Shown here one piece after another: positions 1 to 64,000 of a stretch of DNA of 64,000 bases (positions are counted from its first letter, which is position 1; each line of letters begins with the position of its first letter). The DNA comes from Pseudomonadota bacterium (GTDB taxonomy: Bacteria > Pseudomonadota > Gammaproteobacteria > Acidithiobacillales > Acidithiobacillaceae). A program made the translations under genes and the position numbers. The stretch is taken from contig JAKARO010000004.1 of NCBI GenBank assembly GCA_021821885.1, positions 1-64,000 of the forward strand, in the 5' to 3' direction. Under the pieces are notes generated by a model. That model was not told the DNA's origin. It worked only from the letters and a program-made list of their open reading frames with translations, and ran no database searches.

Positions 1-39
1 CAGTTCCGTGGGCTCCTCGAGACCGGGTTTATGTTCTGA
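1..39 (+). CDS. 3' end of an upstream gene, possibly an outer-membrane porin
   Basis: Frame 1 is open from the window edge to a TGA at 37-39, giving 12 residues that end in Gly-Phe-Met-Phe. A C-terminal phenylalanine is typical of outer-membrane beta-barrel proteins, and in many proteobacteria a TorF-type putative porin gene lies directly before glnK-amtB. Both points are only suggestive because so little of the gene is visible. The stop lies 21 bases before the glnK start, so the genes may share a transcript. Confidence 0.35.
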   Translation, partial: QFRGLLETGFMF

Positions 40-399
<360 letters not shown>

Positions 400-453
400 T
401 GTTCTTCTGTCTGATGCAATTATTGGTTTTGTGGGTTTGTAAGGAGAATCCTC

Positions 454-1758
454 ATGTCCGTATCATGGCTTAATACTGGCGACAATGCGTGGCAGCTTAC
501 AGCTGCCACGGTTGTCGGTCTGCAAAGTGTCCCTGGCCTTGTGGTGCTCTATGCAGGTATTGTAAAGAAAAAATGGGCTGTAAACTCTGCTTTTATGGCT
601 TTTTATGCTTTTGCTGCTGTTCTGATAGCGTGGTTGCTTTGGGGTTATAATATGGGGTTTGGAAAGGAATGGTTTCCTTTTGTCGGTATGCCCCATCCAA
701 TAGCCAGTATGGCCGATGAACTGACCCAGGCGCTTATTCCTGCTTCCAATACGACGGCTGCCTTTCCCATGGCGACCATGGTTTATTTCCAGTTTGTCTT
801 TGCTGCAATCACCCTGATTATCATGGCCGGGGCATTTCTTGGTCGCATGAGCTTCAAGGCCTGGATGCTTTTTGTGCCTTTATGGCTGACTTTTTCCTAT
901 ACGGTTGGTGCATTCAGTCTCTGGGGTGGGGGTTTCCTTTCAACGCTGGGAGTGATTGACTATTCCGGTGGATATGTAATTCACCTTTCTGCTGGAATTG
1001 CGGGATTTGTGGGGGCTGCGGTGATCGGGCCACGTCTGGCACGGGACCGGGAAAATTTTCAGCCCAACAATGTTCTTCTCATGCTGGTTGGAGCCGGAAT
1101 CCTCTGGTTGGGATGGAATGGATTTAATGGCGGCGACCCTTATGCTGCAAGCCGGGATGCCGGTGTGGCTGTTCTGAATACCAATGTTGCTACCGCAATG
1201 AGTGTACTTACCTGGACCATGATGGATATCCTGTATTTCAGGAAGCCTTCAGTGATCGGTGCGGTACAGGGAATGATTACCGGGCTCGTCGCCATTACCC
1301 CGGCGGCTGGCGTTGTTGATGGCTATGGTGCCCTGGCTATTGGCCTTGCTTCTGGCATTATTCCATGGATTAGCATGAATATTGTGGGCAAGACAGGGCT
1401 TTTCCGGAAGGTCGACGACACTCTCGGGGTATTCCACACCCATGCGGTCGCAGGTCTGCTAGGTGGCGTCCTGACTGGCGTCCTCGCAACCAAGGCTGGC
1501 TGTACAGCCTATGGCCTGAGCAATCCTGGTGGTGCGATTGATGGCAATTGGCACCAGGTCTGGCTCCAGCTGGTTGGCGCAGCCTTTATTATCGCCCTGA
1601 ATCTTGTTGTTACATATGTTCTGCTCAAGCTGATCAGTTTTGTGGTGCCTCTGCGCATGAGTGAGGAAGAACTTCTGGTGGGCGATGATGCCGTTCATGG
1701 AGAAGAAGCCTATGCCTTTTATGGCGAAGGGGAACGCAATCCAGTTCTAGGAGACTGA
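454..1758 (+). CDS. amtB: Ammonium transporter AmtB
   Basis: A 434-residue Amt/MEP/Rh family channel in the inner membrane that conducts ammonium/ammonia. The N terminus (NTGDNAWQL) matches the start of mature Amt proteins. The first pore histidine is H177 in [10 protein letters not shown] and the second H330 in [11 protein letters not shown], the twin-His pair of the family. Around eleven hydrophobic helices are visible. An AAGGAGA site precedes the ATG. The gene lies behind glnK, the usual pair in which uridylylation of GlnK controls channel blocking. A strong terminator follows at 1804-1831. There is no obvious N-terminal signal extension. Confidence 0.96.
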
Positions 1759-1803
1759 CAGCCGATCCCTGGAATGAACGGGGATAGATTGTTGTGGATG
1801 ATT

Positions 1804-1831
1804 GCGGCAGCCCCGGCTGCCGCTTTTTTTT
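1804..1831 (+). terminator. Rho-independent terminator of glnK-amtB
   Basis: An 8-9 bp GC-rich stem (GCGGCAGC pairing with GCTGCCGC) with a tiny loop is followed directly by eight thymines. It lies 46 bases behind the amtB stop, so it most likely ends the glnK-amtB transcript. Confidence 0.9.
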
Positions 1832-1885
1832 GGGGGCACCCACAGACAGGTTAAGGCTGGTTTCTGTGATTCAGGCATGAAAGAC

Positions 1886-2073
1886 TATAATATTTGGTGA
1901 TTTTCGTCATCACGCGCGCATAAATTCCAGCCAATTAGGGAGCTTGTGGTTCTCTTCGTCCGTCCCCAAGGCTGCCAGCATTCCTGTTGGGGACTTTATC
2001 CTGATGCAGGACGCTGGGAGAAAACCGTAACGTCTAGACAGGTAACCGTTTGGCGACATACAGGAAAAACCCG
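1886..2073 (+). promoter_or_regulatory. Possible promoter and structured leader of the PII paralogue
   Basis: A perfect TATAAT box lies at 1886-1891, but no good -35 box is seen 16-18 bases upstream. If it is a start site, the mRNA would have a leader of about 175 bases. The leader contains a perfect 8-bp stem, GTCCCCAA at 1962-1969 pairing with TTGGGGAC at 1987-1994, enclosing 17 bases. I could not match it to a known riboswitch. No open reading frame of note lies between the amtB terminator and the PII paralogue. Confidence 0.35.
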
Positions 2074-2409
2074 ATGACCGAATGGGTCAAGATAACAGCC
2101 ATTGTGCGTCCCCACAGGGTGGACACGGTCTGTGACGCCCTCCTGGATGCGGGGCTGGCAGGCGTAACTCTGACCGATGTCGATGGGATAGGACAACAGC
2201 TGGGATATTCCACCCTGCGTAGCGGGGTGTGGTACCAGTCCAGAAGCCATCCTAAAGTACAGCTTGAGACAGTTGTCGAAGCAGACAGGCTTGCCGAGAT
2301 CGTTAGGATTCTGCTCGAGACGGCACGTACCGGTGAAATGGGGGATGGCAAGATCTGGATTTCTGCACCGATGGCTCTCTGGAATATCCGGACCGGAAAC
2401 AAGGAATAG
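2074..2409 (+). CDS. PII-family protein with a divergent T-loop
   Basis: A 111-residue PII paralogue. The core is clearly PII: VKITAIVRPHRVDTVCDAL at the start, and ARTGEMGDGKIWIS matches the nucleotide-binding B-loop. The T-loop differs strongly from the GlnK copy at 61-399 (GQQLGYSTLRSGVWYQSRSHPK), though a tyrosine remains at the position equivalent to Tyr51. The ATG at 2074 has AGGAAA about eight bases upstream and is preferred over an in-frame TTG at 2050. It is not next to amtB but converges on an amino-acid permease gene, so it may regulate another transporter or enzyme. That partner is inference. Confidence 0.85.
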   Translation: MTEWVKITAIVRPHRVDTVCDALLDAGLAGVTLTDVDGIGQQLGYSTLRSGVWYQSRSHPKVQLETVVEADRLAEIVRILLETARTGEMGDGKIWISAPMALWNIRTGNKE

Positions 2410-2411
2410 GG

Positions 2412-2474
2412 GGCGGTCTCAATGACCAGGTGCAACATCTTAGCAGAGTGTTGCACCTGGTCATTGAGACCGCC
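2412..2474. repeat. 26-bp perfect inverted repeat between convergent genes
   Basis: The arms 2412-2437 and 2449-2474 are exact reverse complements over 26 bases, with an 11-base loop at 2438-2448. The element starts three bases after the PII paralogue stop and ends four bases before the stop of the permease gene on the other strand, filling the gap. It probably acts as a two-way terminator, although neither side has a T-tract. The stem is much longer than a usual terminator. Confidence 0.85.
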
Positions 2475-2478
2475 GGGT

Positions 2479-3852
2479 CTAATACTGTTCCTTCACAAAA
2501 GATCCCAGATGCCCTGGATGGGTGCGGTACCGGTAGATTCCCCATGCGAGCGACAGCAGGATGGCCAGAAAGAAACCTGCGATGGAATATCCTAGGGCTC
2601 CAGGCGGGAATGGGGAAACCGTTCCCCAGAGTACGGATCCGAGAAGGGGAATGCTTGACAGCGCAATGACGAGAGCGGCCCATCGCTGCCGCATCTGATG
2701 CCGGAAGAGGAGGCGCACGGCTGCCAGATTGGCCAGTACATAGAGCAGTACAAAGCCTAGGGCGGTGAAAGTTCCCAGAATGTTTACCATGTACAGGATG
2801 GTAAAATGTGAGGCCTGGACCAAAAAAAGGCCAGCCAGTACCAGACCGGCAAGAAAGGCAAGCGCAGATGTGGGTGTTCGGTGATGTGGGTGCCGTTTCT
2901 GCAAGAAGGCTGGCAGGACGTGATGCCTGGACATGCTCCAGAGAATGCGCGACATGCTGTTCAGGGTGGCAACGCTGGCAGAAAAAGCGGCAGCTGCCAT
3001 GGCGAGATCGGTGACGGTTGCCAGCCAGGGCTTGCCCATGCCCATTGCAATGGTGTCCAGCGGGGTACTGTTCTGTCCCAGAGATTTCCCCATCGCGTCA
3101 AAAGCCAAGTTCTCCACGTAGGCCATGAAGACAAAAAAAATGGCGACCAGAATGACCGTCCAGTACATGATGGCGGGGATTTTTCCGGGAGCTTCAGCCT
3201 CGGCAGAAAGATTGCCTGCAGTTTCGAATCCGCCATACGCCAGCAGGGCCAGCACAAGTGCGGAGAAAAAAGGCTTTTCCTGGGGCAGCCCGGCCGGAAA
3301 CTGCCGTTGGTCTAGCCAGCCGAAATGGCCAAAGATAAAAAACCCGATGAGAAGGATGCAGCCAACGGAAAACCACTCTACCACTAATCCCCAGCGGGCA
3401 GAAATTTCCACCCCCCTGCGTGCGAGAACGAAGGCGGTCAGGATGGTCAGGAGAGAAAGGGGATACAGCAGTGCCTGCCCATCGCCAGGGCCGGGAAGCG
3501 CCCCAATCGCCGAACTGCCAAAAAGGCCGCAGATCAGCGGGGCTGCTAGAAGGGCTCCACCATAGCCGAGAATCATGGTAAACCCGGCTACGACGCCGGC
3601 TATGGGGTGCAGCGCACTGGCCAGATAGAAAAAAAGGGAGCCGGGCGATGGAAAATGCCGCGCCAGAATGCCCATCTGCAATGAGACGAGAAACATTATT
3701 CCGCCTACCACCGCATAGACCAGCCAGGTCCAGTGTCCGCCATGGTGGGCCACGAGCGCTATGGTGAATGCTGGCATCGCAGACGGTGTGATATTCGCTA
3801 CGGCGTGTCCCCAGACTTCCCTGGATGAGACTCGGCGGTCTGCTACAGGCAT
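2479..3852 (-). CDS. APC-superfamily amino acid permease
   Basis: A 457-residue polytopic inner-membrane protein with about twelve hydrophobic helices, fitting the amino acid-polyamine-organocation (APC) superfamily. The N terminus lies in the cytoplasm (SSREVWGHAVANITPSAMPAF), and helix 6 carries ALLAYGGFETAGNLSAEA, a pattern like the F-x-x-x-E substrate region of the family. The substrate cannot be told from sequence. The ATG lies ten bases after the pmbA stop on the same strand with no clear Shine-Dalgarno site, so translation may be coupled to pmbA. It converges on the PII paralogue, with the long inverted repeat between them. Confidence 0.85.
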   Translation of the reverse strand: MPVADRRVSSREVWGHAVANITPSAMPAFTIALVAHHGGHWTWLVYAVVGGIMFLVSLQMGILARHFPSPGSLFFYLASALHPIAGVVAGFTMILGYGGALLAAPLICGLFGSSAIGALPGPGDGQALLYPLSLLTILTAFVLARRGVEISARWGLVVEWFSVGCILLIGFFIFGHFGWLDQRQFPAGLPQEKPFFSALVLALLAYGGFETAGNLSAEAEAPGKIPAIMYWTVILVAIFFVFMAYVENLAFDAMGKSLGQNSTPLDTIAMGMGKPWLATVTDLAMAAAAFSASVATLNSMSRILWSMSRHHVLPAFLQKRHPHHRTPTSALAFLAGLVLAGLFLVQASHFTILYMVNILGTFTALGFVLLYVLANLAAVRLLFRHQMRQRWAALVIALSSIPLLGSVLWGTVSPFPPGALGYSIAGFFLAILLSLAWGIYRYRTHPGHLGSFVKEQY

Positions 3853-3862
3853 GGGCGGTTTG

Positions 3863-5206
3863 TCAGTTGCCGGCGATGGTCATCCCTTCGATGAGGATGG
3901 AAGGACTGCCGCTATTGCCATGCACAAGTAGGTCGCTTCCAACCTCGGCAATGCCAAGAAACACGTCCTGGAGGTGGCCGGCAATGGTGATTTCTTCTAC
4001 GGGATACTGGATTTGGCCATTTTCGACCCAGAACCCCGCCGCTCCCCTGGAGTAGTCGCCAGTGACCATGTTGACTCCAAAACCGATCAGTTCGGTCACA
4101 AGAAGTCCCCGGCCCATATTTCGTAGCATCGCATCCAGATCCAGAGTGCCTGGGGCAAGGGTAAGATTGTGAGCTCCTCCGGCATTTCCCGTGCTGCGCA
4201 TGCCCAGTTTGCGCGCGCTGTAGCTGTCCAGAATATAGCCCTGTAGGACGCCGCCCGCCACGATGTCCCGGTTTCTGGTGGCTACCCCGTCGCCATCAAA
4301 ACTGCAACTTCCCAGCCCGCGCAGGCGCAGGGGTTCTTCGTAGATTCGTACGGTCTGGGGGAACAGCTGTTTCCCGAGGCTGTCCAGCAGAAAAGAGGTT
4401 TTCCGGTAGAGGCTCCCGCCGCTGATGGCCTGTGCCAGGTGCCCGAGGAGACTCGAGGCGGCCTGGTTTTCAAAAAGTACCGGCGCCACGCAGGTGCTGA
4501 TTTTCCTGCTCCCAAGGCGGCGTACCGTGCGTTCTGCACTGGTGATTCCGATCTGCTCCGGGCTTGACAGATCGGATGCGGAACGGGCGACATCAAACCA
4601 GTAATCCCGCTGCATGCCATCCTGGTTTCCGGCCAGGACAGAACAGGAAATGCTGTGACGGGAGCCACGGCTTGTCCCGAGGAAGCCAAGGGTATTGCCA
4701 TATACGGAGATGCCTTCGCCTGTGCCGACGCTGGCGCCCTCCGAATTGCAGATCCTGGGATCATGTCCCCGTGCTGCGGCCTCACAGCGTCGGGCCAGTT
4801 CTGCAGCCCTATCTGCGTCTATTTCCCAAGGATGGTACAGATCCAGATCTGGAAAGTCCCGGGCCAGTAGTTCCGGATCGGTCAGTCCGGCGTACGGATC
4901 CGCCGTGGTATGGCGTGCAATAGTAATGGCAGCCCTGACGGTATCTGCCAGGGCCTGCTCGGAGAAATCGGAGGTGGCCGCACTTCCTTTGGACTGGCCT
5001 ACAAAGACTGTGATACCAAGCCCCTTGTCCCGGTGATGCTCAACCGATTCCACTTCTCCCAGACGCACGGTCATGGCTAGCCCATGTCCATTGCTGGCAG
5101 AGGCTTCCGCTGAGGTGGCCCCCTGTCTCCTGGCGATTTCGAGACTACGCTGGACGAGGTCGGCAAGGAACTCGCCAGTGCTGCTTTCAGGTGCGGATGC
5201 GCTCAT
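3863..5206 (-). CDS. pmbA: Metalloprotease-like protein PmbA (TldE)
   Basis: A 447-residue PmbA/TldD-family protein. In Escherichia coli PmbA (TldE) pairs with the zinc protease subunit TldD in microcin maturation and CcdA antitoxin degradation; TldE itself lacks the active-site metal ligands. The GFGVNMVTGDYSRGAAGFWVE motif near the C terminus and EGASVGTGEGISVYGN in the middle are typical. Length agrees with the family (about 450). The tldD partner is not in this window. The gene is divergent from leuC and probably heads a transcript with the permease behind it. Confidence 0.92.
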   Translation of the reverse strand: MSASAPESSTGEFLADLVQRSLEIARRQGATSAEASASNGHGLAMTVRLGEVESVEHHRDKGLGITVFVGQSKGSAATSDFSEQALADTVRAAITIARHTTADPYAGLTDPELLARDFPDLDLYHPWEIDADRAAELARRCEAAARGHDPRICNSEGASVGTGEGISVYGNTLGFLGTSRGSRHSISCSVLAGNQDGMQRDYWFDVARSASDLSSPEQIGITSAERTVRRLGSRKISTCVAPVLFENQAASSLLGHLAQAISGGSLYRKTSFLLDSLGKQLFPQTVRIYEEPLRLRGLGSCSFDGDGVATRNRDIVAGGVLQGYILDSYSARKLGMRSTGNAGGAHNLTLAPGTLDLDAMLRNMGRGLLVTELIGFGVNMVTGDYSRGAAGFWVENGQIQYPVEEITIAGHLQDVFLGIAEVGSDLLVHGNSGSPSILIEGMTIAGN

Positions 5207-5292
5207 GGAAAACTCTCATCTGGGATGTTCTCCGGACATCTTAAACGTTCGCGATGGGCCATGGAAAGCAGAGATGGTTCAAGCCTGTCGCA

Positions 5293-5320
5293 TTGATGCC
5301 TTCTTGCCGGGCGGTATACA
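5293..5320 (+). promoter_or_regulatory. Predicted sigma-70 promoter for leuCD
   Basis: TTGATG at 5293-5298 and TATACA at 5315-5320 are separated by 16 bases. A start near 5327 would leave a leader of about 38 bases before the leuC ATG. The prediction is by eye only. Confidence 0.4.
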
Positions 5321-5364
5321 CTGCCGCTACTGGATTGATCTCATGGACGCCGAGGTTGGCAGCA

Positions 5365-6771
5365 ATGGCCGGACAGACGCTTTATGACAAATTGTGGGCG
5401 CAGCACAAAGTTCTTGAGGAACCGGACGGCCGTACCCTGCTGTACATCGACCGGCACCTGTTGCACGAGGTAACCAGTCCGCAGGCATTTTCGGGCCTCC
5501 GTAATGCTGGCAGAAAGGTCTGGCGGACAGATGCGAATATTGCGACAGCCGATCACAATGTCCCAACCACAGACCGCAGAGCAGGCATTGCTGATCCCAC
5601 GTCACGCCTCCAGGTGGAGACTCTGGACCAGAACTGTGCAGATTTTGGGATAGAAGAATTTGGCATGATGGACAAGCGGCAGGGGATTGTGCACGTCATT
5701 GCGCCGGAGCAGGGGCTAACACTGCCTGGCATGACTGTTGTCTGCGGAGATTCCCATACTGCGACGCATGGAGCTTTGGGTGCTCTGGCTTTTGGTATTG
5801 GAACCACTGAAGTGGAGCATGTTCTGGCGACCCAGTGCCTCTGGGCGCGCAAGTCAAAAAGCATGCGCATCTGGGTTGATGGCGAATTGCCGCCGGGGGT
5901 CGGGGCCAAAGATCTGGTGCTGGCCATTATTGGCAGGATTGGTACGGCGGGGGGGACTGGGTACGCTATCGAATTTGCGGGGCCGGCGGTCCGGAATCTC
6001 AGTGTTGAAGGGCGGATGACGCTCTGCAACATGGCTATTGAGGCAGGCGCGCGCTCTGGCATGGTAGCTGTGGATGACCGCACGGTTGAGTATCTTCGGG
6101 ATCGCCCCTTTGCACCTTCATCCGCCTTGTGGGAACGGGCCGTAAGCGTCTGGAAAGAACTGCATAGTGATGATGATGCCGTGTTTGACAGGGAGGTCCA
6201 TCTCTCAGGAGACGAAATAGCCCCCCAGGTTACTTGGGGAACCAGTCCGGAAATGGTGACCGCCATAGAGGGGAGCGTGCCTGACCCGGGGAATGCGCCG
6301 GATGCGGTGCGCAGGCAGGCCTGGGAAAATGCGCTGGTCTATATGGACCTGGCGCCAGGGGTCCCCATCACGGAAATCGCGGTTGACAGGGTCTTTATTG
6401 GTTCCTGTACCAATGCCCGAATAGAGGACCTCCGGGAGGCCGCACGGATTGTCCGCGGAAGGCGCAAGGCGGATTCTGTCCGTTCCGTATTGGTAGTGCC
6501 AGGGTCCGGACTCGTGAAAGCCCAGGCAGAAGAGGAAGGGCTGGATGAAATTTTCCGCCTAGCAGGCTTCGAGTGGCGTGAACCAGGCTGTTCAATGTGT
6601 CTTGCCATGAATGCAGACAGGCTGGAGTCGGGCGAGCGATGTGCTGCGACATCCAACCGAAATTTTGAAGGACGTCAGGGGGCGGGTGGGCGCACGCACC
6701 TGGTCAGTCCGGCAATGGCGGCAGCAGCGGCCATTGCCGGACATTTTGTAGATGTCCGCACCTGGAAGTAG
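5365..6771 (+). CDS. leuC: 3-isopropylmalate dehydratase large subunit LeuC
   Basis: A 468-residue aconitase-family subunit that, with LeuD, isomerises 2- to 3-isopropylmalate in leucine synthesis in the cytoplasm. Iron-sulfur ligands are visible as C348 in GSCTN and C409/C412 in [25 protein letters not shown] and DHNVPTTD are family signatures. The ATG at 5365 is chosen because the protein begins [11 protein letters not shown] as in homologues; the frame stays open upstream to 5254 but that part is not protein-like. leuD follows after 114 bases. No leuA or leuB is seen here. Confidence 0.96.
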
Positions 6772-6885
6772 GCGTTTACCGCTCTACAGCGGTGCACATC
6801 TTCTGCCCAAAAGTGGGGCGGCAGACGGAATGGTTCTCCCCAAACTGGCAGCAGAACTTGTTCCGTGAGTCATGGAGAAGAATGA

Positions 6886-7518
6886 ATGGAAGCATTCACG
6901 GCTATTGAATCGGTACTGGTCCCGCTGGATCGGGCAAACGTGGATACAGATGCGATCATCCCGAAGCAGTTTCTGAAAACCATCAGCCGCCAGGGGCTCG
7001 GACAGTATCTCTTTTACGACTGGCGCTATCTGGAACAAGGGGGCCAGTTGCTCCCCAATCCCGATTTTGTACTGAACCAGGAACCATACCGGAATGGCAG
7101 AATTCTTCTGGGGCGGGAGAACTTTGGTTGTGGTTCAAGCCGTGAGCATGCACCTTGGGCTCTGGCAGATTATGGAATCCGTGCCATTGTCGCCCCGAGC
7201 TTTGCCGACATTTTTGCCAACAACTGTGTCCAGAATGGAATTCTGCTGGTTTCTTTGGCCGAAGCCGAGATTGGCGGACTCTTTGAAAAGACGGCTGCGG
7301 TGAAGGGGTTTTCTGTCCGGATAGATCTTGCGGAGCAGGTCCTGCGCACCGCCGATGGCCAGTTGTATCGCTTTGGCGTTGATCCATCAGTAAAATTCAA
7401 GCTGCTCCATGGCTTGGATGATATCCAGGTGACCCTGCAGCACCAGGAAGACATCAAGGCTTATGAGGCCGGGCGCAGGTTCCTGATGCCCTGGCTCTTC
7501 CATTGGCACGAGACATGA
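6886..7518 (+). CDS. leuD: 3-isopropylmalate dehydratase small subunit LeuD
   Basis: A 210-residue swivel-domain subunit partnering LeuC. It has the typical start ([27 protein letters not shown]) and the [18 protein letters not shown] signature near residue 80. Length is normal for proteobacterial LeuD. GGAGAAG lies upstream of the ATG; an ATG four bases earlier is out of frame. The stop overlaps the start of the next small gene in an ATGA, so both are probably translated together. Confidence 0.96.
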
Positions 7519-7832
7519 GTTCCATTTTTCCGGAGGCAGATGGGGGAGGGGGAATCCCGCCCCTTTCTCCCTATGCCAAAATTATCAGTGGTTTTACCCG
7601 GCGCGGAAAATCCTGCCGTCTCATTGACAATACTGGGGCGGCTGATCCTGAAGACCTGCAGAAGCTGCTGGAAGACCTGATCAGTCAGGACCATTTCCGG
7701 CATCTTGGCCTGAGTGCGGCGGGCGGGAATGCCATTCGGCTTGACGCTCCGCAAACTGCGCATGTTCAGCTTGGGGAACGGCTCTACAGGTTGGTGGTGA
7801 TGGACAGTGAGGCGCGGCTGGAAGCGTTCTGA
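7515..7832 (+). CDS. Small protein of unknown function after leuD
   Basis: A 105-residue protein that I do not recognise. The ATG overlaps the leuD stop (ATGA), which supports translation; an in-frame TTG at 7503 is the alternative start. The N terminus is rich in Gly and Pro (about residues 1-20), and the rest alternates charged helices with hydrophobic stretches ([19 protein letters not shown]). There is no signal peptide or membrane segment. It ends 23 bases before the pdxH stop on the other strand. Its link to leucine synthesis is only positional. Confidence 0.6.
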
Positions 7833-7855
7833 AAGACGGGAGTTCCATCCGTTTC

Positions 7856-8506
7856 TCAGGGCATCAGGCGCTGGATTCTCCATATTTCCCCAGGTGCTTT
7901 CTGGTAGAGAAACCGGTCATGGAGACGGTCTGGTCGGCCTTGCCAGAACTCAAAGTATTCCGGGCGTAACCGGTAGCCGCGCCAGGCAGGATTCCTGGGA
8001 ATCAGGCCCCCCGAATACTGTTTGGCGAGGTCAGCCACCCTTGCTTCCAGGCTTTCCCGGTCCGGGATTTCCCGGCTCTGGGTGGAGGCGGCCGCAGCAA
8101 GACGGCTGCCGTATGGCCGCTGCTGGAAGTACGATTCGGCATCGGTTTCCGGGAGAAGTTCTACCATTCCCTCGAGACGGAGTTGCCGGTCATTCTCAGG
8201 CCAGTAAAACACGGTGGCGGCATGAGGGTTGACGGACAGGTCCTGGCCTTTTCTGCTACGGCTGTCGGTGTACCAGCATATCCCCTGGCTGTCAAAATGC
8301 TTGAGGAGTACATACCGTACACTGGGGTGTCCAGAGGCATTGCTTGTCGCCAGCGCCATGGCAGTTGGATCAAAATTGCCAGCATTTTCTGCCTCCCTCA
8401 GCCAATGGGCCATCTGCCGCCATGGGTCTGGATCCAGGTCCCTGCGGCGCAGCTGGCCGTGCCGGTAATCACGCCGTGTAGAGCGGTGGTCAACTTCTCC
8501 TTCCAT
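7856..8506 (-). CDS. pdxH: Pyridoxamine/pyridoxine 5'-phosphate oxidase PdxH
   Basis: A 216-residue FMN-dependent oxidase that makes pyridoxal 5'-phosphate. Signatures include RYVLLKHFDSQGICWYTD, SRKGQDL, and the C-terminal RLHDRFLYQ followed by WRIQRLMP, which matches the conserved end of the family. Length matches E. coli PdxH (218). It lies just downstream of rpiA on the same strand with a gap of nine bases, so the two may be cotranscribed. Confidence 0.95.
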   Translation of the reverse strand: MEGEVDHRSTRRDYRHGQLRRRDLDPDPWRQMAHWLREAENAGNFDPTAMALATSNASGHPSVRYVLLKHFDSQGICWYTDSRSRKGQDLSVNPHAATVFYWPENDRQLRLEGMVELLPETDAESYFQQRPYGSRLAAAASTQSREIPDRESLEARVADLAKQYSGGLIPRNPAWRGYRLRPEYFEFWQGRPDRLHDRFLYQKAPGEIWRIQRLMP

Positions 8507-8515
8507 GTGGAAGGC

Positions 8516-9184
8516 CTAGGCTAGGGGCGCGCTACGGCTGATTAGCCCTTGCGGACTTCCAAGGAGGACGACATCCGCCTTCCGGTGGGCAAAGATGCCG
8601 TTGTCAATGACTCCCGGGACCGTATTGATGAGGGCTTCCATCTTGACGGGATCGCCAAGGTCTAACCCGGTGACGTCAAGAATGACGTTTCCGTTGTCTG
8701 TCTGAAAATTTTCCCGAAGGACCGGGCTTCCACCCAGCCTGACCAGCTGCCGTGCCACGAAGCTCCTGGCAAATGGGAGAACCTCTACCGGCAGCGGAAA
8801 AACCCCCAGTCTGGGTTTGTCCTTGCTGGAATCGGCGATACAGATAAACTGTCTGGCGGCACTGGCAACAATCTTCTCCCGTGTCAGGGCACCCCCTCCA
8901 CCCTTGATCAGCCGGAAATGGGGATCAATTTCATCTGCGCCATCGATGTAAACCGGAATGTCACCGGTAGAGTTCAGGTCCAGCACGGGCAGGCCAAGGG
9001 AGCGAAGACGCTCTGCAGTTCCGAGACTGGATGGCACATAGCCTTCTACCGCAATTTTTGCCTTCCCGAGGGCGTCGATAAAGAGATTGCTGGTTGATCC
9101 TGTTCCGACTCCCACAACCATGCCTGGGCGAATGTAGGCAATTGCTGCCTCGGCAGCCATCTGTTTCAGTGCGCTAGTATCCAT
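8516..9184 (-). CDS. rpiA: Ribose 5-phosphate isomerase A
   Basis: A 222-residue RpiA interconverting ribulose and ribose 5-phosphates. The conserved [10 protein letters not shown] phosphate loop, DGADEI and [14 protein letters not shown] active-site motifs are all present. The ATG at 9184 is preceded by AAGGAA and gives the usual length (E. coli 219). The frame is open further upstream to 9343, but that part lies inside the DJ-1 gene and is a shadow. The start overlaps the end of the upstream DJ-1/PfpI gene by 11 bases. Confidence 0.96.
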
Positions 9185-9926
9185 GTCTGGTTCCTTTTTG
9201 TTTCCGGTTTCTTCCCAGTTGCTGGAGAAAAGCTTCGGCCATCGCTGCGGATGACGCCGGATTCTGCCCGCAAACAAGGCCTCCGGATACCGTACAGCAG
9301 GGCTGCCACGGTGGTGCCGTACGCAGCTGAAATCCTGCTTCACGCAAACGTGTCTCCAGCGTGTAAGGCCATAGCCCCTGCAGGCTGGTTAGCGATTCTT
9401 CCTGCCCGGTAAAACAGGTTACCTGAAAGCCAAGGAAAGCGCGATCCCCGGTAAGGGGGTCTGGACTGAGGAGTGCAGCAGTGCCATGGCAAAGTGCTGC
9501 GACCGGAATGGAATGCTTCCTGCAATAGGAAAGCAGGCTTCCGATACGCGGATCCTCTGGGAAATCTTCCAGCGGACCATTACCGCCCGGGAGAAAAACC
9601 CCGCGCAGGGCTGGAAGCAGATGGGCCAGAACTTTCCCGAGGGAAAGAACCGGCTCTAGGTTAAGACCGGCGAGGTGCTCCCTGATTATCTGCAGTCTGT
9701 CCCGATTTCCATCAAGGTTCTCTGGAAGCAGGCTCTGGGGATCAATTCTGGGAATCCTGCCATCTGGGGTAGCCATGACCAGAGGCCATCCGGCCCTCTT
9801 CAGGTGAAGCACCGGAATGAGCAGTTCTTCCGCCCAGATACCAGTTTCCATGGTGCTGCCATCGGCCAGATGGAGCAGGGAGGTACTGCTGGCCAGCACC
9901 AGAATAAAAGGTTGAGAAGGCATCAT
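9174..9926 (-). CDS. DJ-1/PfpI (Hsp31-like) family protein
   Basis: About 250 residues of the class I glutamine amidotransferase-like DJ-1/PfpI superfamily. The nucleophile elbow is [13 protein letters not shown] with Cys146-His147, and an acidic residue in WAEELLIP (about 33/34) fits the Hsp31/HchA type. Members act as glyoxalase III-like or chaperone enzymes; which applies here is not shown. The start is uncertain: a double ATG at 9926/9923 follows GGAAAA, while ATG 9941 and 9962 are alternatives. Three 8-bp tandem repeats lie about 65 bases upstream. It overlaps rpiA by 11 bases. Confidence 0.8.
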
Positions 9927-9989
9927 GGAAGATTTTTCCATTTTGTGATGGGATCCCACCATTCTCCCTGGAGATCAAAAGATTTGCCA

Positions 9990-10013
9990 TAAAAGAATAA
10001 AAGAATAAAAGAA
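9990..10013. repeat. Three tandem copies of an 8-bp repeat
   Basis: TAAAAGAA is repeated exactly three times at 9990-9997, 9998-10005 and 10006-10013. The array lies upstream of the DJ-1 gene on the minus strand, where copy-number change would alter promoter or leader spacing. No function is shown by the sequence. Confidence 0.8.
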
Positions 10014-10180
10014 TGTGAATATCCATTGTTTTCAGAATTATCCTGGGCCGCAATTCCATTCAGGGAAGGGGCTTCCAGAAGACTTTTCTCTTTCAAAATG
10101 GAATTTCAGGAACCAATCTTTGGAGATGGGGGAAACGAACCATAATACAATGAAAAACAACATTTTTTTATTCAAATGCC

Positions 10181-10223
10181 AACCATAAAATTATTAACTT
10201 AAATATTATATTATTTTATGGTT
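10181..10223. repeat. AT-rich 11-bp perfect inverted repeat
   Basis: AACCATAAAAT at 10181-10191 is the exact reverse complement of ATTTTATGGTT at 10213-10223, with 21 AT-rich bases between. It lies in the AT-rich island upstream of the cyo operon and could be a protein-binding site or a cruciform. Confidence 0.7.
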
Positions 10224-10855
10224 TATACATCTAAATTGATTCTGGGGAATCCCAAGAATATTTGAAGTCTATTTCTATTGCTTAAAAAGACTATGCTGAT
10301 TTACTTTATGCCCGCCCAGCAGAGATATCCAAATGCAACATTCTGGATGTGGCACTATTCGTTCCCATCCCATCAAGCTGTGGCCGGAGGGAAAAATGCA
10401 GCATGGAACAGGCCAGCCTCCTTTCAAGAATCCCGGACTTTCTGCCCTGGGTGCTTCCCATCGGGGTGGGCGGTGGCAGTTCCGGCGTAAACCTCCTCTC
10501 CCAGATCTGCACCATATCCAGCAGCGTTTCTATCCCGGTGCTATTCCCCATTTATCCATTCTGGCGGGTTCTGTCGGTACCAGGGTCCGGGGCGGCCAGG
10601 GCGGTACATGTGGAATATGGATCTGGCGCATGGTCTGCGGTGATGCCCATGCAGTGACGGCGCCTGGTGGCCTGACAGGAAGACTGTGGTGTCCGGTCGG
10701 GCGGACGTCCCATCAGGGGATTTCCGGGGGCCTGGTAAAGGGCGGAGACGGTTATGGGCCGCTTCTTCCTCCATCTTTTAGGGGCGGGCCTGGCACACAG
10801 GCAGAAACCGCTAGGAACACGGGGCGTACAAACATCCGTCAGGGAGAAATTGCTT

Positions 10856-11818
10856 ATGCAGACTAGCAGAATAAAACGGCTTGCCGGGATATGGGGATGT
10901 CTCGGTTTTCTCGGGCTTTGGGCCAATACCGCAAATGCCGGCGTGTTTTGGCTTTTTGATCCCAAAGGGGTCATGGCTGACACTGACCTGTACTACATGC
11001 TTGTGGATGTGCTCACCATGGGTGCCATTGTTGGAACTACGGCGCTACTGGTGATCTGGTTCATGTGGCGCTATCACAAGGGAAAAAACAGGGGTTCCTA
11101 TCACCCGGAATGGTCCCATTCCAGCTTTCTGGAGGTGATCGTCTGGGGTGTTCCCATCATTGCGGTTGGTTTTCTGGCCTACTTCGCTGTCAGGGGCACT
11201 TTTGAACTGAACCCGTACGACCCCACCATTCTTACTCGGGTTGCGAAGCCTGCAGAAAAACCGGTCAAGGTGGATGTTATTGCTACCGACTGGCAGTGGC
11301 TCTTTGTCTATCCGCAGTACCACATGGCAGTGGCCAACCAGTTGGTGCTGCCTGAGCACAGGCCCGTTTTTTTTCGCCTGACATCCACGGCAGTTACCTC
11401 CGGTTTTTTTATTCCGCAGCTGGTGGGGATGATTGATGTAATGCCTGGCATGCGTACCAAGAATGCTCTTGAAAGTAGCCATATTGGGGAATATCAGGGG
11501 ATTTCCTCCGATTATGCGGGTGCCGGTACGTCCTGGATGACCTTCAAGACCCATATCGTTGGCCAGGAAGACTTCGCGGGATGGGTGCAGAAAGTACAGT
11601 CTTCCCCGACAACGATGACCGAAGCCCAATTTAATGCCTTCGCCATGCCCTATATCAATGTGCACCATCGTGTCGTGTATTTCTCGCAGGTCCCTTCAGG
11701 GCTGTTTGACCATGTGATCATGGAAGTAATGCACGGCAAAACCTGGCCGGTCCCCCCCATGATGACGGAAAACATGGTGGCGTATATCCAGAAGCAATCT
11801 GCGGAACACCGCGACTAG
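10856..11818 (+). CDS. cyoA: Cytochrome bo3-type quinol oxidase subunit II CyoA
   Basis: A 320-residue haem-copper oxidase subunit II. A signal peptide ending near ANA (residue 28) is followed by two membrane helices and a periplasmic cupredoxin domain. The expected CuA region (FFIPQLVGMIDVMPGM) has no CxxxC copper ligands, as in quinol oxidases, so electrons should come from quinol rather than cytochrome c. DWQWLFVYPQ is a subunit II signature. The ATG at 10856 follows AGGGAGA. It heads cyoABCD-ctaA-like-ctaB. The related bo3 enzyme of E. coli has the same gene order. Confidence 0.93.
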   Translation: MQTSRIKRLAGIWGCLGFLGLWANTANAGVFWLFDPKGVMADTDLYYMLVDVLTMGAIVGTTALLVIWFMWRYHKGKNRGSYHPEWSHSSFLEVIVWGVPIIAVGFLAYFAVRGTFELNPYDPTILTRVAKPAEKPVKVDVIATDWQWLFVYPQYHMAVANQLVLPEHRPVFFRLTSTAVTSGFFIPQLVGMIDVMPGMRTKNALESSHIGEYQGISSDYAGAGTSWMTFKTHIVGQEDFAGWVQKVQSSPTTMTEAQFNAFAMPYINVHHRVVYFSQVPSGLFDHVIMEVMHGKTWPVPPMMTENMVAYIQKQSAEHRD

Positions 11819-11837
11819 GAAAAGGAGATTCACGTTC

Positions 11838-13979
11838 ATGCTCGTTCAATTACCTGGAGGATGGAATCCGCTCCTCGGGCGGCTGGCCCTGGACCAGATT
11901 CCCTATGACAATCCCATCCTGGCGCCCCTTTTTGTGGCAGTCGTTGTTGGCACTATTCTGCTGTTCGGCCTCATTACCTATTACAGGAAATGGGGCTACC
12001 TGTGGAAGGAGTGGCTGACTACGGTTGACCACAAGAAGCTTGGGGTAATGTACATCATTATCGGCCTGGTGATGCTGTTTCGTGGATTTATCGATGGACT
12101 GATGATCCGTACCCAGCAGGTCTGGGCAAATGGACCACATTCCAGCGGAGTGTTTGGCGCATTACATGGTTACCTGACGCCCTTCCATTTCGGACAGGTG
12201 TACAGCGCCCATGGCCTGATCATGATCCTTCTGGCCGCAACGCCCCTTCTGGTAGGATTTATGAACATCATCGTGCCCATCCAGATTGGTGCGCGGGACA
12301 TGGCCTATCCCTATCTGAATGCTCTGGGACTCTGGATCACGGCCGCAGCGGCAGTGCTGATCATGATTTCCCTTTTTGTAGGCGATTTTGCACACAACGG
12401 ATGGTTCGGATATGCGCCGATTTTTGAACTCCAGTATAGTCCAGGGGTCGGAGTAGATTACTGGATATGGACCCTCCAGCTCACTGCCTTGGGGACCACG
12501 CTGGGCGGTATCAATCTGCTGGTGACCATCATCAAAATGCGGGCCCCGGGCATGACCTGGTTCCGTCTGCCGATTTTTGTCTGGACGTCCCTGTCTGCCA
12601 ATATTATTGCACTGACATCCTTCCCTGCTCTCCAGGTGGCTCTGGGCCTGGTTGCAGCCGACCGATACCTAGGGTCCCATTTCTTTACGGCAGGATTTGG
12701 CGGCAACCTGATGCTGTATACCAATCTTTTCTGGATCTGGGGGCATCCGGAGGTGTATTTCGTCATTCTTCCCGCTTTCGGCATGATGTCAGAAATTTTT
12801 CCGACCTTTTCCGAAAAACCCCTTTTTGGTTATGTGACCATGGTAGCGGCCAGTTTCGCGATAGCTGGAGTGTCGTGGATGGTATGGCTGCATCATTTCT
12901 TTACCATGGGTGCGGGTCCGCAGGTAAACAGTTTTTTCAGTGTGGCCACCATGCTGGTGGGCATCCCCACGGGCGTAAAAGTGTTTAACTGGGCGTTTAC
13001 CATGTACCGCGGCCGGATTACCTATTCGGCTGCGATGCTCTGGGCGATCGGCGCCCTTTTCATGCTGCTGGTCGGAGGAATGACCGGCATGATGCTCGCC
13101 ATCCCTGCCATCAACTATATGGTACACAACAGCGTTTTTGTGATTGCCCATTTTCACTCCATGCTGCTGGTAATCGTATACGCCATTTTCGGTTCGGTTA
13201 TCTTTTGGTTCCCAAAGGTGTTCGGTTTCCGGCTGGATGAGTATTGGGCCAAGGTCATGTTCTGGCTGTTTACAGCAGGTTCAGCACTGGTTTTCGTTCC
13301 CATGTACATGCTGGGCTTCATGGGTATGACGCGGCGTCTGGACTATGTATTCAATCCTGCATGGCATCCTTATCTGGAGGTCATGGAGGTGGGCATTGCC
13401 GTGTACTGCCTGTCGGTTCTTGCTTTCGTCGTGCTGCTTTATGTCAGTATCCGTGACCGGGTCAAAAATCGTGCGGGAGCAGATGCCTGGGGAACCGCAC
13501 GTTCTCTGGAATGGCTTGCCCACTCCCCCGTACCGTTCTACAACTTTGCCGTGACACCGCATGTAAATGCGCGCGACGAGCTTGCCTGGAGACGGGAACA
13601 CGGCATGGATGCCTTGGAACCAGAACGGTATGTGGATATCCACATGCCCAGTAATACAGGTATGGCACTCTATATTGGTGCCCTGACGTTCGTACTCGGT
13701 TTTGGGCTTACCTGGCGCATCTGGTGGCTGTCCCTACTGAGTCTCGCGGCCATCATTCTCCTGATGATTATCCGTTCCTTCAGAGGCGATGACGGCTACA
13801 TCATAACCGGTGCGGAGCTGGAACGCATGGAGAAAGAAGCACTGCGGAACCGTGCCCAGGCAGATGGAAAATATGTGTCAGGTGGCCGTGGCCAGGTTGC
13901 CGGTACAGCCATCGCCTACGGCAGGAACGGGGCTTCCATGGGCGGGGATCCCTTCAATAGCAGCCGGGATGGCATCTGA
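11838..13979 (+). CDS. cyoB: Cytochrome bo3-type quinol oxidase subunit I CyoB
   Basis: A 713-residue proton-pumping subunit I, somewhat longer than E. coli CyoB (663). Haem and CuB ligands are visible: H125 (AHG), H303 in WGHPEVY, H352/H353, and H438 and H440 in AHFH. The cross-linked tyrosine is Y307, the D-channel glutamate E305 and the K-channel lysine K381. The quinol-binding residues known from E. coli are kept as R82, D86, H117 and Q120. Together with CyoA lacking CuA this supports a quinol oxidase. AAGGAGA precedes the ATG. The extra length is mainly at the C terminus. Confidence 0.95.
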   Translation: MLVQLPGGWNPLLGRLALDQIPYDNPILAPLFVAVVVGTILLFGLITYYRKWGYLWKEWLTTVDHKKLGVMYIIIGLVMLFRGFIDGLMIRTQQVWANGPHSSGVFGALHGYLTPFHFGQVYSAHGLIMILLAATPLLVGFMNIIVPIQIGARDMAYPYLNALGLWITAAAAVLIMISLFVGDFAHNGWFGYAPIFELQYSPGVGVDYWIWTLQLTALGTTLGGINLLVTIIKMRAPGMTWFRLPIFVWTSLSANIIALTSFPALQVALGLVAADRYLGSHFFTAGFGGNLMLYTNLFWIWGHPEVYFVILPAFGMMSEIFPTFSEKPLFGYVTMVAASFAIAGVSWMVWLHHFFTMGAGPQVNSFFSVATMLVGIPTGVKVFNWAFTMYRGRITYSAAMLWAIGALFMLLVGGMTGMMLAIPAINYMVHNSVFVIAHFHSMLLVIVYAIFGSVIFWFPKVFGFRLDEYWAKVMFWLFTAGSALVFVPMYMLGFMGMTRRLDYVFNPAWHPYLEVMEVGIAVYCLSVLAFVVLLYVSIRDRVKNRAGADAWGTARSLEWLAHSPVPFYNFAVTPHVNARDELAWRREHGMDALEPERYVDIHMPSNTGMALYIGALTFVLGFGLTWRIWWLSLLSLAAIILLMIIRSFRGDDGYIITGAELERMEKEALRNRAQADGKYVSGGRGQVAGTAIAYGRNGASMGGDPFNSSRDGI

Positions 13980-13990
13980 ATCGGGAAGAA

Positions 13991-14011
13991 GGGCGTGGTT
14001 CCGCCACGCCC
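13991..14011 (+). other. Intercistronic hairpin between cyoB and cyoC
   Basis: A perfect 8-bp stem (GGGCGTGG with CCACGCCC) around the loop TTCCG lies 12 bases after the cyoB stop. There is no T-tract behind it, so it is more likely an mRNA stabiliser or processing site that tunes subunit ratios than a full terminator. Confidence 0.7.
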
Positions 14012-14032
14012 TCAACTAGAAGGAATGGAATC

Positions 14033-14668
14033 GTGAGCGCACATGGAAATGCTGTAGATCCAAAAAAGGCGGTACTTTGGGATACCGAATACCACGGGCA
14101 TGACGTGATTTCGACCCGAAGTCTGGGGTTTTTTCTGTACTTGCTAAGTGACGGCATGATCTTTGCAACGCTTTTTGCCGCCTATGGTGTCCTAAGCTAT
14201 TCGCATAACTATTTTGGGGGACCCACGCCGTCGCAGTTCGTTCACCCCTGGTATACCTTTACCCAGACGGTTTCCCTGTTCCTGAGCGTGCTGGCATATG
14301 GCATGGGCATGGCAGCGATGAAAAACCGGAACAGGGGAGGATTGATCAGCGGTCTGCTGGGAGCCCTGGTGTTAGGAGTGGTTTTTCTCGCTCTCGACGT
14401 TCATGATATGGCCGTTCTTGCCGGGCAAGGCATAACTGTCGCTACCAGCGCGGGTGCTTCCGCCTTTATTGTTCTCACCCAGGTACACGCGGCCCATATC
14501 TTTTTTGGCCTGATCTGGATTCTGGTGATGATTGCCCAGGTTTCCAGCAGGGGGTTTACTACAGATACGGTCGGACGCCTTCTGAGCCTTAGGATGTTCT
14601 GGCATTTGCAGGCTATTATCTGGGTTTTCGTCTATGTATTTGTCTATCTTTGGGGGTACATGTCATGA
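14033..14668 (+). CDS. cyoC: Cytochrome bo3-type quinol oxidase subunit III CyoC
   Basis: A 211-residue subunit III with five membrane helices, as in CyoC of E. coli (204). The start is a GTG at 14033 behind AAGGAA. Landmarks are LGFFLYLLSDGMIFATLFAAYG near the N terminus and QVHAAHIFFGLIWILV. The stop overlaps the cyoD start in an ATGA. Confidence 0.93.
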   Translation: MSAHGNAVDPKKAVLWDTEYHGHDVISTRSLGFFLYLLSDGMIFATLFAAYGVLSYSHNYFGGPTPSQFVHPWYTFTQTVSLFLSVLAYGMGMAAMKNRNRGGLISGLLGALVLGVVFLALDVHDMAVLAGQGITVATSAGASAFIVLTQVHAAHIFFGLIWILVMIAQVSSRGFTTDTVGRLLSLRMFWHLQAIIWVFVYVFVYLWGYMS

Positions 14669-15021
14669 GCCATGGCCACAGCGATCCTGTCCAGCATCCC
14701 GAGGTGCAGATGTCGAGTGTCCGGGGCTATCTGTCCGGATTCCTGATCTCGGTACTGCTGATGCTTGCAGCAACCTATATGAGCGCCACCCATGCCTTTC
14801 CACCTTTTGGGCTCCTGATGGTGATCACGGTCTGCGCTGCAATCGCGACTATTGCCCAGACCTATTTTCTCCTCCATATTGACACCGCCGAGCATAACAT
14901 CTGGAATACGGTGTCGCTTGTGCTGTTCATCCCTCTGTTTGTCCTGACGATTGGTCTGACCTGGTGGATGTTCTCACAGCTTTACCTGCATACCATGCCG
15001 GCCATGACTGGCATGCACTGA
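14665..15021 (+). CDS. cyoD: Cytochrome bo3-type quinol oxidase subunit IV CyoD
   Basis: A 118-residue protein with three membrane helices. It matches the small CyoD subunit (E. coli 109 residues), with TYFLLHIDTAEHNIWN between helices 2 and 3. The ATG at 14665 overlaps the cyoC stop and is preferred to an in-frame start at 14650. CyoD is thought to help assembly of the CuB site in subunit I. Confidence 0.92.
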   Translation: MSHGHSDPVQHPEVQMSSVRGYLSGFLISVLLMLAATYMSATHAFPPFGLLMVITVCAAIATIAQTYFLLHIDTAEHNIWNTVSLVLFIPLFVLTIGLTWWMFSQLYLHTMPAMTGMH

Positions 15022-15041
15022 TAGCGGAGAGGAAATCCGGC

Positions 15042-15986
15042 ATGTCTGGCATCTCGCAGAATCCCGAAGTAAATGTTGGTTCCCATGAGGCAATCCCCAA
15101 TGCCGTAGAACCGGAGATGACACCGTTGGTTCGCCTGATCGGCAAATTTATCGGTCTGGCGCTTCTCGCGGCATTCTTCGCAGGGGTAGTGCGGGGGCTC
15201 GGAGGTTCTGGCGGGCTGACCGGGGACCTTGTGCGGGGCCTTGGGGCAAGTGAGGTGGGTTTTGCCATCGTCCTCATCCTTCTGGGCAGCCTGGTAGAAG
15301 GATTCGGCTATGGCCTTTCCCTGGGTACCAAATGGCCCTATACCAAAAACATACTGGTCCTTATGTGGCGGGGAGACCCTGAAGCGGCCCACCGCGTGGT
15401 TGCGACACTGGTGGGGCTGGTTGGGTTGGCCCTGGCCATCCTTTCCCCCGGCGCCAGCACATTTTCTGGACTGGCGCTTATTGTTATTACGGCCCTCTTC
15501 GGCATGGGGACATTGTATGTGCTTGCCGGCAAGGCACCGGCCCTGGTTCATGGCATCCATGGCCTGCTGGCCTACGGTGTTTTTCTGGTCTACCTGACCA
15601 GCCTTGCCCATCCGGATTTCAATTTCTGGATCTATCTCAAGGAGATGGCCCCTCTCCACGCACTCCTCCTGGCCGTCTTGATGGGTGGCATGACAACTGG
15701 ACAGCGGGGATTTGGCCAACCGATTGGTCATTTTGTGCGGCCCAGAAAAGCCTCCCAGTGGACGCTGGCTGTCCATGTCACAGCCGCTCTGCTGGTTGTG
15801 GCAACCCTTGGCTGGATGAGACAGGACTATCCTTGGGCGTTCTTTTTTTCCATAATCCAGTTTGGCGTGGGTTCCCTGCTGTTTCGTGCCGTTAACCTGA
15901 AACCCAAGGATCCCGGGATCATGGTAGCATTCCACCAGAGTATGGTGCTTCTGATGAGTCTGGCTATCGTTTTGCAGTGGCAATAA
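15042..15986 (+). CDS. Divergent CtaA-like (haem A synthase family) membrane protein
   Basis: A 314-residue protein with about eight membrane helices placed between cyoD and ctaB. Helix histidines resemble haem A synthase: an ExxHR motif at E114/H117/R118 in EAAHRVVATLVGL, then H170/H173, H245 and H298 in FHQSMVLL. CtaA converts haem O to haem A using two pairs of helix histidines. The match is a motif pattern only, and the overall sequence is divergent. GGAGAGGAAA precedes the ATG at 15042; the frame runs further upstream inside cyoD but lacks a start signal there. If it works as CtaA, this oxidase might use haem A. Confidence 0.6.
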   Translation: MSGISQNPEVNVGSHEAIPNAVEPEMTPLVRLIGKFIGLALLAAFFAGVVRGLGGSGGLTGDLVRGLGASEVGFAIVLILLGSLVEGFGYGLSLGTKWPYTKNILVLMWRGDPEAAHRVVATLVGLVGLALAILSPGASTFSGLALIVITALFGMGTLYVLAGKAPALVHGIHGLLAYGVFLVYLTSLAHPDFNFWIYLKEMAPLHALLLAVLMGGMTTGQRGFGQPIGHFVRPRKASQWTLAVHVTAALLVVATLGWMRQDYPWAFFFSIIQFGVGSLLFRAVNLKPKDPGIMVAFHQSMVLLMSLAIVLQWQ

Positions 15987-16003
15987 TAAGGATCTATACG
16001 TTT

Positions 16004-16948
16004 ATGGCAAAATCCTCGTTTAGCCCCTCGCCTTCCGTCCTGCTCCCTGGACGGGGGACCGTTTGGAGCCTGTTCAGAGACTTGTGGGTTCTGGCCAAGG
16101 CCAGGGTCGTGTCTCTCCTCGTTTTTACTGCTGCAGTTGGTGAACTGCTCGCCCCTGGAGGACTGGGTCACTGGACAGCCGCGCTTGCAGGACTGGCCGG
16201 CATTGCCTTCGCTGGCGGAGCTGGGGGGGTGCTCAACCAGATTGTAGAACCCAGTCTTGACCAGCATATGCGGCGTACCAACCGCAGACCGCTGGCAGAA
16301 GGGCGAATTGGCCGGGGATTTGCCATTGCCTACGCCGGGCTGCTGCTGTCCGCCAGCATCATCATACTTGCCGTCTGGACCAACTACCTCACCCTCGCGC
16401 TTACCCTTTTGGGGACAGTAGGCTATGGAGTGGTGTATACCCTCTACCTGAAGCCGAGTACACCCTGGAATATCGTATGGGGTGGTCTGGCGGGAGCCCT
16501 TCCTCCCCTGATCGGCTGGACAGCGGTTACCGGGAGTGTGGCGGCTATGCCACTGGTTCTGGTCGCGCTGATTTTTGTCTGGACGCCTGCCCATTTTTGG
16601 CCGCTGGCGATCTGCTGCCGCCAGGATTACGAAAAGGCGTGCATTCCCATGCTCCCGGTTACCCATGGACTGGAGCGGACTAGGAAAGAAATCCGGAATT
16701 ATGCCGTACTGACCCTGGGGGTGAGTCTAGCACCGGCATTTCTGGCCCAGGACTGGGTTTATGGGGCTGTGGCGCTGCTCTCCGGCAGCTGGTTTGTCTG
16801 GATGGCCCTGCAACTGAAGAAGATGCCGGAGGGCCCTGACATGGACCGTTATGCCCGGAAAATGTTTGCCTACTCGATCACTTACCTCTTTCTTCTCTTT
16901 ACCTGGCTGATTGTGGGCAAGGCGCTCATGGCCTATGGAATGATCTGA
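16004..16948 (+). CDS. ctaB: Protoheme IX farnesyltransferase (haem O synthase) CtaB/CyoE
   Basis: A 314-residue UbiA-family prenyltransferase that adds a farnesyl group to haem b to make haem O, needed by bo3-type and, after further oxidation, aa3-type oxidases. The prenyl-diphosphate motif is in NQIVEPSLDQHMRRTNRRPL (about residue 78 on), with a second aspartate-rich loop further on (YEKACIPMLPV region). The ATG at 16004 has AAGGA upstream; a GTG at 15977 overlapping the previous gene is an alternative. In E. coli the same position is held by cyoE. Confidence 0.93.
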   Translation: MAKSSFSPSPSVLLPGRGTVWSLFRDLWVLAKARVVSLLVFTAAVGELLAPGGLGHWTAALAGLAGIAFAGGAGGVLNQIVEPSLDQHMRRTNRRPLAEGRIGRGFAIAYAGLLLSASIIILAVWTNYLTLALTLLGTVGYGVVYTLYLKPSTPWNIVWGGLAGALPPLIGWTAVTGSVAAMPLVLVALIFVWTPAHFWPLAICCRQDYEKACIPMLPVTHGLERTRKEIRNYAVLTLGVSLAPAFLAQDWVYGAVALLSGSWFVWMALQLKKMPEGPDMDRYARKMFAYSITYLFLLFTWLIVGKALMAYGMI

Positions 16949-16949
16949 G

Positions 16950-18206
16950 ATGCAGAAAAAAAGAGGGGTGAATGCCCGCAACGGAAACGCGGCGGGTGGT
17001 ATGACCCCCACTGAGAAAAGAGCAATTTTTGGGCTTAGCTTTATCTATATGGCCCGTATGCTGGGTCTTTTTATGCTTATGCCGGTGCTGGCACTGGAGA
17101 GTACCCATCTGCAGGGTACAACTCCTTTCCTGCTGGGGCTTGCTGTCGGCATCTATGGGCTCGCGCAGGCGCTGCTCCAGTTCCCGTTCGGCAGCGCATC
17201 GGACCGGTGGGGGAGAAAGCCCGTTGTGGTCGCGGGCCTCTTCCTGTTTATCGCCGGTTCCCTTCTGGGTGCCTGGACACATAACATCTGGGGTATCATT
17301 CTTGCCAGAATCCTGCAGGGAGCAGGGGCAGTCTCTTCCGTTCTGCTGGCAACCGCCGGGGATCTGACGGCGGACGAGCACCGGACCAAAGCCATGGCCG
17401 CCATTGGTGGCAGTATTTCGGTCGCTTATGTGCTTGGTATGGCGCTGGGCCCCCTCGTGTACGGATTTTCAGGGATTTCAGGGGTGTTCGTTGGGGCTGC
17501 AGTTCTTGGGATCCTGGCCCTGTATCCCCTGTGGAAAGTGATCCCTCCCATCCCGGCGTACGCCCATCACAGGGTTGGCAGTTTCCGTGACGCCCTTGGG
17601 GTTTTTGCCCATCCTTCTGTCCGCACAGCCAGCGTAGGGATCTTCATCCTACAGATGGTTCTGGGTGCAAGTTTTGTTGTCCTTTCCCCGGAACTGGTCC
17701 ACTCCATGCATATACCGGATGCCCATGTCTGGATGGTATATCTTCCCGTCATGGTAGCTTCCATTTTGTTCATGCTCTATCCCGTAATCTATGCGGAAAA
17801 AAAGCGCAAGCACCGTTTCATGCTGGCAGCCGGTGGGGCTGCCATTGGGGTCGGATCATTGTTCATGGGGCTGGCGTCCGGACATTTCTGGCCCGTAGGT
17901 ATTGCATCTGTCGTTTTCTTCGGGGGATACAATATTGCTTCCGCCATTCTCCCTTCGATGATGAGCAGAACTACTTCGCCGGAAAAGCGGGGAGCAGCCA
18001 GTGGCGTGTATTCACTGATGCAGTTTCTGGGGATTTTTGCTGGTGGGGTTCTCGGTGGCTGGGGGCAGGGAATACTGGGTGATCGCGGTGTGTTTTACCT
18101 TCTTGCAGCGGTTGGCATTCTCCTTGCCCTGCAGACACTCCTGAGCTCTGGAAATATCGCGGCCCTCATGTCAGCAGAAGAAGCCCGACGCCAGGGCAGC
18201 AGCTAG
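16950..18206 (+). CDS. YajR-like major facilitator superfamily transporter
   Basis: A 418-residue MFS protein with twelve predicted helices. MTPTEKRAIFGLSFIYMARM near the start and FGSASDRWGRKP (MFS motif A) resemble E. coli YajR, which lies behind cyoABCDE there, so the neighbourhood is conserved. The C-terminal YAM domain of E. coli YajR is absent: the protein ends about 20 residues after the last helix. The transported substrate is unknown. The start may be ATG 16950, one base after the ctaB stop, or ATG 17001, which better matches the family. Confidence 0.8.
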   Translation: MQKKRGVNARNGNAAGGMTPTEKRAIFGLSFIYMARMLGLFMLMPVLALESTHLQGTTPFLLGLAVGIYGLAQALLQFPFGSASDRWGRKPVVVAGLFLFIAGSLLGAWTHNIWGIILARILQGAGAVSSVLLATAGDLTADEHRTKAMAAIGGSISVAYVLGMALGPLVYGFSGISGVFVGAAVLGILALYPLWKVIPPIPAYAHHRVGSFRDALGVFAHPSVRTASVGIFILQMVLGASFVVLSPELVHSMHIPDAHVWMVYLPVMVASILFMLYPVIYAEKKRKHRFMLAAGGAAIGVGSLFMGLASGHFWPVGIASVVFFGGYNIASAILPSMMSRTTSPEKRGAASGVYSLMQFLGIFAGGVLGGWGQGILGDRGVFYLLAAVGILLALQTLLSSGNIAALMSAEEARRQGSS

Positions 18207-18498
18207 CAGCAGGACTACCGGGGACCTCTCTTCTAAATAAGCAGCGGGGGGGGGTGAGACCCACCACCACCCCGATAAACAGAACTTGCCACGTGGGTTC
18301 TTCTGGGCCGTCTCGGCCCTGCCCTCTATCTGGGACGTTCCCGTTTGCTGATGTGATGGGCCCCATGCTTCAGGAAACTGCAAATATGCCCTTTTTCTGG
18401 ACCGCGGAGCAATGCGGAAGATCCAGAATCTGACGACCAGAATTGCTGGTGGTGGCGCAGCTCTATATGGCGAAACACCACACATGATCGCGCACGAT

Positions 18499-19344
18499 CT
18501 AGGGCTGCGTTCCATAGCCGGCAACCAGGGCTGTGATGCCAAAGATCAGACAGTAGATGCCGAAGGGGCGGAGGGCCTTGATTTCATGCTGATGAAAATA
18601 CCGCATGAGGAACCAGATGGACAGCCACGCGAAGACGGCCGAGACGATTCCGGATACAAAAATGGTTGTCGTCAGATCGGGAGTAAGGTGTGCCCGGAAC
18701 AGCTTGGGTACCTCGAGCAGACCGGCAGCCCCGATGATGGGTGTAGCCAGGAGAAAGGAAAAGCGCGCGGAATTCTCATAGTCGAGTCCCACCCCAATTC
18801 CAGCCACAAGAGTCGCCCCCGATCTGGAAAAGCCCGGGACCAGCGCAAGGCACTGGGCAAAGCCAATGACCAGTGCCTGCTTCCAGTGCATGGATTCGAG
18901 CGTATGGCTGGGTTCCCGTGCCCGCAGACGGTCACCCCAGACTAGCAGGAGCCCGTTGACCATTAGGGCAACAGCCGCAAAGTCGAAGCCACCAAAAAGA
19001 TCCTTGATTTTATGGGCGAGTGCGAGCCCCAAAAGACCGGCTGGTATGGTGGCCAGGACCAGAAGCCAGAGGAGCCGGGATTCGCTGCTGCCGTGAAACC
19101 TGCCACGATCCCGGATAAATGCGCGGATCAGCAGGTACCAGTCGCGCCAGAAGAACGTGAGAAGCGCCGTTACGGTACCCAGATGTAGCACCACGATAAA
19201 GGGCAGAAACCAGCCTGCTTCCCGGTCGATAGGCCAGTGGAGGAGCGCCGGAACCAAGATGCTGTGCCCAAGGCTGGAAATTGGAAAAAGCTCTGTCACC
19301 CCCTGAAGGGCGGCCAGTAACAGCAGGTAGATATGATGGACCAT
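18499..19344 (-). CDS. uppP: Undecaprenyl-diphosphatase UppP (BacA)
   Basis: A 281-residue inner-membrane phosphatase that recycles the lipid carrier for peptidoglycan. The two active-site motifs are ELFPISSLGHS near residue 20 and PGFSRSGATL near the middle, each with its conserved serine/arginine. The ATG at 19344 fits homologues; a TTG at 19359 lies directly behind AAAGGGA and is the alternative. It sits downstream of greA on the same strand. The 292 bases between its end and the MFS gene on the other strand hold no gene that I can support. Confidence 0.93.
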   Translation of the reverse strand: MVHHIYLLLLAALQGVTELFPISSLGHSILVPALLHWPIDREAGWFLPFIVVLHLGTVTALLTFFWRDWYLLIRAFIRDRGRFHGSSESRLLWLLVLATIPAGLLGLALAHKIKDLFGGFDFAAVALMVNGLLLVWGDRLRAREPSHTLESMHWKQALVIGFAQCLALVPGFSRSGATLVAGIGVGLDYENSARFSFLLATPIIGAAGLLEVPKLFRAHLTPDLTTTIFVSGIVSAVFAWLSIWFLMRYFHQHEIKALRPFGIYCLIFGITALVAGYGTQP

Positions 19345-19452
19345 GGTAAAAACAGCCAATCCCTTTCATGTAGAGTGCTGCAGTCAGAGGAACGGCAAAA
19401 AATCCCTGCGCGGTTATGGCACCTGCAGAAATCCTCCTGCTCCCCGACGGGT

Positions 19453-19929
19453 TTAGATATAGCGGACTGCGAGGATCTGGTACTCCCTCATACCACCAGG
19501 AGCATTGACCTCAATGTTGTCGCCCTCATGCTTGCCAATGAGCGCGCGGGCTATTGGGGAACTGATGGAAATCTTGTTTTCCTTGATGTCCGCTTCCGCA
19601 TCTCCAACTATCTGATAGGCAATCGCATTCCCGTCCGCATCTTCCAGTTCTACAGTTGCACCGAAAACAATGCGGTCGCCAGGGTTAAGAGTTTTTGGGT
19701 CAATGATCTGGGCACGGGCAAGAAAATCCTCGATTTCCCGAATTCGTCCCTCAATGAAGGCCTGCTGCTCCTTGGCGGCATCGTATTCAGCATTTTCGGA
19801 TAGATCGCCCTTGGCCCGTGCTTCGGCAATAGCTTCGATAACTGCGGGCCGCTCCTGGCTTTTCAGCCGCTGGAGCTCTTCGCGGAGGCGCTGGGCACCC
19901 ACAACAGTCATGGGAACTTTGTCACTCAT
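19453..19929 (-). CDS. greA: Transcription elongation factor GreA
   Basis: A 158-residue cleavage factor that rescues backtracked RNA polymerase. The N-terminal coiled coil ([19 protein letters not shown]) carries the acidic tip region [17 protein letters not shown], and the C-terminal domain has [14 protein letters not shown]. Length equals E. coli GreA. The ATG lies seven bases after the carB stop; the carAB-greA order is common in proteobacteria. Confidence 0.97.
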
Positions 19930-19936
19930 CTCTGCA

Positions 19937-22900
19937 TTACCTCTGAAAATAAGTGGCAGGACCGAGATCCTGGAGACAGACGACTTCCCGCTCCTGGCTC
20001 ATAAGTACCTTGAGCGCGGCTGCGCCTGCCGTGGCCCCTGCCAGGGTGGTGTAATAGGTCAGTCCCATCTGTAGAGCTGCGCGACGTATGCTAAAAGAAT
20101 CATGGACAGACTGGCGCTCATCCACCGTATTGATGATTATCTGGACCTTGCCATTTTTGATGGCATCGACGATGTGGGGACGGCCCTCGGTAACCTTGTT
20201 GACCCGGGTCACGGGCAGACCCTGTGACTGGAGATGGGCGGCCGTTCCTGAAGTAGCCATCAGGGAAAAGCCGAGACCGGTGAGCATCTCGGCAATCCCT
20301 ACGACGCCAGGCTTGTCCGCATCCCGGACACTCAGAAAAACGGTCCCTGAGCGCGGGAATTTTTCTCCCGCTCCGATCTGGGCCTTGAGGAATGCCTCGC
20401 CAAAACTGCGGCCAATTCCCATCACTTCTCCAGTGGACTTCATTTCTGGTCCCAGAAGGACATCCACGCCGGGAAACTTGATGAATGGGAATACCGCTTC
20501 CTTAACGCTGAAATGTGGGCCCATGGGAATTTCCGCAATGCCCTGCTGCGCCAGTGATTTCCCGGTCATAGCGAGAGAGGCAATCTTGGCCAGGGGGATC
20601 CCGGTCGCCTTGGATACAAATGGTACGGTACGCGAGGCACGGGGATTGACTTCGAGTACATAGATATCTTTCCCCTGGACAGCAAACTGGCAGTTCATGA
20701 GTCCTACTACCCCAAGGGCCTTCCCGAGTTTCTGTGTCTGTCGCCGCAGCTCTTCCTGGATGGAGGCGGAGAGTGAGTAGGGGGGGAGACAGCAGGCCGA
20801 ATCGCCACTATGGACCCCTGCCTGCTCAATGTGCTCCATGATGCCAGCTACGAGGACCTGGTCTCCGTCAGCAATGGCATCTATATCTACTTCCAGGGCA
20901 TCGTTGAGGAACCGGTCCAGCAGAACAGGCTGGTCCCTGGAAACGCTTACTGCCTCATTCATGTAGCGGGCCAGGTCATCTTCGCCATACACGATGCGCA
21001 TGGCGCGGCCACCCAGTACATAGGACGGACGGACGACCAGGGGATAGCCAAGTTCCCGGGCGCGGCTGAGGGCCTCGCTGGTGCTTCTGGCTATGGCATT
21101 TTGCGGCTGCCGCAGATCAAGCCGGACCAGAAGCTGCTGGAATCTTTCACGGTCTTCGGCGAGATCAATGGAATCCGGGCTCGTTCCAATGATGGGCACA
21201 CCAGCGGCTTCGAGGTCGTTGGCGAGTTTGAGTGGAGTCTGTCCGCCAAACTGGACAATCACACCGGACGGGTTCTCGATAGCCACTATTTCGAGAACAT
21301 CTTCCAGTGTCAGAGGTTCAAAATAAAGCCGGTCTGAAATATCATAATCGGTAGATACGGTTTCCGGGTTGCAGTTCACCATGATGGTTTCATAGCCATC
21401 CGCCCGGAGGGCGATCGCCGCGTGAACACAACAGTAGTCGAATTCTATGCCTTGGCCTATGCGATTTGGCCCCCCCCCCAGAATCATGATTTTCTTCCGT
21501 GTGCCTGGCTCGGATTCACAGACACTCTCATAGGTGGAATACAGGTAGGGTGTAGGTGAGCGGAACTCTGCCGCACAGGTGTCCACCCTTTTATAGACTG
21601 GCCGTACGCCCAATTTCTGCCGGTGCTCCCGCAGCAGTGATTCCCGGCATCCTAGAAGCTGTGCCAGGCGCCGGTCGGAAAACCCCAGCCGCTTCAGCCG
21701 GTACATCTGGTTTTGATCAATACTGGTGAGTGGCAGGGCCCGCAGGCCTCCCTCAATTTCCACGAGTTCCGCGATCTGGTCAAGGAACCAGGGATCCATA
21801 TGGGTGAGAGAATGGACCTGCGACACACTCCAGCCCCGCCGGAACGCGTCGGCAAGATACCAGATCCGGTGAGCGCCTGGATTGCGTAGTTCCCGTTCCA
21901 GCTTTTCTGTGGCGAGGATATCCTGGGGATCAAGAATTTCATTGAGCCCGTCCACGCCTGTTTCAAGGCTGCGCAGGGCCTTCTGGAAGGACTCCTGGAA
22001 ACTGCGTCCCATGGCCATGGCTTCACCCACGGATTTCATCTGCGTTGTCAGATGGGGATCGGCGTCCGGAAATTTCTCAAATGCGAAACGCGGGATCTTG
22101 GTTACTACATAGTCAATCGCCGGTTCAAAACTGGCGGGTGTGGAGCGCGTAATATCATTCCGCAGTTCATCTAGCGTATATCCGAGGGCCAGCTTGGCAG
22201 CTATCCTTGCGATCGGGAAACCTGTGGCCTTGGAGGCCAGGGCAGAAGAGCGTGAAACCCTGGGATTCATTTCAATGACGAGCATCCGCCCCGTACCTGG
22301 GTGTACGGCAAACTGGACGTTCGACCCTCCAGTATCTACGCCGATGCGGCGCAGGACCGCAATGGAGGCATCCCGCATTGTCTGGTATTCACGATCCGTG
22401 AGGGTCTGGGCAGGAGCAACCGTGATGGAATCGCCGGTGTGGATCCCCATGGGATCCAGATTTTCAATAGAACAGACGATGATGCAGTTGTCCGCCTGGT
22501 CGCGTATGACCTCCATCTCGAATTCTTTCCAGCCAATGACCGATTCCTCTATGAGGATTTCATGGGTCGGGCTCGATTCCAGGCCACGGACGGCTATCTC
22601 TTCAAATTCTTCACGATTATAGGCAATCCCGCCACCAGTCCCGCCCAGTGTGAAAGACGGACGGATAATAACGGGAAAACCGATATCTTCGGCAATCTGG
22701 CGGGCTTCATCCATTTGGTGGGCAAAAGCTGAACGCGCTACTTCAAGGCCAATATCCTCCATGGCTTTCTTGAAAAGCCCGCGATCCTCCGCTTCACGGA
22801 TGGCTTCGACACTGGCTCCGATGAGCTGAACCCCGAATTGGTCCAGCACACCCTCCCGGTGCAGATCAAGCGCACAGTTCAGGGCTGTCTGGCCACCCAT

Positions 22901-23167
22901 TGTGGGCAGTATGGCATCAGGACGTTCTCTCTCAATAACTTTTGCAACTGTCTGCCACTCGACCGGTTCTACATAGACAGCGTCGGCTGTCTGGGGGTCA
23001 GTCATGATGGTGGCAGGATTGGAATTGACGAGAATTACCCGGCAGCCTTCTTCCCGCAGCGCTTGGCATGCCTGGACGCCAGAATAGTCAAATTCACAGG
23101 CCTGACCAATGACGATGGGTCCTGCACCAATGAGTAGCACACTGGATATGCCTTTACGCCTGGGCAT
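19937..23167 (-). CDS. carB: Carbamoyl-phosphate synthase large subunit CarB
   Basis: A 1076-residue large subunit that makes carbamoyl phosphate for arginine and pyrimidines. The two homologous ATP-grasp halves are visible, starting [21 protein letters not shown] (about residue 13) and [20 protein letters not shown] (about 563), followed by an allosteric MGS-like domain at the end. Length matches E. coli CarB (1073). The start overlaps the carA stop by 14 bases, which couples the two subunits. Confidence 0.97.
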
Positions 23168-24299
23168 GTTGCGTTCTCCATTGGGCCAGGCTCAGGACGA
23201 ATTCGTCGAAAATGACACTGGCATCATGAGGGCCTGGACCGGATTCTGGGTGTCCCTGAAATGAAAAGGCTGGAAGGGAATGGTGTTTCATCCCCTGCAG
23301 GCTGCCATCAAAGAGGGAAAAATGCGTGGGCTCAAGATGATCCGGAAGGGTGTCTGCGTCTACTGCAAAACCGTGGTTCTGGCTGGTGATGAGTACCCTG
23401 CCCGAACGCACATCCCGAACGGGATGGTTGGCACCATGGTGACCAAATTTCATCTTGAGTGTTTTGCCTCCAAAAGCCAGTCCCAGCAGCTGGTGGCCCA
23501 GACAGAGACCAAAAACCGGAATCCCTTTTTCTGCCACATCCCGGACGGTCCTTTGGGCCAGCTTCAGGGCTGCCGGATCTCCTGGCCCATTGCTGAACAG
23601 GACCCCATCCACGCCCATGGCCAGTATCTCGTGGGCTGTGGTGTGCGGAGGAAGAAGCGTACTGCGGCAGTTCCGGTCGGCGAGAAGGCGGAGAATATTG
23701 CGTTTTGCGCCAAAATCCAGCACCGCCACATGATATACCGTGTTCTCCACCGGAGTGGAACGGTAGCCTGTTTCCAGTGTTCCGCTGCCCAGGTTCCAGT
23801 TTCTGGGTACTGCTTCCGAGACATCTCCCACAAGATCGGATCCTTCTAGTCCTGGGAATGCCCGGGCCGCTGCCAGAACTGCATCTATATCCAGGGGATG
23901 GCCGACGGCAACCGCTCCTCCCTGGGCGCCATGATCACGCAGATGGCGGGTAAGCGCGCGGGTATCCAGTTCGGCAATACCCGGAATACCGTGGGAAAGA
24001 AGATAGTCGTTCAGATTTCCCTCGCTGCGCCAACTGCTGGGCTGCCGGGGGAGATTGCGGATCACGAGGGCGGAACAGAAAATTTTAGAGCCTTCGGCAT
24101 CCGCGCCGTTGATCCCCACATTGCCAATATGTGGATAGGTAAGGGTGACAATCTGGCCGCAATATGATGGATCGGTAAGGATTTCCTGGTAACCCGTCAT
24201 TGCGGTGTTGAAGCACACTTCCCCTACCGCCAGCCCCGGTGCTCCGAAGCCAGAACCGCGAAAAATGCTGCCGTCTGCCAATGCCAGGACCGCGTCCAA
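23154..24299 (-). CDS. carA: Carbamoyl-phosphate synthase small subunit CarA
   Basis: A 381-residue glutaminase subunit feeding ammonia to CarB. The class I amidotransferase nucleophile is in [19 protein letters not shown] and the histidine/glutamate pair in [13 protein letters not shown]. No ATG fits; the TTG at 24299 gives the normal length ([15 protein letters not shown]) and has GAGG six bases upstream. The frame runs on upstream to a GTG at 24386, but this part would translate through a promoter and a terminator-like hairpin and is rejected. The gene is divergent from a lipoprotein gene. Confidence 0.95.
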
Positions 24300-24326
24300 C
24301 TCGTACCTCGCAAGTGATTGGGATGC

Positions 24327-24350
24327 AAAAAAGGGAGGCGAATCCCTCCC
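24327..24350 (-). terminator. Terminator-like hairpin in the carA leader
   Basis: Read on the minus strand, GGGAGG pairs with CCTCCC around a six-base loop and is followed by six thymines. It lies between the predicted carA promoter and the carA start, only about 30 bases upstream of the TTG. This places a complete intrinsic terminator in the leader, as in transcription attenuation. No gene upstream on this strand could use it as a normal terminator. Confidence 0.75.
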
Positions 24351-24364
24351 AGTATAATGGTAAC

Positions 24365-24394
24365 ATTCTAAATAGCCCCGGGGCACCGGGTCAA
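24365..24394 (-). promoter_or_regulatory. Predicted sigma-70 promoter of carAB
   Basis: On the minus strand TTGACC (24394-24389) and TAGAAT (24370-24365) are 18 bases apart, five of six matches each. Transcription would start near 24358, just before the leader hairpin. Confidence 0.55.
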
Positions 24395-24505
24395 TTGCCG
24401 TGGCATATGGGCAGGCTCCCGGGCAGGCTGTGCTGGCATGGCCAGCGTAACCGTTACCGGGCCTGCGTGCCGCGTGCTCCGTTTAGAACCGGTATGGAGA
24501 TTGTT

Positions 24506-25165
24506 ATGGGCCGTTATGCCTATTTTTGCTGTTTAGCTTCTGCTGCTGCCACGCTGCTCGGTGGATGTGCAACCAGTAACGGGATTCCTCCTGCCGGGAA
24601 TGGCCAGTATCCTGTTCCTGCCCATTTGTCGCAGCAACACCTGTATCCAGAACCCGGGACCAGACTGTTGCCGTTAGGCCATCCGGTTCCCGCTATCCCG
24701 GAACAGTCTCTTCGCCTGCGGAAACCGGTAGGCACAAGCACCTTCTCGGAAAACAAAGGGATTCCATCTGCCCGTCCGCCGGCTATGGCCCCGGCCCTGG
24801 AGCTTCCCCGCAGGGAAGCCGCACCGCAGCCACAGAATTTCCCCATTCTCTGGCAGCAGGATCTAGCGGCAGCCCGGCATGGAAGTGCAGGATGTGCAGC
24901 GATGGCTGGGGTACAGAAAACTTCCTGCTGGCAGGAAGTGGCAGCATGGGCAAAAGAACGGGCAGGGACCTACGGCCAGCTGGCTACCCATCTTTCCGGG
25001 GCCCGTTCCCAGCAGGCCCTGTCGGCCATGAAATTTTTTGCAGTGACCAGCCAGTGGGCGGGTGCCTGCAGCACACTGTCCACGATGGCGTGCGCACAGT
25101 CACCCCTGATCGCAAAAATGCAGCAGTGGAAGGCATCTGTTGGCCTGCCAGCCCAGCCCGGGTAG
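24506..25165 (+). CDS. Lipoprotein of unknown function
   Basis: A 219-residue protein that I do not recognise. A lipoprotein signal is clear: a short hydrophobic segment ending in LLGGC with the acylated cysteine at residue 21. The next 90 residues are rich in Pro, Gln and Leu, likely an extended linker, followed by a helical C-terminal part (about 115-219) with five cysteines. The ATG at 24506 has GGAG six bases upstream; ATG 24494 is an alternative. It is divergent from carA and converges on nadC. Confidence 0.7.
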   Translation: MGRYAYFCCLASAAATLLGGCATSNGIPPAGNGQYPVPAHLSQQHLYPEPGTRLLPLGHPVPAIPEQSLRLRKPVGTSTFSENKGIPSARPPAMAPALELPRREAAPQPQNFPILWQQDLAAARHGSAGCAAMAGVQKTSCWQEVAAWAKERAGTYGQLATHLSGARSQQALSAMKFFAVTSQWAGACSTLSTMACAQSPLIAKMQQWKASVGLPAQPG

Positions 25166-25189
25166 GCGCAATACTGCCTGATCCCTGTT

Positions 25190-26026
25190 TTATGCGTGCG
25201 GGGCGTAGCGCAAAGACAGGTCCAGGCTTTTTACGTCGCGCGTAATTGCGCCTACCGAAAGGAAATCCACCCCGGTTTCCGCAATTGCCCGGATGTTCAG
25301 GAGGCTGATATTTCCGGAGGCTTCGAGGGGTGTCCTCGCATTCACTCTCCGGACTGCATCGCGGAGTGCGTCCACAGAAAAATTGTCCAGGAGGATCATG
25401 TCGGCCCCTCCTTCCAGAGCTTCTTCCAGTTCCCTGACGTTTTCCACCTCCACCTCAACGCGTGTGAGCGCCGGCGCCAGCTCCCGGGCACGGGAGAGGG
25501 CGGGAGCTATGCCTCCACAGGCTGCAATGTGGTTTTCCTTGATTAATATGCCATCAAACAGACCAAGGCGATGGTTGTGGCCGCCAGCCACCCGTACAGC
25601 ATATTTCTGTGCCAGGCGCAGGCCAGGCAAGGTTTTTCTGGTATCAAGAAGTTTGGTGGCACTTCCCAAAAGTGCCTCCATGTGTGCCCGTACCTGGGTG
25701 GCTGTCCCGGAAAGCAGCTGGAGAAAATTGAGAGCTGTCCGTTCTCCCGAGAGCAGGGGAGCAGCCGGCCCTTCAAGATGGCAGATGACCTGGTTCGGGA
25801 CGATGGCCGCTCCTTCTTCCACACTCCACTCGATGGTGATATCTGGTGACAGATGCCGGAACACCGCGGCGGCGTAGGGCTGACCACAGAGAATGCCTGC
25901 CTCGCGGCTTGCAATTCTTGCTGAGAGCCTGGCCCCCTGGGGAAGAATGGCAGCACTCAGGTCTCCACTGCCGAGATCTTCGGACAGGGCGTGGGTTACA
26001 CATCGCTGGAGATCGCTAGGAATCAT
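25190..26026 (-). CDS. nadC: Nicotinate-nucleotide pyrophosphorylase (carboxylating) NadC
   Basis: A 278-residue quinolinate phosphoribosyltransferase in NAD synthesis. Motifs: EDLGSGDLSAAI near the start, the long TRKTLPGLRLAQKYAVRVAGG active-site segment, and VEVEVENVRELEEAL. The C-terminal SVGAITRDVKSLDLSLRY is typical. ATG 26026 gives the usual length, although AGGAA is 12 bases away. The frame stays open upstream to 26272 with a fairly protein-like stretch; see the separate entry. Confidence 0.94.
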   Translation of the reverse strand: MIPSDLQRCVTHALSEDLGSGDLSAAILPQGARLSARIASREAGILCGQPYAAAVFRHLSPDITIEWSVEEGAAIVPNQVICHLEGPAAPLLSGERTALNFLQLLSGTATQVRAHMEALLGSATKLLDTRKTLPGLRLAQKYAVRVAGGHNHRLGLFDGILIKENHIAACGGIAPALSRARELAPALTRVEVEVENVRELEEALEGGADMILLDNFSVDALRDAVRRVNARTPLEASGNISLLNIRAIAETGVDFLSVGAITRDVKSLDLSLRYAPHA

Positions 26027-26420
26027 TTGATTTTTCTGTTCCTGAAAACCTGGGCAAAATTGCTCAGAGGACCTATCCGCACTTGGTTGACGCGGTTGCC
26101 CACCCAACTCAAGCCCCTTGACGGCCAGTTCCGCCGGAGAACGTGCCAGAAAGATACGCCGGACTTCCTGATAGGGAGTGAACCGGGCGATCCCGGTATC
26201 TCCATATCTTTTCAGCATATTCAGTGCCGCGTGTGGTCCGTCTGAAGCACATCTCCGTTTACACGGTAACACCTGTCAGCCACACGTTTTCCTTCCACCA
26301 TCTCCTGTTGCGGCGATAATGAAGCCTGATTTGCGGCTATGAGCTCACAGCCACTCTCCCGGTTCCCCAGCCGGTGAAGACTGCAGGGCTTCCTCCTTTC
26401 ATGGGGCAGGAAGCCTGCTC
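26027..26420 (-). other. Gap between valS and nadC with an unassigned open frame
   Basis: About 390 bases between the valS stop and the nadC ATG. The minus-strand frame continuous with nadC is open from 26272; from an ATG at 26215 it reads MLKRYGDTGIARFTPYQEVRR and on into nadC without a stop. This might be an N-terminal extension of NadC, a remnant, or chance. Near 26383-26420 an imperfect stem (GCAGG-CTTCCT with AGGAAG-CCCTGC) lies behind valS without a T-tract and could end its transcript. Confidence 0.4.
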
Positions 26421-29234
26421 TCACAGGGACAGAAGCCTTCGCTGCTGATCGGCAATCTGCGCAAGTGCCTGCTCGGTTTCCAGCAGCTGTGCCTCTTCCT
26501 TGGCGACAACTTCTGCAGGAGCCCGGGTGCGAAAGCTTTCCTGGGCCAGTTTGGTGCGGATTTTCCCAAGGTCTGCCCTCAGACGCTGCTCTTCCTTTCC
26601 AAGGCGCGCCCTTTCTGCCTCCACATTGATCAGTCCTGCCAAAGGGACAAAAATTCGCATTTCTCCCACAAGCTGCATGGCGGCTGGCGGGGGCTCGACA
26701 GCGTGTTCCAGCCAGCCCAGTTTCTCGACCCGGCCCAGGGCAAACAGCCAGTTTTCCAGCCGCTCTGAACGCTCACGATCGGAAGCGGTGCCTGCCTGCA
26801 GCAGAACTGCCAGCGTCCTGCCCGCAGGGATGTCCATTTCGCCGCGAACGGAGCGCAGCGCTTTCACGACGGCCATAAGCCATTCAATATCAGCGTCGGC
26901 CACATTATCAGCAACACCGCCATTCATCCCGGGATACGGAGCAAGGGCGATGCTGGGACCAGATCTCCCCAGTACCGGCGCAATACGCTGCCACAGGATT
27001 TCCGTAATAAAAGGCATGATGGGGTGCAGAAGCCGAAGTCCTTCTTCGAGTATGGCAAGCAGGGTATGCCGGGTACCCCGCTGTTCTGCCTCGCTGAAGC
27101 CGTTTTCAGAACGGAGGACAGGTTTTGCCAGTTCAATGTACCAGTCGCAGTAGTCATTCCAGAAAAACTGGTAGAGCGCCTGGGCGGCATCAGCAAAACG
27201 GTACTGCTCGATTGCCCGTGACACGCTGGCTTTACAGGCCTGCAGCCGCCCGGTGATCCAGCGTTCTGGCGGAAGAAGCAGGTGTTCTCCGTCTGATTCT
27301 GCTCCCGGGGCAGCCTGCATCAGGGCAAAACGGGCTGCGTTCCAGAGTTTGTTGCAGAAATTGCGATACCCTTCTATCCGTTTGAGATCAAATGTTATGT
27401 CCCTGCCTTGGGTTGCAAGTGCAGCAAAGCCAAAGCGGAGGGCATCGGTACCGAAAGACGGAATTCCATCCGGAAATTCCTTGCGTGTGTCCCTGGCAAT
27501 CTTGTCAGCCATTTTGGGCTGCATGAGTCCCGATGTCCGCTTCTGGACCAGCGCCTCTGCCTCAATTCCATCCACAAGATCCAGGGGGTCCAGAACATTT
27601 CCCTTGGATTTGCTCATTTTCTGCCCCTCACTGTCGCGGACCAGCCCGTGGACATATACCTCGCGGAAGGGTACTTCCCCCATGAAGCGCAGGCCCATCA
27701 TGATCATTCTGGCTACCCAGAAGAAGATGATATCGAATCCGGTTACCAGAACGCTTGTGGGATAGAATTCTGCCAGTTCCGGGGTCTTTTCCGGCCAGCC
27801 CAGCGTAGTGAAAGGCCAGAGGGCAGAACTGAACCAGGTGTCCAGCACATCTGGATCACGCTGCAGCGAAACTGGCATGCCATAATGGCGACTGGCCTGG
27901 ACCTGAGCCTCGTCTTCGTGGCGGGCCACGAAAATTTTTCCGTCAGGGCCATACCAGGCAGGAATCTGGTGTCCCCACCAGAGTTGACGGGAAATGCACC
28001 AGTCCTCAATACGTTCCATCCAGTCGAAGTAGGTTTTGCTCCAGTTTTCCGGAACAAAACGTATCCGTCCCTCCCGGACGGCAGCCATGGCAGGCTCGGC
28101 GAGAGGCCCGGTACGGACATACCACTGGTCTGTGAGGTACGGTTCTATGACCGTCTGGGAACGGTCTCCCCGGGGTACCATCAGCCGGTGTTCTTCCGTC
28201 CTCACCAGTAGTCCCTGATCCTTAAGCATGGCCAGAACGGCCTTGCGTGCCACGTATCGCTCCATCCCGTGCAGGGCCTCCGGAATGCTCCGGCTCAGCG
28301 TTCCTGCATGACATTCTGCTTCGGCAAGAATGTGGGCATCAGGAGAGAAAATGTTGACCATGGGCAGATGGTGTCTTTGGCCGATCTGGTAGTCATTAAA
28401 ATCATGGGCAGGCGTGATCTTGACACATCCGGATCCGAATTCCGGATCCACATATTCGTCAGCGATAACAGGGATATCCTGGTTGATTATGGGAAGGCGG
28501 ACAGTTGTGCCAATCAGGGACTGGTACCGGCTGTCCCCGGGGTGTACGGCAATGGCGACGTCTCCCAGAAGAGTTTCCGGGCGGGTAGTCGCCACCACGA
28601 TACCCCCCGAACCGTCACTCAGCGGGTAGCGGATGTGCCAGAGGTGGCCTGACTCTTCTTCGCTGAGGACTTCCAGGTCCGAGACGGCAGTACGGAGCAC
28701 AGGGTCCCAGTTGACCAGCCGTTTGCCCCGGTATATAAGATTCTGCTCATATAACCGGACAAATACTTCCGTTACAGCATGGGAAAGTCCACTGTCCAGT
28801 GTGAAGCGCTCCCGTGACCAGTCACAGGAGGCCCCCAGCCTGCGCATCTGCTGGGTGATCTGTCCCCCTGACTGTTTTTGCCACTGCCAGATGCGGTCCA
28901 GGAAAGCTGCCCTGCCCAGACTGTGCCGGTCGGTGTTTTCCTGGGCAATCTGGCGTTCGACGAGCATCTGCGTGGCAATTCCTGCGTGGTCTGTCCCCGG
29001 CTGCCAGAGTACGCGGCGCCCCCGCATGCGCATGGTGCGGACCAGAATATCCATCAGGGTATCCTGGAAGGCGTGTCCCATATGCAGGGTCCCGGTGACA
29101 TTGGGCGGAGGGAGCATGATGCAGTAGGGATCCCCGTGCCCATGGGGTGGAAAAACATCCAGGTCCAGCCACTGCTGGTAGCACTCGTGCTCTATGTCAG
29201 CAGGTGAAAAAGGGCGGTCTAGCGGGTCACTCAT
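26421..29234 (-). CDS. valS: Valyl-tRNA synthetase ValS
   Basis: A 937-residue class I aminoacyl-tRNA synthetase charging tRNA-Val. [15 protein letters not shown] contains the HIGH-type motif (about residue 43), GRDITFD and [12 protein letters not shown] are typical, and [12 protein letters not shown] is the second signature. A C-terminal coiled-coil arm ([19 protein letters not shown] region) is present as in other ValRS. ATG 29234 matches homologues; a TTG at 29261 overlapping the upstream stop as TTGA is an alternative start nine codons longer. Confidence 0.97.
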
Positions 29235-29257
29235 GGGGCGATCATGTCCGGAGGCAG

Positions 29258-30139
29258 TCAATGTTCATCGGATGGAAGGGGAGCAGCTTCGTTTAGCCCT
29301 TCATGCAGCACACGCTGGAGAATTTCTGGAAGTACCCGTCGCAGCTCCAGGCTGAGGGACTCTCGGAGGCGGATACCTTCCAGGGCCAGGGTCCTTGTTA
29401 AGGCCAGACTGACCTGCTCCTTCCATGCTTTCTTGAGATACCGCGTCAGTGTCTCTTCCAGTTCGGCCGCAACACGCCGTTCGACCTCGCTGAAAAGCAG
29501 ACTCTCAAATTCCTGGAGAAATGCCATGTCTGGCATCGCAGGAGATGCGGAAGTCCCGTCTCGAAGGTGTTCTTCTCCATCGACCGTGTTTTCAGGCATG
29601 TCGATAGAATGGATGTCCACAGGGGATCCCGATTCCTGCGCGGTTTGCACATCCGTTCTCCCACTTTCCGGGGTGGAATTTTCTTCTTTTTCTTGCGTGC
29701 CTTCGGCGAGGACCGGCTTCGGAGAATAGGTGAAGGAGAGATTCCGTATGCGTTCCAGGGTCTTGGCCAGCTCGATGTCCTTCGGGTGTCCCTGGGCAGA
29801 GAGTGCCGCGTCCCGGGATCCCGGGATACCCGCTGTTTCTGGGGCGGTTTCGTGTGCCCCGTACATGGGCGGTGGCAGATCCTCCTGTCCCGTCACGGTT
29901 CCCTTGGACAGGGGGGGCGGGACGGAATCTGTCTCATCCGGAGAGGCCTCCGCCGCCTGGGAGAAAATGGTGGTCTCTTCCCTGGAGACAGCCTCGATGC
30001 CCTCCCTGGCCTCGTCCTGGAACCGCCGCCAGAGAGGTGGTGGAAGCCCTTCACGTACCAGTTTTGTCAGCACCAGAGGAGTGCTGCCTTGTGGAAGGCC
30101 AGTTTCTGCGAGAATGGGTTCCTGACGTTCTGTGGTCAC
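29258..30139 (-). CDS. Protein of unknown function between holC and valS
   Basis: A 293-residue protein that I do not recognise. The first two thirds are low in hydrophobic residues and rich in Glu, Pro, Ser and Thr, probably disordered. The last 85 residues (from about 208, [24 protein letters not shown]) form a long amphipathic helical region. There is no signal peptide. It lies 12 bases after holC and its stop touches a possible valS TTG, so it is part of a pepA-holC-valS transcript. A similar unknown gene in this position occurs in some betaproteobacteria (from memory). Confidence 0.7.
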
Positions 30140-30151
30140 CGTCGCCTCCTG

Positions 30152-30589
30152 TCAGGCTTCCAGGTGGTAGATCTGCATAATGTATCCTGCCTGCTTGAGC
30201 AGGCGGTAGCGTTCCCGGGCATCTTTTCTCTCCTGCTCCCGGGCCGGAATAAAATCCACAATGCGCCTGCAGCGGTTTGCTGCAGGGGGGATCCCGCCAG
30301 GACCAGACAGTACCAGCACAGGGGTTTCTTCACGGATCCTCTCATCCTGGTGGGTGAGAAAAACCGGTTCTGCGGGGTCGGGTCCATGGGGGACAAATGC
30401 GCCGGCATTGAAGGTCCATAACAGGTCGTCCAGGATTTCCACATCTTCTGGAAGGGAACAGTATACGTCCGCCTGACCGAGGGTTCGCCAGGCCTTGGCC
30501 ACGACACGGCAAATTCCCCGGCGGATTTCTGCCGGAGTGAGAAAGGTGCGGGGTATCTGATAAAAAGAAGCAGTCGGCTGTTCTCGCAC
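30152..30589 (-). CDS. holC: DNA polymerase III chi subunit HolC
   Basis: A 145-residue clamp-loader accessory subunit that links the replicase to single-strand binding protein. ILDDLLWTFNAGAFVPHG and IVDFIPAREQERKDARERYRLLKQAGY correspond to the conserved parts of E. coli HolC (147 residues). The GTG at 30589, eight bases after the pepA stop with AGGGT upstream, gives the right length. The frame extends upstream inside pepA but that part is a shadow. The pepA-holC-valS order is shared with E. coli. Confidence 0.9.
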   Translation of the reverse strand: MREQPTASFYQIPRTFLTPAEIRRGICRVVAKAWRTLGQADVYCSLPEDVEILDDLLWTFNAGAFVPHGPDPAEPVFLTHQDERIREETPVLVLSGPGGIPPAANRCRRIVDFIPAREQERKDARERYRLLKQAGYIMQIYHLEA

Positions 30590-30597
30590 GGGAAACC

Positions 30598-32103
30598 CTA
30601 GGATTTCTGTCCTGCCCGCTGCAGGAGATACTCTACCAGCAGAGGAACCGGACGGCCTGTAGCCCCCTTGGGGGTCCCGCTTTTCCATGCGACGCCCGCA
30701 ATGTCGAGATGGGCCCAGCGGTAGTCCTCCGCAAACCGTGAAAGAAAACAGGCTGCGGTAATGGTCCCGGCAGGGCGACCGCCAACGTTGCTTACATCGG
30801 CAAAAGGACTCTTGAGCTGCTCCTGGTATTCTTCAAAAAGCGGCAGCTCCCAGGCCCGGTCCAGACTTTTCCGCCCCGCTTTCAGAAGGTCGGCCACCAG
30901 CCCTTCATGGTTGCCCAGCACTGCAGCAGTCTGGTGGCCAAGGGCGATAATGCAGGCACCGGTAAGCGTAGCGATGTCTATGACCACATCGGGCTGGAAG
31001 CGCTTGGCGTAGGTGAGCGCATCAGCAAGAATGAGTCGTCCCTCCGCGTCGGTATTGAGAATTTCGACACTAATGCCTGACATGCTCCGGTGGATATCGC
31101 CCGGTTTTGTGGCTTTGCCATCAGGCAGATTTTCTGAAGCCGGGACAATGGCAACCACATTGAGTGGCAGCTGCAGTTCGGCAGCTGCCTGGATGGTGGC
31201 AAGGGCAGAAGCTCCGCCACACATGTCGTATTTCATCTCGTCCATTTTATCGGCGGGCTTCAGGGAAATACCCCCGGCATCAAAGGTCAGTCCCTTGCCT
31301 ACCAGAACTACCGGAGCCTGGCCGGGGTTCCCTCCCAGGTATTCCAGAACAATCAGACGGGGTTCCTGGCGGGATCCCTGGGCAACCCCAAGGAGGAGAT
31401 GCATGCCAATCTCCTCAATCTCGGCCGGTCCCAGGACATGGCTTTTGAGGCCAAGGCGATTCGCCATGGACACCGCCTGTGACGCCAGCCAGGAAGGTGT
31501 GCAGACATTTCCTGGTTCATTGGCAAGATCCCTTGCCCATTCGACGGCGCGCCCAATGGCCAGTGCAGTTTCGGCTGCCATGGCGGTCTCTGCCACTATT
31601 TCTTCTTCTGCGGTTTCGGGCACTGCCAGCCGGATTTTCTCCAGGGATCTGAGTGGCCTCTCCGCGGGCCGCTTGTGGTAGTCAAAACGGTATTGGGTCT
31701 CAGTAACCGCACGGACGAGAATGCTGGCCAGATCCGGCAGCTTCCGGTGGGCTACAGGGCATTCAAGAAGAAGAATGCTGGCTTCGGAAATCTGGGCCTG
31801 GGAGAGAATTTTGCCCAACGCCTCAGCGGCCTTCTGGAAATGGGTGTCCCTGACCGCACCTTTCCGCCCCAGGCCGACGAGCAGGATGCGTCTCGCAGGG
31901 ATGCCGGGGATCCCGTAGATGAGCTGACATTGTCCGCAGTCGCCGCTAAAATCACCCAAGGACAGGAAATGCGTGATGGCACCACCACTGATGGTGTCAA
32001 TTCTTGCGGTGCTTCCATCTATCTGGCCTTCCTGGTAGCAGCCTAGCACCAGGCAGTTTTCTTCACTGGCAAGGGGATCGTTCTTCTGAACTGTTACTTC
32101 CAC
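30598..32103 (-). CDS. pepA: Leucyl aminopeptidase PepA
   Basis: A 501-residue M17 family metallo-aminopeptidase. The catalytic C-terminal domain has the dinuclear metal motif GKGLTFDAGGISLKP and the NTDAEGRLILADALTY signature. GTG 32103 is chosen because AAGGAGAGG lies just upstream; the length then matches E. coli PepA (503). In E. coli PepA also binds DNA in carAB control and plasmid dimer resolution, which is of interest as carAB with an attenuator-like leader lies 8 kb away. It is divergent from lptF. Confidence 0.95.
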   Translation of the reverse strand: MEVTVQKNDPLASEENCLVLGCYQEGQIDGSTARIDTISGGAITHFLSLGDFSGDCGQCQLIYGIPGIPARRILLVGLGRKGAVRDTHFQKAAEALGKILSQAQISEASILLLECPVAHRKLPDLASILVRAVTETQYRFDYHKRPAERPLRSLEKIRLAVPETAEEEIVAETAMAAETALAIGRAVEWARDLANEPGNVCTPSWLASQAVSMANRLGLKSHVLGPAEIEEIGMHLLLGVAQGSRQEPRLIVLEYLGGNPGQAPVVLVGKGLTFDAGGISLKPADKMDEMKYDMCGGASALATIQAAAELQLPLNVVAIVPASENLPDGKATKPGDIHRSMSGISVEILNTDAEGRLILADALTYAKRFQPDVVIDIATLTGACIIALGHQTAAVLGNHEGLVADLLKAGRKSLDRAWELPLFEEYQEQLKSPFADVSNVGGRPAGTITAACFLSRFAEDYRWAHLDIAGVAWKSGTPKGATGRPVPLLVEYLLQRAGQKS

Positions 32104-32219
32104 AGCGCCTCTCCTTATTTTGGGGACAGAACCCGGATTCCTGCTGGACAGATACCCATGCGCAACCATAATCCGCCGGGGCAAAGGGAATCAAGCCTGA
32201 AGGAAGGAGGGTGCTTCCA

Positions 32220-33368
32220 GTGGTGCTGCTGAGCGCAGTTTTTCCCCGGGGCAAAATTCAGGGGCAGATCGCCAGGAATGTGGCCATCTATTTCGCCGCG
32301 GCCTGTCTGGTAGTTCTGCTCCTCCTGTCGGTTGGCCAGCTAAGCGCACTTCTCCAGCAGGTGGCTTCAGGAAACCTGCCCCTTTCTGTGGTGCTCCAGC
32401 TGCTTGGTCTGGGTATCCCTGCCCTTATGGTAACGGTGATCCCGCTGGCACTGTTTTTTGCGGTGTACCTGGTTTTTTCCAATCTGTACCGGCATAACGA
32501 AATGGTGGCAATCCGCAGCGCCGGCCTTGGGCTGGGAGACCTGGTACGTGGGCTGACAGGATTTGTCCTGGCCGTCCTCGTACTGGAACTGCTGTTGTCC
32601 CTATATTGGGCCCCCGCCGCCCGGAAGCATCTGCAGGATGAAAGTGCCCGGCTGGCCAGCGCCGCCACCCAGGCACTCATCCAGCCGGGCAGTTTCGCCA
32701 ACCTGCCGGATGGACGCGTAGTCTATGTGGGGCAGGCCGCTTCCGGCAGCAACCGGTACCGCGAGATTTTCCTTGATCTTGCGGGCCGGGGGAAACCGGA
32801 CATTGCCACGGCTTCCTATGGGGAAATCAGGGTTGGACATGGTGGCGGTGTTTCCCTGATCCTGATCGATGGCCGCCGCTATATGGGTGTTCCCGGTGCG
32901 GCCGGTTTCAAGATATGGCGCTTTGCCCGCTACCGGGTAGAACTGGCGGCGCCGGCAGGGGCGGGAGCCCATCAGGGGGGGGTCCACTGGAGTAGTGCTC
33001 CCCTGCCTGGCGTGTGGGGACAGCTGCATGTTCCCGGGCATTTCCGCTATGCCCTCGCGGAGCTGGAGTGGCGCCTTTTCTGGCCTCTGCTTATCCCGGT
33101 GATCGCACTCCTTGCCGTTCCCCTGGCCTATTCGAGTCCGCGCCGGTCGGGCCGGGCGGCCGGACTTCTGGTGGGAATCCTGCTGCTTCTGGGAAGCAAC
33201 AATCTGCTGGTATTTCTTCGATCCAGGCTGACCGCAGGGAGCATCGGCGGGTTTCCCGGGCTCTTCTGGGTGCTCCTGGTTCTGCTGGCGCTTGCTTCCT
33301 ATACGTTTGTCCGTCGGAACAGGGACCGGCCGGTTTTTCCTGACTGGCCTGGGATTCTGAACCCATGA
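32220..33368 (+). CDS. lptF: LPS export permease LptF
   Basis: A 382-residue membrane subunit of the LptB2FG ABC transporter that lifts lipopolysaccharide from the inner membrane. It has three helices at each end around a periplasmic jellyroll domain. The coupling-helix region RHNEMVAIRSAGLGLGDL (about residue 94) is typical. GTG 32220 lies nine bases behind AAGGAGG; GTG 32211 directly abuts that site and is less likely. The stop overlaps the lptG start in an ATGA. Confidence 0.93.
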   Translation: MVLLSAVFPRGKIQGQIARNVAIYFAAACLVVLLLLSVGQLSALLQQVASGNLPLSVVLQLLGLGIPALMVTVIPLALFFAVYLVFSNLYRHNEMVAIRSAGLGLGDLVRGLTGFVLAVLVLELLLSLYWAPAARKHLQDESARLASAATQALIQPGSFANLPDGRVVYVGQAASGSNRYREIFLDLAGRGKPDIATASYGEIRVGHGGGVSLILIDGRRYMGVPGAAGFKIWRFARYRVELAAPAGAGAHQGGVHWSSAPLPGVWGQLHVPGHFRYALAELEWRLFWPLLIPVIALLAVPLAYSSPRRSGRAAGLLVGILLLLGSNNLLVFLRSRLTAGSIGGFPGLFWVLLVLLALASYTFVRRNRDRPVFPDWPGILNP

Positions 33369-34441
33369 AACGGGCCGACCGCATGGTGTTCCGCGGGATG
33401 CTGTTTTACAGCGGACTGACCCTGACCATCCTGCTTGGAATTGTTTTTGTGGCCCAGCTGATTGCGAAGGCCGGCGGTCCAGCCAATAGCCATTGGGGCA
33501 GCAGTACCCTGTTTATTTACGTTCTTCTCCAGATGCCGGAAACGGCCTACGTGGTAACTCCGCTGGCGCTGCTGATAGGTGCCCTGGCCTGGCTAAGCAT
33601 TCTGAACAGCCACTCGGAGATTACAGCGCTCCGCATGTCGGGATGGTCCCTCTGGAGGCTGGAGCGCCCGCTATTCTGGGTTGGCCTCTTGGGCACCTGC
33701 TGGATGTTTGGTCTGTCGGAATGGGTGGTTCCACTGTCATCTCCGGCCGCAGAGGCCATCTGGGCGAAGGCTGGTACCCCGTCCACAGGCTTTCAGGAGC
33801 TTGGGGGGGAGGGGCTCTGGCTGCGGCAGCATCATCAGCTGATCCAGATCCTGTCTGTAGGGGACCAAGGGAATCATCTGCGGAACGTGCGCATCATCCA
33901 GGCCGAAGGGGGCATGTCCGGCATACTTTCAGTTACTGTTGCAAAGTCGGCCCATTACCGGCAAGGACACTGGTGGCTGGATGGCCTGACCCGTTACCGT
34001 TTTGGAACCAGGAGCCTTACGGAATCCACGGGATCCACAGAGCCGTGGTCCATTAACCTGCTTCCAGGGACACTCCGCAGCTTTTCCTCACGTACCCATG
34101 TCATGACCCTGCAGACACTCTGGAACAGCTACCAGAACCTCCATGGAGGCATTCTGGCGATGAACCGTTTTGCCTTGGCTTTCTGGCAGCGGATTACTTA
34201 TCCTTGGGTGGGAATTGTAATGATCTGGCTGGTGGTCCCCATGGTGGTAAGAAATCCGAGAGGAGGAGGGCTGTTCGGATGGGTTCTTCTGGGGCTGGCA
34301 CTGGGCCTCGTGTTCCATTTCCTGACACAGATGTCCGGATTTATCAGTATATCCGGAGGAATTCCTCCGGCGGCCGCAACCCTGTTTCCCTTGGGGCTGT
34401 TTGCTTTTTTCGCATGGATGCTGCAACGCTACCATCATTGA
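33365..34441 (+). CDS. lptG: LPS export permease LptG
   Basis: A 358-residue partner of LptF with the same layout of terminal helices and a periplasmic domain. LLIGALAWLSILNSHSEITALRMSGWSLWRL is the conserved coupling segment, and the C-terminal helices carry FAFFAWMLQRYH. Length matches E. coli LptG (360). The ATPase LptB and the bridge genes are not in this window. Confidence 0.93.
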   Translation: MKRADRMVFRGMLFYSGLTLTILLGIVFVAQLIAKAGGPANSHWGSSTLFIYVLLQMPETAYVVTPLALLIGALAWLSILNSHSEITALRMSGWSLWRLERPLFWVGLLGTCWMFGLSEWVVPLSSPAAEAIWAKAGTPSTGFQELGGEGLWLRQHHQLIQILSVGDQGNHLRNVRIIQAEGGMSGILSVTVAKSAHYRQGHWWLDGLTRYRFGTRSLTESTGSTEPWSINLLPGTLRSFSSRTHVMTLQTLWNSYQNLHGGILAMNRFALAFWQRITYPWVGIVMIWLVVPMVVRNPRGGGLFGWVLLGLALGLVFHFLTQMSGFISISGGIPPAAATLFPLGLFAFFAWMLQRYHH

Positions 34442-34522
34442 GACCCTGTCCACAGGATGGGGGGCAGGAGCGGGATCGATGCTCCTAGGGTACGCCAGTG
34501 GTCCCCTTTTCCAGGATTAAAG

Positions 34523-36526
34523 ATGGAAACTTCCATTCTAATCAGAAGATTGCAGGAATATGATTCTTGGCGCCGGCATATTGTCCAGATCCTTGGGCAG
34601 GTAGCCGAATTCTCCAAGCGCCTGAATCTGTTGCCTGGAGGAATGCTTCTCCGCCTGGAGACCATGGCCCGGGATGTCCTGGGTGACCAGCTCCGGTTAT
34701 CCTTTTATGGCGAGTTTGCGCGTGGCAAATCCGAGCTGATCAATGCACTTTTTTTCCACGACCAGGGGAAAAGGTTGCTCCCTTCTGGTCCTGGCCAGAC
34801 GACAATGTCCCCTGTGGAGATCCGGACAGCTGGCAGTGGCCCTGCCTTCATGGAACTGCTTCCCGTGCAGACCCGGACTCTGCGGGGAGATATGGAACAT
34901 CTGCGGAAATTGCCGGAAATCTGGAACCGATTTCCGTTGAAGTTCCAGGATCCGGGAAGTACGGCAGGGGAAATTCTCAGGCATCTGACAGACACCATCT
35001 GTGTCCCCCTGCAGGAAGCAAGACAGTATGGGCTCTGCCCTCCGCTCGACGGCAGCCGGCTGGAAATCAGCCGCTGTCCGACCTGTGGGGACGGGAAAGT
35101 ACGGATTTCGCGCTGGCGTTATGCTCTTCTGCAAATGAACCATCCGGTACTGGATGCCGGGCTGGTCATTCTGGACACGCCGGGCCTGAATGCCCTGGGT
35201 AGTGAGTTCGATCTGGGGCTGGAGGCTGCCCGGAAGGCAGATGCCCTGATTTTTGTTCTGGGGGCAGATACGGGAGTCACCCACAGCGATCTCCAGATCT
35301 GGGAACAGGCTCTTGGAGGCAATTCCCGTCTGAACCAGCTTGTGGTTCTCAACAAGATTGATGCTCTCTGGGACGATTCTGAGGATCCAGAGCGGATGGA
35401 ACAGGCGATCGAGCGGCAGTGTGCAGCAACGGCCGAGAGGCTTTCTCTCCGGAAAGAACAGGTGATGGCTGTTTCGGCCCGCAGGGGGCTCGCCGGTCGT
35501 ATGCGTGGCGAGGATCTTCTCGTGGCCTCAAGCCGCATCCCGGCACTGGAGACCGCCATTGCCGAAATTCTGCTGCCCGGAAAGCGGGAGGCTATCCGGG
35601 ATGGTGCGGGCCGCCTCCTGAAACGGATTTTCCTGGACCAGAAAACCCTTCTGGAGGAACAGATCCAGGCCGTGCACGGTGAGCTGGAAAGCATGCACAG
35701 GCTTGAGGCCCAGACCGGCGAGCAGCTGCCACAGCTGCTCGAACGGCAGAAAAGAATTCTGCTCAGTCTCGCGGGCGACCGTCTCCGGTTTGCGGAAGCC
35801 CAGAAAAAAATCATGGAAGATGCCCGGGGGTGGCTGCTGGAAAGCCTGTCGCTGGATGTTCTGGAAGAAATTATCCAGAAAGCCCGGGCAGAACTTCTGG
35901 CTGCATGGACAACGCTCGGAATATATGAAAGGTTCTCCCGGTTTTTTGCAGATACCCTTGCGGGGTTTGATGTTGCCCTGGAGCGGGCCAACCGGCTTTC
36001 TGCCCGGATGGTTGGACACTACCATATCCTGGAAGAGCAGTATAATCTGCCGAAACTGGATACTTTGCCTTATGCCCTGTTACCAAGAAGGGCAGAACTT
36101 CTGGAACTTTCCGACCGTTACGAACGTTTTGGCAAGCGTCTGGAACTTGCGGCCTATCCACAGGGCATCCTGGTGCGCCGGGCCTTTCTGGATCTGGCAG
36201 AGCAGGTAAAGCAGTTCATGCTGGAGACCCGGAAGGAACTGGAGGGGTGGGTGGAGGAAAGCATGGAAACCATGAACCGACATCTTGACCGCTATCATCT
36301 CCAGACGGAAGAAAAGCTCGAAGCACTGGAGTCCATTGTCCGTTCGTCGGAAAACATCCAGCACCGGCTGCATGTCCTGTATGGGCAGGAAGACCGGTTT
36401 CTGTCCCAGATGGACGAGCTGCACACATTGCAGGAGACCCTGGCTCCAGATTTTGGCTGGCATGGGGAAATGTGGGAAACCCTGGCCTTCCCCCAGTCCG
36501 CCAGCGGTAAACTGCCGCTTTCCTGA
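34523..36526 (+). CDS. Dynamin-like large GTPase
   Basis: A 667-residue protein with a complete N-terminal GTPase domain: P-loop G63-x4-GKS (FARGKSELINALF), switch threonine in QTTMSP, DTPG at 218-221 and NKID at 277-280. From about residue 350 on it is almost entirely helical with heptad-like stretches, as in bacterial dynamin-like proteins that act on membranes. An insert with CPTC at 185-188 between switch I and DTPG is unusual. AGGA precedes ATG 34523; an upstream ATG at 34457 is less likely. It follows lptG by 81 bases. The role is unknown. Confidence 0.8.
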   Translation: METSILIRRLQEYDSWRRHIVQILGQVAEFSKRLNLLPGGMLLRLETMARDVLGDQLRLSFYGEFARGKSELINALFFHDQGKRLLPSGPGQTTMSPVEIRTAGSGPAFMELLPVQTRTLRGDMEHLRKLPEIWNRFPLKFQDPGSTAGEILRHLTDTICVPLQEARQYGLCPPLDGSRLEISRCPTCGDGKVRISRWRYALLQMNHPVLDAGLVILDTPGLNALGSEFDLGLEAARKADALIFVLGADTGVTHSDLQIWEQALGGNSRLNQLVVLNKIDALWDDSEDPERMEQAIERQCAATAERLSLRKEQVMAVSARRGLAGRMRGEDLLVASSRIPALETAIAEILLPGKREAIRDGAGRLLKRIFLDQKTLLEEQIQAVHGELESMHRLEAQTGEQLPQLLERQKRILLSLAGDRLRFAEAQKKIMEDARGWLLESLSLDVLEEIIQKARAELLAAWTTLGIYERFSRFFADTLAGFDVALERANRLSARMVGHYHILEEQYNLPKLDTLPYALLPRRAELLELSDRYERFGKRLELAAYPQGILVRRAFLDLAEQVKQFMLETRKELEGWVEESMETMNRHLDRYHLQTEEKLEALESIVRSSENIQHRLHVLYGQEDRFLSQMDELHTLQETLAPDFGWHGEMWETLAFPQSASGKLPLS

Positions 36527-36568
36527 GTCCTGCTGGGGTTGGGGTGGATAGGCCGTCCGGGCTGCTGC

Positions 36569-36907
36569 CTACTGGCTGGATCTGTTGCGGATACTTTCCT
36601 GGTCGAAGGCTTTATCCAGTTCCTGGGACAGTTTGAGTACGCTCCGGAAAAGCTGTGGATCCGCATCATCGGCCTGGCTCCGCAGGCGCAGAGAGGCGAG
36701 TCCCTCAAAGCTTCTGGTCCGGTCCACCCCGCCAGTCGGGCTCTGGCACTGGTTTCCCCGATACAGGGCAAGAAGAATTTCTGCTGCCAGAGGATCCGGA
36801 AATTCTCCGGAAATTGCCAGGTCTATGGCCCCGGATACCTCCTTTCCATGGGTCAGGCTGTAGCCAATGTGGGTGTCGAGAAATACGATCAGTTCTTCAT
36901 AGGTCAT
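36569..36907 (-). CDS. Small protein of unknown function
   Basis: A 112-residue soluble protein that I do not recognise. It starts MTYEELIVFLDTHIGYS and is mostly helical and acidic, with no membrane segment. ATG 36907 has GGAG seven bases upstream; ATG 36919 four codons earlier is possible. The start overlaps the end of the GST-family frame, so both are part of one transcript, and the gene converges on the dynamin-like gene. Confidence 0.6.
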   Translation of the reverse strand: MTYEELIVFLDTHIGYSLTHGKEVSGAIDLAISGEFPDPLAAEILLALYRGNQCQSPTGGVDRTRSFEGLASLRLRSQADDADPQLFRSVLKLSQELDKAFDQESIRNRSSQ

Positions 36908-37600
36908 CTGTTTCTCCATAATCTGTTCTGGGCTGCATGCCTTCCTCTAGGGAAGTCTGGCAGTGCTGGGCAACACGCTGGAAATAGTACTGCAGGTTTA
37001 TGGGAATGGTGATTCCATCCAAGAATCGCAAGAGTTGGAGATCTGCAACCAGAAGGATGTCAACTAGGGTAAACTGCCAGAAATAAAAGCGGTTTCTGGC
37101 CAGCACTGCCGAAAGCTCCCCAAGTCTGGCCACTTTTGCCATTTGCTGGTAGGCCCCATAACGGTCGTTGGCAAGAGACTCCACGGACTGCCCGAAACGC
37201 CGGAGGGTTTCCTGCCGAAAAAAAACCATATCCTCCAGGTCTCCCGAAATTTCCGGATAGACCGGCAGAACTGGCACGATCAGCCTTTCAAGGAGGGGGC
37301 AATCCGCTGGCGCCATTCCAGAAAGGCCCCCCATTCTGCTGTTGGGACCAGGCCGTCAAATACTGCGGGCCCCTCAAGGGCAGCGTCCACCTGGACCAGA
37401 TCTCCAGGGGTAGCGGCCAGCCGCCTGCCGTCTGAATGGACAAAAACCGGGAGATCTGCGAAACCCAGATCAAGAGCGGTTTCATGGTCCTGGAATGGGC
37501 GGGGATTTTGTTTGTAGGCAAATCTTTTGGCACCCAGCAGCAGGCGAATGGCCAAGCCTCCTGGAGAAGACCATCGAAAATGAAGGGTGGGCTCAGACAA
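36897..37600 (-). pseudogene. GST-family protein split by a frameshift
   Basis: Two overlapping frames together make one glutathione S-transferase-like protein of about 220 residues. The first, 37600-37280 from a TTG touching the EVE gene, gives the thioredoxin-like domain (GGLAIRLLLGAKRFAYKQNP, then DLPVFVHSDGRRLA). The second, ending at 36897, gives the all-helical domain with FTLVDILLVADLQLL. The switch to the -1 frame fits best at the run of five cytosines near 37290. This could be a true mutation, a sequencing error, or slippage. A role such as that of SspA-like proteins is not shown. Confidence 0.7.
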
Positions 37601-38051
37601 GTCTGGTTCGTTGCATTACTGCAGACCACTGGGCATCCGTGACCGGAAGCACGGACAGGCGGTTGCCTTTCCGGATCAGCAGACTGTCTTGGAATGCCTC
37701 CATCTTGCGGAGTATTTCCAGGGGTACAGGTTCCAGGAAAGTCCCGGCATAGGAGACATCCACAAGATCCCAGCGTGGCGCCTGACGGGTCGACGCCGGG
37801 TCGAAATACCGGCTGGTGGGATCAAACTGGGTTGGATCCGGGCGTGCGGGGCTGGCGATACATGCGGTTCCAACAATCCCGGGTACAGACGTGCGGGAGT
37901 GGTAGATAAAGATGCTTTCTCCAGGCATCATGCTGCGCAGAAAATTGCGTGCCTGGTAGTTGCGGATGCCATCCCAGGGTTCCTCGCCTCTCCGGCGGAG
38001 ATCCTCCAGAGAAAAAGCATCCGGTTCAGTTTTCAGGAGCCAGCAGGTCAA
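37593..38051 (-). CDS. EVE domain-containing protein
   Basis: A 152-residue protein consisting of an EVE (PUA-like) domain, related to thymocyte nuclear protein 1, thought to bind modified nucleic-acid bases. CWLLKTEPDAFSLEDL, WDGIRNYQARNFLR and IYHSRTSVPGIVG are the family's hallmark segments. The start is a TTG at 38051 three bases after the cyaY stop. The stop overlaps the region of the GST frame start. No ligand can be named from sequence. Confidence 0.9.
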   Translation of the reverse strand: MTCWLLKTEPDAFSLEDLRRRGEEPWDGIRNYQARNFLRSMMPGESIFIYHSRTSVPGIVGTACIASPARPDPTQFDPTSRYFDPASTRQAPRWDLVDVSYAGTFLEPVPLEILRKMEAFQDSLLIRKGNRLSVLPVTDAQWSAVMQRTRLV

Positions 38052-38054
38052 AGG

Positions 38055-38375
38055 TCAGTCTCCAAGTTCGACAGGACGTCCCAGACGTCGGGCAAGGATG
38101 CTGGCCAGATGCTGCTCCAGCGTGTTTCCAGAGCGTAGATCTATCCAGATCCGGCCATTCCTGTGGTCAAAGCGTGCGGGGCCGTCACTGCAGGCAAGCC
38201 AGATCTGTTTAACAGCTTCTTGCCGGTTGATGACCATCTCGCTTCCATCGGGAAACTGGAGTGTGAGAACTCCGTCTATCATGTCGGCATCCACTTCAGG
38301 AGCAGCCTCGCCAAGCCGATCAACGATTCTGTCGAGTATCTGTTCTGCTGCCATTGCAAAATTTTCGGCTGTCAT
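38055..38375 (-). CDS. cyaY: Frataxin-like iron-binding protein CyaY
   Basis: A 106-residue frataxin homologue that modulates iron-sulfur cluster assembly. The acidic first helix (residues 7-25) and the FPDGSEMVINRQEAVKQIWLA beta-sheet signature are present. The ATG at 38375 has GGAGGA six bases upstream and matches E. coli CyaY length exactly. The 221 bases between it and the recQ stop hold no supportable gene. Confidence 0.93.
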   Translation of the reverse strand: MTAENFAMAAEQILDRIVDRLGEAAPEVDADMIDGVLTLQFPDGSEMVINRQEAVKQIWLACSDGPARFDHRNGRIWIDLRSGNTLEQHLASILARRLGRPVELGD

Positions 38376-38596
38376 TACGCATCCTCCAGCGGGATTATGA
38401 TGGCCTGTGTGCTTCAGATGGGCAAGAGCCGGATCTGGAGCCATATCTGGAACAGAACCGTACGGCAAAAGCAGGCTTCGGCGTGCATCCAGGTCTTGGC
38501 AGGAATTCCCGCCATTCCTGGTGGAGGGCGGTGTCCACAGGAAAAATCTTCCGCATTTTTTTGGCTCTCCTCTGCAACAGGAGAAGCCGCCAGATT

Positions 38597-40129
38597 TCAG
38601 GCCGGGAGGCCAAGATATATTTCCATTTTACCCCGCAGTATATCCCGGCTGCTTTCATCCAGCATTAGCCCTCCATGCCCTTCCGGATGGGGAAGGATAT
38701 AGGCTTTTGCGAGAAGATGGCGGAACAGGGCCTGCCAGCGCCTGGCGGGAATATCGGAACCGATACCATATACGCTCAGGCAGTCGTGACCCATCTGGCG
38801 GATCCTTGGTGTCTGGCGGCCTTGAAGAACGTCAATTAGATGCCGTACACCAAACTGCTGGCCTGTCCGGTAGATCGCTGAGAAGGCTTTCTGCGCGGCC
38901 TGTGTGGCATTCCATGGGTTCTGGGGAGATAGACAATTGTCACAGTTTCCGCAGCGACCCTCCAAGGACTCGCCCAGATAGGATAGCAGGTATTGACGCT
39001 GGCAACCCTGTTCCTCGCAGAAGTCCAGCATGGACTGCAGCCGGGATTCATCAAGTGCCTTGCGGGCAGTGTGGCTATCTGACTCCCGGATCCGGCGGCG
39101 CAGATGAAACACATCCTGGAAGCCGTAATGGATCCAGGCATCCGCAGGTGATCCGTCGCGGCCGGCACGGCCAGTTTCCTGGTAATAGGACTCCAGGCTT
39201 TTGGGCAGATTCAGGTGGGCGACAAAACGGACATCCGGTTTGTCGATTCCCATGCCGAAAGCGACGGTGGCGACCATGATTGCAATGGCATTCTGCTGGA
39301 ACTGCTGCTGGTGCTCCTGACGCAGGGCCGCACTCATGCCGGCGTGGTAGGGGAGTGCAGGAAATCCGTGGTGCTGAAGCCAGACAGCGGTTTCTTCCAC
39401 TTTCTTGCGGGATGAGCAGTACACAATACCAGAACTGCATGGATGCCGGCGGCGGAGAAAATCCAGCAGGCTTTCCCGGGGAGGAGCGTTCCGGCAGACA
39501 GAATAGCGGATATTGGGGCGGTCGAAAGAACGGCTGAAAACGGCCGCTCCGGGAAGTCCCAGCCGTGCCAGAATTTCCACCCGGGTTTCCGGGTCGGCTG
39601 TAGCAGTAAGGGCGATATGGGGGGTGGAGGGAAACTTTTTGCGCAGGATGTGAAGGCGCAGATATTCGGGGCGGAAATCATACCCCCACTGGGATACGCA
39701 GTGGGCTTCGTCAATGGCTACCAGACTGATCCCGGTCTGTTCCAGTACGCGCAGCATACGCTCCTGTAGCAGCCGTTCCGGTGCGCAGTAGAGAAGCTTC
39801 AGCTGCCTGGCAGCCAGCTGTACCTCCACGCGCTCCTGCTGGGCGGGCTCCATCCCTGAATGGAGGGCCGAGGCAGAAATGCCCAGCTGGTGGAGCGCCC
39901 GAACCTGGTCCTCCATAAGTGCAATTAGAGGGGAAACCACTATGGCCGTGCCCGGCAAGGCGATGGCCGGTATCTGGTAACACAGGGATTTCCCTCCCCC
40001 TGTCGGCATCAGAACAAGGGCATTTCCACCAGACATGAGGGTATTGATGACTTTTTCCTGGGGATCCCTGAACTGGCTGTGACCAAAAACGTCGCGCAGG
40101 ATCTGGTGGGAAATCTGGTTCTCAGGCAT
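38597..40129 (-). CDS. recQ: ATP-dependent DNA helicase RecQ, without HRDC domain
   Basis: A 510-residue superfamily 2 helicase. Walker A is [13 protein letters not shown] (about 42), the DEAH box is [17 protein letters not shown], and motif VI is [10 protein letters not shown]. The zinc-binding CEEQGC...CGNCDNC segment and winged-helix RQC domain follow. The protein ends after the RQC region, so the C-terminal HRDC domain of E. coli RecQ (609 residues) is missing, as in some other bacterial RecQ. The ATG overlaps the stop of the upstream membrane-protein gene by eight bases. Confidence 0.93.
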
Positions 40130-40943
40130 GCTTTTCAGGTAGAAAATCTGGATTCGGACGGGGAGCCAGCGCAGAACCGGCCATCAGGATACAGGCTGCG
40201 TACCAGATGGCAGCGGCTGACGAGCCCACCAGAAAGGTGAGAAGCATCACGAGCCCCGCCAGAACTTTTCCCGTGTAGGCCAGGACGGATCCTTTGGATA
40301 TGGCAATGACTGCACCACCGGCAAGGCTGGCTGCCACGCTTCCAGCCAGTGCTGCCGTGAAGAGGAGAAAAGCGAGGAGCCAAGGGAAGAAGAGCCAGAT
40401 CAAACGGTCCCGGAAAATGCGCAGGCTGGCGGTCAGGGCAGTTCTGGAGGGAATTCCCTGGCCGGCATGAAGCGCAAAGATGTACTGGAAAAATACGCCC
40501 AGAAAACCGGTCAGGAGCACTTCCACTAGGGCATATGGATGGTTCCGGAACATCTGGATAGCTGAATGGCCACCTGGGGCAAAGGGGGGGTGACCCGACA
40601 GGATCAGGATAGTACTTCCGACGGCTGCAGAGATTGCGGCCAGGACCCAGTCCTCCGCATGTCCCAGGGGCCAGAAGATGTCAGTGGCGGAAAACTGGAG
40701 GCCCAGCATGGCGCGGGCTACTGCTCGATAAAATCCCAGAGTGGCGATGTTGAGCCAGAGGAGCAGGACAGCAATCCCGACGTCCCCCATTCCAGACCTG
40801 ACCAGTGCATAAATCGCTATTGTGGGAACGGCAAGGATGGCCATGGTGGCCAGAAGCCTCCAGAAGTTCCGGTATAATGTCTTCCAGGCCGCACGCATGA
40901 TCTGGCCAAAGCTGGGCCCTGCAGGCGCGGAAAAATTTTCCAC
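40122..40943 (-). CDS. Membrane protein of unknown function
   Basis: A 273-residue protein with about six hydrophobic helices and a short cytoplasmic start ([21 protein letters not shown]). I do not recognise a specific family. The GTG start follows the apaH stop directly, and the end overlaps recQ by eight bases, so it belongs to a tight dsrE-like/apaH/membrane/recQ transcript. Confidence 0.75.
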
Positions 40944-41840
40944 TTAGGATTTCCGCCCCGGAGCCGCTGCAGAAGGGCATCCCATTTCTGGGCCTGAGGG
41001 CTTTTCTTCATGGGCATAGCAGGAACAGTCTACCTGAAACAGCTGTGGTTCCAGACTGTCAAGGCGGACGCCGCTGAGCCGGTTTCCCCAGACGCACCCG
41101 CTATCCAGTGCCAGAAGACGGGGGAGAATCAGCAAACCCTGGGTAGCCCAGTGTCCGCATATTACTGAGACGTCGGTCTGGCGTTCGAGAAACCACCTGT
41201 GCCATGGAGCGAATCCGGGAGATTGCGGCTGGGTGGCGGGCCAGCTGAAGACCCCGCTGGCACTGACCCATCGTGCCCGGGTGAAGACGGCCACACGGAA
41301 ACGCTGGGCATCTTCCTCGCTGCGGCAGGCTTCCCAGGAAGCGGGCGCCGGAGCAGCCCAGAGCATTTTCAGGAACTGGCGCCAGCGTGGGCCGCGCAGC
41401 GCTTCTTCGATTTCCCCTGCGTGGCCGACCGCATCCCAAGGGCTCCAGTCGGGGTGGATCGCTGCATGGACCATCACCCAGGGAAGGACCGGATCCCGGT
41501 AGAGAATGGGCGACTGCCGAAGCCACTCCATCCAGTCATCTGCCCGGTGATCCGACAGAAGCGGTGCCAGTGTGTCACTTTTTTTGGCCGGGATAATGCC
41601 GGCCCATCGGCTGATGGCATACAGATCATGATTGCCCAGCACAATGCGGATCCGTTTTCTGGTTTCAAAAAGATAGTCCAGAAGGGTATGGCTTTCTGGT
41701 CCGCGGTTAACCAGATCTCCTGCCAGCCAGAGAATGTCTTTCGAGGGCTGCCAGTCCATTTCCCCAAGGAGCTGCAGAAAAGGGGAAAAACAGCCCTGCA
41801 GGTCGCCGATGGCATAGGTGGCAGGATGGCCCTGATTCAA
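40944..41840 (-). CDS. apaH: Bis(5'-nucleosyl)-tetraphosphatase, symmetrical (ApaH)
   Basis: A 298-residue metallophosphoesterase that splits Ap4A into two ADP. The motifs are AIGDLQGC, GDLVNRGP and LGNHDLYA, with histidine segments VMVHAAIHP and VICGHWATQGLL later. The TTG start at 41840 overlaps the stop of the DsrE-like gene as TTGA and puts ATYAIGDLQGC at residue 7 as in homologues. The frame upstream to 41945 is a shadow. Slightly longer than E. coli ApaH (280), with a C-terminal tail. Confidence 0.92.
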   Translation of the reverse strand: MNQGHPATYAIGDLQGCFSPFLQLLGEMDWQPSKDILWLAGDLVNRGPESHTLLDYLFETRKRIRIVLGNHDLYAISRWAGIIPAKKSDTLAPLLSDHRADDWMEWLRQSPILYRDPVLPWVMVHAAIHPDWSPWDAVGHAGEIEEALRGPRWRQFLKMLWAAPAPASWEACRSEEDAQRFRVAVFTRARWVSASGVFSWPATQPQSPGFAPWHRWFLERQTDVSVICGHWATQGLLILPRLLALDSGCVWGNRLSGVRLDSLEPQLFQVDCSCYAHEEKPSGPEMGCPSAAAPGRKS

Positions 41841-42187
41841 AAACTGATAACCTGGTCGGAGTTCTTCATTGTGCGTATCAGTGTAGCCATATTGGCCGGA
41901 TGGATGCCAGCAGCCAGTTTTTTTTCCGCCCGCGGTTCGAGCCACTCAAGGCCGAGGGCGTATATTTCCCCCCCCAGCTCCCGGATTTCATCCAGCAGGT
42001 CATGATGGGTGGAAGGGGGTGGCGCTCCTTCGGGACTCTCCACAAAAGTAGCAGCCAGGCCCTCCTGGAGCAGAAAAATGCTGATGGAAACTTCGTCGGC
42101 AAGGGCGCAGGCTGCAAAGCGCAAGGCATGTAGAACAGGGTTCCCGGGGGCATCAGGACAGGATTTGATAAGCAGGGTCCAGTGCAT
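41837..42187 (-). CDS. DsrE/TusD-like protein lacking the usual cysteine
   Basis: A 116-residue DsrE/F-family fold (HWTLLIKSCPDAPGNP start, ALRFAACALADEVSISIFLLQEG, then GGEIYALGLEWLE). TusD and DsrE carry a sulfur-transferring cysteine near the position now occupied by YALGLEWLE, where no cysteine is seen; two other cysteines, at about 10 and 27, lie near the N terminus. It may therefore be a structural or regulatory paralogue. It leads the apaH-recQ transcript and is divergent from secB. Confidence 0.7.
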   Translation of the reverse strand: MHWTLLIKSCPDAPGNPVLHALRFAACALADEVSISIFLLQEGLAATFVESPEGAPPPSTHHDLLDEIRELGGEIYALGLEWLEPRAEKKLAAGIHPANMATLIRTMKNSDQVISF

Positions 42188-42467
42188 GGTACGGTTATCC
42201 CATAATTATCAGATATGAAAATTCCCTTCTCCAGACGGGAGGATGGGAATAGACAAATGCAACATTATCAAGAAAATTCTAGCATATTCTAATGTCTCCC
42301 GGGTGGGGTAGCCGGAGACGGTCTCCAGAGATGTATTTTGCCAGGATCTGGGTTGCCTGCTGCCGCAGTCTCTTTAAACTCGTGTCTTTTCTCGTTGGGT
42401 CGTGACCGGCAGCAAGAATCTCGGGTACACTATCCCTGCTACTATTGGATGATGCATAGGAACACAC

Positions 42468-42917
42468 ATGGCAGAGCAAGAACCGGTATTCATGATAGAA
42501 CGGATCTACATCAAGGATCTGTCTTTCGAATCTCCCAATTCCCCCCGCAGTTTTTTTATGACTGAAACCCCTGCCGTAGATGTAGGTCTCAATACGGAGA
42601 CCCATGAAGTCGAAGGGGACGAAAATCTCATGGAAGTGGTGCTGACAGTGACTGTTACTGCCAAAAGTGGTACCAGCACCTATTTTGCAGTGGAAGTGCA
42701 GCAGGCTGGGGTATTCCGGCTGCAGAATATCCCAGCCGAGCATGCACCTGTTCTTCTGGCAGTACACTGCCCGACCATTCTTTTCCCCTATGCGCGGGAA
42801 GCGGTAGCGGATCTTGTGGGCCGTGGCGGTTTCCAGCCCCTGCACCTGCACCCAGTGAATTTTGAGGCCCTCTACCAGCAGGCGCAGCAGGAACAGTCCC
42901 AGCATACCACCCAGTAA
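42468..42917 (+). CDS. secB: Protein-export chaperone SecB
   Basis: A 149-residue tetrameric chaperone that holds preproteins for SecA. IYIKDLSFESPNSP at the start and PTILFPYAREAVADLVGRGGFQPLHLHPVNF near the end are clear signatures. AGGAA lies about five bases before the ATG. The stop is followed directly by the gpsA ATG, the same order as in E. coli. The 280-base region upstream holds no gene but has a GGAGAC-G-GTCTCC palindrome near 42314-42326. Confidence 0.96.
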   Translation: MAEQEPVFMIERIYIKDLSFESPNSPRSFFMTETPAVDVGLNTETHEVEGDENLMEVVLTVTVTAKSGTSTYFAVEVQQAGVFRLQNIPAEHAPVLLAVHCPTILFPYAREAVADLVGRGGFQPLHLHPVNFEALYQQAQQEQSQHTTQ

Positions 42918-43901
42918 ATGCTGACCTGGGCAGTGATCGGGGCGGGCCACTGGGGGACGGCCCTGGCGGTCTATCTTGCAAGGCAGGGCCGGAGTGTCAG
43001 GCTCTGGGGACATAATCCGGACCATTTGCCTGGCATTCCCGGAGGGCTTGATCTGGCCCCCCTGTTCCCTGGGCTGCGCCGCCCTCATGGTCTCATGGTA
43101 GTTCCCGACTGGAGGGGAGCTGTCCATGGGGCAGATGTGCTGCTTCTGGCTGTTCCCAGCCATGCTCTCCGTAGCCTGCTGCGGTCCCGGATTGCGGACA
43201 GGGGCTCCGCGCAGACCCTGGTTCTGGCAAGCAAGGGCCTCGAGCGGGACGGAGGCGCACGCCTGGATCTGGTGGTGGCGGAGGAATGGCCGGACCGGGA
43301 CCTCGTGGTGCTGTCCGGTCCCACTTTTGCGGCCGACCTGGTGCACGGGAAACCGCTAGCTATGGCACTGGCCTCGAAAAATCTTTCCCTGGCAGAAGCC
43401 CTTGCAGCGGAACTGAGGAGCAACCAGCTTCGAATTTACCCCGGGATGGACGTTGCGGGAGTCTGTCTCGCAGGCGCCATCAAGAACGTGCTGGCTATTG
43501 CCGCTGGCATATCGGATGGACTGGAAAATGGAGATAGCGCAAGGGCGGCCCTGATTACCCGGGGGCTTGCGGAGCTTCACCGTCTTGGTACGGCACTGGG
43601 CGGGCGTACGGAGACGTTTATGGGGCTGGCGGGGGCTGGAGATCTTATCCTTACGGCTGCCAGCGATCTCTCCCGAAACCGCCAGTTTGGACTGGGAATT
43701 GGCCGCGGAGAAAAAAAGGAAGCCATCCTTGAACGGCTCGGGCAGGAGGTCGAAGGCGTGCACAGCAGTTTTGCGCTCTTCCATCTGGCCCAGCAGCTTG
43801 GCATCGAAATGCCTATTACAGAACATGTGTACCGGGTTCTGTATGAAGGAGAGCCGCCTGCAGCTGCCAGCCGCGCCCTTATGTGCCGGGGGCTGGCATG
43901 A
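42918..43901 (+). CDS. gpsA: Glycerol-3-phosphate dehydrogenase [NAD(P)+] GpsA
   Basis: A 327-residue enzyme that reduces dihydroxyacetone phosphate to sn-glycerol 3-phosphate for phospholipid synthesis. The dinucleotide loop is GAGHWGTALAVYLARQG at the start, LSGPTFAADL and the lysine-containing GAIKNVLAIAAGISDGL near 190 are conserved, and FMGLAGAGDLILT follows. The ATG abuts the secB stop. It lies upstream of the hopanoid operon, from which it is separated by 180 bases with a hairpin. Confidence 0.95.
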   Translation: MLTWAVIGAGHWGTALAVYLARQGRSVRLWGHNPDHLPGIPGGLDLAPLFPGLRRPHGLMVVPDWRGAVHGADVLLLAVPSHALRSLLRSRIADRGSAQTLVLASKGLERDGGARLDLVVAEEWPDRDLVVLSGPTFAADLVHGKPLAMALASKNLSLAEALAAELRSNQLRIYPGMDVAGVCLAGAIKNVLAIAAGISDGLENGDSARAALITRGLAELHRLGTALGGRTETFMGLAGAGDLILTAASDLSRNRQFGLGIGRGEKKEAILERLGQEVEGVHSSFALFHLAQQLGIEMPITEHVYRVLYEGEPPAAASRALMCRGLA

Positions 43902-43976
43902 CCGTTTCCGGGACGTGTTAATTCTCTTCTGGGGATGCCTGCCGTTCTGCTGGCCGTACCGGGATGATATGGGCAG

Positions 43977-43999
43977 GGCAGGTGCGGACTGCGCCTGCC
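43977..43999 (+). terminator. Possible terminator-like hairpin after gpsA
   Basis: GGCAGGTGC at 43977-43985 pairs with GCGCCTGCC at 43991-43999 (one G-T pair) around five bases. No T-tract follows, so it may be a Rho-dependent end, an mRNA stabiliser or part of the leader of the hopanoid operon. Confidence 0.35.
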
Positions 44000-44081
44000 G
44001 GGTGGGAGAATCCTTGAGACTTGCGCTTTTTCCGGGAGATTGGTTACATTCGCGCTTCAGTCAGCCTGGCATGGAAGCACT

Positions 44082-45167
44082 GTGACAGAAAACGACAGAA
44101 AAACACCGGTTTCCGAACCAGAATCTGTAGAAATCCTGAACCTGGAATCAGCCTTGGCGTTTCAGAAGGAAAGCCTGCAGGCAGTTTCGCGTACGTTTGC
44201 CCTGACTATTCCCAGACTGCCGAACGGGCTGCGCGAGGCTGTCGGGAATGGCTATCTGCTCTGCCGTATAGCGGATACTATTGAAGATGATCCCAATCTC
44301 CCCTATGCAGAGAAAGCCTACTGGCAGAAACGTTTTCTGGAGGTAGTAGAGGGGAGGGACAGCGCGGCGAACTTTGCCTGCGAATACGGATCTGTAATGG
44401 CCGCGAGCCTTTCTGCTGGCGAACATGAACTGATTCGGAATACCCCCCTGGTCATTCGGCTTACCCACAGTTTCAATCCCGCGCAGCGCACGGCTCTGGC
44501 CCGGTGTGTCCGGATCATGGGAACAGGAATGGCTGAATTCCAGCAGCAGGCTTCCCGTTCCGGTTTGCCCGACGGGGCGGCTATGGACCGGTACTGCTAT
44601 GTGGTGGCGGGTGTTGTGGGAGAAATGCTGACGTCACTATTTGTGGATTACGAACCCAGGCTGTGCTCCAAGGAGGAGGAGATGCAGCGTCTTGCCATAT
44701 CTTTTGGGCAGGGGCTGCAGATGACCAATATTCTGAAGGATATCTGGACAGACTGGGAAAGGGGTGTACTCTGGCTGCCACGCAGTTGCCTTCTTGCCCA
44801 TGGGTGTCACCCTGAGATGCTGCATCCTGGAACGGAGGACCCCGGTTTCCGGGGGGCCCTTCTGGAACTTATCCAGATGGCTGCTACCCATCTGGCCAAC
44901 GCCATGCAGTATACGATGAAAATCCCTGCGGACCAGACGGGGATGCGAGACTTCTGTCTTTGGGCCATTGCCATGGCCGTTCTGACCCTCCGCCGCATTT
45001 CTGCCAACCCCCACTTCTGTTCCGGAGAAGAAGTGAAGATTGGTCGTGACAGTGTATACCGGGTTGTCTGGATGACGCGGTTTCTGCACCGTTCCAATGG
45101 ACTGCTGGATCTTGCTTTCCGTGTGGGTGCAAAGCCCCTTACGGTGGTCCGGGAGCCTGCATGCTGA
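44082..45167 (+). CDS. sqs: Squalene synthase (farnesyl-diphosphate farnesyltransferase)
   Basis: A 361-residue trans-prenyltransferase of the squalene synthase type, joining two farnesyl diphosphates to squalene. YLLCRIADTIEDD carries the first aspartate motif (65-70) and QMTNILKDIWTDWERG the second (D220, D224); these and RTFALTIPRLP resemble eukaryote-like Sqs more than the HpnC/HpnD pair. No hpnC, hpnD or hpnE is seen in this window, so squalene probably comes from this single enzyme. GTG 44082 with GGAAG upstream is the chosen start. It heads the hopanoid operon. Confidence 0.85.
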   Translation: MTENDRKTPVSEPESVEILNLESALAFQKESLQAVSRTFALTIPRLPNGLREAVGNGYLLCRIADTIEDDPNLPYAEKAYWQKRFLEVVEGRDSAANFACEYGSVMAASLSAGEHELIRNTPLVIRLTHSFNPAQRTALARCVRIMGTGMAEFQQQASRSGLPDGAAMDRYCYVVAGVVGEMLTSLFVDYEPRLCSKEEEMQRLAISFGQGLQMTNILKDIWTDWERGVLWLPRSCLLAHGCHPEMLHPGTEDPGFRGALLELIQMAATHLANAMQYTMKIPADQTGMRDFCLWAIAMAVLTLRRISANPHFCSGEEVKIGRDSVYRVVWMTRFLHRSNGLLDLAFRVGAKPLTVVREPAC

Positions 45168-47098
45168 TGAAAACCCCACTTTATGGCATTTCGCGCCAGC
45201 CGGGCAGAATGGATTCTGCTCTCCAGCAGAGTCTTGCTGCGGCTCACCGGGCCCTGCTCGGATACCAGGCCGAAGATGGCCACTGGTGTTTTGAGTTTGA
45301 GGCAGACTGCACCATTCCCGCCGAATACATCCTCATGATGCATTACATGGATGAACGGGATTCTGGTCTGGAGGAAAAAATGGCTGTTTACCTGCGCCGC
45401 CATCAGGCAGAACATGGTGGATGGCCCCTCTATTATGGGGGGCACTTCGACATGAGCGCATCGGTAAAGGCATATTATGCACTGAAACTTGCGGGGGATG
45501 ATCCCGATGTGCCCCATATGCGCCGCGCCCGGGCAGCCATTCTTGCCCATGGAGGAGCCGAGCGTGCAAATGTCTTTACCCGTATTACTCTGGCACTGTT
45601 CCAGCAGGTTCCATGGCGTGCGGTGCCTTTTATACCGGTGGAGACTCTTCTTTTTCCCTCCTGGTTCCCCATGCATATATACAAAGTGGCATCGTGGTCG
45701 CGAACAGTCATGGTGCCCCTTTTTATCCTGTGCAGCCTGAAAGCCAGAGCAAAGAACCCCTTGGGTATTGGCATTGCGGAACTGTTCTGCCAGCCTCCAG
45801 AAGAGATTTCCGACTATTTTGCCCATGCCCGTCGGGGATGGATTTCCTGTATTTTTCTGTGGTTTGATGCTGCCGGGCGTGCGCTGGAGACTTTTATTCC
45901 TGCCTGGTTGAGGCGCAAGGCAGTATGTAGGGCGGAATCCTGGTTTACGGCAAGACTGAACGGTGAAGACGGACTCAACGGCATTTTCCCGGCGATGGTG
46001 AATGCCCATGAGGCCCTTGCCCTGCTAGGGTACCCTCCCGAGCATCCCTATCGCCAGCAGACCGGAGCAGCCCTCCGGAAACTCTTGGTAGAGCGCTCCC
46101 ATGAAGCGTACTGCCAGCCCTGTGTATCTCCGGTCTGGGACAGCTGTTTGGCTCTTCATGCACTGCTGGAGTGCCAAGGTGAGCCTGGCCCCGCAGGCGA
46201 GAAATGCATCCAATGGTTGCTGGAGCGCCAGATCACCGAGGAGCCGGGCGACTGGCGTGAAAGACGCCCCGGACTCCCGGGTGGAGGCTGGGCATTCCAG
46301 TACCGCAATGCATATTACCCGGATCTGGACGATACGGCAGCGGTTGCCTGGGCGCTCACCCGCGCTGCCCGGCCAGAAGACCGGCCAGTGGTAGAAAGGG
46401 CAGCCGACTGGTTGGCTGGGATGCAGTCGCGTTCTGGTGGCTTCGGGGCATACGATGCAGAAAATACCTGCTATTACCTCAACGAGATACCCTTTGCAGA
46501 CCATAAGGCGCTCCTGGATCCACCGACCGCCGATGTGACCGGGCGGGTTGTGGCATTCCTGGCCGCCCTTGGCCGGCCCAAGGATGGGCCCGTGGTCAAA
46601 CGGGCCGTAGGTTACCTGATCCAGGAGCAGGAACCGGCAGGATGCTGGTTTGGACGCTGGGGGACCAACTACATCTATGGTACCTGGTCGGTACTGATGG
46701 CGCTCGCGGAGCTCCAGGATCCTGCCTTGCAGGGAGTCATAGAACGGGCAGGGGACTGGCTGCGTTCGGTGCAGCAGCCTGACGGAGGCTGGGGGGAGAG
46801 CAATGATTCCTATGCCGATTCTGGTCTGGCCGGATTGGGACAGTCTTCCACAGCGGCGCAGACAGCCTGGGCCTGTCTTGGGCTCATGGCTGCGGGGGAC
46901 CGGGACAGCGAGAGCCTGCGCCGGGGCATTTTCTGGCTCCAGGCCCACCAGGAGCGTGGTGGAGACTGGCAGGATCCATTTTTTAATGCTCCGGGTTTCC
47001 CGCGCGTGTTCTATATTACCTACCATGGCTACAAGGCCTATTTCCCGTTGTGGGCATTGGCACGCTACCGGAATCTGACGGAGGAGACTTGCGGCTAG
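45161..47098 (+). CDS. shc: Squalene-hopene cyclase (HpnF)
   Basis: A 645-residue membrane-associated triterpene cyclase converting squalene to hopene and hopanol. The catalytic DXDD acid is D388-L-D390-D391 in YPDLDDTAA. Several QW repeats are seen, such as GGWGESNDSY and GGDWQDPFFN, with WGTNYIYGTW near the C-terminal active site. Length matches the family (about 630-660). The start overlaps the squalene synthase stop; ATG 45161 has GGGAG five bases upstream, and ATG 45167 is an alternative. Confidence 0.96.
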   Translation: MLMKTPLYGISRQPGRMDSALQQSLAAAHRALLGYQAEDGHWCFEFEADCTIPAEYILMMHYMDERDSGLEEKMAVYLRRHQAEHGGWPLYYGGHFDMSASVKAYYALKLAGDDPDVPHMRRARAAILAHGGAERANVFTRITLALFQQVPWRAVPFIPVETLLFPSWFPMHIYKVASWSRTVMVPLFILCSLKARAKNPLGIGIAELFCQPPEEISDYFAHARRGWISCIFLWFDAAGRALETFIPAWLRRKAVCRAESWFTARLNGEDGLNGIFPAMVNAHEALALLGYPPEHPYRQQTGAALRKLLVERSHEAYCQPCVSPVWDSCLALHALLECQGEPGPAGEKCIQWLLERQITEEPGDWRERRPGLPGGGWAFQYRNAYYPDLDDTAAVAWALTRAARPEDRPVVERAADWLAGMQSRSGGFGAYDAENTCYYLNEIPFADHKALLDPPTADVTGRVVAFLAALGRPKDGPVVKRAVGYLIQEQEPAGCWFGRWGTNYIYGTWSVLMALAELQDPALQGVIERAGDWLRSVQQPDGGWGESNDSYADSGLAGLGQSSTAAQTAWACLGLMAAGDRDSESLRRGIFWLQAHQERGGDWQDPFFNAPGFPRVFYITYHGYKAYFPLWALARYRNLTEETCG

Positions 47099-47784
47099 GC
47101 ATTCTGGTAGCGCTGGAGGCCGAAGCCCTTGCCTTGGGCGTCCGCGGTCCCCAGACTGGCTGTGTACAGCCCTTCGGCCGTGACCGACTTCTGGTGGTTT
47201 CGGGCATGGGACCCGATAATGCCGAACAGGCAGGGATGGCTCTGGTTAGACAGGGGGCAGAAGCCCTGCTGAGCATTGGAACCGCTGGTGCCCTTGATCC
47301 CGGTCTTGCCCCAGGAAAAATGTGTCTCCCCAGGGAGGTGCTCTGGCAGGGGCGGCGCTATCCCTGTGATGCAAGTCTGCGGCAGGATATTTTTCTCGCT
47401 GCTTGCGGTCCGGTGTCTGAGGAGCTTCTGCTATCTGTGGCCACTCCCTGTGCAAGTCCCATGGAAAAGAGGGCAGCTTTCACGCGCTGTGGTGCTGCAG
47501 CCGTCGATATGGAAAGTGGGGCGCTTGCCGCACTGGCGGAGCAGTATTCCTGTCCTTTCGCTGTTTTCCGGGTGATTGTGGACAGTGCCGGCCTCGCACT
47601 TCCTGCGGCTGTACTGAAGGGGGTGGACCCCTATGGCCGGGTTCGTCCGTTGCCCTTCCTTTGGCAGCTACTCAGGGGTCCAGCCCAGGTGGCCGATCTC
47701 TGGGGTCTGAGGCAGGGGATGATGGCGGCTTCAGGACCTTTGGCGGTATTGGGAGGGTTTCTTGCTGGAGGACCGGGGGCATGA
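47089..47784 (+). CDS. hpnG: HpnG, adenosylhopane nucleosidase/phosphorylase
   Basis: A 231-residue protein of the MTA/SAH nucleosidase (PNP/UDP) superfamily. In hopanoid synthesis HpnG removes adenine from adenosylhopane to give ribosyl- or phosphoribosyl-hopane. LSIGTAGAL and the AAVDMESGALAAL segment (the VDMES nucleoside-binding motif) are visible. TTG 47089, behind GGAGGAG and overlapping the shc stop region, begins MRLGILVALEAEALA as in homologues. The stop overlaps the hpnA ATG. Confidence 0.9.
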   Translation: MRLGILVALEAEALALGVRGPQTGCVQPFGRDRLLVVSGMGPDNAEQAGMALVRQGAEALLSIGTAGALDPGLAPGKMCLPREVLWQGRRYPCDASLRQDIFLAACGPVSEELLLSVATPCASPMEKRAAFTRCGAAAVDMESGALAALAEQYSCPFAVFRVIVDSAGLALPAAVLKGVDPYGRVRPLPFLWQLLRGPAQVADLWGLRQGMMAASGPLAVLGGFLAGGPGA

Positions 47785-48770
47785 AGGCCCTGGTCACAGG
47801 CGCGTCGGGTTTTGTGGGTGGCGCAGTTCTGCGTTTTCTGGCCGGCCAGGGTGTGGAGGCCAGGGTACTCGCGCGGCCCGGGGCAGATCCCGCAAACTGG
47901 GAATCCCTCCCGGTGGAAACTGTTTCGGGGGACCTGGAGGATGCGGAGAGTCTCCGTCGGGCCGTCCAAGGCTGCCGCTGGATTTTTCATGTGGCCGCCG
48001 ATTACCGTCTATGGGTCCCGGACCCGGTTCCGATGTACGCCAGCAACGTGGGCGGGACTGAACAGCTGATCCGGGCTGCCCTGGATGCAGGGGCCGAGCG
48101 TATCGTCTATACAAGCAGTGTGGCCGTTCTGGGCTTTTATGGGGATGGGCGGTCCAGCGACGAGAAGGCCCCGGCACGCCTTGAGGACATGATCGGGCAT
48201 TATAAACGTTCGAAATACCTGGCCGAGGAGCGGGTACGTAGCCTCTGCGAGAACGAGGGCGCGCCGGTGGTCATCGTCAATCCGTCTACACCCATTGGCC
48301 CGGCGGACCGCAAGCCCACTCCAACCGGACGTCTCGTCCGGGATGCCGCGGCAGGGAAGATACCTGCCTATGTGGATACGGGCCTGAACGTTGTCCATGT
48401 GGATGACGTGGCAGCAGGCCACTGGCTCGCCCTGCACAGGGGGCAGACCGGGCAGCGCTACATCCTGGGGGGGGACAATCTTCCTCTGTCTGCCATCCTG
48501 ACCCGGATTGCCGGCCTTACCGGCCACTCTTCTCCCCGGTGGCAAATTCCCCGGCGCTTCCTGTATCCCCTCGCTTGGGCGGGTGAACAATGGATCCGCT
48601 GGCGTGGATACGGCACGCCACTGGTCACCCTGGACGAACTGCGGATGGCCGCGCACCATATGTATTTTACTTCCGTCAAGGCAGAAAACGAACTGGGCTA
48701 TTCGCACCGGCCGGCGGAGGAGGCGCTGCGGGATGCGGTAGCCTGGTTTGCCGGGAATGGCTATTTTTAG
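47781..48770 (+). CDS. hpnA: HpnA, hopanoid-associated sugar epimerase
   Basis: A 329-residue extended short-chain dehydrogenase. The Rossmann loop is TGASGFVGGAVLRFL at the start and the catalytic YxxxK is in HYKRSKYLAEERV, with NPSTPIGPADRKPTPTGRLV following, a segment typical of HpnA. Its exact reaction in side-chain tailoring is not firmly known. ATG 47781 overlaps the hpnG stop (ATGA). It is 11 bases from hpnI. Confidence 0.92.
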   Translation: MKALVTGASGFVGGAVLRFLAGQGVEARVLARPGADPANWESLPVETVSGDLEDAESLRRAVQGCRWIFHVAADYRLWVPDPVPMYASNVGGTEQLIRAALDAGAERIVYTSSVAVLGFYGDGRSSDEKAPARLEDMIGHYKRSKYLAEERVRSLCENEGAPVVIVNPSTPIGPADRKPTPTGRLVRDAAAGKIPAYVDTGLNVVHVDDVAAGHWLALHRGQTGQRYILGGDNLPLSAILTRIAGLTGHSSPRWQIPRRFLYPLAWAGEQWIRWRGYGTPLVTLDELRMAAHHMYFTSVKAENELGYSHRPAEEALRDAVAWFAGNGYF

Positions 48771-48781
48771 GTCCCCGACGC

Positions 48782-49936
48782 ATGGGCTCACTGATTCTGC
48801 CATTGTTTGCAGGGCTGCTGCTTTCGGCCAGCGCAGTGTACTGGATTGCTGCCTGGCTGTGCGTGTGGCGCTGGCGGCCGCAGCTTGCAGACGACCAGAT
48901 CCAGGAGCCGGAAGCGGAAGCCCGCGCCTGGCCAGCGGTAACCCTGCTCAAACCGTTGCACGGAGCTGAGCCCGATCTGGAGAAGAATCTCCGATCCTTC
49001 TGCGAGCAGGATTACCCGCAATATGAAGTCCTCTGTGGTGTACAGCATGCTGGTGACCCTGCTATTTTCACTGTAGAAACCCTGCAGCAGCACCATCCGG
49101 AGTATCCCCTGCGCCTGATCGTGCATGATACCCATCTTGGACAGAATCCCAAGGTCAGCAACCTGGCCGGCATTTTCACCGAGGCCCGCTATCCGGTGCT
49201 GGTACTGAGTGATGCGGACATCCAGGTAGGGCGTGACTATCTGCGCAGTCTGGTTTCTGGTCTGGAGGTTCCCGGAGTAGGGGTGGTGACCTGCCTCTAC
49301 CGTGCAAGGACCCATGGTGGTTTCTGGTCCAGCCTCCTTGCGGCCCAGATCCAGGAAGCCTTTTTGCCCTCCGTCCTGCTGGCGGCCCGGATGGGTCCCC
49401 AGATCTACTGTGCAGGTGCGACGATTGCACTGCGAAGCAGTCTGCTGGAGCGCTGGGGGGGATTTGCCGCTATGGAGGATGTCTTGGCCGACGATTTTTT
49501 TATCGGCGCAAAGGCCAGAGAACTGGGTCTTTCGGTAATGCTCTCAAGGTATGTGGTCGATACGGCGGTTGAGGAGCCCGGTTTCAGGGATTTCTATGCC
49601 CATGCCCTGCGCTGGGCACGCACTACCCGGGCAGTCCGGCCGGGAGGGTATGCCCTGTCGTTCATTACCTTCCCTTTGCCGCTCGCGCTGTGCTGCGGGC
49701 CATTCCTTGGTTGGCGGGGCTGGCTGCTGGCGGGGCTGGCCCTAGGATTGCGGGTCATGTACCATAATACAATTGTGCGGAAACTGCGGTCGCCCGTTCC
49801 GCTGGCTGCGGCTGTCCTTGCGGATTTTTTGGGGATCTGGATCTGGGGACATGCGCAGCTGGCCGGCCGGGTAAGCTGGCGTGGACGCAGTTTTTCCATT
49901 GACGCCCTGGGGCGCATGCGAAATGGGGTAGAATGA
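48782..49936 (+). CDS. hpnI: HpnI, hopanoid glycosyltransferase
   Basis: A 384-residue GT2-family (ceramide glucosyltransferase-like) membrane enzyme with an N-terminal helix and two or three C-terminal helices. VTLLKPLHGAEPDLEKNLRSF, LVLSDADIQV (the DxD-type metal site) and ADDFFIGAKARELG are typical. HpnI is reported to add N-acetylglucosamine to bacteriohopanetetrol. ATG 48782 lies 11 bases after the hpnA stop. The gene overlaps hpnJ by four bases. Confidence 0.92.
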   Translation: MGSLILPLFAGLLLSASAVYWIAAWLCVWRWRPQLADDQIQEPEAEARAWPAVTLLKPLHGAEPDLEKNLRSFCEQDYPQYEVLCGVQHAGDPAIFTVETLQQHHPEYPLRLIVHDTHLGQNPKVSNLAGIFTEARYPVLVLSDADIQVGRDYLRSLVSGLEVPGVGVVTCLYRARTHGGFWSSLLAAQIQEAFLPSVLLAARMGPQIYCAGATIALRSSLLERWGGFAAMEDVLADDFFIGAKARELGLSVMLSRYVVDTAVEEPGFRDFYAHALRWARTTRAVRPGGYALSFITFPLPLALCCGPFLGWRGWLLAGLALGLRVMYHNTIVRKLRSPVPLAAAVLADFLGIWIWGHAQLAGRVSWRGRSFSIDALGRMRNGVE

Positions 49937-51363
49937 TGACCATGAAGACGTTGTTTCTGCAGGCTCCTTCTTTCGAGGGGTTCGATGGAGGGGCGGGATC
50001 CAGGTATCAGGCGAAGCGGGAAATCCGTTCCTTCTGGTTCCCTACCTGGCTGGCCCAGCCTGCAGCAATGGTTCCCGGAAGCCGTCTTCTGGATGCGCCG
50101 CCAGCCGATGTAAGCGTGGAAGAGACGCTCCATATCGCGGCTTCCTATGAGCTTTGCATCATCCACACGAGCACCCCTTCCTTTGCCTCGGATGTGCGGA
50201 TGGCGGAGATGCTGAAAGAGCATTATCCCTCCATGGTGATCGGCATGGTGGGAGCAAAGGTGGCGGTCGAGCCCGAGGATTCGCTGCTGGCGTCCCAGGC
50301 CATTGACTTTGTTGCCCGCGAGGAATTTGACTATACCATCCAGGAAATTGCCGAAGGGCGCAGTCTGGATTCCGTGGATGGCATTACCTATCGGGACGGA
50401 AAAGGAAAGGTGGTCCACAACCCGGACCGGGCCATGATCGAGGACATGGATTCACTGCCCTTCGTTTCGGAAGTCTACCATCGGGACCTGCGGGTAGAAG
50501 ACTATTTTATTGGCTACCTGAAGCACCCCTACATTTCTTTCTACACAGGCCGCGGGTGCCGCTCCCAGTGTACCTTCTGCCTGTGGCCACAGACAGTGGG
50601 CGGGCACCGCTACCGTACGCGCAGCCCGGCAAGTGTTATCGAGGAAGTCAAATACATCCAGAAGACCTTTCCCCAGGTGAAAGAAATTTTCTTCGACGAT
50701 GACACATTTACGGATGATCGTCCTAGGGCTGAAGAGATCGCCCGTGGTCTGGGCAGGCTTGGGGTGACCTGGTCGTGCAATGCCAAAGCAAACGTTCCGT
50801 ATGAAACCCTCAAGGTCCTCCGGGAGAATGGTCTGCGTCTCCTGCTGGTTGGCTATGAATCTGGAGACCAGCAGATTCTGAACAACATCAAAAAAGGGCT
50901 CAAGGTGGAAGCGGCGCGCAAGTTTACCGCAGACTGCCACCGACTGGGCATCAGCATTCATGGTACCTTTATTTTGGGGCTCCCTGGGGAAACCCGGGAA
51001 ACCATACAGAAGACTATCGAGTTTGCCAAGGAAATCAATCCCCATACCATCCAGGTCTCCCTCGCGGCACCCTATCCTGGTACCTATCTGTACAACCAGG
51101 CCAAGGAGCAGGGGTGGCTGACGGATGAGGACGAATCCCATCTGGTCAATGACCGGGGCGTCCAGATCAGTCCCATGAGCTACCCGCACCTGAATCATAC
51201 GGAAATTTTTGATTCGGTTGAGACAATGTATAAAAAATTCTACTTCCGCGCCGGCAAAATTGCGGAAATAACGGGTGAAATGCTGCGCAGCTCCCAGATG
51301 ATGAAGCGGCGCCTGCGGGAAGGGGTGGAATTCGTGCGGTTCCTGCGCCAGCGTCACGGTTGA
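49933..51363 (+). CDS. hpnJ: HpnJ, radical SAM enzyme for hopanoid cyclitol formation
   Basis: A 476-residue radical SAM protein with a B12-binding-like N-terminal domain (about 60-160). The [4Fe-4S] ligands are C209, C213 and C216 in GRGCRSQCTFC. EIFFDDDTFTDDRPRAEEI is a typical follow-on. HpnJ is linked to conversion of hopanoid glucosamine to the cyclitol ether. ATG 49933 overlaps the hpnI stop; ATG 49936 and 49942 are close alternatives. The stop overlaps the hpnK TTG. Confidence 0.93.
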   Translation: MMTMKTLFLQAPSFEGFDGGAGSRYQAKREIRSFWFPTWLAQPAAMVPGSRLLDAPPADVSVEETLHIAASYELCIIHTSTPSFASDVRMAEMLKEHYPSMVIGMVGAKVAVEPEDSLLASQAIDFVAREEFDYTIQEIAEGRSLDSVDGITYRDGKGKVVHNPDRAMIEDMDSLPFVSEVYHRDLRVEDYFIGYLKHPYISFYTGRGCRSQCTFCLWPQTVGGHRYRTRSPASVIEEVKYIQKTFPQVKEIFFDDDTFTDDRPRAEEIARGLGRLGVTWSCNAKANVPYETLKVLRENGLRLLLVGYESGDQQILNNIKKGLKVEAARKFTADCHRLGISIHGTFILGLPGETRETIQKTIEFAKEINPHTIQVSLAAPYPGTYLYNQAKEQGWLTDEDESHLVNDRGVQISPMSYPHLNHTEIFDSVETMYKKFYFRAGKIAEITGEMLRSSQMMKRRLREGVEFVRFLRQRHG

Positions 51364-52241
51364 GCAGCATCGTACCTGGGATACGGCGGCTTGTTTTTAA
51401 CGCCGATGATTTTGGACTTGATCCTGCGGTCAACGAAGCTGTGGAATCGGGCTTCTGCAATGGGGTTCTTACGAGTGCCAGCCTGATGCCTGGGGCACCG
51501 GCAGCCGCAGATGCGGTGCAGCGGGCCAGGAAGTTGCCCGGGCTAGCGGTGGGGCTGCACTTGACCCTTGTGGACGGTTCACCGGTGTTGCCACCCGACC
51601 GTGTACCAGCCCTTGTGGGCAGCGACGGACGTTTCGCCCCTGACCTGTGGAAGCGCAGTTTCCGGTATTTTTTTCTTCCCCAGGTGCGGCGGCAGCTGGA
51701 GGATGAGATTCGCGCCCAGTACGCGGCTTTTTCGGACACGGGGCTCCATCTCGATCATGCCAATGCCCACAAGCACCTGCACCTGCATCCCACGGTACTG
51801 GACCTGATGCTCCGGGTGGGCCGGGAGCATGGGCTCCGCGCGGTGCGTGTGCCCCGGGAGCCAGTTTCCCTGGCGAGGAAAATCGCCCCCATGGCCTGGA
51901 GTGCTGTGGTGGGGGCGGGGATGCTTTCTCCCTGGATAGGCCGAATGGCACGCCGCATCCGTGGGTATGGGCTGTTCAGCAATGATCTTTTGCTGGGGCT
52001 GCAGGCAACCGGCAGGATGGATCTGCCCCGCGTGCTGCGGATTCTCGCCCTGCTGCCTCCCGGAAGCACGACGGAAATCTATTTTCATCCGGCGGTTGAG
52101 CAGACGTCCTTTTTGCGCCAGCTAATGCCCGATTATAGCCCGGTAGCCGAGTGGCAGGCGCTCTGCAGTCCGGAACTGCGCGCTGCCCTGGAGAAGCAGG
52201 ATATCGAGGTGGGAAGTTACAGTGATTTTTCCCGGCGTTGA
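51360..52241 (+). CDS. hpnK: HpnK, hopanoid N-acetylglucosamine deacetylase
   Basis: A 293-residue ChbG/YdjC-family carbohydrate deacetylase. The metal- and acid/base residues lie in NADDFGLDPAVNEAV, LHLTLVDGSPV and LHLDHANAHKHLHLHPTVL. HpnK removes the acetyl group left by HpnI. The TTG start overlaps the hpnJ stop as TTGA and begins MSSIVPGIRRLVFNADDFG at the family's usual place. The end overlaps hpnN by 20 bases. Confidence 0.92.
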   Translation: MSSIVPGIRRLVFNADDFGLDPAVNEAVESGFCNGVLTSASLMPGAPAAADAVQRARKLPGLAVGLHLTLVDGSPVLPPDRVPALVGSDGRFAPDLWKRSFRYFFLPQVRRQLEDEIRAQYAAFSDTGLHLDHANAHKHLHLHPTVLDLMLRVGREHGLRAVRVPREPVSLARKIAPMAWSAVVGAGMLSPWIGRMARRIRGYGLFSNDLLLGLQATGRMDLPRVLRILALLPPGSTTEIYFHPAVEQTSFLRQLMPDYSPVAEWQALCSPELRAALEKQDIEVGSYSDFSRR

Positions 52242-54918
52242 ACGCTTTCTGGAGCGCCTTGGTAGGGTCTACCTCCAGCTGCTTGTCCGGATAGTAGATT
52301 TTTCTGTTACCCGTGCGAAAGTCACGGTGGGGCTGTTTCTGCTGCTGGTCCTGGGAGCCGGTTTTTATGCGTCCGGGCACTTTGCTGTGGATACCAATAC
52401 CAGCAATGTGCTGTCCCGGGATTTGCCCTTCCAGCAGCGGCAGATAGACTATAAAAAAGCTTTCCCCCAGGATCCGGAGAGCATTGTGGTCGTCCTCCAG
52501 GGCCGGGATGCGTCGGCTACTGATGCCGCAGTAGACAGGCTGGAAGTATGGCTGCGCGACCGCCCCGCGCTGTTCCGGGACGTTTATGTACCCGGAGGAG
52601 GGAGTTTTTTCCGCCGAAACGGGCTGCTGTATCTTTCTGTCGCCCAGGTCAAGGATTTTGCCAGCCGGATTACCCAGGCGCAGCCCCTGATCGCACGCCT
52701 GTCCGCGGATCCGAGTCTTGCGGGCCTGAGCGACCTCCTGAGCCAGGCAGTTCATCAGCGGCTTCAGGACGGTACCAGCATCCCAGGGCTGACGCCCATA
52801 TACAATGCTTTCACGCAAAGCATTGAAGCCCAGCTTGAGGGGCATTCATACCACGTATTCTGGGCGAGCCTTATGGCCGGTGGCTCAGCGCATCTGGGCC
52901 CCCAAAAGCGTTTTGTAATTATCGAGCCGGCACTGAATTATGGGTCTCTCCGGCCAGCGCAAAAAGCCATTCTGGCATTGCGCTCGGGATTGAAGCAGAT
53001 AGGGCTCGGTCCAGCGTCAGGGGTACAGGTTGGTATTACCGGACAGGCCGTTCTGGATTCGGAGCAGATGAAGACGGTCAGCCAAGGGGCCTTTTTTTCG
53101 TTGGCGCTGACCCTTGGGCTGGAAATCCTGCTGCTCGTCGTCTCACTCCGCACTGCCCGCCTGGTTATTGGCGTTCTGCTTAACCTTGTAGCTGGCATGG
53201 TTCTGACCGCCGCCTGGGCCCTGTTTTTTATCGGCCCCTTCAACCTGATCTCGATCGCTTTTGCCATTCTTTTTATTGGTCTTGGGGTGGATTTTGGCAT
53301 CCAGTTCGGTTTCCGGTTCCGGGAGGAACTTTTTAACGGTGCTGCCCATCGTGAAGCGCTGCGACGAGTGGCTAGGGGGATGGGGGGTGCTCTAACCCTC
53401 TCTGCAGTCTCTGCGGCCATCAGTTTTTATGCCTTTGTGCCCACCAGCTATGCAGGAATAGTGGATCTTGGTCTTGTGTCCGGGACGAGCATGCTGATCG
53501 CCCTTGTGCTTACCCTGACGCTGATGCCTGCCATCCTCACTCTCTGGCCCGTTTCTCCATCGGCCCTGAAACACGTTACCTTTCCCCACCTCCAGCATGC
53601 ACCGACCCTGGCCCGGCACCGGATCCACCGCTATGCCTATGTGGTCCTCGCCGGAGTGGGATTGCTCGCCATTCTTGCCGTTCCTGCGGCCTTGCGGGTG
53701 TCCTTTGATTTTAACCCACTCCACATGATTGACAGTCACGCGGAGGGTGTCCGGGTTTTCGAGTCCCTGCTGGGAAATCCGGATACTGCACCGTACCGTA
53801 TCGAGGTCCTGGCACCGGATCTTTCAGCGGCCGGAGCAGTCGCCCAGCGCCTCGAAAAACTGCCTTCTGTTTCCCGGGCTCTAACCTTGAAGAGTTATCT
53901 GCCCGTGCATCAGGGGGAGAAACTGGGGATCCTTGAGAATCTCCAGATTCTGGTTCCGCCTTTTTCCCTCCTGATGCCGGCCACCTTGGCGCCACCCAAA
54001 GCGGATACCCTGAAAAAGCTGGAGGCCTTGCAGAAAAGTCTGGCCCAGCTGGCCTCCATGGACAATTCCGGGCAAGGCAAGGCTGCAGGACGGCTGGCTG
54101 CAGCGCTGGCCCGGTTTTTTCCTGAAGCAGGAAGTAATTTTCAGGCAGTGGGGAAACTGCAGCAGTCGCTGCTGGGAACGCTGCCGGCAGAGCTGCGGCA
54201 GCTTGGGCAGGTCCTGATGGCTTCCAGGGTCACAATGGCGGATCTCCCCGAATCTCTGCGGAGCCGCTATGTAAATGCACAGGGACAGGCCAGGGTTGAG
54301 GTTTTCCCAAAGGAAAACCTGAGCAGCAATGTCCAGATGAAACGGTTCGTCAATTCCGTCCTGCAGGTGGAGCCGGACGCGGTAGGAACCCCGATTATGC
54401 TGGTCGAAGGCGGCGATGCCGTGCTGGCCTCTTTCCAGGAGGCCACCTATATCGCCCTTGTGGCCATTGGCCTGCTGCTCGTTCTGACCCTCCGCCGCTA
54501 CCGGGACATGCTTCTTGTTATGGCCCCCCTTCTTCTGGCGGCCCTTTTTACCGTTGCAGCCATGACCCTCCTGGGATTGCAGTTCAACCTGGGAAACATC
54601 ATTGTGCTGCCACTTCTGATCGGCCTTGGGGTTGCCTTTGGCATCTACATTGTGATCCGGTGGCGCAGCGGGATCGATGCGGCCCACCTTCTGCAGACAT
54701 CTACCCCCATGGCTGTCTTTTTCAGCGGGCTGACCACGCTTAGCGCTTTTGGCAGCATGGCGCTTTCCAGTGATCCTGGAATGTCTACCCTTGGAGAAGC
54801 CCTGAGCCTTTCCCTTGCCATAGTTCTGCTCTGTATTCTCGTAGTACTGCCCGCCCTGCTGCTGCTTTTTACCGAATCGCCCAAAGAAGATGGGGTTGCC
54901 CAAGATGAAGGCAGCTAG
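52222..54918 (+). CDS. hpnN: HpnN, RND-family hopanoid transporter
   Basis: An 898-residue MMPL/RND protein with twelve helices in two blocks (about 35-50 plus 285-450, and 470-490 plus 755-890) and two large periplasmic loops. IAFAILFIGLGVDFGIQFGFR and VLPLLIGLGVAFGIYIVIR are the paired RND helix-4 segments. HpnN moves hopanoids to the outer membrane in Rhodopseudomonas. GTG 52222 with GGGAAG upstream lies inside the hpnK end. The gene overlaps the next by 29 bases. Confidence 0.93.
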   Translation: MIFPGVERFLERLGRVYLQLLVRIVDFSVTRAKVTVGLFLLLVLGAGFYASGHFAVDTNTSNVLSRDLPFQQRQIDYKKAFPQDPESIVVVLQGRDASATDAAVDRLEVWLRDRPALFRDVYVPGGGSFFRRNGLLYLSVAQVKDFASRITQAQPLIARLSADPSLAGLSDLLSQAVHQRLQDGTSIPGLTPIYNAFTQSIEAQLEGHSYHVFWASLMAGGSAHLGPQKRFVIIEPALNYGSLRPAQKAILALRSGLKQIGLGPASGVQVGITGQAVLDSEQMKTVSQGAFFSLALTLGLEILLLVVSLRTARLVIGVLLNLVAGMVLTAAWALFFIGPFNLISIAFAILFIGLGVDFGIQFGFRFREELFNGAAHREALRRVARGMGGALTLSAVSAAISFYAFVPTSYAGIVDLGLVSGTSMLIALVLTLTLMPAILTLWPVSPSALKHVTFPHLQHAPTLARHRIHRYAYVVLAGVGLLAILAVPAALRVSFDFNPLHMIDSHAEGVRVFESLLGNPDTAPYRIEVLAPDLSAAGAVAQRLEKLPSVSRALTLKSYLPVHQGEKLGILENLQILVPPFSLLMPATLAPPKADTLKKLEALQKSLAQLASMDNSGQGKAAGRLAAALARFFPEAGSNFQAVGKLQQSLLGTLPAELRQLGQVLMASRVTMADLPESLRSRYVNAQGQARVEVFPKENLSSNVQMKRFVNSVLQVEPDAVGTPIMLVEGGDAVLASFQEATYIALVAIGLLLVLTLRRYRDMLLVMAPLLLAALFTVAAMTLLGLQFNLGNIIVLPLLIGLGVAFGIYIVIRWRSGIDAAHLLQTSTPMAVFFSGLTTLSAFGSMALSSDPGMSTLGEALSLSLAIVLLCILVVLPALLLLFTESPKEDGVAQDEGS

Positions 54919-55945
54919 ACTGTGGGTCTGGAAGCGCCACGAATTTTGGGTGGCCGTGATGCTCCTTATAGGGCTGGGATTTACCATTTTTCTTGTGGCA
55001 GACGAGGGGGCTGCGACCATTTTTGGTATGCTGGACAGGGGAGGGTGGTCTCTTCTGCTCCTGCTCCCGGTACATGTGCTGGTAATCTCATTGGATGCCG
55101 TCAGCTGGCGCTGGCTGCTGCAGGGACAGAGGCGCGTCAGGCTGCGTCTGCTTGTCTGGCTGGCGCTGCTCCGGGAAGCGATCAATGCCCTGCTTCCAGT
55201 AGCCCGTGTGGGGGGGGAGATTGTAGGTGCCCGCATGCTGGCCCGCGCTGGTGTTCCAGGGTATGTAGCAGGAGCCAGCATCATGGTTGAGGTCAGCCTG
55301 ACACTCCTGAGCCAGTTCCTGTTTACGCTTGTGGGCTTCATGATCCTGGTTTATGCAGTAGGAGACCGCCACCTCCAGGACGTTGTACTCCTTTTCCTGC
55401 TGTCCGTCCTGCCCCTGTTGGGTGTGTTCTTCTGGCTGCAGAAACGCTGGGGATTTTTCTACCTCCTGCAGCAGGGTCTGAAACGTGTCATGGGCGGCAC
55501 GGACTGGCTGCTTCTGCTTGGTGAACCCAGGCAGCTGGACCAGGAAATCCGGCGTATCTATAGGCGGAGATGGGGGCTCCTCTGGGCCAACTTCTGGCAG
55601 CTTGGCAGCCTGTTTGCCGGCGCTGTCGAGGTTTGGCTTACATTCCTGCTTCTCGGGCACCCGATACCGATTTGGGCCGCCGTGCTGATGGAAAGCCTGG
55701 GGCAGGCCCTGCGCAGTATGGCTTTCTTTATGCCCGCGGGGCTGGGCGTACAGGAGGGGGGGGTTGTCCTTTTTGGCAGTGCCATTGGGGTTGGGCCAGA
55801 TCTGGCCTTGGCCTTCTCTCTGGTGCGCAGGTTCCGCGAACTGGCTTTGGGGATTCCACTCCTCCTCCACTGGTATCTGTCAGAAGGGTACCATATCAGA
55901 ATGGAATGGCAGAAAAGCCGCTCCTCGAGGGAGAGGGTTGTATGA
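54890..55945 (+). CDS. hpnL: HpnL-like membrane protein
   Basis: A 351-residue protein with about eight membrane helices of the lysylphosphatidylglycerol synthase membrane-domain (UPF0104) type. [21 protein letters not shown] near residue 100 and [21 protein letters not shown] near 285 are the conserved loops of this family. In hopanoid clusters this type is named HpnL; its reaction is unknown. The start is ATG 54890 or 54905; both overlap hpnN. Its stop overlaps the ferritin-like gene in an ATGA. Confidence 0.75.
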
Positions 55946-56805
55946 ATGGGGGAGTGACGGAATCCTCGCCTCTGAATCCCCGGGATCCGGGGTATAGGGA
56001 CCGTTTCTGCAGTTTTTTTCATGAGACCCATATCGAATTCGATCCGCACGGGATCCAGTGGCCCGATCTGGATGCTGATGCCGAACGGCGCCTGAGATCC
56101 CTGCCATTCTGGGGGGAGGCGGTCGCAACGGAAAGTGTGACGGCGCGGATGGTGCAGCACATGGCGGCAAAGGAACCTGATCCGGTTGTGCGGGCAGCCA
56201 TTGCCCTGGACGGGCTGGAGGAAATGCGGCATGCAGAGCTGCTGCAGGCCCTTGTGAGCCACTATGGCATCAAGATTCCTCCTCTTCCAGAACCTCCGCC
56301 TATCCGGGATCCCTACTGGGAATTCCTGTTTACCGGGTATGGCGAGTGCCTAGATTCCTATTTTGCGTTTGGGCTGTTTGCCGCAGCCAGAAAATCGGGA
56401 TTTTTCCCTGCGGAACTGGTCGAAATTTTTGATTCTGTCATGCAGGAGGAGGCGCGTCATATCATTTTTTTCGTCAACTGGCTGGCCTGGTACCGGCAGC
56501 AGCTTCCGTGGTGGAAAAAAATCCGGCTGGAATTCCAACGGATCCAGGTGATTGCGATGCAGGCCTGGGCGCGGATCCGGACTGCCAGGGGTTTGGGCGG
56601 GCAGAAGGGAGAAAATTTTACGATGACCGGTCATGAGCAGGTTAGTCAGGAGATGACTCTCTCCGGGCTGCTGGCGCTCTGCCGGAAAGAGAATGACCGG
56701 CGCTTCTCGCTTTATGACCAGGAACTGCTGCGTCCAAAACTGGCACCACGCATTGCAAATTTCCTGCTGTTTTTCTTTTCCCGCAGGCGTGCAGCTAGGA
56801 CATGA
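55942..56805 (+). CDS. Ferritin-like diiron protein in the hopanoid operon
   Basis: A 287-residue protein with a four-helix core and a complete predicted diiron site: E64 in helix 1, E94-x2-H97 in helix 2, E135 in helix 3 and E170-x2-H173 in helix 4. This E/ExxH/E/ExxH pattern is that of ferritin-like oxygenases and desaturases rather than of iron-storage cages, which are much shorter. The rest of the protein is basic and aromatic-rich ([11 protein letters not shown]) with a hydrophobic end ([11 protein letters not shown]), which suggests membrane contact. ATG 55942 overlaps the hpnL stop. A tailoring oxidation of hopanoids is inference. Confidence 0.75.
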
Positions 56806-56809
56806 CCAG

Positions 56810-56840
56810 TTGGTCTGCATACGGTACGGTATGTTATACT
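56810..56840 (+). promoter_or_regulatory. Possible internal promoter before hpnH
   Basis: TTGGTC at 56810-56815 and TATACT at 56835-56840 are 19 bases apart, a wide spacing. The 91-base gap is AT-rich and is the only gap of this size inside the hopanoid operon, so a separate start for hpnH-hpnM-mlaA is plausible. Confidence 0.3.
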
Positions 56841-56896
56841 TGTTAAAATTAGCATGAATACTGGTTCCCAGCGGACGAGTGAAGGAGTGACAATAG

Positions 56897-58000
<1,104 letters not shown>

Positions 58001-58018
58001 GCGGATGTTCTGCTGAAA

Positions 58019-58717
58019 ATGTCTGGAAAATCGAGCAAGAGTGGCTGGATGCTACGTGGAACAGGAAGCCTGAAGGCAGCAGTACTGCTTGCGGCCCTGG
58101 CACCGGTAGGATTTTATGCCGCCATAGAAACGCCAGCGGTGGGGCAGGTAGAAAAAAAAGCCCCGGCCCCGGCTGCTGCGGCGCCTGCTTCAGTCATCGG
58201 TACCCTGGACAGAGCTCTGCTTGAGGCTATGAAGAGCGGACAGAGGCTGGGATATGCAGGCCGCTATAAACGGCTTTCCCCCGTGCTCGACAGGGTTTTC
58301 AACTTCCCCCGCATTGCGCAGCTGACTCTGGGCAGTAACTGGGGACGCCTTGATCCCGGCCAGCAGAAGCAGTTTGTTACTGCCCTGCGCAACTATACGA
58401 TAGCAACATACGCCGGGCGCTTCGATGCGTATGCCGGAGAACGCTTTGCCATCACCGGAAGCCGCAGCTTGCAGCCCGGGACAGTAGGGGTGTTTACGAC
58501 ATTTACGGAGAAAAATGGCAAGATCCACAGGTTTGACTATCTCCTCCAGAAGCAGGGAAATGTCTGGCAAGTGATCAATGTGGTGGCCGATGGAGTGAGT
58601 GATCTTTCGCTCAAACGGGCTGAATATACGGATACACTCGAGAAAAAAGGATTTGGCGCGTTGCTGGCCCACCTCCAGAAGCAGATGGATGCCTACGCCT
58701 CAGGCAGGAAAAAATGA
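58019..58717 (+). CDS. hpnM: HpnM, MlaC/Ttg2D-like periplasmic lipid carrier
   Basis: A 232-residue protein with a signal-type N terminus (helix about 17-35), an Ala/Pro linker and an MlaC-type lipid-binding domain. RLSPVLDRVFNFPRIAQLTLGSNW and FDYLLQKQGNVWQVINVVADGVSDLSLKRAEY are family signatures. HpnM is thought to carry lipid across the periplasm for HpnN or the Mla pathway. The ATG at 58019 has a poor Shine-Dalgarno site. The end overlaps mlaA in an ATGA. Confidence 0.88.
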   Translation: MSGKSSKSGWMLRGTGSLKAAVLLAALAPVGFYAAIETPAVGQVEKKAPAPAAAAPASVIGTLDRALLEAMKSGQRLGYAGRYKRLSPVLDRVFNFPRIAQLTLGSNWGRLDPGQQKQFVTALRNYTIATYAGRFDAYAGERFAITGSRSLQPGTVGVFTTFTEKNGKIHRFDYLLQKQGNVWQVINVVADGVSDLSLKRAEYTDTLEKKGFGALLAHLQKQMDAYASGRKK

Positions 58718-59505
58718 GGCTTCGCGTGGGTAAAGCCCCTGTTTTCCTTGTAATTTTCCTTTTGGCAGGCTGCGCTACCACAACCCGTGGACCGGAACTC
58801 CAACAGGCCGGTTTCTCCCGGGATCCCCTGGAGTCGGTGAACAAGCCCATGTTCCATTTCAACATGTGGCTTTTCAATAATGTCATGGAACCGGCAACCC
58901 GAGGGTACAAGGCCGTGACCCCGCATTTTTTTCGGACCGGGGTAAGCAATGTCTTTAATAACGCGGACATGCCCTATATTTTTCTCAACGACTTCCTGCA
59001 GGGGCGTGTACAGAAGGGCATGGAAGGCCTGAGCCGGTTCCTCGTGAATACCATTTTTGGACTTGGTGGCCTCTTTGATGTGGCTAACCGACTTGATCTC
59101 CCCAGGCAAAGCAACGGTTTTGGGGTAACCCTTGGGGTCTGGGGAGTTCCGCAGGGACCCTACCTGGTCCTGCCCTTCTATGGGCCGAGCTCCCTGCGAA
59201 ATCTTCCGGGCCTCGCACTAGCGATTTTCGCCAGTCCTGCCTATTATTTTCCCAGTACCAACGCCCAGTGGGCGTACTCTGGCATGGGAATAGTCAACAC
59301 TGGCTACACTGAGGGTGGAAAAGTGCACATGGTGCAGGAAGCCGTGAATCCCTATGTGTTCATGCGCAATGCCTGGGAGCAGCATGAGAGGTTCCTCATC
59401 CAGGGTGGCAATGTCAGCAAGAGTGAGCTCCTAGAAGGGCTGGAACTCCCTGGCGCCGCCAGCAGCGCCCCAGCGGTTACGGCGCCCCCGGTTTCTGTAC
59501 GCTGA
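58714..59505 (+). CDS. mlaA: Outer-membrane lipoprotein MlaA (VacJ)
   Basis: A 263-residue lipoprotein with lipobox FLLAGC (Cys20). The VacJ/MlaA body is clear: DPLESVNKPMFHFNMWLFN, RFLVNTIFGLGGLFDVANRL, and GVWGVPQGPYLVLPFYGPSS. MlaA removes phospholipid from the outer leaflet of the outer membrane and passes it to MlaC. Its place directly behind hpnM makes an MlaA-MlaC-like pair in one operon with HpnN; the MlaFEDB complex is not here. Confidence 0.93.
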   Translation: MRLRVGKAPVFLVIFLLAGCATTTRGPELQQAGFSRDPLESVNKPMFHFNMWLFNNVMEPATRGYKAVTPHFFRTGVSNVFNNADMPYIFLNDFLQGRVQKGMEGLSRFLVNTIFGLGGLFDVANRLDLPRQSNGFGVTLGVWGVPQGPYLVLPFYGPSSLRNLPGLALAIFASPAYYFPSTNAQWAYSGMGIVNTGYTEGGKVHMVQEAVNPYVFMRNAWEQHERFLIQGGNVSKSELLEGLELPGAASSAPAVTAPPVSVR

Positions 59506-59535
59506 TTTCCCCGTTTTTCCCAGGAGGTTCCAGTC

Positions 59536-59823
59536 ATGCCTATGGATAGCATTGAGGTGAACAGGATCGCCCATCTGGCCAGGATCTCGGTACCGGAGGA
59601 GGAAGCGCAACGTACCGCCCTGCAGCTTGAGAGCATTCTGCAACTGGTCGAATCCCTGCGGGCCGTTCCTACCGAAGGAGTCGAGACCATGGCGCATCCC
59701 CTGGATCTGCAGCAGCCGCTCCGGGAAGATACCGTCTGTCCCGAAGAGGGGCGTGAGTGGCTGATGGCGTCTGCCCCGGCTGCGGCAGAAGGTCTTTTCC
59801 TCGTTCCAAGGGTTATTGAATAA
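59536..59823 (+). CDS. gatC: Asp/Glu-tRNA amidotransferase subunit GatC
   Basis: A 95-residue small subunit that stabilises GatA on GatB. VNRIAHLARISVPEEEA at the start and LREDTV are family marks. AGGAGG lies eight bases before ATG 59536; ATG 59542 is an alternative. It heads gatCAB, in which mischarged Glu-tRNA-Gln or Asp-tRNA-Asn is amidated. Confidence 0.94.
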   Translation: MPMDSIEVNRIAHLARISVPEEEAQRTALQLESILQLVESLRAVPTEGVETMAHPLDLQQPLREDTVCPEEGREWLMASAPAAAEGLFLVPRVIE

Positions 59824-59835
59824 AAGGGAAATCCT

Positions 59836-61305
59836 GTGGAGATTCATGAACTCAGCATACAGGGAATACGTCAGGCGCTGGTAAGCGGCCAGTATTCTTC
59901 CCATGAGATTACCGGGGCCCTCCTCCAGCGGATTGCCGAGGAAAATCCCCGCCTGAACGCTTTTGTCACGGTGACAGGAGAACTGGCACTGGCCCAGGCC
60001 AAGGTGGCCGACTCGCGCCGTGCCCGTGGCGAACAGGGACCCCTGCTTGGCGTTCCGGTAGCCCACAAGGACATCTTCTGCACCCGTGGGGTCCGCACCA
60101 CCTGTGCATCCCGAATGCTGGAAAACTTTGTCGCCCCATACGACGCAACTGTAATCCGGCGTCTTCAGGAATCTGGCATGGTCATGTTGGGGAAACTCAA
60201 CATGGATGAATTCGCCATGGGATCTTCCAACGAAACCAGCCATTTTGGCCCTGTACGCAATCCATGGAATCCGGCACGGGTTCCCGGGGGCTCATCCGGA
60301 GGCTCGGCTTCTGCTCTTGCAGCACGGCTGGTCCCTGCGGCTACCGGAACGGATACTGGCGGTTCTATCCGCCAGCCGGCCGCTTTTTGTGGGGTAACCG
60401 GCCTCAAGCCTACATATGGACGTGTTTCGCGCTATGGCATGATCGCCTTTGCTTCCAGCCTGGACCAGGGCGGACCGATGGCCCGGTCTGCGGAAGACTG
60501 TGCCCTGCTGATGGATGCCATGGCCGCCCACGATCCGTTGGATTCTACCAGTCATGCCCAGGCAGATGGACAGTTTTACGCGGGTCTTGACCGTTCCCTT
60601 GAGGGTCTCCGGGTCGGAGTGCCCGAAGAATTTTTTGGCGAAGGTCTGGACCCGCAAGTTGCAGAAGCGGTGCAGTCGGCCATCCGCCAGTTTGAAAAAA
60701 TGGGGGCACGGATCCGGAAGGTACACCTGCCAAACAATGTCCATGCGGTCAGTACCTATTATGTTCTTGCACCCGCAGAAGCCTCCAGCAACCTGGCCCG
60801 ATTTGATGGGGTCCGCTACACCCGGCGTGCATCCTGTCCCCGAGATCTGACGGACCTGTATACCAGATCCCGGTATGAGGGGTTTGGTCCAGAGGTCCGG
60901 CGGCGGATTCTTGTTGGTACCTATGTGCTTTCCGCAGGATACTACGATGCATACTATCTGCAGGCACAGAAAGTCCGAAGCCTGATCCGGGAAGATTTCC
61001 GCCGGGCATTTGCCGAGGTGGACGTGATTGTAGGGCCCGCCACTCCGACTACGGCTTTTGCCCTGGGAGACAAGAGTAATGATCCAGTCGCCATGTATCT
61101 GGCTGATATCTATACCATTGCCGTAAACCTTGCTGGAATTCCGGCCATTAGCCTGCCCTGTGGTTTTGACCGCAGCGGAATGCCGGTCGGCATGCAGATC
61201 ATGGGCAACTATTTTGCGGATGAGCAGCTTCTGGCTATAGCGCATCAGTACCAGCTTCAAACCGGCTGGCATCTGCGCAGTCCAGGGCAGCAGGGGAGAG
61301 GCTGA
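59836..61305 (+). CDS. gatA: Asp/Glu-tRNA amidotransferase subunit GatA
   Basis: A 489-residue amidase-signature enzyme that supplies ammonia from glutamine. The catalytic lysine is in VPVAHKDIF and the serines in [32 protein letters not shown] (split over residues about 150-180). The C terminus has [12 protein letters not shown]. The start is a GTG at 59836 with AGGGA upstream. The gatB ATG lies two bases after its stop. Confidence 0.96.
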
Positions 61306-61307
61306 GC

Positions 61308-62738
61308 ATGGAGTGGGAAGTTGTCATCGGTCTGGAAGTCCATGTCCAGCTGAACACGGCCACTAAAATCTTTTGTGGCTGTTCGACTACCTTCGGAGCA
61401 GAGCCTAACACACAGACCTGTCCAGTTTGTCTGGCCATGCCTGGAGCTCTGCCGGTCCTTAACGCGGCAGCCGTTAACAAGGCGATTGCCTTGGGTCTCG
61501 CACTGGGGTCGGAAATTAACCGGCGCAGCATTTTTGCCCGCAAGAATTATTTCTATCCCGATCTGCCCAAAGGTTACCAGATCAGCCAGTATGAGCTGCC
61601 GGTTGTCGGGGCGGGGCATTTGGATATTGTGTTGCCAGATGGTACGGAGAAACGGATTGGTGTTACCCGGGCCCATCTTGAAGAAGATGCGGGCAAATCT
61701 CTCCATGAAAGTTTTGACAGCCAGAGCGGGATTGACCTGAACCGTGCCGGTACCCCGCTACTGGAGATTGTGTCCGAGCCGGATATGCGTTCTGCCACAG
61801 AGGCGGTAGCTTATCTGAAGAAGCTCCATGCACTGGTGCGATACCTGGATATTTCCGATGGGAACATGCAGGAGGGGTCATTCCGCTGTGATGCGAACAT
61901 CTCCCTCCGGCGGCCAGGCCATCCCTACGGAACACGGGCAGAGATCAAGAACCTGAATTCATTCCGTTTTCTTGAAAAATCCATTCTTTTTGAGATCTCC
62001 CGCCAGAAAGATATCCTGGAAAATGGAGGGCAGATTATCCAGGAGACAAGGCTTTTCGATTCAGTCCGCAGTGAAACCCGTTCCATGCGCAGCAAGGAAG
62101 AGGCCAACGATTACCGCTACTTCCCCGACCCAGATCTGCTGCCCCTGGTTCTGGAGCAGAGCCGGATAGAGGCCGTACAGGCCCAGCTGCCGGAGCTTCC
62201 CGATGCGAAGAAAAACCGCTTTATGGAGCAGTATGGACTTCCAGCCTACGATGCCGGCGTCCTGACGTCAGGGCGGCCACTGGCCGAGTATTATGAAACA
62301 GTCGCAGAGGGGATGGATTCCAAGCTGGCGGCTAACTGGATCATGGGCGAACTCCTCGGTGCGCTCAATCGTACTGGGCTGGAAGTGGAAAACTGTCCGG
62401 TACCTGCCATGCAAATGCGCCTTCTGCTGTCGCGTATCGAAGACCAGACCATTTCGGGGAAAATTGCCAAGGAAATTTTTGAAGCACTTTTTCTTGAAAG
62501 TGGCGAGGTTGATGCCATTATTGAAGCCCGTGGCCTGCGGCAGATTACCGATACAGGCGCGATTGTGTCCCTGATTGAAGAAATTGTTTCCCGCCATCCG
62601 CAGCAGGTGGCGGATTACCGTTCCGGCAAGGAAAAACTCTTTGGGTTTTTCGTGGGTCAGGTAATGAAGGAAAGCCAGGGAAAGGCCAGTCCTGACCAAG
62701 TCAATAGCCTCCTGAAACAGAAACTTCAGGGGGAATAG
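61308..62738 (+). CDS. gatB: Asp/Glu-tRNA amidotransferase subunit GatB
   Basis: A 476-residue subunit that phosphorylates the misacylated tRNA and accepts the ammonia. [54 protein letters not shown] and [11 protein letters not shown] are conserved, and a tail of the YqeY/GatB type closes the protein. Length matches the family (about 475). A hairpin follows 30 bases behind its stop. Confidence 0.96.
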
Positions 62739-62767
62739 AACTCCCTTCCAGAGCAGTGCCAGTAACC

Positions 62768-62794
62768 CGCAGGCGGGGTTGCAATGCGCCTGCG
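62768..62794 (+). terminator. Possible terminator hairpin after gatB
   Basis: CGCAGGCG at 62768-62775 pairs perfectly with CGCCTGCG at 62787-62794 around an 11-base loop, and a GGTTTTCC stretch follows some bases later. It sits between convergent gatB and the SCP2-like gene. The T-tract is poor. Confidence 0.4.
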
Positions 62795-62825
62795 ACTGGT
62801 GGTTTTCCTTCCTGCTTCCGGCTCT

Positions 62826-63332
62826 TCAGGAAGCAGCCGGAAGGGTAGCCGGGATATCCTTGACGAGTTTTAGAAACGCCGAGAAGGGTGTCATATTCTC
62901 CATGGCCTCGAATTTTGGGCCCTTGAAATTCAGCCGTCCAAACATCATCGCCATCATGGGGGATCCCATGTGGTGCCAGTTATGGGTGGTTGCCCACATC
63001 TTGTAGTCATGGCTGTAGTTGAGGGCGGCAATCTTGGCAGGGCCGCCGTAAATGCACTCGGCCTTCCCGTTTTTCGGAGCAATTTCCAGCTGGACTGGCG
63101 GACTGCCTTTCAGGCTGGAATCAGAGATTTCCATCACCTTATAACCTTTTCCGCCGTTATTTTTTACCCAAGATCCCCCAAGCTTGTCGGCCAGGGTAGG
63201 GCTGCTGTTCCAGGCGGTACAGAGTTCCTGTGCCCATGCTGGAGACATGAACACCGGTGTGCCGGCAAGGGCGAAACCCGACACCATAAGTCCTGCAGCC
63301 AGAATTCCCGCTGACGCTATTCTTTTGGACAT
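62826..63332 (-). CDS. Secreted SCP2-like lipid-binding protein
   Basis: A 168-residue protein with a Sec signal peptide (hydrophobic core about 8-24, likely cut near PAWA-QE). The mature part looks like a sterol-carrier-protein-2 domain: WATTHNWHHMGSPMMAMMFGRLNFKGPKFEAMENM matches, over two segments, the end of SCP2 domains. Periplasmic SCP2-like proteins would bind hydrophobic ligands such as fatty acids, quinones or hopanoids; the ligand is not known. GAGGAGA lies five bases before the ATG. It is the only gene on its side of the hopanoid-gat block. Confidence 0.65.
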   Translation of the reverse strand: MSKRIASAGILAAGLMVSGFALAGTPVFMSPAWAQELCTAWNSSPTLADKLGGSWVKNNGGKGYKVMEISDSSLKGSPPVQLEIAPKNGKAECIYGGPAKIAALNYSHDYKMWATTHNWHHMGSPMMAMMFGRLNFKGPKFEAMENMTPFSAFLKLVKDIPATLPAAS

Positions 63333-63601
63333 GCTGCTCTCCTCGACTGTCTTTTATATAGGAAACACAACCCGCGTCGAGCAGTATATTCTCCTTTCCC
63401 GGAGGGGGGTAACAAACTGTTTTTAGGGATCAATAAATTAATAAAAATTTAGAATATAAGGATTTTTAGCATTTCAGGAGGCGATGGAGGATTGGGCATG
63501 AACAGTGCAGATGTCCAGCATGGAAGAAAAACAGTCTGCAGGAGGAAAGGTGCTGTTGCCCTGTCATAGAGATTTACGGTTTCTGGGTGCACTGTTTCTG
63601 G

Positions 63602-64000
63602 CTAGATACCATCCCGCGGGTCAAAAAGCCGGCTGTATTCTGCTATGGCAAACCGGTCTGTCATCCCAGCCACATAATCTGCTACAACGCGCGCACGCTG
63701 GTGCGGATCTTCACCATTGCAGTGAAGCCTCTCCTGATATTTCAGTGGGAGAAGGGCTGGATCTCCGAACAGAATCCCGAACAGTTGGTGCACGATGCGT
63801 TTTGCTTTTTCGGCCTGCCGGTGAACTCGGGGATGGCGGTAAAGATTCTGCATCAGGAACTGTTTGAGCTGGCGTATTGCCGCTCCGATTTCCTGACTGT
63901 GGGAGGCGGCAGGAGAGGGGTGCCGACGGACCTCATCCAGTGTTTCAATGCCCGCTCCGGAAATACGCCGGCGGGTTTCCTCGACCAGATCCGTGATGAA
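63602..64000 (-). CDS. dgt: dGTPase-like HD-domain protein, C-terminal part
   Basis: The frame is open from the window edge to a stop at 63602, giving 132 residues. The end matches deoxyguanosinetriphosphate triphosphohydrolase-like proteins: MQNLYRHPRV, RARVVADYVAGMTDRFA and EYSRLFDP. The N-terminal HD metal site lies outside the window, so activity cannot be judged. Some 270 bases between this stop and the SCP2-like gene start are AT-rich around 63420-63475 and hold no gene. Confidence 0.85.
   Translation of the reverse strand, partial: FITDLVEETRRRISGAGIETLDEVRRHPSPAASHSQEIGAAIRQLKQFLMQNLYRHPRVHRQAEKAKRIVHQLFGILFGDPALLPLKYQERLHCNGEDPHQRARVVADYVAGMTDRFAIAEYSRLFDPRDGI

Follow-up and report, generated by a model that had tools for sequence, protein, structure and literature searches.

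The Hopanoid Operon and the Position of the FLP Gene

The window analyzed here, i.e., the entire stretch of 64,000 nucleotides, corresponds to positions 1-64,000 of the forward strand of contig JAKARO010000004.1 (assembly GCA_021821885.1, Acidithiobacillaceae). It carries a hopanoid operon, the features of which are collected in Table 1. The frame ahead of hpnL is presumably hpnN-like. Between hpnL and hpnH lies the gene of the protein called FLP here (P0001 in our dataset), and its description in an earlier note made from the sequence alone was confirmed: the open reading frame is complete, with an ATG and a stop codon, the TGA of hpnL and the ATG of FLP share an ATGA, hpnH follows after a gap of 91 nt, and the C-terminal tail is basic, aromatic and hydrophobic in translation. 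Judging from strand and overlap, FLP is probably co-transcribed with the hopanoid genes. Scanning for promoters gave no information (6 sites vs 5.7 expected), the promoter and terminator scan of the locus yielded nothing useful, and no electron-transfer partner of FLP was recognized in the operon.

Table 1. Features of the hopanoid operon and of the FLP gene within the window.
Feature	Position	Strand	Basis or remark
Squalene-synthase-like frame, operon head	44040..45167	+	TIGR01559, under its cut-off; start unsettled
shc (hpnF), squalene-hopene cyclase	45161..47098	+	NCBIfam over cut-off
hpnG	47050..47784	+	NCBIfam 176.5 vs 187.1 bits, just under curated cut-off
hpnA	47784..48770	+	NCBIfam over cut-off
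hpnI, glycosyltransferase	48785..49936	+	NCBIfam over cut-off
hpnJ, radical SAM protein (cyclitol ether)	49933..51363	+	NCBIfam over cut-off
hpnK	51360..52241	+	NCBIfam over cut-off
hpnN-like transporter (presumed)	52222..54918	+	Position, length, tblastn conservation
hpnL, recurrent FLP neighbor	54890..55945	+	TIGR03476 over cut-off
ATGA overlap, hpnL stop/FLP start	55942..55945	+	
FLP gene, clade I	55942..56805	+	ATG start, 287 aa plus stop; dinuclear-metal oxidase-like, hopanoid-associated family
Predicted four-helix bundle, residues 56-187 (helices 56-77, 81-107, 124-152, 157-187)	56107..56502	+	AlphaFold model
Putative metal ligand E64, first bundle helix	56131..56133	+	Invariant, 44/44 rows
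Putative metal ligands E94-x2-H97, second bundle helix, EExRH motif	56221..56232	+	Invariant, 44/44 rows
Putative metal ligand E135, third bundle helix	56344..56346	+	Invariant, 44/44 rows
Putative metal ligands E170-x2-H173, fourth bundle helix, EEARH motif	56449..56460	+	Invariant, 44/44 rows
Basic/hydrophobic C-terminal tail, residues 262-287, LLRP motif, predicted helix 267-286	56725..56802	+	
hpnH, adenosyl-hopene transferase (radical SAM)	56897..58000	+	TIGR03470 over cut-off
hpnM (MlaC-like)	58019..58717	+	NCBIfam over cut-off

Pfam and NCBIfam scans gave no model over its cut-off for FLP. In the portion of a 2022 paper that was accessible, the label "ferritin" is printed at this operon position with no function given. 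Compared with Acidithiobacillus loci, FLP (dN 0.145-0.229, 10 loci) diverges more slowly than hpnL (0.309-0.431, 9 loci) and hpnK (0.292-0.388, 8 loci), at about the rate of hpnA (0.207-0.268, 6 loci) and faster than hpnH (0.088-0.119, 10 loci), dS being saturated or not computable for many of the pairs.

Metal Ligands, Predicted Fold and Known Protein Families

The six ligands of a diiron center proposed previously (E64, E94, H97, E135, E170 and H173) are present at the claimed positions. Since all six, together with E93 and E169, are invariant across the 44 aligned rows (43 distinct sequences, one row being a copy of P0001), their occurrence is not due to chance. In the AlphaFold model (mean pLDDT 85.7, pTM 0.85) one ligand set is placed on each of four successive long helices (E64; E94/H97; E135; E170/H173), with extra helices at the N- and C-terminus. 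A predicted fold in which the ligands did not face one another had been named as a reason to abandon the idea; as far as the model goes this does not apply, each ligand set having its own bundle helix, and the bundle resembles O2-activating dinuclear enzymes. The bundle and the E, ExxH, E, ExxH pattern are those of the carboxylate-bridged dinuclear (ferritin-like/R2-like) superfamily, and the protein probably binds a metal pair and reacts with O2.

Foldseek comparison of the model with the PDB gave 530 matches at E<=10, and 49 of the best 50 were ribonucleotide reductase R2 or R2-like ligand-binding oxidases (R2lox), the other being a chain of phenol hydroxylase, a bacterial multicomponent monooxygenase. 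Among these best 50 of 530, the R2 and R2-like rows had a probability of 0.99-1.00 and TM-scores of 0.41-0.57 (R2lox 0.46-0.57, R2 0.41-0.54). FLP is similar to R2 and R2lox in length and in its all-alpha dinuclear-metal bundle, but identity is only 10-16%. Because the E-values are weak (best 4e-3, none <=1e-3) and the rmsd large (6.4-11.8 for the best 50 of 530), the match is only at superfamily level. Phmmer and profile searches of FLP against R2/R2lox returned no sequence match at E<=1, placing it outside that family, and the EExRH/EEARH motifs and a conserved C-terminal LLRP segment are features of its own. R2lox binds a fatty acid, and a Mn/Fe pair is named in the titles of its PDB entries. 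Soluble acyl-ACP desaturases and bacterial multicomponent monooxygenases resemble FLP in having two helices with (D/E)ExRH motifs and six ligands, four Glu and two His. However, a Pfam scan of 18 FLP members found no match to either group at E<=0.1, and no acyl-ACP desaturase was among the best 50 of 530 Foldseek matches.

The top PDB matches to the FLP family profile were MiaE-like tRNA-(ms2io6A) hydroxylases (5ux1, E 0.006; 8fhb, E 0.04), in which the ExxH helices and an LDSF segment coincide with those of FLP. MiaE hydroxylates a prenyl group. The alignment covers only about profile positions 59-179 (121 positions) and the third-helix Glu of FLP is not opposite a Glu, so that membership was rejected; in the single-sequence search the photosystem protein PsaO even outscored 5ux1. 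For AurF (PF11583), an N-oxygenase, a weak match near the second ligand helix was obtained in 12/18 FLP members at E<=0.1 (best 2.3e-5). It was the only match of P0001 to Pfam at E<=1, and with 16.9 bits over 56 residues vs a gathering cut-off of 29.6 bits it was rejected as well. It is very improbable that FLP hydroxylates tRNA prenyl groups like MiaE, or acts as an N-oxygenase like AurF, and is in the operon by chance, given that both matches fall under curated or convincing thresholds and that such a role leaves unexplained why FLP gene content tracks hopanoids, with HpnH in 25/25 FLP genomes (see below).

A different view would see in FLP no lipid-modifying enzyme but a protein of iron, redox or stress physiology linked to hopanoids, in the form of a ferritin-like store, a peroxidase or a sensor. 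The ferritin-like ligand set and weak matches to rubrerythrin (7/18 members) and Ferritin_2 (6/18) agree with it, as does the fact that the nearest named relatives belong to acidophilic iron/sulfur oxidizers. Nevertheless, the 287-aa protein is modeled with an R2/R2lox-like fold that is extended by helices at both termini, no ferritin appears among the best 50 of 530 Foldseek matches, and confinement to HpnH-positive genomes is unexpected for a general iron or stress role. We therefore consider this view improbable, while membership in the iron-storage ferritins and bacterioferritins proper was rejected on fold, family scans and gene content.

Occurrence Across Genomes and Linkage to Hopanoid Genes

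The co-occurrence survey suggested in the earlier note was carried out for HpnH, which was over its cut-off in all 25 FLP-bearing genomes. FLP thus occurred with HpnH and never without it among the genomes checked, coverage being systematic for Pseudomonadota, while outside this phylum the survey took in no HpnH-negative genomes. In the phylum sample HpnH was found in 49/398 genomes, including 14/14 of those with FLP (hypergeometric 3e-14, uncorrected for kinship). The searches for FLP and HpnH, 398 genomes each with shared handles, were taken as one draw, with first-look candidates capped at 6 and 5 per genome. FLP was absent from 82/107 HpnH-positive genomes and is therefore optional. The HpnH counts leave out the 323 genomes of family f183 and the rest of the class sample, and the whole-genome FLP counts those behind L012-L016.

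FLP was present in 5/5 HpnH-positive genomes of f185 (probably acetic acid bacteria) in the phylum sample, in 3/16 of f180 (probably sphingomonads) and in 3/38 of the family of G535 (Azospirillum), whose genomes have their own handles and may overlap with the phylum sample. The search of f183 (probably the Bradyrhizobium/Afipia family), with first-look candidates capped at 7 per genome, gave no real homologue in 323 genomes, a marginal row (G895, E 7e-4, 60 residues) being left out of the count. The class sample contained FLP in 2/143 genomes (G000 and G136). Beyond Pseudomonadota at most two genomes carry it by label, one from Eremiobacterota, which is among the 25, and one labeled Marinimicrobia that looks mis-binned.

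The FLP tree (43 rows, one of the 44 having been dropped) revealed two paralogue clades, I and II, which are fused in one genome in a 610-residue frame, trimmed to its first 300 residues for the tree.

Linkage was scored within the fetched flanks (up to ~10 kb per side) using 12 window proteins, FLP among them. At least 10 of the 25 FLP genomes were linked to hpn genes, 13 were not and 2 were cut by contig ends, the linked count being a lower bound because the panel held only 12 proteins of the window. The order HpnL-FLP-HpnH was observed in 10/10 named Acidithiobacillus/Igneacidithiobacillus loci and HpnI-HpnJ-HpnK-FLP in 3/3 f180 genomes, and in G571 and G532 genes of both clades adjoin each other and an HpnL that scores over its cut-off. 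FLP is linked in a Cupriavidus record (L050) and unlinked in a Burkholderia record (L049). It had been stated that homologues mostly outside hopanoid clusters would speak against a hopanoid role; about half of this applies, and with only 10/25 linked, FLP is often found apart from hpn genes. Gene content gives good support to a hopanoid role, more than clustering does. Eight of the 10 proteins scanned for a dedicated electron donor beside orphan FLP copies were neighbors, namely Clp protease (2), FMN reductase, flavin monooxygenase, GMC oxidoreductase, a chemoreceptor, a hydrolase and one unmatched protein; no such donor was found among the 10.

Strict ties to single hopanoid genes were also rejected. 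HpnJ was detected in 15/23 FLP genomes and not found in 8, as compared with 9/35 FLP-free HpnH-positive genomes; HpnJ is enriched with FLP (p 0.006) but not required, and a strict tie to cyclitol-ether synthesis does not hold. HpnL was over its cut-off in only 19/25 FLP genomes vs 29/55 FLP-free HpnH-positive ones (p 0.054), and 4 FLP genomes had no HpnL match at E<=1e-20. These figures also argue against the proposal that the target of FLP is a lipid or protein partner in hopanoid transport, together with HpnL/HpnN, and that its connection with hopanoid structure is only indirect. FLP does adjoin HpnL in several lineages and the function of HpnL is not established (PMC12583986), but overall we find this proposal improbable too.

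FLP as a Candidate for Hopanoid Tailoring

Double bonds at the delta-6 and delta-11 positions of hopanoid rings have been reported since the 1980s. According to a 2025 survey of 54 alphaproteobacteria, no gene is known for ring desaturation, for the fifth and sixth hydroxyls of the side chain or, in terms of products, for unsaturated bacteriohopanepolyols (BHPs) and pentols/hexols, and no obvious new candidates were noted near hpn clusters (PMC12583986). FLP relatives, wherever checked, reside in genomes capable of making extended hopanoids, and FLP may therefore be the missing desaturating or hydroxylating enzyme. We favor the reading, with a probability of roughly 0.62, that FLP tailors BHPs as an O2-activating dinuclear enzyme with a fold of the R2/R2-like oxidase class. 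The earlier guess of an oxygen-dependent hydroxylation or desaturation of hopanoids thus stands regarding the hopanoid link, HpnH being present in 25/25 genomes, whereas the reaction itself we infer.

The tailoring reading draws on ligand invariance, the predicted fold, the tie to HpnH, the f180 gene order, the G571/G532 neighborhood, the weak MiaE-like and AurF sequence matches and the steps still lacking a gene (PMC12583986). In addition, MS-annotated features of Burkholderia cenocepacia cultures correspond to 6-ene and pentol cyclitol ethers (PMC8560942), and a B. cenocepacia record carries FLP. On the other hand, 13/25 genomes are unlinked, the Foldseek E-values are weak, 82/107 HpnH-positive genomes do without FLP, the operon holds no recognized electron partner and outside Pseudomonadota FLP was seen, by label, in at most two genomes. 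The BHPs cited for A. thiooxidans are BHT, aminotriol and BHT cyclitol ether, with no unsaturated or pentol form (PMC8886135); the part of the literature searched for further BHP detail on Acidithiobacillus offered none. Afipia broomeae contains 43% unsaturated BHPs (PMC12583986), yet its probable family, f183, has no real FLP homologue in 323 genomes. Similarly, 3/38 in the G535 family contrasts with unsaturated BHPs in 1/3 and pentols in 2/3 surveyed Azospirillaceae (PMC12583986). In the same survey, Komagataeibacter and Gluconobacter are rich in unsaturated and pentol BHPs, A. broomeae has unsaturated BHPs but lacks pentols, and Sphingomonas mali and Rhodopila globiformis have pentols but lack unsaturated BHPs.

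As to the reaction, desaturation would be the first choice, though at less than even odds, and we lean weakly toward it over hydroxylation in regarding FLP as a good candidate for O2-dependent tailoring. Within the same reading, FLP may instead hydroxylate C-31/C-30 of the side chain to give bacteriohopanepentol/hexol, the second clade serving the second position, which we consider rather unlikely. According to the text of the 2025 survey, pentols and hexols occur only in Rhodospirillales and Sphingomonadales, with no candidate gene detected (PMC12583986), a pattern with which 5/5 in f185 and 0/323 in f183 agree, and the nearest PDB profile match, MiaE, is a hydroxylase. However, the survey authors favor an oxidation-hydration route, and pentols occur in 6/8 and unsaturated BHPs in 1/8 BHP-producing Sphingomonadales (PMC12583986). 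The 3/16 in f180, if these are sphingomonads, differs from the pentol rate (Fisher p 0.02) and agrees with the unsaturation rate (p 1.0), but this comparison, made like all others at family level with published profiles only, is weak because the survey strains were chosen. The accessible part of a Rhodopila study, consulted on the oxygen dependence of pentols, contains nothing on pentols (PMC8590665). Another hopanoid oxidation seems quite improbable.

The mechanism that we infer extends from metal content, O2 use and membrane binding to substrate, product and electron donor. A carboxylate-bridged pair, Fe/Fe or possibly Mn/Fe, held by E64, E94, H97, E135, E170 and H173 would bind O2 when reduced and take hydrogen from a C-H bond of a hopanoid held in the bundle. 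The substrate would be BHPs made downstream of HpnH, while an amphipathic basic stretch at the bundle end and the basic hydrophobic tail may provide the hold on the membrane. The product could be a hopanoid with a ring double bond at delta-6, clade II perhaps forming the one at delta-11, or one with an extra hydroxyl in the side chain, as in bacteriohopanepentol/hexol. It is tentatively conceivable that FLP founds a group of soluble dinuclear-metal hopanoid-ring desaturases, with clade I acting at delta-6, clade II at delta-11 and the fused protein at both.

Hopanoids, the sterol analogues of bacteria, rank among the major molecular fossils, and FLP is a concrete, testable candidate for hopanoid structures that lack a known gene. 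If the tailoring reading is true, unsaturated and polyhydroxylated hopanoids would be tied to an O2-using enzyme, which would bear on reading them as signs of oxygen. "Sterol desaturase" candidates, including hpnX, have been proposed for the same unsaturation step (PMC12583986; PMC6460317). The candidate of the latter study is an integral-membrane His-motif protein, whereas FLP is predicted to be a four-helix protein, and the mean Kyte-Doolittle value of its most hydrophobic 19-residue stretch is only 0.94.

Gene Content Links the Ferritin-Like Family to Hopanoid Synthesis

The gene for the ferritin-like protein (FLP) is a complete open reading frame of 287 residues with an ATG start and a stop codon, as the earlier note had claimed, and its ATGA overlap with the hpnL stop, its position ahead of hpnH (which starts 91 nt past FLP) and the diiron ligands named there were all recovered. 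The operon runs in the order squalene-synthase-like gene, shc, hpnG, hpnA, hpnI, hpnJ, hpnK, hpnN-like, hpnL, FLP, hpnH, hpnM and mlaA-like. Shc, HpnA, HpnI, HpnJ, HpnK, HpnL, HpnH and HpnM of the window all scored above their NCBIfam cut-offs, while the hpnN-like and mlaA-like genes are presumed to be such from position. HpnG, at 176.5 bits, falls slightly short of its curated cut-off of 187.1. The squalene-synthase-like protein scored 109 bits with TIGR01559, so far under the cut-off of 287 that we regard it as a divergent type. For HpnA, the runner-up NCBIfam match was the sterol demethylase protein SdmB (E 3e-57, under cut-off), a hint that HpnA may be a dehydrogenase acting on lipid and not a sugar epimerase.

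The place of the FLP gene is already known, since the legend of figure 6 in PMC8886135 prints the cluster as sqs-hpnFGAIJKNL-ferritin-hpnHM. Titles and abstracts listed in searches of open-licence literature on hopanoid ferritin-like, diiron and desaturase/hydroxylase/pentol topics offered no function for such a gene. The link of the FLP family to the hopanoid pathway is new and strong, and it is carried by gene content more than by clustering.

Coordinates of the features discussed (window, or fetched locus with its genome)
Feature	Sequence	Position	Strand
Squalene-synthase-like gene, operon head	window	44085-45164	
hpnG	window	47050-47784	
hpnA	window	47784-48770	
FLP gene	window	55942-56805	+
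ATGA overlap of hpnL and FLP	window	55942-55945	
Frame with FMN-reductase domain, upstream of FLP	L036 (G458)	7609-9039	same as FLP
Joined clade I and clade II FLP	L038 (G479)	8848-10602	-
Clp protease gene adjoining FLP	L043	8744-9400	
Clp protease gene adjoining FLP	L045	10697-11881	
FLP-I, FLP-II, HpnL module	L060 (G571)	8169-10950	-
FLP-I, FLP-II, HpnL module, two clade I copies	L012	9893-14433	

The systematic survey covered Pseudomonadota and used HpnH, the radical SAM adenosyl-hopene transferase, as a marker for the capacity to make bacteriohopanepolyols (BHPs). In the phylum sample of 398 genomes FLP was found in 14 and HpnH above cut-off in 49, and all 14 FLP genomes were HpnH-positive (hypergeometric 3e-14, uncorrected for kinship). 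FLP occurred in 2 of 143 genomes of the class sample (G000 and G136); G136 and the six genomes behind loci L012-L017 were HpnH-positive without exception (7/7). In family f180, that of G358, FLP was present in 3 and HpnH in 16 of 159 genomes, with all three FLP genomes HpnH-positive (p 9e-4). The G535 (Azospirillum oleiclasticum) family showed the same nesting (3/3), with FLP in 3/79 and HpnH in 38/79, which by itself is non-significant (p 0.11). Family f183, that of G172, held no real FLP member among 323 genomes, one marginal 60-residue match being set aside; its HpnH-positive members in the phylum sample numbered 10 (nine of genus g244, one of g315). Pooled, HpnH accompanied FLP in 25/25 genomes and 82 of 107 HpnH-positive genomes were without FLP, counts that rest on the best candidates per genome (six for FLP and five for HpnH in the phylum, seven for FLP in f183) and may miss a few members. 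Within the genomes checked, FLP is thus seen only alongside BHP-making capacity, to which it is an optional extra.

The argument from clustering made in the earlier note holds for the window's own lineage, where the order HpnL-FLP-HpnH is kept in 10/10 named Acidithiobacillus loci, but not as a general rule. FLP lies near hpn genes in 10 of 25 genomes (G000, G428, G274, G358, G625, G641, G571, G532, G533, and G537), stands without them in 13 (flanks of up to ~10 kb a side) and is cut off by contig ends in two. The three f180 genomes share HpnI-HpnJ-HpnK-FLP, followed by HpnL in two. Of two plasmid-collection records, FLP was linked to hpn genes in Cupriavidus and unlinked in Burkholderia. The genes hpnO, hpnP and hpnR are likewise often found off-cluster (PMC12583986).

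Family, Conservation and Predicted Fold

FLP matched no NCBIfam model at E up to 1, and in Pfam AurF alone, well below its cut-off. Relatives were found at 16 loci in genome_contigs, namely ten of Acidithiobacillus/Igneacidithiobacillus, two 'Alphaproteobacteria' MAGs, one MAG each labelled Rhodospirillaceae, Marinimicrobia and Eremiobacterota, and Azospirillum oleiclasticum, and by tblastn in 13 plasmid-collection records of Burkholderia, Cupriavidus, Caballeronia and Paraburkholderia. Across 44 aligned rows (43 distinct sequences), no variation is seen at E64, E93, E94, H97, E135, E169, E170 and H173, nor at W40, W57, R96, G132, C136, G144, R172, F177 and N179. The Acidithiobacillus loci show FLP evolving more slowly than hpnL and hpnK, at about the rate of hpnA and faster than hpnH (dS saturated). 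FLP is real and conserved, an unnamed family within a known metalloenzyme superfamily. The FLPs of L015 (Marinimicrobia label) and L014 (Rhodospirillaceae label) are nearly identical (branches 0.02-0.03), and their downstream frames look alike by eye. The L015 contig is probably alphaproteobacterial and mis-binned.

The AlphaFold2 model, built on an 18-row alignment, had a mean pLDDT of 85.7 and pTM of 0.85, with pLDDT below 50 at residues 1-6 and 219-229. Its long helices (56-77, 81-107, 124-152, 157-187) carry one ligand set each, and are flanked by extra helices on the N-terminal (18-28, 45-53) and C-terminal sides (190-220, 226-235, 240-255, 267-286). A Foldseek search of the PDB returned 530 matches with E up to 10, of which even the best, at 4.3e-3, did not reach 1e-3. 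In the best 50, 49 were ribonucleotide reductase R2 or R2-like ligand-binding oxidases (probability 0.99-1.00, TM 0.41-0.57, rmsd 6.4-11.8), the other was a phenol hydroxylase chain, and ferritin was absent. By its predicted fold FLP falls among the O2-activating dinuclear proteins, a placement that goes no finer than the superfamily. The FLP profile came nearest to MiaE-like hydroxylases in the PDB (E 0.006 and 0.04), ahead of a beta-lactamase (0.08) and a hypothetical protein (0.31); these matches are treated as leads, because the window's sequence alone matched a photosystem protein best (E 0.005).

Candidate Reaction and Partner Genes

Hopanoid oxidation is a well-founded guess for the chemistry of FLP. 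According to a survey of 54 alphaproteobacteria, no genes are yet known for making unsaturated BHPs or pentols/hexols (PMC12583986). By our count of its Table 3, pentols/hexols occur in 9/10 Acetobacteraceae, 6/8 producing Sphingomonadales and 2/3 Azospirillaceae, and unsaturation in 8/10, 1/8 and 1/3, respectively; the 19 producing Hyphomicrobiales include one with pentol (1%) and two with unsaturation (Enterovirga 1%, Afipia 43%). FLP was present in 5/5 HpnH-positive genomes of f185, presumably acetic acid bacteria, and in none of f183, presumably the Bradyrhizobium/Afipia family, which fits both desaturation and pentol formation. Its frequency in f180 (3/16 HpnH-positive genomes) fits the rarity of unsaturation (p 1.0) better than the pentol rate (p 0.02), if f180 comprises the sphingomonads, as we infer. 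For Burkholderia cenocepacia, some features carry annotations as cyclitol ethers of 6-ene and of pentol type, with a putative position for the double bond (PMC8560942). We therefore lean weakly to desaturation. Unsaturation in Afipia counts against FLP as the sole desaturase, and sterol-desaturase-like proteins have already been proposed for hopanoid unsaturation (PMC6460317; PMC12583986).

HpnJ was above cut-off in 15/23 FLP genomes against 9/35 FLP-free HpnH-positive genomes (p 0.006), and is thus enriched with FLP but not required; for HpnL the figures were 19/25 and 29/55 (p 0.054). The FMN-reductase-domain protein in G458 is a possible electron donor; the domain was absent from the other scanned neighbors of orphan FLP loci. 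A Clp protease gene adjoins FLP in two genomes of f185 that belong to different genera, probably through common descent.

Paralogs and a Fused Frame

The midpoint-rooted maximum-likelihood tree of 43 sequences separated clade I (37 rows, including the window's FLP) from clade II (6 rows) with 100/100 support, its inner order being unsure because some branches are long. Of the six genomes with clade II, four (G532, G274, G479, and G571) also carry clade I. The lone match in G136 is of clade II, and the FLP search covered the Eremiobacterota-labelled genome in part. In G571 and G532 both copies stand directly ahead of an above-cut-off HpnL. The compact module of G571 is on a separate contig from HpnH and bears a second HpnL, above cut-off. 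In G479 the two paralogs share one frame with no intervening stop (610 residues, counted from where the clade I match begins, with a charged linker between the halves), apparently a natural fusion. Linked yet distinct activities of the two clades on one substrate would fit this arrangement.
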